The position numbers and the translations under genes were made by a program. Shown here piece by piece: positions 1 to 64,000 of a stretch of 64,000 nucleotides of DNA. The stretch's first letter is position 1, and each line of letters starts with the position of its first letter. The notes under the pieces were generated by a model that made no database searches, was not told the origin of the DNA, and saw only the letters and a list, made by a program, of their open reading frames with translations. Source of the DNA: Branchiostoma floridae (taxonomy: Eukaryota > Chordata > Leptocardii > Amphioxiformes > Branchiostomatidae); assembly GCF_000003815.2 (NCBI RefSeq), contig NC_049982.1, positions 20,015,139 to 20,079,138 on the forward strand, given 5' to 3'.

Positions 1-36
1 CCCCTGACTTCTAATGCAACATGTTTTTCTTTTCAG

Positions 37-3000
37 ACATGCTAGGAAATACTTCTCCCAAGTAGACCCAGAACAGATGCCAGAGGTGCAGAGAATCATG
101 GGACTTCTTGCCTATCCTCCTGACACACAGGTCCAGCCTTACAAGGTCAGTGGAGATTAGACAATGCACAGCTGAACATGTTTGTCCTATGTGCTGATAG
201 GTGATTATTCAAATATTCATCAAAGTGATTATCTTGAATTTCCTTTCAACTGTTTATTGCAACAAGTTGTCTTTAAGACATTGCAGAGTACATTAGATTT
301 TTAGAAAAAGAGCTAATGAGTTGAATGTGCAAATAGGGACCAACCAGGATATTTTGTGTGTTAGAATTGTGTGTATTTTATATCTTGGATTCAATTTTTT
401 CAGTGTTTCTAGAGGGTTAAAGATATATAGTCACATTACATTTTAATTGCTAAGATTTAAGTTTCTTTCTTTTCTTTTCCAGGATTTTTATGAACCCTCT
501 AGATGGGATGCCATGGTGCAACAGTTCCAGTGGGAGAATTTCAAGATTCATCAAATTAGCAACTACTCTGTCTTCTGTTTAACTCTTCAAGCTGGCCTGT
601 CATCTCTCAAAACTCCGTATCCTTTGCCCAAAAAGTTTTTGAAAGTGCATTTGAATCTTCTGCGGTAGATTTGTTATAAATGTGCTTCTGATGTACGTTT
701 ATGAAGGCAGGATAAACAGAAAGATTCGAATCTTAACTTATCTTTCCAATCGCATTTGTCATATTCTCAAAAGCCTCTTGTGGTTTGGAAGGTCATTAGT
801 GTAGCATAAGGAAGCTTTATTCTAAACTATACATGCACCAGATGAGACACTGCTCTTCCACAGTTTCCATGTCTTTGACTCGTACTCAGCCATTGTTACC
901 GTGACCCGGAGAGTAACTACAGAAATTCTCAGTGTCCTGTGTGCAGTAAGCAGATGAACGAGCTGGCCAAACCGCTGCCCTTCTCGCACTGCGCCCAGTC
1001 CCGCCTCATCTGTAACATCTCCGGACAGATCATGAACGAGAACAACCCCCCGATGATGATGCCCAATGGGAACGTTTATGGGGAAACTGTAAGTTGGGAT
1101 GACTACTAAATGTATTCTTGTTTGTTTCTGGCAGGAAACATGTTTCCATGTAGAATTCTTCAACATGTTCATAGTTTTGAAAATTTCGCTTCACTGCAAG
1201 CAAAACCTCCACAAAAATTTTTGTTCTGTCTTCTTGTCCCATTCCTAAGCACTACATGTACATACTATACATTGTACAGTATTATATGTGTTGGAGTAGC
1301 CTGTTTTGATAAACACACATAAATACTTGCTCAGATTGAATACAGGTCCGATCTGTGAACATTTACATATCGAGTAGTTAGATCAATGACAGTTGGTCTT
1401 GCCAGCACTTCCGAAAGTGACTGTTTTGTCCATCTGCAGCAGCCTTGCCCAGAAGCTGGTTTCTGACAGGATGTCTATATTGTCCATAAAGGGTCAGGGT
1501 GTCCTTTGCGGTAGTGTAGCTATAGTGTTATGTAGCTATAGTGTTATCACAAACTCAAAACCACTGCAAACACTCCATTGTCCTCCTACTGGGACTTAGT
1601 GCAGTACTACTGTAAGTTCATTTATGTTCGCGAGCACTTAATTTCGCGAGTTTGAGCAAATCAGGAGTTCGCGAGATCTTTGAGTTCGCGAGCGGGTATT
1701 TCAAAAGTTACGATCCGGTACTATGACGGTAGCGAGTGCCCCCCTCCCACCCACACCGCAACACCAGTCATGCCGTCAAAGGCGGCATTTACGCCTTGAA
1801 GTTCATAGTTCCCCTTCAAACAATGTCTAAAGTTGATGTACTCGATAAAAAAATGTGTTTCTACCGAGCCACTGTCTCATTGTTGAGCTCATTTCGGCCG
1901 TGATTTGACGACAGCGCATGGAACGCAACAGGGCCAAGGACCTCTGATATGTCGCAATCACATTTGCCGCACAGGCTGACGGGATACCCCACGCCAAGCC
2001 AAGCGGGCGCCATTTTGAAAATTTTTCAGTGTGAAAGTCGGCGCAAAGTTTTAAACTTTCAGCGTAATTTGTGGACACAAGTTGTACACAAGAAGGTGAA
2101 GAGTTCATCTCTACCATATTTACAGTAGTTCTAACTCAGAATTATGAAATGAACGTCTTATTTTTGGGCATGTAAGCGGAGCTGTGTTTGCCACGTTTCT
2201 GAGTCATGAAAATTCCCTGGGCTATTATTGTTGTAATCCTGCTGTAATTCCACAGCTTTTCTTGTATCTTTTAAGACGAATACTACTCTAAGTAATATTA
2301 CTAAGTAATACTACTCTAAGTAATATAAAAAATGCCTGGGACTTAGTGAAAACACTAGCAGGAAAGAAATCAAGAAATGCTGTGCACATCAAAGGAGAAG
2401 ATCGACTAAAACTCTGGGAGAATCATTTTAAAAACCTTCTTAATGTGAATACTAATTCCTCCCCTGACAGCGAACCAATTCATAAAGTGTTCGAGGTTTT
2501 CACTGAGATTAAAAGTGGCGAGTTTTCTCAAGAGGAGGTAGTTATGGCATCCATGCAATTAAAAAATGGGAAAGCTCCCGGCATGGATGGTCTCCCACCT
2601 GAGTTTTGGAAGTTACCAAACATGACAAAAATCCTTTTGCTTTTCTGCAACTCAACATACAATGGAAATCGCCCAAAAGAATGGGGTATGTCTGGTATCA
2701 TCCCCATCCCCAAGAAAGGGGACTTGCGACAGCCAGACAACTATAGAGGTATTTCTTTGTCTCAAATCGCATCCAAAATTTATAACCGCTGTTTACTTAA
2801 TAGAATTCGTCCTGTCATAGACCAAGTATTGCGTCCAAATCAAAATGGCTTCCGTCAAGGTAGATCAACCACCTCTCACATTCTAGCACTTAGGCGCATT
2901 GTTGAGGAGTTGAAAAACTTTGACAAAGAAGCGGTGCTCGTGTTTATCGACTTCCGCAAAGCATTCGACTCCATAAATCGCTTCAAAATGTTCCAAATAC

Positions 3001-4768
3001 TGGAAGCTTACGGGATTCCGCCGGATGTCGTAAGTGCTGTTCGTGCCATGTATGAGGACACCACTGCTGTGGTAATCACTCCTGAGGGGGAAACTGATGC
3101 ATTCAGCATCAATACAGGCGTCCTTCAGGGTGACCCATTGGCACCCTTTCTCTTCATTATATGTCTCGATTATGCATTGCGGTCTTCGATATCTGACTCG
3201 GAGGGACTAACACTCCGACGCAGACGAAGCCGACATCACCCGGCCGAAACCCTACCTGATTTAGATTTTGCCGATGACATTGCTTTGTTGGAAGATTCGA
3301 TAGAACTCGCACAAAATCTTCTTACTAAGGTGGAAGTTGCCTGCCAAAGAATAGGGTTATACCTCAATGCTTCCAAGACAAAGTTTATGCACTTAAATCC
3401 AACAACTCCTAGTTTACTTTTAACATCTGATGGCAGCTCCATAGAGCGGGTTTCCGACTTCAAATACTTAGGTGGTTTCACCGATAGTCTTCACGATATG
3501 AATGTGAGGATAGCCTTGGCATGGAGTGCCCTTCACTCATTGCACAGAGTTTGGAAATCCCCCATCAGAAAACAAACCAAGACAAAACTCTTTCAGACAT
3601 GTATTGAAACAATTCTGTTGTACGGATCTGAATCTTGGCTTATGTCTAAGACACATTCCCAAAAACTCAATGGCACATATACAAGGATGCTTCGTCTAGT
3701 CTATAACTGTCCATGGTGGAAACATACTACAAACAAACAATTGTACGGACCTCTACCAAAAGTCTCTACAAAAGTGAAACAGCGACGGCTGTGCCTTGCG
3801 GGTCACGTGGCACGAGCCAACGAACCAGCTGGTAGATTATTGTTGTGGTCCCCCGACACTAAGAGAAGAGTCGGTCGTCCAAGCTCAACTCTCAAGAAGC
3901 TCATTGAGGAAGAAACAGGTCTGGAGGGGAAAGGTCTTCTTACGGCGATGAAGGACAGGCAATTCTGGAAGGCCAACTTCGTTTGCATCACCTCTCAAGA
4001 GGATGACAAATGAATGAATGAATGAATGACTACTCAGTTTTAATTTTTGCTTCGTTCGTAACTTGTAGAAATCTAGTAAAACTAGGAAAATAAATCGCAG
4101 CCACGGCGTGCACGTACTACTGAACAAAGCCGACAAGTTTCTTTTTTCTCCGTTCGCCAGTGGCACATATCTACACAGTAATGACTCCATGTATCGTTAA
4201 TGTGTTGAATTAACTTTTATTTCGGTTTGGAAAGAATAAATGATCTGTTATAAATTGAGTCTTGTCATTGGTATAAGTTGCTATCATAGTACACACGTAG
4301 TTGAGACTGGATTTTTGGACGGAAGGTGTGGGGAGGGGTGACGATGTTGAACATGCATGTTCGCGAGTAGATGACTTCGCGAAGAGAAGGTCTTAGCGAA
4401 ATACGCGAACTTAAAAATCTCGCGAACTTAAATGAACTTACAGTACTTGTAAACATTAGGTGGGGCTTGGATGTTTTGTATGTTACATAGCCCATGCCAG
4501 CAGTCCACACCAAAACAAAACTAGGGTCATCAGGATTTTACTTGGCTTATTTGGGTAATCAGAAACACATTTTTTCCCTCTCTTTAGGCCAAACGAGGAA
4601 GAGAGGTCTAATTTTGTGTCCACAGAGGAATTCAAGTAGCTTATTTTCTTCCTCTCCTTGTTTCAGGCACTGCTGGCCATGGCTGCTGAGAATGGAGGCA
4701 AGGTGGTCTGTCCCCGTACCAAGGACACCTACACTATTGACCAAGTGGAGAAGGTCTTTGTCATGTAG
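37..4768 (+). CDS. MAEA: MAEA, E3 ubiquitin-protein transferase (last four exons, 5' truncated by window)
   Basis: Exons 37-145, 483-616, 890-1088 and 4667-4768 join in frame with AG/GT borders and end at a TAG. The translation runs from [13 protein letters not shown], through [15 protein letters not shown] and a long Cys/His block ([40 protein letters not shown]), to [21 protein letters not shown]. This matches the C-terminal CRA region and degenerate RING domain of MAEA, the vertebrate ortholog of yeast Gid9. In that family the RING pairs with RMND5 (Gid2) to form the catalytic module of the CTLH/GID ubiquitin ligase. Zinc-ligand-like residues CPVC, H-C and C are visible. The N-terminal LisH and CTLH exons lie before base 1. 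The last intron is 3.6 kb and is filled by transposon sequence. Ortholog identity is firm; start and expression cannot be judged here. Confidence 0.93.
1608..4445. mobile_element. Element bounded by inverted repeats in the MAEA last intron, with an RT ORF nested inside
   Basis: The left end (1608 on) reads TACTGTAAGTTCATTTATG then TTCGCGAG repeats. The right end (to 4445) is its inverse, TACTGTAAGTTCATTTAAG then TTCGCGAG. Both ends carry several further GTTCGCGAG-like copies over about 80-120 bp. If the terminal TA pairs are the target duplication, the element core starts CTGTAAG, as in a Tc1/mariner-type MITE; superfamily is uncertain. The middle (about 2.3-4.0 kb) is a non-LTR retrotransposon fragment, most simply a later insertion into the MITE. 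No transposase ORF is visible. Confidence 0.6.
2346..4013 (+). CDS. Non-LTR retrotransposon reverse transcriptase (5'-truncated, ORF open)
   Basis: An uninterrupted 555-codon frame encodes a reverse transcriptase. Visible motifs in order: [16 protein letters not shown] (about residue 75), [73 protein letters not shown], and the catalytic box [10 protein letters not shown] (about 307). The C-terminus has [18 protein letters not shown], a feature I associate with RTE-like and related endonuclease-RT proteins. The frame stays open upstream of the listed start to about 2298 in a short ACTCTAAGTAAT tandem tract, so the true protein began further 5'. No endonuclease domain remains. The 3' end is a (TGAA)4 tail at about 4012-4028. 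The clade is not settled: the tail would also suit L2, but the RT motifs do not look like L2. Confidence 0.85.
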   Translation: MKTLAGKKSRNAVHIKGEDRLKLWENHFKNLLNVNTNSSPDSEPIHKVFEVFTEIKSGEFSQEEVVMASMQLKNGKAPGMDGLPPEFWKLPNMTKILLLFCNSTYNGNRPKEWGMSGIIPIPKKGDLRQPDNYRGISLSQIASKIYNRCLLNRIRPVIDQVLRPNQNGFRQGRSTTSHILALRRIVEELKNFDKEAVLVFIDFRKAFDSINRFKMFQILEAYGIPPDVVSAVRAMYEDTTAVVITPEGETDAFSINTGVLQGDPLAPFLFIICLDYALRSSISDSEGLTLRRRRSRHHPAETLPDLDFADDIALLEDSIELAQNLLTKVEVACQRIGLYLNASKTKFMHLNPTTPSLLLTSDGSSIERVSDFKYLGGFTDSLHDMNVRIALAWSALHSLHRVWKSPIRKQTKTKLFQTCIETILLYGSESWLMSKTHSQKLNGTYTRMLRLVYNCPWWKHTTNKQLYGPLPKVSTKVKQRRLCLAGHVARANEPAGRLLLWSPDTKRRVGRPSSTLKKLIEEETGLEGKGLLTAMKDRQFWKANFVCITSQEDDK

Positions 4769-7373
4769 ACTCCATGTGCACACCTTTGGCAGGACGTCAG
4801 GAGATTTTTCATGGCCAACTTTGACATGAACCAGAGCTGTATTTAAATTCTATTGCAGAAAGTTCAGCATAAAGAGTTCTCATTATCTCTGACATCATAG
4901 AAGGGTGTTTTCATGATTTCAAACTTTATCTAATACTGCATTGTTTCAAATGTGGTTATTGGAGCTCTTGATGAAAAAAGGCTTACCCAAGGGGACAAGA
5001 TTTTTTTCCCTTCTTTCCAGATGTTAAGAAGTTAACTTTCTAAAGTTGTAAAGTTTCTTATTATACTAATAACCCACTATTTTAAGTGGAAATATTAAGT
5101 GTGACTGAACATGATACAGTTCTGCATGGGGGAGGCCTGCAGTGTCCTTTTCAGTAAACCAAACACATGTCTTGAACTGCACTCCAGAAGTAGCATACTG
5201 AAAATATGTAGATGCAAACAGACAGACCATAAACAATACTTCCCCGTAACTTGGTAGCCTCATCCATGTCTTGGACTGTCATATCTAGTTTTACCACCTT
5301 TGACCTGTACTTCCTTCCACTCTGGAAATTCTGACCTTTACGGACATCCTTGCACTCACTACGTGACACTCATTAACTGTGGGCACACCGACCCAGATGA
5401 ATCACACAATGTAAACATACATACCGTACAAAACACACTCGTACAGAAAACGAACACAATATGGACACTTGCACTGAAAACTGCTCCCTCATTGTTACCA
5501 CTCAGTTTGAATTTGTACTAGATACTAATTGCCAAGCTGCTTTGGAGCAGTATGATATTTTATTGCTTCGTGTAAAGTTGCCTTGCAGAAACAGACTGAG
5601 CAAAAATGGCATTTCTGTCAATCCATCCATATCCTGTTAAGAAAAAGATAAGTATGAATTAAAGACATCCACCATGCTGGCTTCTCCAGTTTAATACCTT
5701 GAATTCACTGCCCATTATTTTAGGAACACACAGTACTTTTGTGCAGATTTAATACAACTTGATGATTTTAATAGTCTTTGACTTATATGAAATATATGTA
5801 CACAGTTACATGTAAGTTTGTTCAACTTGAGTCAGTATTTAAGACCCAGGAACAAAGTCAGCTGGGGTTGTACCTACCTGACTGAAATTCAGTAAGAAAA
5901 TGATTAAGGATGAGAGAGAGTACTTCCAAGTACAAGCTACATATGGTGCAAGCTTTTGACTAACTTTCCTCCTTACCCATTGTAACTATGGAACTATGAT
6001 ATGGTGCATGGATAATTGCATAGTGGAGAAAGATTAAATGTGAAGAACATGACTAAAGACAAATCCACATTGTTAACCTGGATGTCTAACCTTTCTAAAC
6101 ATAACATGAGTTTCAGTAAGGATAGCACTCAGATCAATGTTGAAGCTTGCAGATTGGAGCTGATTCCATCAAAATCCTTGGCCTTAAAGCTGTCTGTTTG
6201 CTCTCCAGCGAACATTTGACTCGTATCCTGTATATGGTCTTTGTCCAACCTTTGATGTACACTACTAACACTTAGGCCAACGCAATTTTAAATCGACCTT
6301 TCACATGCAACCTGCAATTTCAATTTTTAGCTGAGCCCTGACAGAACTAACTGCCATTTGTATGAGAAAGGTTTCTTTGCAAGCTGTACAGTGTTCACAT
6401 AAAATTCCAGTCAAAAAGAGGTTGGTATAGACCAAGAACCTGGTATGTATGGCACTCAAACGGCTTTCATTGTGCAAGTCTGCCTGATGATGAATGGTTA
6501 ATCATACAGTGTATCCATTGTATTTTGACTTGGTCTAATTTGTACAGTTATAAACTACAAGCATGCTTTAATAGAGTGTTGTTATAATTGTCATCTATTG
6601 ACAAAAGCAACTATCAATTTTTCTATATGGCAAAGCCAGTTTTGAACTGTACAGTTCAGCTGAAAGGTGCTTTGTTATTGCAGTGGCCTCCTGTCTGATG
6701 TTAAACATCCAAAAATGTTCCTATGCTCAATGATAGAAAATTGTTTTTTTCAATGACATATCAAAAGTCCTTTGATATTGTTCAATGGAGGGAGCCTGGT
6801 TGGGTGCTGTTTGTAGATAGGATTTCCTAACACTTATGAGTCTCTATGATCTGTTATGAAGTTATGTTTGATAGCAATCCTGTATCACATCGCTTTTACA
6901 TTGTCCCTAAATTTGACATTGCTGACTGATGAAAACAGGAGCAGTGAAACATATTCTCCTATGGAGACTGGCTGATATTGTTATCCATGTTTAACTTGAG
7001 AAATTCAGAAGGAACCAGTAACCACAAAATCTGACAAGAGAAAATGCTAAATTTCCCCATGCTACAGTTTTCTTGTTACTCCTGTATTTGTCCATGAGGT
7101 TATTCAAGCAAGACAATAAGTGTCATTTCTTCCACTTCAAAATCTACACATGCTGTTAGTAACAACTTTCTGTAGACACACGGCTGTCTTGTTGGCCATT
7201 AATCACTTTTGCTATAGCTACATAAGGTTAAGTTTTAAAAATTTGTTTAAAGATAGAAATGTGCAGGATTTTAAGTTGTTCCTTTGTATTCCTAAGCTCT
7301 AATATTGATTGTAAAAATTCAATGTCTTATTTAAAGTTATGAAAGTAAACCATGCAAATTAAACATTGAGTTG
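4769..7373 (+). other. MAEA 3' UTR and/or intergenic DNA
   Basis: No coding exon is supported here. The MAEA transcript probably continues into this stretch, but there is no convincing canonical AATAAA before the mariner-like element, so the 3' end is undefined. Small ORFs show no recognisable motif and no splice context. Confidence 0.5.
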
Positions 7374-7375
7374 TA

Positions 7376-8299
7376 CGAGGGCGCTTCAAAAAGTAATGTC
7401 ACTAGCTTTATAACAGACTAATTTTTTCATCGAATGAGTTGAAATTTGGCACAAAGGTAAAGCAATATCTCCTTTTGAGATTGAGATATCTCACTTTGTT
7501 GTTCACATTTTTATAAGTGGCCGACTTGAGTTCTAGCTGTCCACACCCTTGTTATCCCGTCGAAAGAAATTAGAGGTTCAATTTATGTGCAATTGATAAT
7601 GTCCCTGACTCACTTGTAGCTATTGTATGAAGCTGAAATTACTCATGTATTATGTTCTATTTCTTCATAATGCACATGCCAATGTTCACCTTTGAAATCC
7701 AATCATGTTTTCTTTTTTCGTTTCTTGGGTGAAGTGAGGTCATCGTTGTCGTTAATCAGGGGTGGGCTGATTAAAGTTTCTGTAGTGGACTTTTCAATAA
7801 ACAGAAAGAAACCAAACATTGCACACTTCTTTGTCTTGAAACAACCAATAACTGTGCTAAGTTTCGTATCTTTTGGTTGATGGAAAATGGTTGATACAAA
7901 ACCTTTGATAAATAAACCACGTATTTGGCTATTAATGAAACTGCCTGTGATATAGTAACTCGCTCCTTTCTACCACCTGTAAAACATGAACCATTGGGAG
8001 TTCAGAAATGAAAATTGGCATGTGACCTATAAAGACATGTGTTATCATATGGGCAAAATTTCGGCTTCCTACAGTAATTAAAAGAGGGTCAGGTCTAGAG
8101 GAACTGATCTTCTGACAAACTTCCAGGGGTATGGTTATCTAGAAATCAACTCAGTTGCTCATAAAAATTTGAACAACAAATTGAGATATTCTAATCTCAA
8201 GAGGATATATGCCATTACCTTTGTGCCAAATTTCATCTCATTCGAGGAAAAAATGAGCCTGTTATAAAACTAGTGACATTACTTTTTGAAGCACCCTCG
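7376..8299. mobile_element. Mariner-like non-autonomous element with very long inverted repeats
   Basis: The ends are exact inverses: CGAGGGCGCTTCAAAAAGTA on the left and its complement (one mismatch, GTGCTT) on the right. TA dinucleotides flank both (7374-7375 and 8300-8301), the mariner target duplication. The inverted similarity continues inward for roughly 150-165 bp per side at about 85-90% by eye. The middle (about 600 bp) has no transposase-like frame, so it is a deletion derivative or MITE. The CGAGGGYGCTTCAAAAAGT end is typical of mariner families. Confidence 0.85.
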
Positions 8300-8301
8300 T
8301 A

Positions 8302-9500
8302 TGTATATTTTATGGTAATAAGTGTATGGTCTGGTGCATGTAATTCTATAAAATAGCTCTTCTTCAGAGCTGGAAACTGAAATTCTATGGCTAGATTTTC
8401 TGACACTTGAATGTCAAGGATAGAAATATGCTGTATATTACTAAAAGCATGTAAGTAATTTTACATGCATTATCTATACAAAATATCTAGGTGCACCCAC
8501 AGTCTGTCTGCTTGCGGGAGGGCCTGTTGTCATCGAACAAGTGCTCTAGAGCCCATTCCTTAATTCACTCATTTACTAAGCCTAAGGTCACTGCCAAAGG
8601 AGTTGAATGTACAGTTCCCCAGATGGGTAACAAACGAACATACTAGCGAACTACTAACCGGATGGTACCCAGGCTACATTCACTCAGTCAACATTTCCAG
8701 CCCAGTGATAGTAGGTCATTCAGACATGTCGTCAGAACTGTTCTTCTGTGCTTTGGATGGGTTTACTAAACTTGCATGGATAGGCTACCGAAAAGATTTA
8801 TCCAAATTAGATGCTTCAGAATCTTTCTTTTTTTGGTCTGTGGTTTTGTGAACAGGAGCCATGAAGTTCTGTGGTAATAAGCAAAACTGAAAGCTACTGT
8901 GTTGAAAACACCACAAACTGATTGACACAAGATTGATGCGTTTATTCCTTTTTACAGCACATAATGTCTGATTGAAAGCTCATTGATTATGATATACTCA
9001 AACTGAATATGATATAGTGATTGTCATATTGATCATTTTTGACATCCTGCAGCTTTATGTACATCTAGTCATAAATAAGATATATACAATTACAGTGAGT
9101 ACCATAAGTTGACAAATGTTACAATGCATACCAGAAGCAACTATGGTTCTTGTCTCCATTTGCTGGAATGTATTTCCAGTCAATAGCACAACAAAAGCAA
9201 TCGGTTGAAGTAGTGAACAAATGAATGTTATAAACAGTTTTATGAACTAGTTCTCCCAAGGAAGTTTGACCTCCTTTATTGACCTGTTTGCTATTGTGTA
9301 TGAATTGTCATCATCCAAACCTTTGATATGTTACTAAGGAGCATTTTTTCAAAAGATTAGCCCCAGCCATGTTCATTATTATAACTTAGGAAATATCTTT
9401 CTCTGTAGTTAATGAAATTCTTAAGATATTTACAAGATGATATGTTGATTGTATGTAGTATACTCCAGCACTCATTTAAGAGTCTGGAGGTTTGGACCCC
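8302..9500. other. Intergenic / 3' UTR of the downstream minus-strand gene
   Basis: No coding signal found. A minus-strand AATAAA (plus-strand TTTATT at 8941-8946) lies 555 bp beyond the stop codon of the gene ending at 9501 and is a plausible poly(A) signal for it. Confidence 0.4.
8941..8946 (-). terminator. Candidate poly(A) signal of the 9501-13932 gene
   Basis: Minus-strand AATAAA lies downstream of the stop codon at 9501-9503. It is a canonical hexamer; use of this site is inferred only. Confidence 0.35.
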
Positions 9501-12500
9501 TTAATTCTGCATACACAGGGGATTTCTGCCCTGTTCATGTGCCTTGAATGAGTATCTCCATGGGTTGTGTGGTAGGAAGGGTTCCTGTGCAGATGCCATG
9601 ACCTGTAGAGGGGTCCTGTGGCTTTCATTACTCCAGTCTGTGGTGGCCGTGTCCAGTTTTATCCTACCCTGCTGCGGCTTGCTGTACGTGCGGGGAAAGC
9701 GACGTCGTGTGGGTGACTCGGTGTCGCGATCACCCCGGAAGGACACCGCGTAGCTGCTCATGTTGTCGGTGTGGCTTCCCTCGCGGGTGGTCCAGCGGAT
9801 GTAGTTATTGGAGTAATGAAGACTCTTTTCAACAGGAACCACAGATTGTTTACCAAGACCCTGAAGAAAAAAAAGATCCATAAAAAAAACTTCCAAAAAG
9901 CTTCTTTTTTAAATCTGCTGTGCCAGTTTCACAATATCATCAGTCACCATTCTTTTTATGGTTGGCTAGCTCTACAGTTGCATAAAATTTTTCTACCAAA
10001 TGACCTTAGGACATAGCTGTTATTTTTGCTAGTACAAAAAGCGGCCATCTTAAGCCAAGGCTACAGTCGTCTTGTGCAAGCGGTCTTAACTTAAGACCAA
10101 GTTTGACTGTATAATGCTTCAATCAATAATTGTGAACTGGCTTACATGTCCAAAGTACTCCCCATGGTCCTGGAAGGAGTTCCTATTGTCATGCCAGGAG
10201 AAGGGGTTGACCTGGTCGTACCGCTTCTGTTAAAAATAAACAAACAAACATGTCACTTCATGAAAGACCAACTTTGACAATGTAAATGATGATGTGTGTT
10301 CTAAAAGTCACAGGTCTAATGTGGTTAATGTTGACCATTTTACTGATACCAATGATGTGTAGGTAATCCAATCTCTATATAAACGGTTCATATATGGGCT
10401 GATGAAACAGCAGGACAGCTTGAAAGCCAGGGAATAAGCTCAAAATCACCACAAGCCATGTTAGTAGAACTACTGTTGTATACTACAAGTATACGATACT
10501 ACTAGTATCAGCTACATAAATGTGAGACTTAACAAACCAATTTATCTGTCCTAGAGGAGAATGTCTAAAATAATGTGATATTGGATATCTTTTAGACCAG
10601 GAAACAGCCTGGCTCTTGTGTTCACAATAGGCTAATGGTCTGTCCTACTTGCCAGGAAAGCTGGGCAAACAAACTGAAATGTGAGCATTTAGAACAAGAG
10701 AGTGACAGACTGCCACTTAAGCAATGTTTTTTTTGGAAGTGCCATATCCAGCCTTTAGTATCTCACATTTTTTCTCGTAGTTTTTTTAAAGTCTGTGTGA
10801 CACAAACTCTGCTGTCCAGGCTGTAACTGACCCATCCCCACAGAGGAGGCCAGTGGATGTTGGGCGGGCTGCTATTAGCGAGATTAAATTAGGCCAATTT
10901 TTTAAAATGATTATTCAGCTTTAAAGAGTTGGCTAATGATGGACTAAATTGACGTAACACCAGTAGATGCTGTTTGAAACATCTGAGCTAGTCTGGCAAA
11001 TTTAAACATCTGAGCTAGTCTGGCAAATTTGAGTGACAGGACGGAGAGACCCGTCAGTTTGGATATTAAAACTTATCCAGGTTCTTGAGTACTTCATTAC
11101 TTGGACGTCTAACCTTCATTGACGTAAACTGACAAACATTTTATTGTGAGAATACAGCACTAACAAGGGATGATTAGGTTATCATTTGAGTCTCTCTTCC
11201 ATAGTGTGCAGGCACTGATGATTCCCATAGCTGAAGCGTACCCAATTAGGGGATAATATGACAATTTTCAGGAGGGAACACCTTAGTGCACTCTTTATCT
11301 GACAGGGTGGGATATAACATGTCATCTCTTCCATTGTGCTTCAGAACCAACACCTGGTGTCTTCTTTCCTGCAATTAGGCCGTACCAAACATGCTGCATT
11401 ATCTCTGGGGAGAAAAAACCTTTGCAGCCATGCATCGCCTAAACAAAGGTCTGTTATGTGTAAAGGATCGGACGCCTTGTGTTTTAGGTCAGACAAACAG
11501 GCTGAAGTTGATACACGCAGGCTCGAGTGACCACTTCTGAGGGACCAGGACATCAGGCGCCCTCCATCCCCAGGCAACTTCTGTTGTCAAAACAGAGTGG
11601 AGTCTAAATGTGTCCACAGCTGAGGAGTCCTATCATGGGGGATTTTAGATACTCAACAGGCTTGTGGAGTTAGGAAACAACCAAACACTACAATAATTGT
11701 AGTATCAAATAAAATCATTGCTGTGTACTGAATTTGGGGGAACCCTAAGCAAATCTATCTTACTAATGTTCATGAAGATGTATGCTGTTCTCTATTAAAT
11801 TGTGCACAGTGTCCTAGGCTTCCCATGCATCAAATGTTGCAAAAAATGTCCAAAATCTTATAATCACAAAGTTCTTGATACACAACCATGAATTTTATTT
11901 CGAGCCAACGTTTCTTCATTAGGGCTATACTGACTTGTTTACAGTCAAGAATAGCCCTGACAAAGATGACAGAAGGTCATCGAAACATTGCCTCGTAATA
12001 AAATTCATGGTTGTGTATGAAGAACTATGTGATTAAGTAGTTTACCAACCTGATGAAATTATTCACTAATGTACTAGAACATCTACTAATTGGAGATTAT
12101 CTACATGCAATTCTTACTTTCCAGATTCTGTTGATCTGAAGCAGAATGTTTTCATTACTTGATCGATTTTGGCTTTTGTCAACACCATACAGTAATGTTA
12201 ATTTTGGAAAACGTTAGAACTACATCTGTTGCATAAAATGAAATAAAATGATGAATAATTATCATAATTATATTCATATACATGTAGTATTATGAAGGAA
12301 AACACATTGTTCAAGAGACTTTGCTCTTAAAGTGACAAAGTCCCATGAAAAAAAACAATGTTTCAAGCACAATATCTCACCGCGTTTTGCGTGTTGACGT
12401 AATCAAGTCTGTTGGCAAATTTGGGAGGAGTGTTAGTCTGGGAACTGGGAGAACTGTCACTGAAGGGCCTGGTCAACATCTCCCCTGTACTGGTGTCCAC

Positions 12501-13932
12501 GTGGCGCTGGAACTTCGGCGTCTCGTAGCCGCGCGTTCTGTGGCGAAACTGTGACAGGAAAATTAAATATATCCATGAAAATCAGTGATTAACTGAGAAA
12601 AGATGAACAAAAAATGCGATGTTTTGTGCTTGAAATGTTTAAACTACATATCCTCACAGAGACAAAGGGCATGCGTATGTGGTTGATAACTAGTACCGAT
12701 CTAACGTTAACTTGAAAGAGCAAAAGCATTTGAGCTAATACGAGAGCCATACGACGATTGTGCGTTTTGCTGCCGATTGAAGCAGGTGTATGGCTTCAGC
12801 TTATTTCCATATCGCACGCGTTTTCACGTCCTTCTGGTGTGAGTTATATGTTAAAAGGCCAAAACCGCACGTTTTACACGAAAAAAAAGTTCCCTATTCT
12901 ATATAAGTAGCCGGTTCCCAAAGACACTAAAACACATGTTAACGTGTTTTAAGCGTGAAACAAGCCTTTGTGTGTGAATTTAATGCTAACTTTCGTTTTT
13001 CTGATTTCCTCAAAGTACGAAACTTGTGTGTTTCCGCTACGTGGCGGTGTGCCAATCATGAGATTTGTGGTAAGAAATGATCTTTCAGATTACGAAACTC
13101 CCTAGTGCATTGTAAAAGATTAATATGGTTAACGTTCTTGCCTTTACTTTATCAATATTTTACTGAGGATTTCAAACGTCATGATTAGTCAAGCGCGACG
13201 CATCTAACGTGGCTAAATATCCTTTCCATTTCTTTCCATCGGAGTAAACTGCCGATTGAAATGGAAGACGACAGGAGAGCCGAAAACCTAGCTAGGTAAG
13301 AGATATGTCACATTTCCTGTCAAGAAAATTGATTCACAAAACGTCTGTACCCCAAGTGTCTGACAAACAAATAGAGCCAATAAAACTGAAAGTTATTTCA
13401 TCAATTATTAACGCTTCTATTGACTTGTTGCGTGATAAATGTCCTGGGATTTAGCTGCGAGGGTTTAAGTAAATGCTGCAGGTTTACTCAGGGAGATTTG
13501 GTCACTCGCAAACAAAGGGGGTTACAGAAAGGACTGTGATAGATCTGCTATGGGTAAATGTGCCTAAGGCTAAGTTACCAAGGTACAGTCATGCACCCCG
13601 AACAGGTATCGCTATCCGAGACTAAATCGCACAACGTTGCATTTGTTGTACAAAATTTCTTGACCAGATTTCTACTGAAACTGGTAGAACGACGAAACTT
13701 ACTTATATATGATGCAGGTGCATAAAAAAGAACTATACAACAACAAAAATCATCCGTTCTTTCTTATCGATAAACTATGCTATTACCACAAGGGTAATGT
13801 TGACACAGTCATTCATTAAGGCGTCACGACGGGAAAGGTAACGTTGTCTAGAAAATCAGTCTGAAGTCGAATGAAACTCACCCAGTTTCCATCACAGTCA
13901 TTTCCCGGTGCGAATTTTCTCCCTTTCGGCAT
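9501..13932 (-). CDS. Unnamed four-exon protein, 219 residues, His/Arg/Tyr/Pro-rich
   Basis: Exons, in transcript order: 13882-13932, 12381-12548, 10146-10226 and 9501-9860. All junctions are phase 0 with canonical sites, and lengths (51, 168, 81, 360) sum to 219 codons plus TAA. The start MPKGRKFAPGNDCDGNW comes from a first exon 3' of a short leader. The protein is small, soluble and basic, with scattered aromatic and His residues (FRHRTRGYETPKFQRH, YDQVNPFSWHDNRNSF, YSNNYIRWTTREGSHTDN, HNPWRYSFKAHEQGRNP). It has no signal peptide, membrane segment or catalytic motif. The composition recalls small ciliary or sperm microtubule-inner proteins, but I do not recognise a specific family, so function is unassigned. 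Intron 3 holds a tandem duplication and a foldback MITE. Consistent phases and codon-like third positions make a real gene likely. Confidence 0.8.
10977..11030. repeat. 27-bp perfect tandem duplication
   Basis: Two adjacent identical units (AAACATCTGAGCTAGTCTGG followed by CAAATTT) lie in an intron of the unnamed minus-strand gene. This is a simple recent tandem duplication. Confidence 0.9.
11861..12035. mobile_element. Foldback MITE with about 45-bp inverted arms
   Basis: The left arm begins TAATCACAAAGTTCTTGATA and continues CACAACCATGAATTTTATT. The right arm is its inverse, ending AGAACTATGTGATTA. Further in, AGGGCTAT(A/T)CTGACT-like pieces also pair. The element is about 175 bp and non-coding. 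Superfamily and target duplication were not determined. Confidence 0.7.
13261..13295 (+). other. Possible 5' coding exon (weak)
   Basis: ATGGAAGACGACAGGAGAGC opens a frame MEDDRRAENLA followed at once by a strong donor (TAG|GTAAGAG). It lies on the plus strand inside intron 1 of the minus-strand gene. No partner exon was identified, so it may be chance. Confidence 0.2.
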
Positions 13933-14930
13933 AGTTAAGGCAGTCCGATTTTCGAATGACCTCTTAGTAAAGCAGGTATGTCACGTCGGACAGCGCCGTG
14001 TAGGTAACCGGTCAACAGCGTCCTTGTGAGCTACTTCCGGGCTCTCTGGTGCTCAATAAATTATAACGTTAGGGAAAAAAGCTTCCTTCTCCAACAAGTC
14101 GAAGAGAGGTCCTGATAGAGACAAGTTTCACAATAGAAAAACGACGTGCTTCAAGTGCAGTTAATATGCAATCAACAGCTTTGTACGCTCCAGACAATGA
14201 TCAGCAGAACACAATCGGCTGGCCAGGGGAGCGGCCAAACAGGTTGTGTTGCGTGGTCACCACGCTGTCATGTTGTGCAGTCAGCTGTTGGCCGAATCAC
14301 CACCAAGAAAGTAACTCCAAGATGTAGACATTTGACTTGAAAAGTACAAAATTATTCCCCTATATTTGAGTAAAGAATCGTTTTTGCATATATAAAAGTT
14401 GCCTACGTACCATCACTTATCATTATGGCTGAATTTGTTGTGTGTTGTGGTTGCGGACTGTTTCGGTAGCTTTGTTTACTGTTAGCCGGTCAGGTATAGT
14501 TTACATGCGTTGCTATAGTAGCATCAGCCTCGTTTTAAAATTGACGCGCGAAAACCAAGACCTCTTTTAGCTTCCCCTGAACCTCGGCGACACCGTCTCC
14601 ATTCATGCCTGCAAGATCTCCTTACAATTTGCGGTAATGTTACAATGGGTGGGTACTCAGGTGTTCAAAACACACCGGTGTTCACAAACGAAGCGTTGAA
14701 CATAGGTGATGAATGAGCGGATCAGAATGAGCTGCTTAACGATGAAGCTGAAAATTACTCTAATCTGATTGGCCGAAAGTCTGCGGGGATTAAAATTAGA
14801 TGGTACCATTACTGTAAGGGGGTAAATAAGTCATATTTTCTGTATATAATACCGCAAATGGGAAAAACTTAGTTTCTTTCGTGAAAATAAAGTTTCAAGT
14901 CACGTTTCAAGTCAAGATAAGCAAATCATA
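13933..14930. promoter_or_regulatory. Upstream region of the 9501-13932 gene; probable divergent promoter area
   Basis: This 1-kb stretch separates the minus-strand first exon from the plus-strand candidate at 14931. It holds no convincing exon. A short plus-strand frame from the ATG at 14167 ends after about 56 codons without recognisable motifs. TATATAAAAG occurs near 14390 and TATATAATACC near 14843. Promoter function is inferred from position only. Confidence 0.3.
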
Positions 14931-15620
14931 ATGACCATCGAGTCACCACAACGTATCAAAGATGGACTAAATTCGTATTGGACCGTACCAAATCTTCCAA
15001 GGAGGAGAGCAGAGGTGTCAAATTTGGCGTTAAAATCTGCTCAGCTCAGTAATTTTGAACGACAAGTACAAGAAATCTCGGACGTTGGTAAGTATAACAT
15101 TTTGCTCGATGTTTCATTTGAGAAATTTGTGTTTAGCTACTGTGTGTCATTACAGACCATTATCTGATGCCACGTGCAAATAATTTTGCTGAGCTCTGAG
15201 AAAAACGAGTTGTTTGGTTTCGGTTTTCATGGCATTTTCTTTCTCATCTGTCTTTAATTTCTTTGATTGCTCTTGGCATAACAAGGTCTTGTACTTGGCT
15301 ACAAATAACCCATAGGTTGTGAGCGTTATCCCTAACCTACAAAGGCTGACAAAATATGTCTCTTTAAAACGGTTTCGTTTGTTCAAAATTTCCAAGAAAT
15401 GTGGTGGGGCGGAGAACTTGGAGAAAAAACATGGCGGGTCCCACCCAACATACGGTTTGAATTTGTTCTGCCTCACAGAGAGGAAACGTGCTCGAAGAAG
15501 GTTTCACTGGTGTCCGTGGTGCTTATTTTGTCCGAAAAGCGAACACGGGGAAGGGATTTGTCTTGTGAAAGATTCGTTGGTTATTTCAAAGTCTTAGATA
15601 CAGAAGAGGAGTCGAGATAG
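14931..15620 (+). CDS. Candidate two-exon gene of unknown function (126 residues)
   Basis: Exon 14931-15087 starts ATGACCATCGAG and encodes MTIESPQRIKDGLNSYWTVP onward, ending at a strong GTTG|GTAAGT donor in phase 1. A compatible acceptor (TTTCCAAG|AAATG) opens 15397-15620, giving EMWWGGELGEKTWRVPPN and ending VLDTEEESR then TAG. The joined length (381 nt) is a whole number of codons. The first exon has a coding look; the second exon and the acceptor are only moderate. No family is recognised and no poly(A) signal was identified. The second exon could equally be chance, with the first exon splicing elsewhere. Confidence 0.3.
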
Positions 15621-17202
15621 AGCTTCCAAAAGTAAAGCAAGAGAGAAAGGATTTTCGTCGAATATTTTCTACAACGATAACATGCGTACACACATCCTAA
15701 GTAGCTGACGTTCACTTACTTAGTTTCTATTGTACTAGTACAACTATTGTTTTGTTTGATGTTATGTTTAGAAGCCGCTTTATCTTTGTATCATAACAAG
15801 GGACGATCATGGCTCAGAATTTATGCACACATTTCACACCTTTTGTTTTGCAAACCCTTTGATCTAAACTGACCTGGGAGGCCAAAAAAGTTTGATTTCA
15901 CAAATTATGCATTATTGTTGAAATGCAAATGCATCTGTCTTTCACTCTCTGGTATCAAACCCAGTTGATAATAAAATGGTTTCAGTCTGGTAATGTTTGT
16001 ATAACTTTTTCTGAAAATAAACAGCGTGGGTTCTATGTTGTTACAATTTTTTGTGCAGAAAGTTTTCCTACACAGTGATTTTGAAGAAGAAACTTCATGA
16101 TGGTGGAAATTTTTCCTTGGTCTAAACACTTGAAACTTGGAGAAATGTTTAGTGTTTGACATGATTAGGGGTAATGTTATTTACTGGGGGATATGAAGGA
16201 TGTCACTTTTGCCTTGTGTCAGTGGTCTGGATTTTGTTGTCATCTTCTAGGGTAAATGTGAAATTTCACATCCCAGTGTATTTAGATATGATTCCAGACA
16301 GGATGGCATGATAAAAGGAGTATCATAAAAGAGACAAGTCTGACACCTGTACTATCCAGGACAAGTGGGGTATTTCTCACTTCTTTGTTGTTCCAAGCCT
16401 TTGAACTTACAGGAGTTCCTATTGTTCTAAATCCCCAGCTGAGAACCAGCTTCCCCATCATGAATAACAATAACTCTTTCATAAATCAATGTCTGGAAAT
16501 CTCATTGTTTTGATTTGCATGTCTTTAATGTTAGGGTGTCCATGGTATTGTCTTGTAAAATTAGAGACTGCACTGCTCTTAGCATGCCTATAAAAGTTGT
16601 GGGATTTCTGTGGCTGGTCATTCAGTTGTGGAGCAGCTACCCTACAGTACAGGTAAGTTGTGTGTTGATGTGTGCGTGTAGAAGATTGTAGGACTAGGAG
16701 ATTGTATTTATTCTAATGGTTCTTCTATTTGTTTGTTATCTAGAGGATGGTTCATGTTACAGTTTTAAGAATGAGAAAATAGAAAGATTACAGATTTTTT
16801 CATCCTTGTCCTGGCAATATTGAATACTAGTTCAAAACTCTTGTACTTATGTACTACCCTACTGTCCATTAAAAATGTTTTCATGCAGTTTTTTTTTTGG
16901 CATTCAAATTAACAAACAAAACTTGTAAACATTGTCTATTATGTGACATCTGATGCATCAAAATACAGGAAACATGTATGATTTGTTTATTATCATAAGT
17001 TGACAAATTCACAGTAGGCAATGTATGTGGACTTAGGATTACATGAAATATTTATTCTGCGTAAAAAATAGGGACAGAAGTATAACATACATAGTTATCT
17101 TGGCTGTGTGACTGAATGCCAGGTTTGACTGTGTTTGTGACTTCTTGAAACAGTTTTGGTTTGTTGTTAACATGTTCCAGATCGTGACCAGAGTACAGCA
17201 CA
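15621..17202 (+). other. Intergenic DNA and probable non-coding first exon of the PCED1-like gene
   Basis: No coding exon is seen. A strong donor at 16652/16653 (CAGTACAG|GTAAGTTG) probably closes a non-coding first exon. The acceptor TTCCAG before 17181 then opens the exon carrying the PCED1 start codon. The rest is AT-rich without recognisable repeats. Confidence 0.4.
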
Positions 17203-20200
17203 ATGGCAATCTTCCTTGCTGATGACATGAAGAAACTTCTCCACAACAAGTTTGTGGTCATTATTGGTGACTCAAGTAAGTCTCATTTTTAAACTTTATA
17301 TAGGGTTTGTTTGATCTATATTTGTGACATCTCTTTAATGTCGAAACCCATGCATTTGGTTGCTTTGTGATTTTCATTTCTTGCATGCAATATGGTGTCT
17401 GAGAAGAAGGTTATTCTTGAAGGATCTTGAAGCTGTTGTCTCAAGTTCATTTGGTATAATTTGGACTAACTGTATTATTGGTTTAGTGAACCATAGTGCC
17501 TTATGAATGCACATTGACACATGTCCTCTTGTTCCTCCAGTCCAGCGTGGAATCTACAAGGACATGGTGGTCCTACTGCAGGGGAACCGCTATCTACAGG
17601 AGGGACAGCTCAAGGCTAAGGTAAGATATCTCCACTCAATATCTTTTTTGATGTCAGACATGTTGCTATAGATGGTATGTGACTCAAGTTTACGTGCAGA
17701 GCAGAAAACAAACAGTGGAGAAATTTAATGATAAAGATATAGTTTCATGGTATATGTGCCAAGCAGATATACTGTTGTGTTGTACCCTTTTTTATGGATT
17801 CATTATGATTAGGTCAAGAAAAAGTGATTTTGTTTACGATTTTGCAATGAGAAAAATATAGAAAGGGGATTCTTTTCCTCTTTTTTTTTGGAAAAAAATT
17901 CTACCAAAGTGATCCAGTAAAACAAATAAGGACTCTGGTATTTCAAATCATGTCTTCCATATGTACAGATATACATGTGTACTTTGCACAAGGACCACAA
18001 TATTTATAAATTGAGCAAAGAAGAAGTGTTAACTACAGCTTCTCACATCAACTGTTAAATTTCAAAGCGTAAATCTCTTACCTGAGTGTGAAGTGCAAGT
18101 CTGTTTTGAATTTGATCACTGAGATGTCAGATACAAAACTTCTTGTCCCTTGCCAAGTTGCCAGTGTTGGACCCCCTAAGAGGCTAGAGTTGGCTAGGTA
18201 ACTGGAAACACAACATTTTTCCTAGGCCTTATAGTTAATAGTTATCAGCAGACTGAATCAGTGTTAGAGGGAATAAGCATTAGGAGTAATAGGACCCACT
18301 ACAGATGTGGCCTCTGTTGAAAAGTACATTTTTGACATGTACTACCTCCTGTATTTCCCAGGGGGAGTTTCACTTCGAGGGTGATGTGCTGGTGGAGGGA
18401 GGGAGACTTGGAGAGATGACCAACAAGCTCAACTACCGGGAAGTTCGACAGTACCGGACGGATCATCATCTCATCAGGTAGGTTACAGCCTGCAAGTCTT
18501 GGAGATAAAGCTGTTGATTTGTTGTGAAGGATTTGTCTTGTTGTGCTTATTGCCTTTGTGAAAACAAAGGTTTTGTTTGGTTGGTTGTCTTGGCGATCAT
18601 TAGCAAGCAAAAGTTACAGTAATGAGCTCGCATTTACTATGGAGGATGGTACTCAGGCTAAGTAAACTAAGCTTAGTTGCAACATTGTCTGGCCTGGTCA
18701 GTCGAGGATGGCATTTCAGCACCATGAAAAGTGAGCTGTATTCAATGAGAATTGGACAATTTCAAAGACAATTTCACAATGTCATTTTGGTTAGAGAGAG
18801 TGAAAATGCCTTACTCATCTAGTTTCTTTGATGCTTCTTTTAGAGAAAATATTGAAGGCTTTCATTAAGAAGTTTTTTGTACAGTCACAGATTGTTGCAT
18901 GTTTGTACATGTGACTGAGAATAGTGTCCTGTTGTTCCACAGGTTCTACTTCACCACCCGTTCCTACAGTGACTACATGGAGACCATCCTGGCAGACCTG
19001 GCAGACGAGCCGCAGCCTGACGTCCTCATCATGAACTCCTGTCTCTGGGACATCACAAGGTCAGGACAGCCAGGGTTGTTTTGTTCATGATGGACAGCTT
19101 GTGTACAGACAGATGCAGGGCTGTCTCCAGCTTAAAAATTCTTTCTGTCCCACTCATTGGTTGGGAGCCCAAATTGTTGATTTCCTTGGTCAAATATGTC
19201 AAGTACATTTTAAAAAGGTTTCATGTCATTTTTTGATCAGATGGGGCAAAATTATTTTCCATCCCAACAAGCAAATTTCCGTCCCGGTACGGGACAATGG
19301 GTCCTGGAGACAGCCCTGGACAGATGTTTTTCTCAAGGATTTTCTCAATCAGGGTTATTGTTGTCAGTATCACTCTGTATTGTATTACTAAGAAGGGTCA
19401 GCATAATGTACAATAAATATTGGTTGTCTGTTCCCAATACCTGAGTTTGATATGTCTGAAAAATGTCCAATTTATAAGCTGCCTAGGAAACAACAGCACA
19501 ATGTACTTCAATATTGGCACAGACTTAGACTAACATAACCATGCCTCCCTCCCACCCCAGGTATGGTCCCAGCTCAGTGCCGATGTACAAAAAGAACCTG
19601 AAGAAACTGTTTGGAAGGTTCAAGGAGGTCCTCCCTGAGCAGACACTTGTCATCTGGAACACCACCCTTCCCGTGGCCAACAGTGTACGCGGCGGCTTTC
19701 TCATCCCAGAAGTGGAGTTCAAGAACGAGACTCTGAGACTGGACATTTTGGAGGCTAATTATTATGCCCGTGACGTGGTGGTGTCCCACGGATATGACGT
19801 CCTGGACATGCACTATAACTTCAGGTACCAGCTGCAGCGACGCGTGAAGGACGGCGTGCACTGGAACCAGGAGGCTCACCGCCGGATGACCAACCTCCTG
19901 CTCTCACACATCACCGAGGCCTGGGGCTACAAGCTGCCGCGCCACGTCCTCCCCGTCAACATCCCGCCCCAGCACGACACACCGCGACAGTACCAGTCCA
20001 ATCCTAACATCCACAGCTTCACCGACCCCCCGCGCCCAGTCCGCTATGTCAACAGCAGCTGGCCACACCACCACCACGCCTCTCCGGTCGGACTGAACCT
20101 CCCCACCGGACTCACACCAGAGGAGAGGTACGGAGGGCCGATAGGAAAGCCAGTATTTGCAGAGCCTCTGGACAACAACCTGCAGTGCAACTTCCAGATC

Positions 20201-20443
20201 AGCTTTCAGCCCAACATGTTCAACGGTGTGGACTTCTCCAGTAGGGACTACCTGTCGCAGAACTACCTCCCAAACATCCAGCACGCGTGGGACGGCGGGA
20301 GGAACCGCCTCGTGCAGCGGGGATGGCCAGCGGAACGGTACACGCCGTACGACATCCAGCAGCGCGTTGCCCACGCCCAGAACAGGAAAATCAGCGTAAA
20401 CGTTGGTGGATACCATGCTAGAGGCAGACACAACAGGAGGTAA
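17203..20443 (+). CDS. PCED1: PC-esterase domain-containing protein 1 (PCED1/FAM113-like), 422 residues
   Basis: Coding exons 17203-17275, 17541-17620, 18362-18477, 18943-19059 and 19561-20443 sum to 1269 nt in frame. The start [20 protein letters not shown] runs straight into [15 protein letters not shown]. This carries the GDS nucleophile block (about residues 22-24) of the GDSL/SGNH PC-esterase fold. Later blocks are [46 protein letters not shown] and [13 protein letters not shown] (about 227), the DxxH pair of the fold. Vertebrate PCED1A/B have the same order. The last 180 residues are Pro/His/Asn/Arg-rich and probably disordered, ending RGRHNRR. The substrate of this family is not established. 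The TAA lies inside a donor-like GAG|GTAAGA (see findings). A or B subtype cannot be assigned; the gene probably predates that split. Confidence 0.92.
19116..19318. mobile_element. hAT-type MITE with 8-bp target duplication
   Basis: Termini are CAGGGCTGTCTCCAG and its exact inverse (15 bp). The direct 8-bp flanks GACAGATG at 19108-19115 and 19319-19326 are identical. CAGGG ends with 8-bp duplications are the hAT signature. The body is 203 bp and non-coding, in the last intron of the PCED1-like gene. Confidence 0.88.
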
Positions 20444-20930
20444 GATCCTCAGCACAGGACAGAACACTCTAGAACTTTCACTTGCCAGCTTTGATCTTTG
20501 TGGAGCATGTCCAGGTAATAAACTACTGTATTGCCCAGGTTGCAATATTGGTTTGTACAAAAGTGGAGACCTGATAGTGCTTTGTAAGTTGATTATGGTC
20601 CATTTGTTGCAGCTAAAGAGGCTATCAACTACAAGATATTTTTATATCTGACTCAGCATTATGTTCTAGTGAATGGAACACTGAACAAAGATGTACAGTC
20701 TGAAATGAAATAATAGTAGCTAGACGTACATGTAGGAGACAGCTGGGCCTGTAGTGTAAATGGTAGTGTTTTGATAGCACCAGAAATGTACAGAGATGTT
20801 TATTTTTCCTCTAAGAAAGTGTTTGGTGCAAATACTAAGAGGCACAGAACAAAGTGGCAGCTACCACTGGACCATATTGGTGCAGATTTGACAGCACCAT
20901 TTATGTACAGAGACTATTTATTTTTCTTCA

Positions 20931-20936
20931 AATAAA
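20931..20936 (+). terminator. Candidate proximal poly(A) signal, PCED1-like gene
   Basis: AATAAA lies about 490 bp after the TAA stop and precedes a GT-rich stretch. A second hexamer follows at 21174-21179. Confidence 0.5.
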
Positions 20937-21173
20937 GTTTGTTTATATACATAGCGGTAGTGGTATTAGGTCATGGTAAGTGATCTATACTACGTGATCA
21001 GTCAGTCTTGTTGCGACTGTTTGAATGCTCACTGTGTAGTATGGTCAGAATGAAAAACCATTACAAGTTCATACTGTGTTCCTTTCTTACTAATTGTTTA
21101 GTATTATGTTGTTTTCAGGTTCATTAACAAATCTTTATGTATCTTGTTGCTATGACTTTCCACAAGTTGCAAT

Positions 21174-21179
21174 AATAAA
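21174..21179 (+). terminator. Candidate distal poly(A) signal, PCED1-like gene
   Basis: AATAAA in AATAATAAATG is followed by TGTTATGTTTGTT, a U/GU-rich context expected downstream of a cleavage site. Confidence 0.55.
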
Positions 21180-21437
21180 TGTTATGTTTGTTACAGAATT
21201 TGTGTGTTTAATCTTTCACCTGTCAGACTAAAAATAGTTGACTTGTTAGAGTCTAGATAATAGGAACTTGTCTAATGTACATTTACTTTACTGCATGTAT
21301 ACTAGCGCTTACCTCCTGACCTGAATTTGAATTATAAGGATTCACTTCCATTTTTTGTTTGATCGTTAAAACTATTTCTTCCAAGTCATAAGATTTTATG
21401 CAAAAAAGGAAAACACAAAGGGACTTTTCAGGTCAGA

Positions 21438-21443
21438 TTTATT
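21438..21443 (-). terminator. Candidate poly(A) signal, DCTN1
   Basis: Minus-strand AATAAA (plus TTTATT) lies about 710 bp past the DCTN1 stop codon. It is the nearest canonical hexamer I found in the 3' region. Confidence 0.45.
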
Positions 21444-22148
21444 TCAGCTTGGCATCGGTATTGTTACAACTTTGTTGTACACCAAAAAGAAGCAATAAGT
21501 TTTTCTGATTGAAAGTGATGGCTCTTGTTGATGTGGAAACTTAACATTTGCAAACCAAAGCATACCTTTCTTACTTCACCACACACCCATGATTAAACAT
21601 TGTACACAATGGTTTCAAAGTGTATGTAGTTTCATCCAGATGATTGCATTCATTGATAAAAGCAGAGCTACTGAAAGTTTAACATAAAAGCCATATTTTG
21701 AGATTTTCGTGTTCTTGTGAGATTGGTTTAAGTTGTTGCGTTGATGCAATTTCATAAACATAATTATTTCCCTTCTCTGAATTCATGTCCAAGCTTGCAA
21801 ATCTTTTTAATTACAAACAAATGCTATGATATAGTTACATAGTATTCAACTTTGGATCAAGGCTGTCTAACACACAGACTTCGTGAAGAGGCTATATCAA
21901 CATAACCAACTTTTCTTGCCTCAAAACTAAAGGAAGCAATTCAAAGTGTGACTGATAAATTGATGATGATCACTATTGGTCTTTCTGTTACTCCTTCAGT
22001 TAACACAGGCATATATCATGGTATCGTGTAATAAGGTACTCCAAAGGTAAAAAGGAGATTTTGCGAATAACCATCAAACACAAATTATTCCCAGTGCGTC
22101 TTGTAGACAGCTTTGATCCGTATGACACTGGTATAGTGGTTCTCTGCC

Positions 22149-25100
22149 TCAGCTGATGAACTTGGAGTGGATTTCTCGTAGATGTTTGGGTTGGAGTTGT
22201 ACGGAGAACAGACCCTTCTCTACGCTGGGCAGGCTGACTCTCCCCACACACACACAGTTCTCCTTCTCCTCCATGGCCTGGGGATGACAGAAGGGACAAG
22301 CTCAGAAATATCTACTGTATCTCTGTCAGTAGCATCAAAAGAGTGCCATCTTAAAACTTAAGTCATGGGGCACATTAGTGTAGTGGGTGCTTGCATGCAG
22401 AATACAACTTGTCATTGGGGTTAGTACAAAATTATAGAACAAAATGTTAGGAAACTGGACTAAAAGAAGAATACTGGTAATGACAACCTTTCTGCTAATT
22501 AGCCCTTACAGTGGTTATGGTATTTGACATTTGGAAAAGGTTCACTACAAAGACATTTTGGACATCACAAATCTTAAATAAAGATTTTGACAGATCCTTT
22601 TAAGTTTTATTCCCCTTACCTTGGCGAGTTCTGGGGAGGTAAAAGCAGCAAAGTCCCCTCTGACCTGCCCTCCTTTGCGCTGGGCTGCCACCAAAGCCTG
22701 CACTTCATTGTGGAGCTGAAAGAAGGCAGTGGGTATTGTACAAAAATCCATATTATTCAATGTTGGTTCTTCATTTGCATCCTTGATTGACAAGAAGGTA
22801 TCTACGGGGTATAATAAAAGTCAAGTTTATTGCACAACGATTGCATCAGATACAATGTATGGCAAATAACGTATTAAAGTCAAGTGATACTGTAACTTTA
22901 AGAATCTTATGTATCAAATGTAATTTAAGAACTGGATACTGGTAGATCTGTTGCTTTAGTTGATGGTTGCATCATGATGATGTTGTGCTACAGGGTTCAG
23001 ACTGTACAAACATGACCAGACCTGGTCAGCAGCCTTCTGCATGGCCTGGATACGGGCAGTGTTCTGGGCCAGCTGGTGGGCTGGGGTGGCCTTCTCTAGA
23101 ACGGGAACAGTGCCTAGAGAACAGCAAAAACATGTCATTTTCAGAACAGTTAATGTTCAATACATCTTGATAGATAGGCCTTCTGTAACATTCGAACAGT
23201 GCATATGCCATCATAAAGTTATTGTAAATGAAGATATTACATGTTATGATTAAGTGATATCTATTCTGAGGACTTTTCAAGAACTAGCACACCTTTAGTG
23301 GAGATGGCTCATGGAAATAGATGGGACATTTCACAGCAGCTTGTAGCCAGTGACTTATGCCCAAGGTCAACTGTCTTGTCAGCAATGCAAGAAAACTACA
23401 AAATGAGACTTTTCATAAACCTACCTGGCTTTCTATGGGAGATATCCACAACCTTAGGACAGGCACTCATGTGGAACAGATCCTGGAAAGACAAGGAGGA
23501 GTAAGTTGGTACTGATGACTTCACTGGTGTTAAACCTCATGGGCTGTGATGCATTCTAACTTGAGATGATATAAATCGCAGCAAACAGTTTGGTACTGGC
23601 TGAGTTGCGGGGATCCGCCAGTCAATCCGCCATGCAAATTGATGGTTGTCGAATATAGTTCAGGGCCTAAAACTTCAAGATTTTTTTCCTGGTCAAATGG
23701 GTAGAAATCCTGGCAGTTTTGAGGTGGGTGTGACAGGGGAGGGTTTCTACTTTGTGATTAGGGCCAAAAAGCTAAGTTTGTGTGGTTTTTAGGGGGTATA
23801 AAGTTGGGACTTTTTTGTCCTAACACATGGCCTCCTCACTGGGTTGTGGTGCGGTTTTGAGGTCATGGGTCAATCTTTCAGTTTCCCGGAAGTTTTCACC
23901 GTTAGATTCATGCCGAAATGTGGTTTGTCGGATAGCTGAGATGTCGGGCTTTCATATGAGGGTATGTTTGTGTGCCAGTAACGTCAGAAAGTTGAGTTAT
24001 TAACAGTTGCTTTCTCCTCTTTTTTGTATAGGGAACCATTGTTTAGAGGCTGCAAATTGAATCACCTGCGGATACCCTTTGAAGTGTTCCAGGTATCACC
24101 CTGCCCTCCCCCTTTTTAGCTATTTTGGGGCTGAATACACCTCCATATGTGTGAAATATGGTCCCAGGGGACATGCCATGCTAAATTTGTAGAGAATTTC
24201 CTATATTTCAGCTGTTTTTAGTTCACTGGTGTGCTAAAGGGCACTGCTTACAATGGAACTTGCCATTGGTGTAAAATGACTTGAGAGGGAGGATGGACTC
24301 TAGAGTCTATCACTCTTCCATTTGACCTGTATTCTATTGGCAATTGCGAAAGTAAATTATGAATAGTCCAAAAGAGTTCGGTTGGACGTGAACCACGTTA
24401 TTTGGCAACGTCCCAGGGGAGGAGCCGCGAAAGCGGTCCAGCTCATGGATACAGGAGGTGTGTTCCTAAGCCCCATTATCCTGTGTTTTGCTAACTTTTT
24501 GGGGATGTTAGCATGATGTTAGCATGTGGCAGGTATCATGACAGCATACCAGAGTCTGTCAGTGCCATTTTCAGCACAAAAGATGAAGAAAGTGGTGTGT
24601 GCATTGAGTGAAATTGGCTTTGACCTACTTTTATTAAATGCCCAGCACACACCTTCTGAAAGTCCCTACAAACCCTATGAAACAACACCTCATGACCAAA
24701 TTTCAGGTCTCTGTCACTGTGTAGGCAGTCTCTGTGTGTCAGAGTGACTAGCTTTTGGCATTTCTTGGCCTACATATGCCAGGTTTCTTGAAAACAGCTC
24801 TTGATATATATGCCCTGCCCCCCCCCCCCCCTTCAGACTCATAGCAGCCATGATACCTGTTATAAAAGTGAGTCCCAGGGGAGTATAAATCATTGAAATT
24901 CTTTCATACTTTGGATAATATGTGACAACCCCTGTCTCCATTGTATGATAAAACTTTTTTTGTGAAAATCTGAACTTGGGCTCTGTGAAGGGGATCCGCC
25001 AGTCAATCCGCCATGCAAATTGATGGTTGTCGAATATAGTTCAGGGCCTAAAACTTCAAGATTTTTTTCCTGGTCAAATGGGTAGAAATCCTGGCAGTTT

Positions 25101-28100
25101 TGAGGTGGGTGTGACAGGGGAGGGTTTCTACTTTGTGATTAGGGCCAAAAAGCTGAGTTTGTGTGGTTTTTAGGGGGTATAAAGTTGGGACTTTTTTGTC
25201 CTAACACATGGCCTCCTCACTGGGTTGTGGTGCGGTTTTGAGGTCATGGGTCAATCTTTCAGTTTCCCGGAAGTTTTCACCGTTAGATTCATGCCGAAAT
25301 GTGGTTTGTCGGATAGCTGAGATGTCGGGCTTTCATATGAGGGTATGTTTGTGTGCCAGTAACGTCAGAAAGTTGAGTTATTAACAGTTGCTTTCTCCTC
25401 TTTTTTGTATAGGGAACCATTGTTTAGAGGCTGCAAATTGAATCACCTGCGGATACCCTTGCGGATTCATGGTTACGCCGGCAGTCAGCATAAAACAGGA
25501 CGTATATTTAGATCTCAGTAACATACCCACTATGCAAATATGAACTTGCTATGCACGTCGTGTCTGAAACTTCGTGTTACATGCATCTATACTAGTATTG
25601 AGGGGGCAGCCTAGAATGAACATAACAATGAAGCCCTGATTGGCCTGAAAAAAAACTTACACACAAGTATCTCCACTGCATTCTTAATACTGAGTAGCTT
25701 TTCACCAAAAACCAGTGTGACATCTTTTCAGTGAGACAATAAAACATGAAGTGAACTCACAGTGAGGAGCTTGTCAGTCTTCCTGGTGAGTTCACCCAGC
25801 TTGTTCCTGGAGGGTGCAGCGTCCCCACCCCCTCCCTCCACCTGCACCAGCCCTGTTCTACTGATCAGCCCCACAGGCTTCTTAGGCACCTTCAGCGGGG
25901 GCAGGCCGGCCAGCAGGGCCTGGGGAGAAACACTTACAGCTGACATGTCTGTGCTAGCTACTGATAAAACCTCACACTACAAACATATGCAGAAATTATC
26001 ATTATTTAGCCAACACGTGAATCTCATCCCCCCAACAACCTAGAGGTGAACTGACGATAGGCTACTAGTATTACCAAGGAGGTTAAAAAAATCACGTGAG
26101 CACCTACGGTAGTACCTAAAGAGAAATTTCTATTACAAATAAGATAAAGTTACAGTGTGAACTTGTGAACAGTACTATACAATTATGTATTATTGCAAAG
26201 AGCCAATAATTGTTCTATAATTGTGGAAGAAGATCAATACCAATCCATGACTGCTTTAAAGGTGAAATGTGTGATAGCACATGGTTTAACTCACATTCAT
26301 TTTCTGTGCCTGTAGTCTGAAGTTCTCCTGCTTGACATGATGAAGAGCTACCCTCAGTACATCAATCTGTAAAGAAGACACATGTCAGTGACTTATATTT
26401 TGTATGTCTTCATCACAAATAAAGGGTAACAGTTACCTATCTAAATTTATCTACATCTCGTAAAAAATCTTGTCATTTTTGATGCCTTGTTTCTAAAGTT
26501 TCATAGAAGCACACTGACTAAGAGATGGATGAATGGATAGATGACAAAATGAGGTACTGACCTGTTGAAGGAGCAGCGGAGAGTCTCGGACCAGAGTCTG
26601 ACCTGTTGTCATGGGAACCACACCGGATGTTGGACTGCCCACACCTGTGATGTGCACACACAACAGTTGGCTATAGAACCAGCAGGACAGGTGGGGGGAG
26701 AAATGTTACAAACAACCATGTATAGGGGAGTTCATGTAAGGGGTACATTTTGTAGTTCCAGAGAAAGCTGTTTGAATAGGAAATATCACCACACAGCACA
26801 GCTACACACAATATTACAATACCAGTTAGGGAATAACAAAGATTTATAGGTTTGTGGGAGAGCAGATGGTTGAATGATTGACATTGGATAAAATGGTACA
26901 CATTACATAGGGACATAAAGGGAAGGCCACTGAGTGTAAAACTTTCACTAAATGGTGAAGCAGTACAACTGGAGACTTTGCAAACTGGTAGAAACAGTTT
27001 TGGCTGAGGCAACATCAATGTTTTACTTGGTTCTTAGTCTTTCAAGAAAATGGATGATTTTAGTTTTCATTGATTTACTATAAGCGCAATTGATTAACCT
27101 GGGTAACCTTTCGGCATGGTAGCTGATAATTACATTCTTTCTACAACAAAGAATCAAGTACTTCATTGATGTTGCCTGATGGAAGTAAAACACCTAGTGT
27201 TTCTTTCACATGCAAAACATGAATGACAATCAATGAAATCAATGGAAAAATGCAAGGAATGATAATGAATGAATTGCCATGGTGACTATGATTTACAACA
27301 CTGTTCAAGAAAATGGAGGATAATTGTTTTTTTTTGTGAAATGTACAGGCTTAAGTTAAGAAAAACAACAAAATAATACAGCTACTTGAAACAGAAAAAA
27401 AAAAAAAGACAAGGCTAAGAAGGAAGTTGTGAGTTTTGTGTATGATATCATCTCACCTTCACCCCACGATACATCTCCAGTCACTACATCTGTGGTGTGA
27501 GAGAGACAGGAGAGGAAAACAGCAGACGTGAGGGAAAGTACAGTAACTAACCTATCCATGTAACAGGGTGTAACAACAAGAGGGATGGTTCAGTAACAGT
27601 TTGTAAAGGGACAGAAAAGTCTTCATTTTTCTACTTTAACCATAGTCATCCTGAAAACAGTATTGCTATTCTTGGAGTGAGAAGGATGTTGATAATAACT
27701 ATGACCCGCAAGCTTCTGATTGTTTCAAAATTCCTGCAGGATAATAGATATAAAGCAGACAGCGCAGTGTGTGGTATACATGGCTTATAAATATGTTGCA
27801 AGGAGAGCGACAGAAATGCACATATTTTCACAAAAGAAGACAAAGACAGAAATTTTTAGTCAAAGAAAAAATTCCTGATGGTGGACTAAACTTATCTGAC
27901 ACTCTATCTTTGTGATACATACCACAGATAGATGGAAACACTCTTACCACTACCACTTGCAGCCCCTGCCACCACAGCTGCAATACCAGAGGGGGCTGCC
28001 TGGTGGCGTGTCAGGCCTTCTAAGAGGGAGCGTTTGGACATCTGGTTCAGTCTTAGTTTCAGCTCTGCCTTCTCTGCCTCAAGTGAGTCAATGTCGCCCT

Positions 28101-31100
28101 GCAGGGCGTCCATGGTTCGCTCGAACTCCCTGGAAATAGACACACAACACATGAGGAGGGGACAGATGGAGTCAAATCAGCTATGTAGTACCAGTAGTGG
28201 GAGTTATCTTTTCATTCCATGTACATGTACTAACAAAAGCAACCTTCAGAAATAAAACAACCACTTCAATAATGGTACAGTATTTGGCCACATTTGTTTT
28301 GAATTTTTTTTTTTTTTTTTTTCAAACTTTATTAACATTTACATAACAATACATTCACATAACAATCAGATAACATTATAATACATAAAAGTAGTTGTGA
28401 TCAGACTGTATCACCTTACAAGGCTATTTCTATACTATTATTTACCCTGTTCTTAAAATGCGCAAAGTTTGGTTTCATGTTTTTCACATAACATAGGTAT
28501 ATACAGTATTTCGCCAAGAGAATATAATATATAAGTGTGGTACTGGCAGTACGATGACAGCATACACCATACACAATCAAATTTTCATCCAGCACTATAT
28601 CTTGGTTTTCGTAGCTCCTCCACCAAAGACAGAATTGCTTCCAAAAAATTTTAACCTCTTTGCAGTACACAAATAAATGTACTATGGTATGTTTTTCCTT
28701 ACAGTTATTGCATCGGTCGGTTTTTACTAGATTTGTTTTTTTTAACCAGCTGTTTGTAGGTAGGAAATGGTGAATTATCTTGTACTGAAAATATTGTAAA
28801 TTGGTTTCTTTAGTGACAATAAAGGCGGTAGTATAAACTTTCTCGATGTTGTCTATGCCAATTTTTCGTATGATTTCGTTTTCTCTAGTGGGTGGTACAA
28901 CTTGTTTTTCTATAAGGGTATCGTATATCTGCTTACATGTTGTTGTGAGGGGATGGATTCTCTCCGTGTATTCAATGATAGTTTTAGAGGCGCACTTTTT
29001 TCCATTGTTTTTTATATTATCTTTCCAATTTTTTGGTATTGCCGCTTTTATAGAATTGTAATTCAATATTTGTCTTGAATCCATGGTCAAACCATATAAA
29101 TTGTGTAGGTCTTTGTTTGTAAGAAAAGATCCATCCTCGTACAACAAATCATTCAGATAGATAATTCCGGCATCTATCCAGATTTTGTAAAATATCGGTG
29201 CATTCTTTACTAAAATAAATCTATTGTTCCACAAAACTTGCGAACATATTTGTCTGTGTGTTTTGGGTTCGTATCCTATCACTTCTTCCCATGCAACTAA
29301 AACATCTTTGTAAAATAGGGGCATGTCGTTAAGATCTAACTGAGAAGTAGCGTAATTGCATCGGAAAATCAAGAAACCTCCCCATCTTGCAAACAAGTGC
29401 TCTTTTTCTTTTGATGGGTCCATTACAAATCTTTTAATCCATATGGCTTTTAAGGCCTTGTTCATTACATTAAAATCGATCATTTTAAGTCCACCTTGAC
29501 ATTTTTTGCCAATCAGAGTTTTCATTTTTACTTTTGGAGGTTTCTCTCGCCAGATATACTTGAATATGTATTCGTTTACTTGTTTTACAAATTGGGGAGG
29601 GACATGCATGACTGAACAAATATAGATCAACTTAGAGATGCCGATGGTTTTCACAATCAATATCCGACCAATCAAGGTCAAGTTTCGTTGTTTCCATATG
29701 CTGCACGCTTGTACCATTTTTGTATAATTCTTATCAAGGTCTTCCTTATAGCATCTATGTCTGTCATGGCCAAAGTGCGCGCCCAGTGCTTTAATGGGAC
29801 CGTCAGGCCAACGGATAGGGAGTGGCTTATCTTGTCTATCTTTGTTTGAGCCTATCCACATAGCTTCAGTTTTTCCATAATTTAGATCAAGACCACTACA
29901 ATCCTTAAAGAGGTTCAACGTTTCTAACAGTTTCAGTGCAGAGGGTATATCTAGTAGTAGTGATGTCATGTCGTCTGCGTACATTGAGAGTTTTTGCATT
30001 CTACCGTACACTTGTAAACCTTTTATGTTTATATCTGCTCTAACTGCTGAAGCTAACATTTCAATACAGATTATAAACAAGCTAGATGACAGTGGATCCC
30101 CCTGCCTTACACCTCTATGAACACTAAACCATGGAGATATATAGCCATTATTAAGCACACAGCTTGTTATATCAGTGTATAGCAATTTAACCCATTTGAT
30201 CATGTTGTGTCCAAAGTTTACAGTTTCTAGTACTTTTAGTATGAAGGAATGTTCGATACTATCATAAGCTTTTTTGAAGTCCAGAAACATCAACAATCCC
30301 GGTTTCTTCTTTTTATCGTAATAATCTATTGTGTCATAAATACGCCTGATGTTTGTCCCTATATATCTTTGTTTGACAAACCCTGTTTGGTCTTCGTGTA
30401 TTAGGAAAGGGAGTAAACGTTCAATTCGTAGTGTAAGTGCTTTACTGACAATTTTATAATCTACATTTAATAGACTTATCGGTCGCCAATTGTCTAGATT
30501 ACTTGTGTCTAACCCTTTCTTGGGAATTAGCCTTATTACTCCACGTCTTAGTGAGATGGGTAGTAAGTTATTGTGGTACGCATCATTAATTGTATTAAGA
30601 AGGTAATCTTTTAGTAAATTCCAATACTTAATATAAAATTCTATCGTGATACCATCACATCCTGGTGACTTGTTTTTATTTTTTGACATAGCTTGTAAAG
30701 CTTTTCTCAGTTCTACCTCTTTCATTTCACCATCACAACTGGTCTTTTGTTCAGTGTTTAACTTTTTAACGTCATCATTGTCTAAAAAATAAGTTGATTC
30801 CTTCATGTCTGGGTAAGAAGAGGTATATAGTTTTTTATAGTACTCAGCTTCTTCCAATAAAATTGTTTTAGGGTCTGTTGTTATTGATCCGTCTTCCAAA
30901 GTCAAAGACGAGATAGTCTTTTCTTTGTAGTTTCTTTTTTCCAGGTTGAAGAAGTATTTTGTACTCTTCTCTCCTTGTTCATTCCAATTGCATCTACTTC
31001 TAATGATAGCACCTTTAGTTTTGTGAGTTTGTATACTTTCTAACCTTTCTTTTGTTTCACAGATTAATTTTTGTTTTTCAGGATCATCAAATTCATCTGT

Positions 31101-33774
31101 CTCCCTCATCAAGGAGTTTAATTGTTCTTCTAATTCTTTCTCCTCATTTTTGCGACTGCGCGCTTTATTTTTAGAGTATTGAATACTAAGTGATCTTATT
31201 TCCATTTTAATCATCTCCCATTGTATACCAGGCTGTTGGATATCTTTTAGTTTGTCCTTGATATTAGTGAGTAGATCTGTCATTTCTTTATCAAAAGTTT
31301 GATCCTCTAACAAAGAGTTGTTTAAACGCCAAAATCCTGGCCCTCTCTTTTGATATCTAGGCGACTTGACTGTCATTATTACCGCCCTGTGGTCAGGGAC
31401 GGGCGCTACCTTAATGCTACATTCACTTAAGTTTACTAAATTGTAAGGTGCAAACCAGTAATCTAGCCTACATTTTATATTTTCATTTTGCCAAGTGTAT
31501 TGTCTAGTATTGGGGTTTTTTTCCCGCCATACATCAGCCAGATTAAAAGACTTTAATAGGCATTGCATTTCTTTGATTGCATAATTTTTGTCGTCAATGG
31601 GTCTTCCTCCTGTCTTGTCTAATTCTGTTAGGGAAATATTACAGTCACCGCCAATGATAACTGTCCCACTAGCGTTTTCTTGAGCTAGCTTGTGAATTTC
31701 TTTGAAGAATTTCACTTGTTCTGTCCTTTTGTTTGGTGAATAAAGGTTAATTAAACTTACGTCATTATCGTTTACTCTACCATTTACCATTATGTATCTA
31801 CCGTCTTGATCAAGAAGTGTCTGTTCTAAGTCTATATCTGCTTCAGGGTTAAAGAGCATCATTACTCCTTTCCCGTGAGCTGTGCCATGGCTAAAAACTA
31901 TTTTCCCGCCCCATTCATTAGCCCAAAGTTTTTCATTTTCTTTAGCCGAGAAAGATTCCTGTAAAAAGGCTATGTCTGTTTTCTGGTTATGTATCCATCT
32001 AAATATTTTTTGTCGTTTCAGTTTGTTATTTAAACCTCTAACATTTAAGGAGATAAACGTTAATTTGGACGTTAGAGAGTTTGATGAAGACATGTTAAAA
32101 GAGTTATAACAAAAAAAAATATCTAAGCATTAACAACATTTGTTTTGAATGCTTGTCATGGAAATTTTTGTTGAAATGTAAAAAAATACGAAAGAATACC
32201 ATTGATAATATGTTGAAGGTGAACAATGTGTTACTAAGTGATCATCTTAGCTTTAAAATGAATACACCTATCAAATACTGTTCTTATGGAGGTGCAGTTG
32301 ACATTGCATCCTTCAGTATGCTTCCCCTTACTTTCCATGCTCTGCTTCTCAATCAATATGGCATGCTGAACCTTAACCAGATGTGCTTACCAACCTTTAC
32401 CTGAAAACTGTCAGTCAGAGAGTGGAGTTTTACAAATATCTATATAAAAGCACCCATTCAATATAAAAGTTTCTAGGAGCTTGTCAGGTTTGTGCCACAA
32501 AATAGCCCAAAGTCTAGATTCCACTCACTCTTCCTTCTTGCGGAGAGCCTCGTTAGTTTCCTCCAGTTGGACCTTCAAGTATTCAGTCTTACTGTCGCTC
32601 TCTTTAGTCGCATTATCTAGCTTCTTCTCCAGCAGCCCAATACGCACATTGGTCTCGCTCAACTCCTCGCTCTGGTACAAGGAAACAGAAGCAAAAGATG
32701 ATTACAGCATGACTACATGGTGTATGACTGTTATACACAGGAAGGTTGATGAAATGTAGGGTAGGGAAATGTTCTGGGCTTAAAGGTTTGATAAACATCA
32801 TTGTAGACCTGCCCTTGTCACTGATTGAACTTGTCGTCCAACTCCAAGTGCACTAAAAAGTATTTAATCTACAGTGATCTAGTAGCTGAATAAGCATTAT
32901 CTTGGCATTCTGTTTGCCTCAGATGCAAGTGGCAGCAAAGATGTTTTTCAAGCCTCTTCAAATCTGCACTGCATTTCCTGCACTGAAAATTGAGTTTATA
33001 TGAATTTCATTTACAAACCATATGTACAACTCCTGAATCTTTTGCTGTAATATGCAATTATTCAAACTTTCAGTGCAGTAATGCTGTGTTAACACTGACA
33101 CATCTCCAGTAGGAATGGAGATGTGAGATGAGTAGGGTTTAGTACAGGTTGTGGATACCATCCGGGAGAAAGTGGAGCGAGAGGTCAGGCACTGCAGCCG
33201 TGTGCGTAAGACAGCCACTTCATCACACTGGGCAGGCACAAGGTTAGAGACAATGAACAGCAACATTAGAGAGATGTGCTACTATAATGCATTTACCTTG
33301 TATAGTGCATTAGACAGTACTCTATTAGCTAGGAAGAGAAGCCAAGTTGTCCAAAGTGACAGAGACATAAGGTACAATACACTGAAGTACAACTTTGAAT
33401 ACATTTACCTGATTGAGGAAAAATGGTGAAAAAAAATTTTTCTTCTCAGATTTCAAAAGATCCTTCATTTTGAATAACTTGAGCAGAGTAAACACGCACA
33501 AGTAGTCAGAAATGCTGGAAGTCTGTCAGAAATAGGGCATCTCACATGTAGTACTAAAAGGAGCTTTTATCTCCTTGATACTACAGATCTACACAGACAT
33601 CTACAGACCCTATCAGCAGGGCCACACATATGGGAATAACCAAACCTTGATTTTCAGGGACTTCTTGAGTTCCCGGATGACTGTCTCCCTGTCCTCCAGC
33701 TTCAGACCCATGCCCTCTGAGTCCAGGATCTCCCCCTTTACCTTTGTCGCTCGGATCGCCACCGGTGGTTGGGG
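22149..33774 (-). CDS. DCTN1: DCTN1 coiled coil 2 and C-terminal exons
   Basis: Exons 33646-33774, 32529-32671, 27948-28129, 27457-27489 (optional, 33 nt), 26562-26644, 26295-26366, 25761-25919, 23425-23482, 23022-23113, 22620-22715 and 22149-22277. Landmarks: [71 protein letters not shown] and the last residues REIHSKFIS then TGA. CC2 contributes to Arp1-filament and shoulder contacts in dynactin. A possible extra exon lies at 33159-33227. The L1-like insertion fills the intron 28130-32528, and the LTR-like element lies in 23483-25760. Confidence 0.94.
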
Positions 33775-36700
33775 CTTTGGACGTACAAAGAGAAGAATGA
33801 CATTAGCAGTAGGGATGTATGTCATATAGACGACAAGTTGAGCCCTAGCAGCAAAGACCAACAAGTCACTCCCTGCAGCGAGCACTGATGATTATTCCAT
33901 CCTTTAGAATATCAACATCAGCCTTGAAGAAGGAGCTAGGAGACTTCAAGTTTGTAAGAGTTGAAGCTAAGAAAAAATGTGTAGAAAGTGTAAGAAAGTA
34001 TGGAATAAGTAAAAATGGTCACAAATTTTGTAGTAGAAGGGCATTAAAACAGGGAAATATGTTGAAAGGAATACAACGGGATCTTTGTTAATAGGTATAC
34101 TGAAAGGAAGAACTTGAGTTTTGGAGGATGATGGTACATGTAGATATTAAGAATAAGGTCTTCATGGAAATAGGTAATGAATGTGGGGTTAAGTGATCTA
34201 ATAGAAAAATGAGCTCTAACAAATTGATGTACATGAATTGTTACCCCATGTACAGGTTAACTGCTCTATTGATAATATCTAGATCTTGGGGAGAAAGGGA
34301 AGTAAAGGCTGGTAAGAGCACTGAAGATGTCAGGGAGCAAGTCAGCCATGTTGAACATGTGGCATGCAGCGGTGCATGTGCAGAGAAGGTGCATGCACAT
34401 GTACACTTAAAGAAGTCGATAGAGAGGAGTACTTATCAGTGGCTGACGGTCGGAGGAAGTGGACAGCGTATGGACGAGTATCCTAGCAGCCGAGAACACA
34501 CAGGATAGTGAGGGTTAGCCGGGTTGGTGCCGTTGTAGACACACACACACTAGATTATATGTGGTCACAGAGGGGATATTCTACAAGTGGACTGGTATTT
34601 TCAGGAGAAAGGGGCACAACAAGAGGACAGAATAGCCTGCAATCATGGAAAAAAGTTGTTTCCATGGTAACATATTACTTGAAAACTTTGGTTACCGTAT
34701 GGAAATGATTCCTACCAGGCCAAAAACATGTACGGGTAGGAAAATGAGTTTCCTTGTGATTAGTATATGCATGATGTTCTCACAGAAAAATCAAAATCAT
34801 ATATTCTAATTTTTTTTGCCTTTTCTGTCCCTTGTTCTTGATTTGTTTTCAAACTGCTATCAAAAGGATTTCAGCTTATGTTCCTGGACCATATACAAGT
34901 AACGGAAATAGCTTAGAGGTGACTGGTTGCACCTACATTTTTTGTTTGTACATTTGCCAGACTAAGTGTACACACTACCTATGCCCAACCATATATCAGT
35001 ATTTTTTGTGTGACTCACACAGACAGGAACAAGGTTTTGTGTTGTGTTGATTCAAAAGACACTAAACTACAATCTAAAGTTGTAATCATCCCTTGAGGGC
35101 CCTTACTAGTCACTGACAATTTTGACATACATGTAAGTTACATGTATTCAAAGTCATGTATCCTTCGTCCTCAGTATTTTGAGGGTAGAACAGTTCAGAA
35201 CAACTGAAGGTAGAACAGTTACAGTACAACTGTTACAGTCATACCCAAAAAATGCCCAAGTTCATGATATATTTCTTTTTTCCATCATGCTCTTGAGTTA
35301 TATTCACCTTTATCCACTGGGTGATAAATCTGTAATAGTTGTATCTAAAAACAGGCATTTAGTCAATGGATGGTGGTTTCAAACTGCAATATCTTAAAGT
35401 ATTACAGTTTGAAACCATCATCAGTCAAGTTGATATCACTAAATACCCTGTTTTTAAAAGCAACAGATATCTTTAGGTTACCCCACAAATAAAGGTGAAC
35501 TAGCATTTTGTCTTGTGAAATCTTACTAAGTTAATTGATACCTGATCAAATTACTACACTTAAGACAAATGACAGAAGTTTCGAATATGTTTCAAACATA
35601 AAGATTACAAAGGTATAATGAAACATTCAAGGTAGAACATTTAAGAGCAAACACCACTGTACATCCTGTGACACACAACACAAGAACACATGGTGGACAT
35701 AGGAACTATGTACAAATGTACCAGTCTATGTGTGATTTCATTTATCACTTCCTGTGTGTTCATCTGTATGACATTTATGAGTTGTTAAAATGTATGGAGA
35801 GCACAGCATTAAAGATGCTGCCATGTGAGTTTATATGCAACTACAGGGCATTATTAACACCAGCTGCAAAAAAAGTTTGTTTTGATAATAATAAAAACAT
35901 GACAGCTTTGACTGTTGGGACTTGAAAGTGTCAGGAAATTTGATTGAATATACAAATGTATATTGTATAGAAAAATGTTATTATTATAAAAGAGGGCAAA
36001 AAAACAATCAAAAGCCAATGAAGGAATAAGATTTGAGAAAAAGTAAGTTTCAAGGAAATTACACTGTTACATATATCAGAAATTGTAAGTGGCCTGTCTG
36101 GCAAATGTTCAATTGTTCATCAAATATCTACATACACTGTTACATGTATGATTCCATAGTTGCACCACATATCAAACAACTGTTACAGTTACTGCATCTG
36201 TTGTTTTAAGGCAAGCGTGTTTATAGGTACATGTATATAGATGATCAAATTTCATTATATAGTAATGTTTGACTCAAAAATAATGATACAAAGGGTTGTG
36301 CTGACTGTGTGTACAATTTTAACTGCCTGCTGCACACTGGAAGCAAGTGTATTCTTTGTCCATGCAATTAATAAACTACCTGTTAAGCATGTAGGCATCA
36401 CATGATGTGCTTTTGACAATCAAAAGTGGCATAACTTTGCAACAGAAGCATATAGACTTGATCAAACTCAAGATTCAGAAAACCAGTCAAATACAATGTA
36501 TGGAGAAGAGAGAAAAATGTAAGGTAATTTCAAGCAATATCAAGATAAAGAATCAACTTTAATACAACCTAGGAGGATATGATAGAGTAAGCAGACAGAA
36601 ATGCAGTCATAAACACTTTCTCTAGCAGAGGACTACATGTAGACGTGACAGTACGAAAATAAGACATTCTTCAGAATGTGCAGTACTTAAGCAAGCAGGT

Positions 36701-39700
36701 ATACACTACACACTTATAGAATTATTGATTTCTTCCACACTACCAAGGCAAAAGTACATGCAGCTCCTGTGTTTTCTCCAATATCATACTCTTACAGTTA
36801 TCTTTCAACATCTTTACATAATGTACACGTATAACACCAACACCCTTTGCAGCATCCAAGTTTCCTTCTTGTACTTCAACCCAGTACACTTGGATTCATA
36901 CCAAAGAACCCGATGGTTTCCACAGCAGTAGCATCTTACCTTAGGTTCAGGTGGCCCCTGGAAATCATATTCTCCTTCCATCATGGCAGTTGACAGTTTA
37001 TTCATTGCTATGATGAGCAGGGAGAACGACATCCTGTAAAACAAATGACAAATAATTTCTAATACTGAAGTATGTAAATGTCTCTGATGCTCTCCCTACA
37101 TTCCTAACAGTTTTTATCTTTGGAATGTAAAAACGAGATAACTGTCTTTTTCATGCTTCAATAAGAGTATAACAATTGCAATATGGAGTAGACCGTAGAT
37201 ATGGTATAAATAGTGTTTGTGGAAGCAATAACAGGAAATCCCATTGGTAGAATCTACTCAATCTAATATCAGATTGAGTACATTCTACCAATGGGATTTC
37301 CTATCATTGCTGCCACAAACTGATCTAAATTAATCGATCGGTTAGTTGGTTTGTTGGTTGGTTGGATAAACATTTCATTATCTGATACCCTATGATATCC
37401 CCAGGGATGACATTTTGTGAAGTGTGGTTCTCTATTCAGTAGAAGAGAACCTGATGCTGACCTCATGGCTTCAAACGGGCCTGTGTCATCCTTGCCGTAC
37501 ACCTGGTCCGACACCTTAAAGGCCAGCTCTTCCAGCTTCTTAGCCTGGATACCCTCATTGTCTGCAAAATAACCAGACCAAACAACTCAACAACTTGAAA
37601 GTACATGCATATGCTGCTGATAGCAAATACAGCTTCTTCTTAATTGTTTTCCTGCAAGTATCTTAGATATAAATCTGGGTACTTAACTCAATCTTTCTGC
37701 TGAAGAATCACATCAACACTAATAGCCTCTCACACCCAGTGGTATCAAATATATAATGTTACCACTTGCTGTTCTAGTCTTAAATATAATGTTCTAAATA
37801 GTTAGATGGAATCTGTGACATGTGATTTGTGATTATCTACTTCTTGCTAACAGGGGACATGATAAGAAACACAAAGTGGACTTGATACAAATTTTTTTTT
37901 TATACATGTTGTGTGTACTACAATGTATGTAGCACCTAAAATGTAGACGGTAACATTCATAAAGTATCAATTATAGTAAATGTAATCATAATGAACACAT
38001 TACATAATGACTATCTAGTACGTACCACCAAGAAGAGCGGCCTGAGACATGGCACCTGCTGTGATGTCCTGCAGACACCTGACCAGCCGGTCCAGGTGTT
38101 TGGCACAGTCTGCCAGGGAGTCCTGCACCTGCAGGTGCCCAACAAACACTCTCACTCCCCTTCATTCAACCTCCGACCTTTCCAACATTTCTATTAGTAT
38201 TACTGCCTAGTTTGAGATTGTCCTGGTTGATTCTGAAAATCACTATAAGCTTGTAGGGGACTGTTTTTAATATGACAGTTTCCACCTATTCATTACTGTA
38301 GTAACTGTATCAAACTAATTACTCGTCCTCATGTGGCCAATCATCATAATCTATGAATATAGATATGTTCTTACTGATGAGTTTCAATCATGCCTTCCTC
38401 CAACAAAACTAAAAACAACATATTGAAGTTACCATATTCTTAACATAGAGTCACTGAATCTTAGCAATGTTTGCACAAATGTGTATTAATATTATGTCTG
38501 TACTTTATACATGTGCATCACAATGAAGTGGTTACGTAATCTTTAACCTTCCCTCTGCTAACAAATGCTGGAACCAATTCAAAATTCATTTGGTAAATTA
38601 AGTATTCCACAGCAAGACTATGCAATCTACTACTTGTAAGTTGTAAGGAACAAGTGGAGGCAAATGAAGGCATGAGAGAAGGAGAAAGAGAAGATGAAGG
38701 TGATGTCATGAATGCTACACGACACCAGAAGAAACAGGGACAGAGCTTACATGTACCTCTTGTCCAAAGGACAGGGTCCTGGAGCTCTCCTCACCAGGCA
38801 TGTGTCTCTTAATCTGGAAAACAGAAAGACAAACAGTTACTGTAATGCCCTCTAGCTCTTACACCTGAAACTACATCTCATAATATATATGTTGTAATCA
38901 TATCATGATTCAGACAACTGGTTCCTTGTAATGCACAATATACTAGTACATGCGCACATATCAAGGTTATATCATATATTAAATGTATTGAATATATTGA
39001 ATTGCATGAACATGCACTGATATGTAAATAATCTGATATACTTTGCAAAATTTGTATGTGATACAGATAGTTTTTTTAACCTAGCTACATAGCAAAAACC
39101 ATGTCTCATAGTAGTACATGTAGCACACACACCTTCTTGGCAAACTGTCTACAGTCCCCATTAGATGTCTCCAAGTCCTTGAGTAGGATGGCGAAGTCGC
39201 TGGTCTCCTGTCCGGGGTGCAGCAGAACTTTCAGGCGGTTCAGGTCAGTCTGGACACTGTCCTGCGCTGCTGACGTGATACGCAGGTGGTCCCCGAGCAG
39301 AGTGGTACAGTCCACCACTTCGTTCATCAGGTGTACACTGTACAGGTGCTACAGGGAGGAGGAGAGAGCGGCGAGTTATCCAGGCCATACCATTCATACT
39401 TCTGGGGATAACATCTAACTACAGCTTCAAAACGTTTTGGTGATAACATCTACCTACAGCTTCAAAACATTTTGTGTCTGTTAGTGGTAAGGACAGGACT
39501 TAAGAAAAGACAAAGCTTTGAGTTCACAAACATAAAATATTGACATAGAAACGTGATACATAGTTACAAATATAAATTTGCTCTTTTTCTTTAAATTAGA
39601 TTATTTTGACTCTTTGAAGTAACAGTAGACACATAATAAAACAGACATGACAAGCTTGTATGGCAGTAACCTAATGTTTTGAGCATCACAGCAGTTTTCC

Positions 39701-42700
39701 AGAACTTGCTTGGAGCCAGAAAGACCTAGCAATTTAGTAGCAAAGGCCCTTTGTTTTACCAAATAGTCCTCTGATCATCAAATATTAACTAGTCTTCCTT
39801 TTTATTGGAAAAAATTATGTAAGAAATTCTAATTGACTATAAATCTGGTAACAAACATCAACATCTTGATTACAATGTATGGCAGGAAGCAGTCATACAT
39901 GTGCCTATACTCGATACTGTACATTCCTACAAAATGTATTTCTACCAAACCAGTGCATTCCAACAGAAGCCTGGCACTTAAAGTCAAGGCAGTGTGGTTA
40001 AAGCCCATGCTCTGTGCAATGCCCAGGAGATATGGCAAATCTGGTGCATGGTGAAGAGACAGATGGTGACAGTAATAGGATGACAGCAATGCCACTTTTA
40101 TAATTTCCTAAAGAATAGCTTCACACTTAAAAGTCCCTGATACAATGATAACCATCTAATGCACAGTCTGATACACTGATGTCTATGTGTTAATGTTACA
40201 AAATCACTCTCAGTCTGATGGTTTCTTTTGCCATTTTTGTTGCTCCATACATCCAATATTTGCCTAAAATCAGGCAATTATCCCTTAATATCAATAATGC
40301 TGCAGGATGCCTCAGGAATTAGTAATCTATGGAACAAAATGAAATACAATATTTCTTAGAATTCACTGGGATTTCCTGTTTCCATCTGTGTTAATAAAAA
40401 TATAATCATTTATCATGTACTTTTCCACTAGCCTCAAAAATGCTGGATACTAAAACTGCAGGCCTGGGTAAATAAATAAGGAATCCATCTTCATGCTTTC
40501 ACAGGCATACCAAGGTGCATAGTGGGAAAAAGTCTCCATGGGGAGAGGGGGGGGGATAGTCTAGTACCTTGGGCCTTTTCTGAGCTTCCAGATAGTCTCT
40601 AGCAGCCTGTAGAGAATGTGGTAAGATGTAAAATCCTCCACTTCACTAGGAAAAAAATAACTACTAGGTGACAACAAGAAAACTAGGTGACTGTGCCTTT
40701 CCTCTTTCTTGCTGAAGAATGCAGTGTTGGGTGATGCCAGAAATGTGACCCCAACTAAAAGCCTCAGATTCCTGATTATCAACTACTTACATATATGGTT
40801 AACAATTGCTGCAGTCCGGTAACAAAGGAAGTCAAAAGGTGTTAGTTTAAACTCAGATTTTAACAATGTCATACTGTATGTTGAGGCTATCCAGGATCTG
40901 TAGGCTCTTTATGTATGCTATTCCCATGTCTCAAAGTTTTAGCTGCTGTATGACACAGCTAGCTGATTTCAAAATTAATACTTGATTTTTATTGGGAGGG
41001 GGAGCAGGGAGACATTGCTGTTGGCAGCAAAACATAAAATGCAAGAGAAAATACAACACTGAAACATCTTCCTTATGCAAACAATTGTGAAAGAGGAAAG
41101 GTGTCTCACTGGTAATTTGGTCAATTTGTAATATATTAAATAGACTATTAAGTTTAGAAGAATGCAACAAAGACAAGATGGTGCAAAGTAAGAAGACAGA
41201 ACACTCAGTCTGAATGCTCAGCATGGAAGAAAGAATGAAACAGAAACAAACAACCATACTCTGCAGAGCTTGTGAATGATAGAAGAACACAGCAAAGACT
41301 ACAAGTACATATATGGATCCACAACTATCAAGACTCTGCTGCACGTGTGTCAATCAATACATACCTGGTAGAAAGCAATAGCTTTGTTCAAGGCCTCCAT
41401 GGACACTGTTTCATCAAGCTGCAATGAAATCATCTATTGTCAGGTCTTGCTATGTTAAAAACATATAATACTAAGAAATAATCCCATGGACCTAATGATA
41501 AATCATAGTTTCTATTATTCCTTTGTATGATAGTGATAGAAGCAGTCTATTTGACTACTGGTATGTGTACACACTTCAGATACTTGAATACGGGTAGTTA
41601 AGAGAAAGCTATGTTCTTTACAACTTTCAATAAACCAACTCTAAAAAAACACACATCTAGCAATATGCAATTGCCAAAAAGCAAGAGTAAGTCAAATGTA
41701 CTTCAGTATACACATATAAATGTATAAGATGCGACCATTGTTACATGTAACGTTATGTGAATCTTACCAGGTGACATGTACTTAGCCCAGTGGGGCAATA
41801 ATGTGCAATAACGGTCTTCATTCATCAATATTAGTAAAATAAAGAAAAAAATCTATATGGCCCCTCTCTGGGGCAAGTTTGAGACAGAAAGTAGAAAGTT
41901 CATCTGGAGCTCCGTACCTGATCTTTCTTCAGCAGGTCGATGAGGTGATCCAGGGCCCTCTCATGCATGGCCATCTCTGGGTACAGCGTCCCCACCTTCA
42001 TGTACAGCTCCACAGAACACGAGTTCAGGGCTCTAGAACCAGACATAGGGACAACGGAAACTGTAACATTCTCAGTGCTAAGTAAAGATCTTCTGGATTC
42101 TTTCCCGTTATCAGTCAGGCAAAACGTGTCACCTTACTTGGTAGCCCCCCATAGAGAATGTCATCACTTGCACTGGCATGCACACCAGTCTAATTGTTTG
42201 TAAATATTCCTAGCCAAAGTCACTCAAGAGAGACTCCAGGATTCTATATCTCCCTGCTAAGGTTACCTTTCTGTACCACATCTATATTCAACATAAGCTT
42301 GGGCAGCAGACAGAAGGGTAAATGTCTAGCTTACTTGTGCCCAAACCCAACTTGGTCCCATGATGGGTAACGTGTTAAAACTTTCTTTCATAAAATGTAG
42401 AATTGTAGATTTGCAAACAATCACAAGATCATAGAAACTACTGTAAAACAAGACAACCTGTACATGTATTGTTCTTACTTGTCATATTTGTGCAGGATGG
42501 ACTGGAAGATGGCCAGTGAGTAGATGAGATGGTTGGCAAAACCCAGCTGTTCTCCGACGTGGCTGCGCACCACCTGCGCCCGGTCTAAACCACCCTGTGG
42601 GATCTCAAACTGCTGGCCACAAACACAGAAAAGGGAAAACTCCATTTAGCATGGTTTAATGACTGAGAGAAGCCAGGCAAATTTTATTCCACATTATTTG

Positions 42701-45700
42701 AGGCACTTGTCCATCCTACATCTGCCACCAATGCGATTATAGATGTGTCATATATTTCTTCTGCAAGCCCTTCCTTCAAAAAAAAGTGTAAGACTTGGAC
42801 ATGGCAACACCAAACATACAAGACTGCTTTTATCCACGAAACCACTGAAAAGTAAACATTTAAGCACCATTTGCTCTGTGGAACAAGCAGAATCCATCAC
42901 CTTTTGCCAGACCTATAAACCTTCCAAGCTAATACCACTACAAGCAACCGAAACCCTCTGTTCTACTGCGTACACTACAGCACCCGTACAGTAGGTTCAC
43001 CACATTGTCACCTCTCCCTCTACAGCGAATTCCCCAAACCATAACAAACAACCTGGCTCTCTCCCTCCTCCCCCTCCTCATCAGGCCCGTACAACTGCTC
43101 TTCTATTGACTCATGCTGCAAGACAAACACTTCTGTTGCTTTACACATTTGTGCTCAGGAACCATCACTGACAGAATCTTACATGTACATAAGGAGTTGC
43201 AAACTATATCAGTAACTTTACAAATCTGATAACATTATAGTTGTCTGTAAGTCTTGAAATGCAGGATGATACCAGGCACTATTACACTACTAACTAAATG
43301 CATACTTCTGCTGGATACAAGAAAGTGACCCACCTTATCCCTGACCTGGTCTGCCAGCAGTTGAGCCTTACACACCATCCTGGGAATAAGCAGCAGCACC
43401 TGGATACAGTCATGATCGCCTGGGGGGAGGGGGGCGGACACAAAATTTGATTGCCAAGCACAACATTCTCCCATTCTCCTATACAGAGCTTTGCCCACAG
43501 CCTGTACAGTGTACCATGGGGTCGTCCTGCTAACAATGCTAAGGATTCTACTTGAGTGAGCATGGCTTCCAAACAGCTGTCAACTAATAAATGAATTGGC
43601 TTTACCTCGAGAAAACATTCTAAAGCTATCATCTGATTGGCTGACTGCTGGTTCACTAGCAAAGCATCACCATAGCTGTCACAAATTCAGCATTTCAGGC
43701 TTGTTCTTGTTCTTTACATTTCAGTTACTAAGATTCATAAATATGTATGCACGAACATCCAACTATGTAAGAAATTGACACACAACTGACCTCCCCTGCG
43801 GTGGAAGTTGTCTGGCATGAAGGCACATAGCAGGTTGACATGCTGGTTGGCCTGCTGTACCTCCAGTTTACGCAGCTCCATGTCAATTTGCTGAAGGCAT
43901 ACACAAAATACAGGTGGAGTTGTACAAAATTTTGTCTTCTTTCTTATATGACAATTTTCTTCAGGTTTCTGACTAATCAAACGTGTAACGAATGACTTCC
44001 CTTTTAATCTTAGAGAAGTTCACAATGCCGATAAGAGAGCACTTACCTTGGCATGGGCCTTGACTTCTGCAAACTTGGCCTTAAAGTCAAAAGTCTCCAC
44101 TGGAGTGGTGGGCTCCTGTTTCCCCAGTTCTGCTGTCTGCTCCGCAAGGTCTTCATTCTTCTCCTGGGGACAAAACATTCAGAAAGCACATGACACACAG
44201 AAAGGTATCATCATCATCAGAAATGTATAAAACTGATGTAACCACTTCTTTACAAGCCTTAAGCAATAACACTTTAGTCAAAGACATTTTACTACTCCAA
44301 ACAACAACATGTGTAAGTATACTGACCCTGAGCTGGGTGGTGAGGTCTCTATACTTGGTGATGGTCTGCTGCAGGTCTGCGATCATCTCCTGAGATGCCT
44401 CAAGTTTCCGCTGGAACTGAGGGGACAGACAGGGAGGACATGAGGTCAGAAAATCTGTCCTTGCACTGCAACATTCACAGCTTAACATGGATGACATATC
44501 ATCAAAGTCATCAGCACCGTAACATGTGCTGCGTTACGTTCTTACCTCCCGAACTTTGGAGTTAGCCATGTCGATTTCTTCCCGCATCTCGATCTCGTTA
44601 TCGCGGGCGCTCTCCTGCATCTCTTCGTCCATCTCGTGCATGGCCTCCAGGTCGCCGACCTGCTCCTCCAGCTCCTGGATGCGCTCCTCCTGCTGGAGGT
44701 TCCTCTCGGTGAGATGTTCCACCATCTCTTCAGCACCAAGGGCAGCGTCAACCTGATGGGGGAGGGGGCAAACGGACATTTCATTAATCATTAAACATCT
44801 TCTCAAAGACAAGCTTCTTTGACGAACACATATCCTTATGGTGTACGGTCAAGGCCCATACTGCTACTGTAATGCAAGTTCATCTGTGTAGGTACTCAGC
44901 ATGATCACAATTAAAACACTCTACCCAAAAGGGAGGGGGGATGTGATTTAGAATGCCCACTGTCATATTTCTGTAAAGTTCCTTCCCAGCGGTGAGTATC
45001 ACTATCCTGATTGAGGCAGATGATTCCATTAAAATGCTTGAGACAGAAAGACAGCTTAATCATTGATTAGGATCATTTTGTACTTACAAGTTTATGTTAG
45101 CTAATGGACAGAATAAAGTATCCAAATATCCAGGCAAGGTTAGGATCAAATCTGAAGAAGTCATCCTTAAGAAAACTACCAGCTGAACCAACCTGTTCCT
45201 TGAGTTCATCCACAGTTGCCTCTGCCTCCTCCACCTCTTTGGACAGCTTCTCCTTCTGCTGAGTCAGGGTCTTCAGCTGGGAGTTGTTCTTGTCAATCTC
45301 CTTCTGAAGCTTCTGGTTCTCTTGCTTCTCAGACTGGGACAGGTCCCGCATCCTGTATAGCACAGCACAGAGGGAAAATTAGTCTCGCACAGTAACAGCT
45401 GGACTGATGGGTCTGTGAGCTCTTAGACATTTTCAGCTGTGATATGGTTGGTGTCCTTTTGATCACTGCTCAATTTTTAGAAATCTGCCGATGTTTGCCA
45501 GTCACTGAAAACCAGCTGAGTGTAACAGCTAAGAGTAGATTATCAGCCAAAACACAGTCTGGCAAATTTCATGTTTGGTAACCTTCTGGCTACCTACAAA
45601 GGACTGAAAATAATTTCACAACAGTGACTGATTCCCCTTATGATACGGATCACTTCTTACATCTTTTTTTTGCTTAAGCATGACTGTCAACAACTTAATA

Positions 45701-48700
45701 CATATATGAGTTGCGCTTCCAAGGACAAGGAACTACCAAGACTTTGAGAATATTGCATCAAACTAACATTCCCTGGAGAAATCATACCCCAAGTATGGTC
45801 ACAGTAGTTCTAAGAAGTTGCAATTTTAAGAAGTCACAGATGATTGTGGGACTACTGGATGGACTGATCATCCAGAATGGAAGACTTACTTGACGAGAGC
45901 ATCGCGGAGTCGGTTGTTCTGTTCCTCCATCTGTTTGACCTGGAAGCTGGTAGCAGCACCCTCTGTGCCTGGTGGGTTTATACGACACAGTTCTTGTTAA
46001 AGACTTGAATGGAAAACATGTTGCAAAAGAGCATAGGCATCAACGTTGGTGGTAGAAGAATGAACTGGAGTACCTAATGCTTCGTTGCTTACTAATGTGA
46101 AACACTAAGATTTACTGCAGCTTAATAATGTGTGGAACACAATTTCTTAATCTGTGTATGCTACTAAATGTCATGATTTCAAGACCACATCCCTGTCTTA
46201 AGAACTGAATTAAGGATACTGTACATGATCTTTCATTTTCTTTATTGGAATTTCAATACATTGGGGTCACAAGGCAGCTAAGTTGCTGATCTTTCAGTTA
46301 GTCATAATTTTAAAAAATTAACAATGTTGTGTGATATAATCTTCAAGTATACTATACCTGAAGTGGCAATTTCATTCTTAAGAAGCTCGAGATCAGTCTG
46401 TGCCTCTTCCAGCCTCTCCCTGAGCTGGTCGACCTCCAGTTGCTGGGCTTCACACTTCTCCTCTGCCATCTCCTTATCCAGGGTGGCGATCTCGATGGTC
46501 TCTGTCACATCCTTCATCTCCTCTTCAAACTGCTCCTTCGCATCAAGAGCCTCTTTGGCTTCCTACATCATACATGTAGATGACATCAGGATGGAAGAGA
46601 CCAAGAACCTTCATCAGTTGCTAAACACTAGTCTAAGACTGATTGAATTTTGAGTGCAAAATGACAAGAAAAACTTGCTGTAGTGTGTCTTTCTAAACAT
46701 TCCAACTGATGCCTCTCCATAGGATTGCGATATCTGAACCTGGTTTGTAAACAGCTGGATATTCAGTTTTTGATTGTCCCACTTGCAGAACTTTCATTTT
46801 TGTACTGTTTTGTTTCAAAATTGAGGAAAATGTAATCATGACTTAAAAATTACACTCTCTGATGACACAAACCAAGATGTATGTGAGGTAAATCCTTTAA
46901 GAAAAGGCAGATGTTTCAAAGCTCACCTTCTTTGCCTCTTTCAGCTGTTTCTCAAGATCATTCTTGGCTTCTTGCATCTTGCTCTTAAACTCTAGAAGCT
47001 GCAAATGATAATAGCATTCAGTGCAATGTTACAGGCGGCTGTCAGAAACTTGAGAGGTAAAATTCATTTAAAACATGTACTATGTAACTACATCAACACA
47101 AACAATAATTCTGAAATGATTCTAAATTCATTTCAATTCATCAGAAGAATGTTAAAAATTTATATTTTGCAAACAACATTTCATGTAATAGTGGTGGGAC
47201 AAAAATTAGCATACATGTACTCCGGTACATCTGAATTTTTTGCACATCTTATGATACCTGCTATCTTCTGTACAGTATACTGTAAGTCAATCTTACTTTC
47301 TGAACAAATATTTTGCATGACTCAATCTTAATAAATACCTTCTGTATTTCGATCTTGCTTTTCTCGAACTCCTTGAGTTTGCCCTTGTCCTCCAGACGTT
47401 TGACCTTGATGGTGTCCAGCTTCTCCTCCAGGTCCTTGACCTTGGCAGTGAGCTCCCCGATGTTCCTGTCTTTCTCGTCCATTTCTGCTTGAGTAGGGCC
47501 CACAGGGGTGGACACAGGGGTGGATAAAGGTGTGGATTCCTAGGGACAATGGGAAACCAAGCAGGAGGGTCATTCATACAGCTAAGATACACATCTAGCA
47601 CATTGAGGGAAAAGTTTTGCTTCCTTGTCATGCTCACCTTCCTGTAATTAAGACCACATCTGTGGGGTAAAATGGAATATTTCAAAAGTTATGAGCAATG
47701 CAAAAGTGAACACATGTACTCATATGCGATACAGCAATACAACTTGGGAGCGAGTGTTTATCTAAAGGAATTACAATGTTGCAATCAGCATTTTGACATG
47801 AAGCATAGCTAATAGCTTTCAAGTTCAATAGCCTCTTCCAAATACATGTACCTACCAACCACAAAACATCATGAAAATCCATTCAAATATTGTTCTGAAA
47901 GCTTTAGTAATTCTCCTGATCTCACATGACTGTGCATTAAGTCAAGTCTACATAATCTCTGCTCTGGCCAAAGTAAGACGTCTACTGTAAGCCTATACAA
48001 ATGAAAAGTAGCCATAACTAATGTTGCAATTGCTGCTGAAATATCTTAAAAGGTAATTAAAATTCTCAAGAAAGCATTCTATGCAACACTGTGGAAAGGC
48101 AGGTTTGACTTTCTCTCTGCTGAGCTCACCTTTTGGCTACAGGTTTGCGTTGGTTACTAGGTAAAGCAGCAGGCAGACAGTTAAGATGCAGTCACTATGA
48201 AATTAGTAAGATCACTTTTTGAATCATAATTTGCAGGACAGCATTGTTCCAATGCTTTGTAACAAAGTGGTCTTGCTCCATAGGGCTCCCTTGGAAATCA
48301 GTTACCACGTTAACTGAAGGGACTACCCTTAAGATCAATAAATAAAATAAATTAAAAAGTGCCTCCATTTCCATGTTGCACAGTGCTACATGTACATATG
48401 TGTAGCTGCCTAAACATTCCTTTATAAAATCAATACTTTAGGTTCAATAAAGCTGAAAGTTGCTCCAAGAGAGCAGGCTGCTTTTCCACTACAGAGTAAG
48501 TGCCTCTGCCCATGAGGCATGGCCAAAAGAATAAGGTGAAGTAGAGCAGAAGGTAGGAGGGAAGAAGGCACCTACTTTGGATTTGGAAGAGTCCTTGGAA
48601 GGTTGGGTGGGAGACTACAGTATACAGGAGGAAGAGAATTCAAAGATGAGAAACAGGAGGAAAAGGATTACCGATTGGTCTACTCACAGAAACATGATCA

Positions 48701-51700
48701 CAGAATAAGATAGTTGATGAGAAATTCACCAAGAGGAAGGTTTGGAGAGGTTTTATCGATTGTTCAATTCTGGCTGGATATACAATTGTACATGAAATGT
48801 ACAACTTCATTGTGTTGTCCTAACACACACGCTTCACTTGAAAATGTACATTTTTGGTCAGTAGTTATTTGTTGAAACATTCCATTACATCATGCATATG
48901 TACGCAAAATTATTCCAAGCAACAAAATTTATAGCAGATCCTTGTTAGCTTTTTCTATTTTATCAGCGCATATTCTACGACAACGAAAAACACAGGCACA
49001 AGCAGCTTTGCTCACAAGTAGCCTGTCATGTGTAAGAGATATTTGCTCTGATTGGTGGAATATAAAACAAAATCAAACATTCATCATGTCATTCACACAC
49101 AAAATTTTTGAAATACATGGGTCTGATTGTGATAAAAAGCCATTTCATTTGTTAAAGACTGCAGTATGCTTTCAAACTAGATGAATAAGCAATGCCAAGT
49201 GCCTAAAACATTCAGCAGTGTAGTTACTAGGTGCAGAATAAAACAGACGTACCAAACTCACTGCTGCGTGCCAACAAAATTTGTGCATTGCTAAGTCCCC
49301 AACTGAGTCAATACCTTCATTTCCTTGATGGTTTCATCCAAGTTACTAGATGTTGGGGATTTTTTGGACTTTTTAGTCTGCTGGTCGGAGTTTGCAGTCT
49401 TTGAAGTCTGGAACATCATGCAAGTCAGGCACAGTTGTTAGCATTAATTTGTAATCATCATCACCAGATGCTTTGTCAGCTTAGCTCTGGGTAGTTTTTC
49501 ACAGACAATTCAATCCACATATTAACCATATACAAGCACACATTAATATAACTCCAGAAATCCATGGACTGCAACATTCAAACTGTCAGACACATTACAT
49601 TTATCTACTTCATGCATTTTGTAAGTAGTAATAAATTTCATGGGTCAAGGCAACAAATTTCTCAAAAGACAAATTATAGCCCAAACTGATGCATAATACA
49701 AAACTGATGCAACGGGAGGTGCCCTAACATAAAACAGCTTTGACTGTTATGATATACCAGCTTTCTTCTGACAGTAAAATTGTGATTGAGTGGACTTCTC
49801 ATCTCATCTCATGTGGGGCTGTATCAAGAGCAATCCAGCTCATATTTTCTAATGCATGAAATGGGCCAAATGCATCAAATGTGGCGGCCCTGGTTACAAA
49901 ATCAAGAACACGACACTGCCAACATGAACAAAACTCATGTTAGGGCACCCCTCGATTGTCCAGCTCATGTACTCCCATATTGCTGAGTTCCCCTTATATT
50001 TATGGTGAGCCTGAGTAAAACTATAATGTACAATGTACATGACAGTAATGCCTTGTGTACAAACATTGACAATGGTACCAGCATTCATTTCTAACACGAT
50101 TTACATGTACGACATGAACAATCTGGGTAACATCTACGTGTATTCAAGACAAAGTGCATTTAAGTCACAGTTAGAAGAGGACACTCTATCAAGCTGAATA
50201 AGATGAGAGAAATTCCATAGTATGTGCATGTGCATATACAGAACAAAAATACAACCTGCCTACAAGATAAGGTTTAAGAAACATACTGGAGGCAGCTTTA
50301 AAATAACTTAAACAAAATGATGGTGTTTATGGCCACAACTGTAAAGGAGAAAACTGCAGAGGTGTCAGTGATTTGTGCAGATTGACTATCTACCTTAAGT
50401 TCAGTGGAGGATGCGCTCCTAGTTGGAGGCTGTGGGCAAGGGCAAAGTGTTAGCAAAGCCACTGAAATGATTTGACAATTAAAGAATTAAACATTGCAGA
50501 GGTCAATTATTATTCAATTTTTCAAACACTGTAATCTTCAGCATCTGCAAATATTAAGAAAGTCACTTGTACTGTTGCATAAAAAAGACAAAGAGTGAAA
50601 ACCTGAACCAGATTCAATATAACGCTTAGTTCAAATTTATCCGCTGGGTAACCTATATTCGTTGCTTTTAAAAACAGGGTGTTTGGGGATATCACGTCAA
50701 CGGACGTAGGTTTCAAATTGCAATATTTTCAAAATATTGCAGTTTTAAACTACCACCCGTCGGCATGATATGCCTAAATACCCTGTTTTGAAAAGCAACG
50801 GATATAGGTAACCCCACGGATAAAAGTGAACTAGCATTAACAGTGACAGTCACTGTGTATGAAGTTCAGACAACTACAAAAAAGTATTAGCTAAATGTAG
50901 ATTGCCTTCAACGTTTAGATGTAGGTAAAACTGGGAAGGAACCAAGAAGAGTTAGGAGTGGGATCTTGTAACTGATGAAATGGCAAGTCTGGAATCTGAC
51001 TCACTCCAAAGGTTTATAATGTTTTTCCTTTACAATACAAAGATTTTCTTTTTTATCTCTATTTTACATGACATGTGTACAATCTTAGTTTTCCTTTCAC
51101 CATTTCTTGAACCTTCTATGAAAAAGAAAAAGCTTAAGAGTCCAACTTATCTTTCCCTGACAGTGATAACAACAATTCCACCCATTTCCTGTCAACATGC
51201 ATATAAGATTTAAAATTGTGTAAATTCTAGGTTAGTGATAATTATGTTTAAGACCTTTAGTTATCACCCAGTTGAAACCAATACCATGCCACCACTAGGT
51301 TAGTTGGTTAAAACAGGCAAGCAGTCCTCCTAAATTGTGGTTAATAGTTATAATTACTAGGTTAGTATCAGATAATATTACATGGTTGTACCTTGGAGCT
51401 GGAAGATGGTGTTTTCCTTTGGGGTATGGACTACAAGGTAAGGGAAAGAATAAATGGGATGTCTATTACAAACAAATTACTAATTAAAAATAGATGAACT
51501 ATATTCACTAATGTTAGGTACTATAATAGAGTAAACATAGGGAAATATAAGGATTGAATATACTGTAAATGGTTCTAATCAACCTAAGGCCTAAGGGTGT
51601 CAGTGGCTAATCTCAACAGTGTCTGTTCTGGTAGTCTGTACTAAGACTAAGTTTGTAAAATTGTATGCATAACTGAACTGGAAAATCGTCACCCTACAAT

Positions 51701-54700
51701 TGATAATTACATACTATCAATACATTTTAAGAGGTGGTCAAGTCAACATTTTTGTATTAAAAACAACATCACCATCTTGTACAAGGTAACTATATCTGTC
51801 ATCTCTTTTTTCATTACATATTCTTTGTTCTAATAGCGAATTTCTGGAAAAAAACTCACAACCTCCATTCTCCCCCAAATCTTAAGAAAACATGATATCC
51901 GAATTCCCGTTCTTGCAAAATTCCAATTTAGATGTTTAAAAGTTACATTGTGAATATTATCATAATACTAGGTAACTCTTAATGTATGCCCTTGTAAGAT
52001 GTGATGTCATGTGTATGAAAAAAACAGGACATAACAATCATCAAACTAACAAATGTATGCCACAATGGACCAGCTTTTACTAATAAATTTTTCAAGTGTT
52101 CAATAAAAGGTCCGTCATGACGATGAAAAATAAAGCTTAAAGTCAAAATTGGGCTTTTGTACTTACAATACAGAAGAGTATACTTAATTGCATTACCCAC
52201 ATATGTTGAACATTTTAAGCTACATAATTTGAATCTCTTATCTGGCCTTTCTAACTGGACAGTCCAGAAGAGCCACACCCCTAGTTTGATGGGGCGGATG
52301 GTAGCTGGTATTTAGACACACAAACACAAACAACAAGCAGGTCAGTTTCCACAAGAAATAGTAAGCTTTAATTATGGTTCAAATTTTGGTACTAGTGAAA
52401 TCTAGAAGGAATGATTATATAAAGATAGAATGTTGCATGAAGGTACATGCAGACCTAATGCCTGTAATGGTACACAATATCTCAGCAGGACTATTACAAA
52501 TTTACATATATACAGCCAACACCTTGAGATGTGAGGAATAGCTACCATTGCTTAAGTTGACATTATATGTATGTGCACGATTACCGTTAACAAACTATAG
52601 CTACTCTATTTATCGATGAACTTTTCAAATCTGTAGTAAATAATCAAAACTAGGAAACTGACGTTCATCCATAAGCTGTTAGAGATTTAAATTTCATTGT
52701 TAGTTAAGCTACCTTTCTACACAGGCCTCCTTTTTATTTCTTCTCACCATACAAAGTCTGGAAGTTTACTCAGTTACTCTAAAACTAAATTAACCTATTT
52801 CTCCGATTGAATTGTCGAAAACATATCTTTATAGAATGGACATTATCCTGTTCAAACATTGAAGAAAATTGGCCCAAAAATTTAGCTGTAAAATGTTAAC
52901 AATATGTCTATATTACATTGAAACAAAGCCATCTATTCAAATATACTTGTACAATTACAAAAAGAACTTCCTCTTGTCCAGGCTACCATGTTAACAGATA
53001 CCTGGAGGGCAGTAGGAAAAACTTCCTTTCTACACATCCATGCAAAAGTCCTGTGCCTTTCCCTCAATGTCAACAAAATTGCTGTATTCCTCGAAATCGT
53101 GGATTTGCATCCAGTGTCGGATGACATTGAAGGCTGCCTGTAGCAGTTCTGGACTCGGTGCAGGGCATGGCGGATCTGTCTCATCATCAGACGTGTCAGT
53201 CTCGTTAGACGTCGTACTCCAAACCTCCATCACATCCTGGAGAATCTCTCCGGTATACTCTAGACCTGAATCAATATCTACAAACTGTTCAAATTCTTCA
53301 GCTGAAATCCCCTTTGGCGGTGCAACAGCATCTACTTCTGTAGTACTGTCTTGGCTAGGCGATGCAAACAAACTGCTCTTTTGGAAGCAATTTCTGATGG
53401 TTTCTGGTGAAACTTTCCTCCAGGCCTCCCTCACCATGTACAGTGCATCCAGGACGTTTGTCTTCTTTGCAAGGTTAGCTGCTGAATCAATGTCATTATT
53501 TCCTACTGTAATCAGGATACGTTTCAACAGCTGAGAACGGTACAATGCCTTGAAGTTACGGACAAGCGGTTGAACAATGGAAGTTGCATTAGCTGGCAGA
53601 AAGATGACCTGGATGTTGTCTAGGTAAATGTCGCTGAGATGGGCTGTGCTGCTGTTTAACTCTAAGATCAGAAGAATCTTCTTGCCTTTCTGCCCCATCT
53701 CACGGTCAGTTTTCACAATCCATTCCATGAAGATGTCAACAGTTATCCAACCCTTTGGGTTAGCATACCACGGCAGGGGAACTTTGCAGCCATGAAAACA
53801 CTTCGGGTTCTCACTGTGTCCTACAACTAAGGGTGTTAACTTGTCAGTCCCAGAGATATTGCAGGCAAACAACACACAGATGCTGTCCTTTGCACTGCCA
53901 GCAACTGTCTCCACATTGTCTGGCCATGCTCGGTACAGGAGACCTGTCCCTACACAGCTGTAGACACAGTCAGGCTCATAAGTTTGTATGATGGCTGCAA
54001 GCAGGTCCCTCAGCTCATCAGCAGCAGGCTGGGTGTCAGGGTCTTTCCCCTCCAAACGTGCTCTCCTAAATGAAATGTTGTGTCTGACCTTCCACCTGCT
54101 CAGCCAGCCATCAGTAGGTTTAAAGTCTGCTTCACCGATGCTCTCTGCCAATTCAAGGGCCTTTTCCATCAAAATGGAACCAGATAAAGGCACTGATTTT
54201 GCTTGTGCCATCTGGAACCACTCATAAAGAGCATCCTCCACTTTTTGGTTCTTCCCCACACAATTCCTCTTGCGATTGGGGTTCTTGTTAGCCATCCACT
54301 GCTGCATGATGGCTGCCCTGTTCTTGTAGGTTCTGCTGACCTGCGATGAGGAGCAGCCAAACGTCTTTGCAATCTCAGTCTGGGACATCTTTGGACCAGA
54401 TGTACAGTTAAGCATCTGGATGACCTTGACTTTGTCACCCAAGGTCAAGTCATTTCTTGTCTTCTCCTGTCTGGCATTTGACACGGTACAGTCAGGATCA
54501 CGGTTCTCCTGGAGGGAGGGTAGCATGCCTTTCACCCCATTATCAGCTGACTGTGTGCTTACATCTTCAATGTTTGCATCTTTCTCACCAGCATCTTTCT
54601 CGACTGCAGTTTCATCATCTCCATCTTCCTCTAGCTCATCTGCACCTTCCTCGTCTACATCTCTATTGCCTGGATTTTCCTCGTCTACATCTCTGTTGCC

Positions 54701-57700
54701 TGGATTTTCCTCGTCTACATCTCTGTTGCCTGGATTTTCCTCGCCTACATCTCTGTTGCCTGGATTTTCCTCGTCTACATCTATGTTGCCTGGATTTTCC
54801 TCGTCTATATCTCTGTCGAGTGATTCTTCCTTCACTACAGCTTTCTCATCTGCATCTTCCCCAACTACATGTTTCTCATCACTACCTCCCCCTTCTAAAC
54901 GTGCTCTCTTGAATGAAATGTTGTGTCTTTCCTTCCATCTGCCCAACCAGCCAACAGAAGGTACAAAATCTGGCTCACCAATGCTCTCTGCTAGTTCCTT
55001 GGCCTTATCCATGACAGCAGGACCAGACAAAGGTGTTGAATTATCTTGTGCATTCTGGAACCACTGAAAAAGGGCGGCCTCGACTTTCTGGTTCTTCCCT
55101 TCTCGCTTCCTCTTTTGGTTGGGGTTGTTGTTTCCCTTCCACTGCTGCATGATGGCTGCCCTGTTCTTGTAGGTCCTGCTGACCTGCGATGGGGAGCAGC
55201 CAAACGTCTTTGCAATCTCAGTCTGGGACATCTTTGGGCCGCTGTCAAGCATCTGGATGACCTTGACTTTGTTAGCCAAGGTCAGATCGTTTCTTCTCTT
55301 CTCTGGTGTGGTTCTTCGTACGGGGACCATGGTTGGGAAGCCATCATGCGTGAACTATGAAATAATGAGACAGTAGACAGAGAGAACCCCATTTTTATTG
55401 GGCACTGTACATGTACATGCAGGTCGTCTGAGAAATATAGGTCATTGCTGCAAATTGTCTGTCTTAAATGTAGATTAAATACCCAGAACCAAATGCCACT
55501 TTTGATGGATAGAAATCTGAACACATCCTATTATCCCATGTCTGCATGCACTACCCACACATTCAAAATTGATGAGAAAGTACCTTCCTGTTTAGGATTT
55601 GGAATTTCTATACAAATAATCAAGTTGAAAGAGTAATGCAATCAAGTGGAGTCTACTGCATTTGTCCTTGACATTGGCCATTAATTTTCAGGACATTGTG
55701 CAAATATCTTATTCTTAGTTGGGACTTGCAAGGCAGAAAGAAAAAAAAAGAACATTTGTGTGTCAGCGCTAATACTATAGCATTTTGATGTAGTAAATAG
55801 ATTAAAATTCATCAAAATGCCATGTATACAAAATATATTACCAGCACTGATGCAGTGATGGAAGCAAACATGATGACAATTTTTGTAAGGAACTTAAAAT
55901 TTCGGAAAATAAATGCAATGAAACAGAATGTTGTCATTGTTTAAAATTCTAGATGACTTAAACTCCTTATACCTGCTTGCACAGTACCTGTACCATTCCT
56001 GTCAACCTCAACCACCTCAGTGATATATCTATGTACCTGCACCAGTTTGGTTTCATTTCTAAGTGTGTATGTTAAGTAATAACATGATTTTGCATGATCT
56101 AACCTTGAATCGGAAGGGTTGTCTCTACAGGTGAAAGGTAGGAGGAAAGGAGGCAGAGAAAAAGAGCAGAGCAGACATGATAGAATGTGCCTGCTCATTG
56201 CCAAAAGTCTTTCAATAACAAACATGGAAAAGTGGTGTTTGACAAATCAGAAAATTTCAATTTTGAATTTGACTTCAGAAGAATTTGATATATTTTCATA
56301 TGAATTGATACAGATAGATGAATTGCAGAAACTGGAATCTCATTTTTCTTCTCTGTCACTAAATGTTGGAATAGCTACAATTTGTGTAATATGTTAAATA
56401 AGTAAAGTACCTTATGCTAGCCCAGTCCTTTTGGCAATGCCATGCAGTTACATGTTCCATACATGTAGATTACAGCCTAATGAGATGTCAACCTTTCTAC
56501 TTAATGTGTATTAAAACCCACAGAAAAACTAATTATTTGGATTAAAACTAATATATAAATCATAAGTGGAATGTTTAAGAAAATAAATGAGAAGAAGATG
56601 ATGAAGTTAAAAAAAATATCATATCTATGTATGTACTTAAAAACAGGGGTTGAATGTTCATGACCTCTGACCCAATGAAAGAGTTCCAGTCATTGCATGT
56701 ATCTGCATGAAGCTGTATTCATAAATTTCTGACTTTAATAAACCAAGAAATAAATTCAACTATTTCCTACACTCTTTTTTAAGCTTTGACTATATGCTTT
56801 TTCTTTTTTAACAAACTAACAAACTACAGGATTTCTTAAATCATAATGTTGAATCTTATAAAAAGTATACTATAAAAAGTCTGTCGGAAATAGAGATAGA
56901 ACATGCATTAGGTCAGTTTGGCACCTATGAATATGATAGAAAAGTATGTGGAATGCCAGAACAAATGACAATATCTTCACACTGTCATGCACAAACTAAT
57001 GCTACAATTCATTTCCTAGGGACACTCGCTTATACTTGAGAAGGAGAAAACCTTTTTACATCAGAAGGTGTAGTCTATACAGAACATGCATTTTAGCTAA
57101 CATGGCTGCATATCACCATCATAACTAATTTCTAAAATAAGCAAATCAAGCTTCGATGGTGACCAGATACAAGTCTTCTAAAAGATTTGACACAGTTATT
57201 GCTGTTGCACACTGATGTGAACCTTTCAGCTTCACAGCCTAGATCAGTAATAGATACCATGAATGTAGAATGTATGGGCACCATAAGCTTATCCTACTGT
57301 CGAATTTGTCCTTTTGTGTATTGTACACCTTTGCACCTTCAGACAACACACTACAGTACAACACAAGAGTAAGAGAAGTGTAGCCTACCTCAAGATTCTC
57401 CCGGCTCCCCCGACTGGCTCTGGGAGTTTCAAAGGCTGAAATGGACATCGAAAGTTTTGTGTTACAACAGACAGTGAAACACAAGTTTTTTTAACATTAC
57501 TGAAACTTCAAACTAGCTTCACTACTAGTTAGAAGTAGTAAACTGAAGCTTAAAACTACTAGGCCACAGCTATTACAAATATAACAGTACTATGACTTTC
57601 TTTTGGTCTTAAAATATCTTATTAGTAATCATACATTTGTATTACAGAGTGTAACGAATTAAGTGATCTTGCAGAATGATGTATCCTGTCATTTCAGTGG

Positions 57701-59800
57701 TTACTGATGAGTACAGTACGTAGCAGAAGCAATATGAGTATTCATAGCTGAACATCAAAATGGAACACATGATGATAGCAGTTCACGTCACACAGAGCAG
57801 TGGTACAGAAGTGCAGGTAATTTTACATGACAAGTGAGACGGGTGCAGAGCAAGCAGATGTCATGTGGCTTTTGAGTGCAAACTACTGTCCTATACTCTG
57901 TTCCTGCAGGGTGAAAATGCTTATCTGTCTGAAACACATGAAATTCAATGCACTTTACAAATAAGACCATGCATGTATGCTCATCTAACCATTATCCACT
58001 ACTTCCTTCTTACACAGCATGTTATAAAGAGCTGTTACATAAGCATAAGCACATGCCCAGCAACAGTACAGAGGAAACCATAGCCGCCACCATAGCACAC
58101 TTAAAATACAAGCGATGCCACAACACAGCCATTGCCATGGTAACAAACCTGTGGATCTTGGTCTTGGTGCTGGAGGGAAGGAGGGAGTGAGGGAGAGAGC
58201 AGGTGGATCAGTCCAGATCAGTTTATTCATGTATAGAGGTAACAAGCAGAGCCAATGCACAGCAAGGGGTTTCTACTATCTACAACTACAGGTACTCATG
58301 CTACTGCTACTGCTACAGCACCTATGGGATGGGTAAGTCATGATTGAGCATTAGCAAAGCTGGAATAGGAACATGAGAACATCTTACAATTTAATAGATT
58401 TTAATAGATAAATGGTACTCAGTAAATTAAGGCACTGTGAGTCTACAAATTTACAGTGTCATTAACCTAGTTAGAAGCATTAAACTTTTAAAGATTCAAG
58501 ATGAAACATGTATATCCTACTACATATCAGTATGAAACAGGAAAGTGTCAATGGTAGGGTAATAACTTTGTGAAAAAGACAGCAAAGTCAACATTTAAAT
58601 ACAGATTTCACAACACAAACATCTAAGTACATGTACAATGTAATGGGACAGGAAAGACAACATCCTTTTGTCACTTGTGATAAACGGAATATTTACATGG
58701 GAAACCTTCTTCAAAGTTCCAGGACATAAATATTACATTAGTTATAACATAAGAGAAATAAACTTATAATATTGATTTAGTCTTGAGCTATTTTGATATA
58801 ATCTATCCTACTGTAGCATACCTCTGGCCCCCGGGGTTCGTTTGGAGACAGATTTTTCCTCCTGCGAAGGTGTGCTGGGTGTGCTGGCAGATCCCCCAGA
58901 CTGGTCCTCTAACACGTTCAACTACACATGTCGGGTAAACAACAACAGTTCATCAGTCATGATAAAACATTAGGAAATGCAGCCAATCAACATCATGCAT
59001 CTGAGCAAACCCTGCAAATGTATTAATGATCTTTTTACATATCCACATCTTTTATCACAGATTTATAGAAGATAATCATTTCTGACTTGTACAAAAGCAG
59101 AAAAGGATGAACTGCCTACATTTGAACATGCACCTCATGTAGCTCCTTAATCTATACTATGATTTCCTTTACAAAGTTAACTTGCGATAAGACACGATGT
59201 TGACAACAATGATGTAATGAGGCATGAAGAATCAGTATGTAGTATCATTCAAATATATAATGACTGTATCTGTATTTATATAGCAGGTATGACTGTCTTT
59301 CAGTGTAATGAATGATCATCTGCCGAACAGAGAAAACGCACAACACTAACAGCTTTTAAGAATGGACTGATGCAATAGCACTGTTTGCAGGACGTTGCTA
59401 CTTTTTCCCTAAGTTACGTTACGTGTATAGTTCCCAATTACTGTATGTTGTCAGTTTCTGTATGTGTCCAGGGACTCCTGAAAAGCAAACTGTAGTCTGA
59501 GTGATTTACCCTGGTAAAATGAAATAAAATGAAATAAAATGAAATGAAACCTGTCACACCTGACCTAAATGTAACTTTACATACCTGAGACTGCCTGACA
59601 AAGATGCCATAGCCGTCATCGCAGTTGAAATACTTCTTCCCTTGGACTGTGCCGTTGTTCTTTCCTTTCTTCTCGTCCAGAACCACGCCTACCCACTTCC
59701 CGCTGGCAAACATGGTCGTTCCGACGTACGCCACCGTCCCCACCAGGCCCTTCCCCGCCACCTCCACGCGCATCCCAACTTTCATTGGTCGGTCTGCCAT
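22149..59800 (-). CDS. DCTN1: DCTN1, dynactin subunit 1 (p150Glued), complete coding span
   Basis: About 40 exons recovered on the minus strand follow the full order of vertebrate p150Glued. The order is CAP-Gly, basic/Ser region, coiled coil 1, intercoiled domain, coiled coil 2, C-terminal region. All junctions are GT-AG and phase-compatible. The coding total including optional exons is 4080 nt (1359 residues); without seven optional exons it is about 1269, close to human p150 (1278). The protein is the large arm of dynactin: it binds microtubules and dynein intermediate chain and makes dynein processive on cargo such as endosomes. The gene is 37.7 kb because of transposon-filled introns. 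Exon groups are listed separately. Optional exons are inferred from phase symmetry and absence from the vertebrate alignment I recall, not from transcripts. Confidence 0.95.
23610..25458. mobile_element. Non-autonomous element with 468-bp direct terminal repeats (LTR-like)
   Basis: Two direct repeats, 23610-24077 and 24991-25458, differ by one base that I can see (A/G near 23775). Each starts GGGATCCGCC and ends GCGGATACCC, so each repeat also has short inverted tips. The whole unit is flanked by TTGCG at 23605-23609 and 25459-25463, a 5-bp target duplication. Each repeat contains GGGGTATAAAGTTGG, a TATA-like box. The 913-bp interior has no gag/pol frame. Together this fits a very young non-autonomous LTR element (LARD/TRIM type), but the usual TG...CA ends are absent. 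It lies in a DCTN1 intron. Confidence 0.7.
28305..32135 (-). mobile_element. L1/Tx1-like non-LTR retrotransposon insertion, ORF2 only
   Basis: A 3831-bp insertion lies in the same orientation as DCTN1. It ends in a poly(A) run (plus-strand T tract to about 28322) with a minus-strand AATAAA at 28328-28333. The perfect 15-bp duplication ACATTTGTTTTGAAT lies at 28290-28304 and 32136-32150. The 5' end is only 42 nt before the ORF2 start, so ORF1 and any 5' promoter are missing. The intact frame and perfect duplication point to a recent insertion. Confidence 0.93.
28416..32093 (-). CDS. ORF2p: AP endonuclease plus reverse transcriptase, 1225 residues, intact
   Basis: An uninterrupted frame starts [20 protein letters not shown]. 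The apurinic-type endonuclease is visible in [25 protein letters not shown] (about 148) and VPDHRAVI (about 233). RT motifs follow: [93 protein letters not shown] and the catalytic MYADDM (about 705). Near residue 1122 there is a Cys/His cluster [17 protein letters not shown], the zf-RVT-type C-terminus of L1/Tx1 elements. All catalytic blocks look preserved, so the protein could be active if transcribed. Exact clade (L1 versus Tx1-like) is not resolved. Confidence 0.93.
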   Translation of the reverse strand: MSSSNSLTSKLTFISLNVRGLNNKLKRQKIFRWIHNQKTDIAFLQESFSAKENEKLWANEWGGKIVFSHGTAHGKGVMMLFNPEADIDLEQTLLDQDGRYIMVNGRVNDNDVSLINLYSPNKRTEQVKFFKEIHKLAQENASGTVIIGGDCNISLTELDKTGGRPIDDKNYAIKEMQCLLKSFNLADVWREKNPNTRQYTWQNENIKCRLDYWFAPYNLVNLSECSIKVAPVPDHRAVIMTVKSPRYQKRGPGFWRLNNSLLEDQTFDKEMTDLLTNIKDKLKDIQQPGIQWEMIKMEIRSLSIQYSKNKARSRKNEEKELEEQLNSLMRETDEFDDPEKQKLICETKERLESIQTHKTKGAIIRSRCNWNEQGEKSTKYFFNLEKRNYKEKTISSLTLEDGSITTDPKTILLEEAEYYKKLYTSSYPDMKESTYFLDNDDVKKLNTEQKTSCDGEMKEVELRKALQAMSKNKNKSPGCDGITIEFYIKYWNLLKDYLLNTINDAYHNNLLPISLRRGVIRLIPKKGLDTSNLDNWRPISLLNVDYKIVSKALTLRIERLLPFLIHEDQTGFVKQRYIGTNIRRIYDTIDYYDKKKKPGLLMFLDFKKAYDSIEHSFILKVLETVNFGHNMIKWVKLLYTDITSCVLNNGYISPWFSVHRGVRQGDPLSSSLFIICIEMLASAVRADINIKGLQVYGRMQKLSMYADDMTSLLLDIPSALKLLETLNLFKDCSGLDLNYGKTEAMWIGSNKDRQDKPLPIRWPDGPIKALGAHFGHDRHRCYKEDLDKNYTKMVQACSIWKQRNLTLIGRILIVKTIGISKLIYICSVMHVPPQFVKQVNEYIFKYIWREKPPKVKMKTLIGKKCQGGLKMIDFNVMNKALKAIWIKRFVMDPSKEKEHLFARWGGFLIFRCNYATSQLDLNDMPLFYKDVLVAWEEVIGYEPKTHRQICSQVLWNNRFILVKNAPIFYKIWIDAGIIYLNDLLYEDGSFLTNKDLHNLYGLTMDSRQILNYNSIKAAIPKNWKDNIKNNGKKCASKTIIEYTERIHPLTTTCKQIYDTLIEKQVVPPTRENEIIRKIGIDNIEKVYTTAFIVTKETNLQYFQYKIIHHFLPTNSWLKKTNLVKTDRCNNCKEKHTIVHLFVYCKEVKIFWKQFCLWWRSYENQDIVLDENLIVYGVCCHRTASTTLIYYILLAKYCIYLCYVKNMKPNFAHFKNRVNNSIEIAL
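33159..33227 (-). other. DCTN1: Possible additional DCTN1 cassette exon
   Basis: An open 69-nt segment has acceptor TGCCTGCCCAG and donor ATG|GTATCC, both phase 0. It encodes [20 protein letters not shown] then SRM. It would fit in frame between the exons ending SLKIK and starting SEELSE. It is absent from the vertebrate protein as I recall it, and the donor is mediocre. Confidence 0.35.
35298..35505. mobile_element. Palindromic MITE, copy A
   Basis: An approximately 208-bp inverted repeat: an outer arm with TATTCACCTTTATCCACTGG-like sequence, CAGG(C/G)(A/T)ATTTAG, and a central hairpin (TGGTTTCAAACTGCAATAT against its complement around 35370-35425). The end mirrors as AAAGGTGAACTAG. It shares family with copy B at 50626-50833. 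It lies in DCTN1 intron 33775-36939. Confidence 0.75.
36940..43419 (-). CDS. DCTN1: DCTN1 intercoiled domain exons
   Basis: Exons 43334-43419, 43053-43115 (acidic insert [20 protein letters not shown]), 42479-42612, 41918-42032, 41365-41418, 40568-40606 ([13 protein letters not shown]), 39133-39348, 38757-38813, 38026-38128, 37462-37561 and 36940-37033. Landmarks: [78 protein letters not shown] and [15 protein letters not shown]. This is the compact helical intercoiled domain between CC1 and CC2. The 63-nt and 39-nt exons interrupt the alignment to vertebrate p150 and are phase-0 symmetric, so they are probably cassettes. Confidence 0.92.
37215..37320. repeat. Near-perfect hairpin, 50-bp arms, 6-bp loop
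   Basis: The left arm 37215-37264 and right arm 37271-37320 are inverse with about five mismatches around the loop AATATC. The core AGGAAATCCCATTGGTAGAA is exact in both. It sits 141 bp downstream (transcript sense) of DCTN1 exon 37462-37561. It could be a MITE remnant or a transcribed hairpin. Confidence 0.85.
43791..47539 (-). CDS. DCTN1: DCTN1 coiled coil 1 exons
   Basis: Exons 47339-47539, 46927-46998, 46358-46562, 45890-45968, 45193-45352, 44546-44752, 44327-44416, 44047-44163 and 43791-43890. Hallmarks are [89 protein letters not shown] and [15 protein letters not shown]. Heptad Leu spacing and high Glu/Lys content define the long CC1 dimer. In p150 this segment binds dynein intermediate chain (CC1B) and is autoinhibited by CC1A. 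The exon 47339-47539 opens with three STPV/STPL repeats that replace the vertebrate Ser/Pro linker. Confidence 0.93.
48576..58921 (-). CDS. DCTN1: DCTN1 basic/Ser-Pro-rich linker exons (several optional)
   Basis: Exons 58822-58921 ([20 protein letters not shown]...), 58149-58169 (21-nt micro-exon, APRPRST) and 57389-57435 ([16 protein letters not shown]) are well supported. Next come 56104-56124 (RQPFRFK, weak), 51392-51430 ([13 protein letters not shown]), 50394-50429 ([12 protein letters not shown]), 49315-49407 ([16 protein letters not shown]...) and 48576-48614 ([13 protein letters not shown]). The last five are multiples of three with phase-0 ends. This matches the basic region of vertebrate p150, where tiny alternatively spliced exons tune microtubule affinity (known for human DCTN1). 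The sequence is low complexity, rich in Ser, Pro, Lys and Arg. Intron 51431-56103 holds the Tigger-derived ORF; intron 49408-50393 has nothing recognised. Confidence 0.7.
50626..50833. mobile_element. Palindromic MITE, copy B
   Basis: It has the same architecture as copy A: TAGTTCAAATTTATCCGCTG, GGTAACCTATATTCGTTGC, AAACAGGGTGTTTGG, then a central AATATT palindrome. It closes with ACCCTGTTTTGAAAAGCAAC, GGATATAGGTAACCCC and AAAGTGAACTA. It is about 208 bp, non-coding, in the DCTN1 intron between exons 50394-50429 and 49315-49407's upstream neighbours. Confidence 0.8.
53030..55330 (-). CDS. Pogo/Tigger-derived protein with duplicated CENP-B-type DNA-binding region and degenerate DDE domain
   Basis: This intronless 766-residue frame lies in a DCTN1 intron, same strand. 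Module 1 (about 12-147) has a psq/CENP-B N HTH ([20 protein letters not shown], then [20 protein letters not shown]) followed by a Tc5-type HTH ([35 protein letters not shown]). Residues 150-280 are acidic with a ten-residue repeat ([10 protein letters not shown]). Module 2 (about 290-428) repeats module 1 with a two-residue insertion. Residues 450-610 resemble Tigger DDE_1 ([79 protein letters not shown]). The three expected Asp positions read V/G, E and V, so transposition activity is unlikely. The start [16 protein letters not shown] has a good CAACCATGG context. No terminal inverted repeats were found. Likely a domesticated DNA-binding protein, like CENPB, JRK and TIGD genes. Confidence 0.88.
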   Translation of the reverse strand: MVPVRRTTPEKRRNDLTLANKVKVIQMLDSGPKMSQTEIAKTFGCSPSQVSRTYKNRAAIMQQWKGNNNPNQKRKREGKNQKVEAALFQWFQNAQDNSTPLSGPAVMDKAKELAESIGEPDFVPSVGWLGRWKERHNISFKRARLEGGGSDEKHVVGEDADEKAVVKEESLDRDIDEENPGNIDVDEENPGNRDVGEENPGNRDVDEENPGNRDVDEENPGNRDVDEEGADELEEDGDDETAVEKDAGEKDANIEDVSTQSADNGVKGMLPSLQENRDPDCTVSNARQEKTRNDLTLGDKVKVIQMLNCTSGPKMSQTEIAKTFGCSSSQVSRTYKNRAAIMQQWMANKNPNRKRNCVGKNQKVEDALYEWFQMAQAKSVPLSGSILMEKALELAESIGEADFKPTDGWLSRWKVRHNISFRRARLEGKDPDTQPAADELRDLLAAIIQTYEPDCVYSCVGTGLLYRAWPDNVETVAGSAKDSICVLFACNISGTDKLTPLVVGHSENPKCFHGCKVPLPWYANPKGWITVDIFMEWIVKTDREMGQKGKKILLILELNSSTAHLSDIYLDNIQVIFLPANATSIVQPLVRNFKALYRSQLLKRILITVGNNDIDSAANLAKKTNVLDALYMVREAWRKVSPETIRNCFQKSSLFASPSQDSTTEVDAVAPPKGISAEEFEQFVDIDSGLEYTGEILQDVMEVWSTTSNETDTSDDETDPPCPAPSPELLQAAFNVIRHWMQIHDFEEYSNFVDIEGKAQDFCMDV
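54651..54816 (-). repeat. 30-bp coding minisatellite in the Tigger-derived ORF
   Basis: About five and a half tandem 30-bp units keep the frame and encode [10 protein letters not shown] with minor changes (NID, GEE). Units start near 54651, 54681, 54711, 54741, 54771 and 54801. It forms part of the acidic linker between the two DNA-binding modules. Confidence 0.92.
59585..59800 (-). CDS. DCTN1: DCTN1 first coding exon: CAP-Gly domain
   Basis: One 72-codon exon starts [19 protein letters not shown] and ends [10 protein letters not shown], so the whole CAP-Gly domain is a single exon. It includes the GTVAYVG strand, the aromatic FASGKWVGV and the binding loop [16 protein letters not shown]-Gly domains bind the C-terminal EEY/F of tubulin and EB proteins. 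The canonical GKNDG loop reads GKNNG here. The start is the first ATG after a 5' UTR acceptor at about 59818/59819. The longer vertebrate N-terminus before the CAP-Gly domain is absent in this form. Confidence 0.96.
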
Positions 59801-61600
59801 GACTGTAGATTAGGCACTGAAAACAGAATTCACAATGAACGAATGATACAGAATGGATTGGAATGTATTTTTCCTCCATTGTCAGTGCTTGTCCATGATT
59901 ATACTCTTACTACAGTGTACAACTTACCAAGTTGCTTACAAGTAGGCAAACTTCACTTTTCTTCCAATAATCAGGTTTCCAAATACTGTGTGCACCCAAA
60001 ATTGGAGCTGTGCACCTAATATTTTGCTGTGGTGGGTGCACCGTGCAATACTAGTAGGTGTACATGCATATGTACATGTACTGGTATTTATGTCTGGAAA
60101 TGTACATCAAGGTACATTACTTTACAGTAGCATATTTTTGACATTCAGAAGTATCAAAGTAAGACAACTTTTGTTATATCTAATAGTTATTTAGATATCT
60201 ATAGAATTTTGATTTATTTCTTTCATGGTGTGCACTCAAATTCTTTTCTGCACAAAAGTTTTTCGGTTTAGGCGCACCAGTGCACCTATTCCCAAAATTG
60301 AACTTCAAGGGGAACAGGTTTTCTGTGCGTTAAAAATCTGCGTGCGCGTTAAAAATCTGTGCGTTAAAAAATCAAGTTGTACATTGAGAAATTCTTAGGC
60401 AGAAAAATGTGACCTCATTATATGATTTTTAACTCAGTTACCTGAATTTTTCATTTGAAATGCCCCTAATTTTTAGGTCCCTTGGGAATAGGTTAATTTG
60501 CATATCCAGAAGATTTCAAAAGCGCAAGTTTTAACGCGCAAATTGTAACACGCACAAAACCCCAACCCATTTCAAGCCCCAAAGTTGTTTTGTTCTCAGC
60601 ATGCACCTTTGTCTATTGTGCAAGTTGGTGTATGTCAGTCAATGTCCTCCAACATGATATTCCTTGATTTTACTGCTACCTACTGCTGCAGAACTTAATT
60701 TGGTGGATAAAGCAAAACACTGGAAAGCTATAGTTTTCTTTCATGATGTATGAAGAATAAATTGCTGCTGCTACATGGTGCAGTTGCTATGGTGCATCAA
60801 AAAGTGCTGATGATTACAAAGGCTCAATCCAGAAACCCTGGCACTAATGTGCATAAGCTGAGACCATCATGCTGTTATAATTGGCCATTCACTGATAAGA
60901 ATCAATGCAAACGAGATCAGTTCTAATTCAATTAGATCTTAGCTCAGCTCAGGCTGACAAAAGAATGCAATCTTCATATTGTAGTAATAGTATTACCAGG
61001 CAGAGCATCCAATTGTGCCAAATATGCTCTAAAACTACCACAGTCATATTTTTTCTGAATGGGTCACTTATAACGTCCTTGGTCACTAAATGCAATCCAG
61101 GAGCTCAAAGTTTGCTTTGAACAATCACGTTACAATGTTTCTTTTTTATGTTGCATGAATACAAGTAAACTCAACAGACTTTTATGGCACCATATTTTTA
61201 GATCATTGGTAATGATGACAAGGTCAATGATTTGTTGAAAGTTCCTTTATTCCAACAGCATATATAACAATGTTATTTTCCAGCCATACACATTTACTGC
61301 AATTAACATAATTTGCATCCTTGATTTGCATGGCATGTTTATTTATTCATGATGATGATTAGGATTTGTGATTAAATGAAAAATATTTTGCATAGATGAA
61401 CTGTAATATCCTACACAAAACATCAATCATGCCAATGTTGTGCTCTGAATCCTAAGTTAACGTTACATGTCCTGTAAAAAATGACATCATCTCATCAATA
61501 ATCGGAGATTCTACCTACGCCTGACGTAGCACCGGTCCGACAAAAATACGGACAATGAGACCATTTATGAAGGATCTGAGAAAACAGAGTGCTTTCTTAC
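59801..61600 (-). other. DCTN1: DCTN1 5' UTR remainder and first intron
   Basis: The 5' UTR of the CAP-Gly exon begins after an acceptor at about 59818/59819 (TTCTGTTTTCAG). The rest is probably intron up to a non-coding first exon at 61601. A degraded repeat with GTGCACC and three GCGTTAAAAATC copies lies at about 60000-60560. No coding exon was seen. Confidence 0.5.
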
Positions 61601-61968
61601 CTCGTACAGACGTGTAAGTGACCTTTCAGGAATGAATTAAGGGCGAAATATCATCTTTCTTTGGCCGAAATCTTGCAATTTATCATTCCGCCTTCGCCGA
61701 CTGCAAAATTCTCCGCCTTCTTCCACTAGGGACGGGTCGACTCAAAACTAGGGGTGCTATTTAGATTTTATGTATCAAAATGATACAAATATCAATCTAT
61801 TACATTGGTATTATAAATCTGCAAACTTAATAATATATCCATTACACAATAGCTTCTCAACCTAATCTTAAATCGTCTAGTTTAAAACCTAGGTAGCATT
61901 ATTACAGAAGAACCAACCTAAAATTGGTGTGCTCTTCCAAATAGGCCCACTGGGCAACACGATTCAAG
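61601..61968. promoter_or_regulatory. Divergent DCTN1/VPS51 promoter and DCTN1 non-coding first exon
   Basis: A minus-strand donor (TACGAG|GTAAGAAAG) at 61600/61601 would close a non-coding DCTN1 exon extending toward about 61740. The VPS51 start codon is at 61969. The two genes are head-to-head with at most about 230 bp between presumed transcript starts. No TATA box is obvious. The exon is inferred from one splice site and position. Confidence 0.5.
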
Positions 61969-63237
61969 ATGGCTGCCGCTCCAGGTAAAAAATCTGTGGG
62001 GAGGGCGAAACATATATTTATCCTTCTCAGTCTCTTGTGGAAGCTTCTTCGGTCAATCCTTTTGTCCAGTATATTATGCAAAGATAATGTCTATGTGCTG
62101 TTACTAAACAAAATAGTTCAGGGTAACTGATGATGCCAAACAATTTACAAAGGTTGTCATTTAGGGTTCGCATAATTTATGTAACGTTACTGAAGAGTCC
62201 ACTAGCTTCAAAACCCAAGACCATTTTGATAAACCGAGCCAGGCCTCCTTAAGTTAGATGAACCAAAGAGATTGAATACATCACCCAGCACCCACAACGA
62301 ACTGACCCCTCCTTTACAGGTTTTGCAGCAACAAATAACTGTCTTGTTTCTTTTATATTGAATATTCCTTTTTCACCCTCCCAATTATGTTGATGTTTTG
62401 AACCCTTTCATTCAAAGAAATTTTATTTTACCAATTTTGATTTAACATCTGAAAATTTTAAAAGAATAAGGTGGAACTGTAGTTTCATCATTGATTAATT
62501 GATATCATACAATTGAAAAAGGTTGTTGTTGTTGTCCTCGTTTAACGTCTATTATTTCGCTAGACGTGGCCTCTTGGTGCTGAGTAATTAACACATGGTT
62601 AGTTTTTGAGTCGAAAGTAACATGAAAGTAAGTCAAAGGCAACATCTAGTCTGACCTACATGTAAAAATACTGTGACCCAAATTCTCTTGAATGGTTTAT
62701 AACGGACTCCGTTATTATGTTTGTCCAGACTCGCCGCCCCCTCCAGGGGAAGACGATGGTCGCCGCCGTAAGAGACACGGCATGCTGAAACTGTACTATG
62801 GCTTACAGGTGAATTTGTGTACATCTTTGTTATACTTAATGTCATATACTTTATACTGATCGTCCGTCAGGATGTAAAGGACAAGAAGAATACTTTATTG
62901 ATTGGATTCTTCTTACTAAGGTTTAAAACTTGAAATGTCGTTTTAACATTTGCTATTCCAAAGTTTCATTCATAACTTTTTATGTTTCCTGATCATAGAT
63001 TTTGTTCTCTGTGTTAAACTCTATATCATGTAACAGACCTGGTACTAGTATACATTACAAAACAGCATTAGTTTAGTCAGAATTAGGACTGGTCCGGTAC
63101 TAGGGACCTCTGCATTCTGGATAACTCACATTTTAGCATCCTGTTACTTTTCACATTTGATGTGAGGACATAAAGTGTGCAATAGACTTCTATGCAATAC
63201 TATAGGAAGACACAGTGAACATACACATATTTTGATA

Positions 63238-63310
<73 letters not shown>

Positions 63311-63880
63311 CTAGATCTACTTGTTCTTACTCATACATCTTATGTATGTATGTCTACAGGCAGAGTCGGGTAATAAGGGTACAACAGCCACCACAGACCC
63401 CTGTGACATCAACGGGGCCCACTTCAAGCCGGAGGTGTACCTGCAGCGTCTCATGCAGGAGAAGTCACTCAACGAACTCATGGACAAGGAGAGGGACATG
63501 GTCAGACGTAAGGAGCTTTATCATCTACAATACAACTGTTGTCTATATTTCTGCTGTTGTCTATAACTATATACTTACAGAAGATTATTTCATCAGAAAA
63601 AAATTAAGTACATGTATTGGATTTCTTACATTGAAACTTGCAAAAGTGTTTAAATCAGAATTGAGATTGTTGACAATATCACCTGTGCATCATTTTTCTT
63701 TTCCATTTCTTGATTATGAAACCTGGTACTGTCAGTATAGATATATGTAAATGGATGTAACAAATTGATTGTAAATTTGTGAAATTTTTTGCAGAAATCC
63801 GTTCCTTGGATAGTGACATGCAGACCCTGGTGTATGAAAATTACAACAAGTTTATCAGTGCTACTGACACAATCAGAAAG
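61969..63880 (+). CDS. VPS51: VPS51, subunit of GARP/EARP tethering complexes (first four exons, 3' truncated by window)
   Basis: Exons 61969-61984, 62729-62808, 63360-63507 and 63795-63880 join in frame. They start [20 protein letters not shown], then [50 protein letters not shown] and [19 protein letters not shown]. This matches the N-terminus of vertebrate VPS51 (ANG2/FFR), including its [10 protein letters not shown] and the conserved helix. VPS51 is shared by GARP (with VPS52, VPS53, VPS54) and EARP (with syndetin). These complexes tether endosome-derived vesicles at the trans-Golgi or recycling endosomes, and the N-terminus binds syntaxin 6. The last donor is at 63880, so the gene continues past the window. 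Confidence 0.95.
63241..63308. repeat. (GT)n microsatellite
   Basis: A nearly pure GT run of about 30 units ends in GCGCGCGTGT, in VPS51 intron 2 about 50 bp before exon 3. Confidence 0.97.
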
Positions 63881-64000
63881 GTAAGCAGAAATAGGAGAAA
63901 CAGCCTTTTGTTTAGGAATATGAAAATAGTCTTTACTCTTTAGTTTACATTTAAAAAGAGCATCAAGACATCATAATATTTTGCAGTTATTATCACAGAA

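Follow-up and report, generated by a model that had tools for sequence, protein, structure and literature searches.

Among the closest described systems is SETMAR, a primate protein derived from the Hsmar1 transposon, in which the DNA-binding domain is constrained while the catalytic domain drifts (KA/KS 0.1 vs 0.7) and for which 6,334 repeats and ChIP-exo binding are given in the part of PMC6326780 drawn on here. Vertebrates provide well-described cases of domesticated pogo/Tigger proteins: CENP-B and TIGD3-5, conserved across species, combine a CENP-B_N plus HTH_Tnp_Tc5 DNA-binding part with a degenerate DDE domain whose triads are unrecognisable, and the Tigger-derived JRK, JRKL and TIGD2 carry the same three Pfam domains with a triad that is conserved or partly so (PMC7386202). 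The consulted portion of that source mentions a duplicated module for neither group, nor terminal repeats for CENP-B and TIGD3-5. Branchiostoma belcheri and B. floridae, as well as other invertebrates, are reported to have CENPB-type transcription factors of transposon origin; in the available part of the account (PMC10027918) two modules are not mentioned, and these transposon-derived binders may or may not include the gene described here. At the level of titles and abstracts, which does not exclude a published account, we found neither a two-module pogo protein nor this gene in the literature.

Here, we describe a 766-codon frame in a 64,000-nucleotide stretch of the Branchiostoma floridae genome (the window; all coordinates are positions within it). 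Heterozygosity in lancelets is 3.2-4.2% (PMC12500494). Its product shares the CENP-B_N plus HTH_Tnp_Tc5 part and the degenerate DDE domain with CENP-B and TIGD3-5, and all three Pfam domains with JRK, JRKL and TIGD2. It also resembles SETMAR, in which the transposase-derived DNA-binding domain is constrained, the catalytic domain drifts with an altered active site, and thousands of dispersed ancestral ends, including those of miniature elements, serve as sites. SETMAR, however, is of mariner and not of pogo origin, is fused to a SET methylase, has known expression and binding and contains no duplicated CENP-B-type module.

Architecture of the reading frame

A preliminary description of this DNA had claimed an unbroken 766-codon frame with two CENP-B-like modules separated by an acidic repeat linker, and all three claims stand; the two modules are identical at 106 of 137 aligned residues.

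53030..55330, minus strand: open reading frame of 766 codons, with its ATG in a strong Kozak-like context (CAACCATGG)
54890..55300, minus strand: DNA-binding module 1 (CENP-B_N + HTH_Tnp_Tc5), residues 11-147, from Pfam and a module profile
54464..54889, minus strand: acidic linker with a repeated unit, residues 148-289, from the translation
54047..54463, minus strand: DNA-binding module 2, residues 290-428, from Pfam, a structure match and the module profile
53384..53890, minus strand: DDE_1 domain, residues 481-649, from Pfam; the first catalytic position lies just N-terminal of the match

Pfam assigned the pair CENP-B_N + HTH_Tnp_Tc5 twice and DDE_1 once, and module 2 matched 1hlv, the structure of the DNA-binding domain of CENP-B; the E value of the protein was 9.5e-17. 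The linker contains an in-frame 30-nt tandem repeat of 5.7 copies (54647-54816). No CENP-B-type C-terminal dimerisation domain is found among the best 25 of 38 Pfam matches. The DDE fold appears to be kept, as judged from Pfam and sequence alignment; AlphaFold2 models were poor, with a mean pLDDT of 44 for the whole protein without relatives and of 41 for the DDE region with 10 relatives.

The catalytic positions were read by alignment to L002, which has an intact triad and, at 58% identity, is the nearest relative in this genome.

53951..53953, minus strand: first catalytic D, replaced by V460 (SCVGTG vs NCDETG of the relative)
53660..53662, minus strand: second catalytic D, replaced by E557 and followed by a 2-residue insertion (the relative reads LLLDNCTAH)
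53561..53566, minus strand: third catalytic D, missing through deletion of DQGI at the L589/V590 junction (PLVRNF vs PLDQGIIRNF)

The motifs CVGTG, LILELN and PLVRNF had thus been read correctly. That all three acidic residues are lost or changed holds insofar as 3 of 3 positions are altered, but the second, now E, stays acidic and the third is deleted rather than substituted. The 766-aa protein does not carry the DDxD triad of pogo/Tigger transposases, and its active site is, to judge by these residues, dead. Four internal indels in the DDE alignment with L002 (-5, -2, +2 and -4 residues; two further edge gaps are a product of where the pieces were cut) were considered as additional evidence and discarded, because both frames are open and indels in a protein alignment are then in frame by construction.

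Ends of the element and dispersed termini

The frame lies within an element whose ends can still be recognized, contrary to the earlier statement that no inverted repeats are visible.

52171..55658, minus strand: whole decayed pogo/Tigger element of 3,488 bp carrying the frame, delimited by paired terminal repeats
52171..52198, plus strand: relic of the left terminal inverted repeat, with TA before it (52169-52170), 22/28 identical to the right arm
55631..55658, minus strand: relic of the right terminal inverted repeat; the expected adjoining TA reads CA on the plus strand

The CAG-starting terminal inverted repeats with TA duplications of a pogo/Tigger element are therefore present, though decayed and with TA on one side only, and together with the CENP-B_N/HTH_Tnp_Tc5 and DDE_1 domains the decayed ends bear out the pogo/Tigger origin proposed before. 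Among CAG-anchored pairs, 22/28 identity was reached in 0 of 400 shuffles, a control that is post hoc because the pair was picked for starting with CAG beside TA. The pair is absent from the 25 listed of 37 in a general inverted-repeat scan; it scores 20/25 in an ungapped scan, a value also reached by 3 of 8 shuffles; and with 16-nt windows the best pair (15/16, AT-rich, above all 8 shuffles with their maximum of 14) lies elsewhere. Support for the terminal pair comes from the boundary of the L002 family and from the genome-wide count of termini: the left arm shows 3 mismatches to a widened terminus pattern, and the right arm shows 1 mismatch to a pattern with 939 matches genome-wide (vs 1 for the reversed control) and agrees at 19/28 positions with the end of the nearest relative whose triad is intact.

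Terminal repeats of the ancestral type are thus dispersed in large number, as in SETMAR. Miniature elements of 155-191 bp (~178 bp) account for 20 of the 30 matching termini inspected, and the ends of this miniature family carry the core motif (W)TAAYTGCA twice, 32-33 bp apart (about three helical turns). By eye, neither arm of the element itself holds a clear second copy of the motif at the expected +32.

Relatives in the genome

Is the frame one of many copies? In a search of the 513-Mb assembly, with 59 of 79 candidates scored, this was the only full-length copy of the 766-aa protein, the next best place being 58% identical over residues 290-649. Near-identical copies, which in large number and with inverted repeats would, according to the preliminary description, mark an ordinary transposon, were not found among the scored candidates, and DNA searches with the two non-coding parts of the element, skipping very common words, returned this place only. 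Within this search the locus therefore lacks the multiple copies of one element that typify pogo/Tigger transposons, and shows the single copy and intact frame expected of a domesticated gene.

The genome contains 57 DDE_1 matches. The L002/L004 pogo/Tigger family shares with the 766-codon element, besides its sequence identity, a left end of the form TA-CAGTAGAAGCC and a common 5' non-coding block, but differs in its single module, its intact triad (DD30D) and its two near-identical copies (99.6% over 1,665 bp). The relic L009/L010 shares 86-88% identity with L002; its module match contains 2 stops and its frame is shifted. A home-made module profile applied to 56 loci detected two modules here only and one each at 14 other distinct places, that of L020 consisting of two broken pieces; these loci are mostly matches to the 766-aa protein or to DDE_1 with ~1.5 kb per side, so that the profile would overlook second modules that are unrelated or more distant. 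L014, L017 and L019 encode open HTH proteins that lack a DDE_1 match.

Loss of a PCNA box was rejected as a sign of domestication. A C-terminal Qxx[ILMV]xxFF occurs in 4 of 11 relatives' loci (L005, L006, L025 and L019) and neither in the 766-aa protein nor in its 3' flank, but its absence is not evidence for domestication because the closest family (L022, L023, L024) shows none there either.

Module duplication, selection and neutral expectation

The two modules are sisters, with a support of 98 in the nucleotide tree and 68 in the protein tree; the duplication is, by these trees, one that arose within this protein's lineage. Between the modules, dN/dS is 0.29 (NG86, bootstrap 0.16-0.53), and a codon model gave omega 0.31 for both post-duplication branches, with omega 1 rejected (2dlnL 16.9). 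Where two outgroups agree, the DDE domain has 25 unique changes vs 6 in L002 (p 0.0009) and the modules have 6 vs 4 and 7 vs 6, i.e. the DDE domain evolved faster than that of L002 and the modules did not, with a contrast between DDE domain and modules that is itself not significant (Fisher 0.22 and 0.13); with L007 as outgroup, the DDE relative rate (17 vs 12) is not significant. Purifying selection between the modules and the faster DDE domain agree with the earlier suggestion of selection on DNA binding; for each module alone, omega (0.70 and 0.87) is above the background of ~0.1 and not distinguishable from 1. Selection between the modules may in part go back to the period when the transposon was active. 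For the DDE domain, codon models were set aside, as parameters were at bounds or synonymous sites saturated.

At the 25% divergence of the terminal repeats, a neutral frame is expected to hold 9.6 stops and was stop-free in 0 of 2000 simulations. The 95% limits of this divergence are wide (JC 0.09-0.59), and near the lower limit ~1-3% of the neutral simulations leave the frame open (2.65% at 0.04 and 0.8% at 0.06 per lineage), figures to be read with the caveat that this frame was picked out of a genome with many DDE_1 matches. Such open frames, together with the remaining terminal repeats and TA and with related families in the genome, one of them with two near-identical copies, would fit an ordinary transposon fossil, namely a rare two-module copy that died recently, stayed open by chance and decayed in its triad. 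This is unlikely, if by no means negligible, in view of the stops predicted by the central divergence estimate, the loss of the triad at all three sites, the lack of a near-identical copy among the scored candidates and the relic of the closest family, which is already broken.

A candidate host DNA-binding protein

We favour, with moderate confidence, the reading that an old pogo/Tigger transposase with a duplicated module and a dead active site was afterwards maintained as a DNA-binding protein of the host; domestication is likely rather than established. Dead cutting residues, an intact frame, two modules and hundreds of relatives' ends together suggest that the protein may serve the host in this way. 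On this reading, a transposon in a DCTN1 intron doubled the DNA-binding module of its transposase gene and lost the active site, and the host retained the frame. The protein would be made and would bind terminal repeats of the type CAGTAGAANCCNSTTAATTGCAYNAC, of which hundreds remain, its occupancy of such sites could regulate or silence them, and two modules might confer stronger or paired-site binding. The mode of action would resemble that of SETMAR, a constrained transposase DNA-binding domain acting on ancestral ends dispersed in the genome, though here no SET domain is attached. By the rule of Gao et al., a TIR/TSD at either side or at both denotes a 'transposon' (PMC7386202, in the part consulted); because decayed TIRs remain on both sides and a TA on one, the locus is not called domesticated on sequence alone under this rule.

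A more specific version, which we hold to be distinctly unlikely, is that the duplicated modules let one molecule grip both (W)TAAYTGCA copies as a host regulator or silencer; it would include, at the same low probability, that the transposase doubled its module to match the doubled site at relatives' ends. If so, the large miniature-transposon family would offer hundreds of ready-made paired sites.

The dead element could instead encode a selfish inhibitor of transposition, comparable to KP, an internally deleted P element, and persist because it binds the ends, dampens the active transposase and is moved in trans. Such a repressor would agree with the decayed ends, whose type recurs at hundreds of other termini, and with the further open HTH proteins in this genome that lack a DDE_1 match, but the ends are mismatched at 6/28 positions, one TA is lost, and no second copy, and therefore no sign of recent movement, turned up among the scored candidates or in the DNA searches, which makes it quite improbable.

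The position within a DCTN1 intron, claimed before, was confirmed by a CAP_GLY exon (59438-59809), a Dynactin exon (41900-42133) and coiled-coil exons that match Dynactin subunit 1 in PDB; the DCTN1 exons and the frame are all on the minus strand. The non-coding parts of the element contain two further features.

55363..55410, minus strand: conserved 5' non-coding block (CAATAAAAATGGGG...CTACTGTCTCATTA), aligning to the 5' regions of L002 and L008/L025
52733..52738, minus strand: AATAAA hexamer ~290 nt past the stop codon, a consensus match only

The score of the 5' block against L002 or against L008/L025 was reached in 0 of 200 shuffles, and the block is a possible transposon-derived core promoter. 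Similarity of the 3' non-coding part to relatives is within the shuffle range (score reached in 33/60 and 34/60 shuffles). That the frame has no importance beyond being an exonised piece of DCTN1 or a regulatory intron sequence is extremely improbable; its strand and intronic position accord with this reading, but it has an ATG of its own in strong context, a stop codon in frame 8 codons upstream and a separate conserved 5' block.

If the favoured reading of a co-opted transposase is true, a doubled module, a dead active site and hundreds of candidate sites remaining in the genome would come together in one lancelet protein, on which the change from transposase to regulator could be tested directly, and the regulator would be wired to its own former mobile elements.

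Results

The window occupies C4:20015139-20079138 of the assembly searched. The pogo/Tigger-type frame lies in a DCTN1 intron on the same strand as DCTN1. It is unbroken over 766 codons, as the preliminary description stated, and it does hold two DNA-binding modules: module 1 matches the CENP-B entry 1bw6 and module 2 the CENP-B DNA-binding domain 1hlv. The features used here are:

53030-55330, minus strand: intact 766-codon frame
52171-55658: window element, 3,488 bp, bounded by decayed terminal repeats (arms) at 52171-52198 and 55631-55658
55363-55410: 5' non-coding block of ~48 nt, 33-80 nt upstream of the ATG, aligning to the related loci L008/L025 and L002

The inverted repeats, previously thought not to be visible, are present in decayed form. 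The left arm and the reverse complement of the right arm agree at 22/28 positions and both start with CAG, the left adjoining TA and the right CA; the paired ends give the element its length. Among CAG-anchored flank pairs, 0/400 shuffles matched the arm pair at each of three flank lengths, the anchor having been picked post hoc once the pair had been seen; without it, the 25-nt score was equalled by 3/8 shuffles. Two observations agree with the arms as terminal repeats. The closest relatives, L002 and L004, which agree with each other at 99.6% across 1,665 bp, have a common left boundary, TA followed by CAGTAGAAGCCAGCTATTTGCAATTCGC, and this terminus matches the right arm at 19/28 positions. 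Furthermore, the pattern TACAGTAGANTCCNSTTRATTGCATKAC with ≤3 mismatches has 939 matches (452 + 487) in the assembly of 513,431,437 bases and 431 contigs used for all genome-wide searches, versus 1 (1 + 0) for the reversed control. The window's right arm fits it with 1 mismatch, and the pattern, built from this arm and one other terminus, is not independent of the window, while the remaining matches are. The right end of L002/L004 was not found within the 6 kb read, and a search with the non-coding parts of the element, which ignores very common words, matched only its own place. The frame is part of a transposon insertion with decayed ends.

We read 30 of the 939 matches, chosen non-randomly among the matches listed with 0-2 mismatches. 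The opposite terminus was seen in 21 of them, 20 spanning 155-191 bp (eight exactly 178 bp, TAs counted) and one 502 bp; in the other nine it was absent from the stretch read. Those 20 places represent a family of miniature transposons, ~178 bp long, whose ends are of pogo type and which carry subterminal copies of a motif. Over the 30 termini, a second [AT]TAA[CT]TGCA copy occurs in direct orientation at +32 (7 times), inverted at +33 (11 times) and at offsets 15, 34, 50, 96 and 106 (1-3 times each), the 18 former spacings not being independent events because the termini are kin copies. By eye, the L002 left end carries CTATTTGCAA and CTAGTTGCAA at 32 bp spacing; the window element's own arms have no clear second copy.

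The 5' block (CAATAAAAATGGGG...CTACTGTCTCATTA) aligns to the 5' regions of L008/L025 and L002 with scores of 23 and 21 (0/200 shuffles each) and is possibly a core promoter; for the 3' non-coding part, neither alignment beats shuffles. L008/L025 (G000:C6:8520128-8520502, minus), which also carries this block, has a frame of 292 aa that matches HTH_Tnp_Tc5 once and contains a QKVITQFF box, and the 8 kb read there yielded no significant match to DDE; its C-terminal region is conserved in the window protein (59% over 39 residues). pogo carries a PCNA-interacting-type box, and the frames of L005, L006, L019 and L025 end in the similar Qxx[IM]xxFF directly before the stop.

Modules 1 and 2 share 106/137 residues and 83% of their DNA. 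They cluster together among six modules (support 98 in the nucleotide tree, 68 in the protein tree), so the duplication is later than the split from the sampled relatives. By NG86, dS is 0.47, dN 0.14 and their ratio 0.29 (bootstrap 0.16-0.53). The codon model gave an omega of 0.31 on the two post-duplication branches, with 1 rejected (2dlnL 16.9), versus 0.08 elsewhere; taken singly, these branches gave 0.70 and 0.87, each indistinguishable from 1 and both above background. A module search over 56 loci found two modules only here and one each at 14 other distinct places, tallied by hand.

In L002 the triad motifs are intact (NCDETG, LLLDNCTAH, IQPLDQG). Of the triad loss proposed earlier, the first D (now V460) and the third, removed with a deletion of DQGI, are indeed lost; the second is changed to E557, followed by two extra residues. 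Judged from this alignment, the active site is gone. A second Tigger-type protein, the 427-aa stop-to-stop frame L007/L030 (G000:C15:1353156-1354268, minus), has its triad replaced by MEETG, LFLQQ and PMQQ. Its DDE domain carries 43 unique changes versus 14 in L006 (outgroup L005), and it is a candidate for another domesticated or dying gene. A related copy, L011/L015/L032 (C15:1389009-1390119), is split over two frames ~36 kb away.

Unique changes in the DDE domain, counted at the 119 sites on which the outgroups L005 and L006 concur, number 25 for the window protein versus 6 for L002 (p 0.0009). Single outgroups gave 32 v 11 (L005), 30 v 13 (L006) and, not significantly, 17 v 12 (L007). These counts support faster evolution of the window DDE domain. 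For the modules the numbers are nearly equal (6 v 4 and 7 v 6), which is compatible with retained DNA binding, the contrast between DDE domain and modules itself being unproven (Fisher 0.22 and 0.13).

The arms diverge by 0.25 (JC; 95% 0.09-0.59). In neutral simulations, which modelled substitutions only, half of this per lineage led to 9.6 expected stops and 0/2000 stop-free frames; 2.65% stayed open at 0.04 per lineage and 0.8% at 0.06. Two stops have already arisen within the module match of L009/L010, a relic with 86-88% DNA identity to L002, and the module and DDE parts of this relic are in different frames, whereas the window modules are open at a DNA identity to L002 of 62-64%, a loose comparison because distance from L002 also includes time as an active element.

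The window also contains, within the acidic linker, an in-frame 30-nt tandem repeat (54647-54816, 5.7 copies, 95% match), whose length, at a guess, possibly varies between individuals; two LINE-type RT frames (28416-32129, minus, 1237 aa stop-to-stop, endonuclease and RT; 2292-4013, plus, 573 aa, RT); and, outside the element, a near-palindrome (50627-50833, 103-nt arms, 81% complementary, 1 nt spacer).

Discussion

The locus is a real, unusual pogo/Tigger derivative that has probably been co-opted, a reading towards which, as a whole, we lean. The domestication proposed earlier is plausible. The dead triad, the constrained module duplication, the transposon origin and the decayed ends are shown here, and our searches met no second copy. 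Since TIRs remain, we do not file the locus as an established domesticated gene, as the rule in the part of PMC7386202 consulted counts any insertion with a TIR or TSD as a transposon. In-frame indels and the lost C-terminal PCNA-type box were also considered as support for co-option, proved weak on checking and were dropped.

Of the domesticated pogo proteins, JRK, JRKL and POGZ are described as having a well-conserved triad, and in CENPB and TIGD3-5 the triad can no longer be recognised (PMC7386202, in part). CENPB-type factors, which may include the window gene, have been reported in B. belcheri and B. floridae (PMC10027918). The closest working model is SETMAR, with a KA/KS of 0.1 in the DNA-binding and 0.7 in the catalytic region, according to the sections of PMC6326780 consulted. 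SETMAR binding to dispersed Hsmar1 ends was seen in vivo, whereas binding by the window protein is what we infer: the protein would be expressed, would bind the terminus type common to the TACAGTAGANTCCNSTTRATTGCATKAC matches, and may thereby regulate loci near miniature elements.
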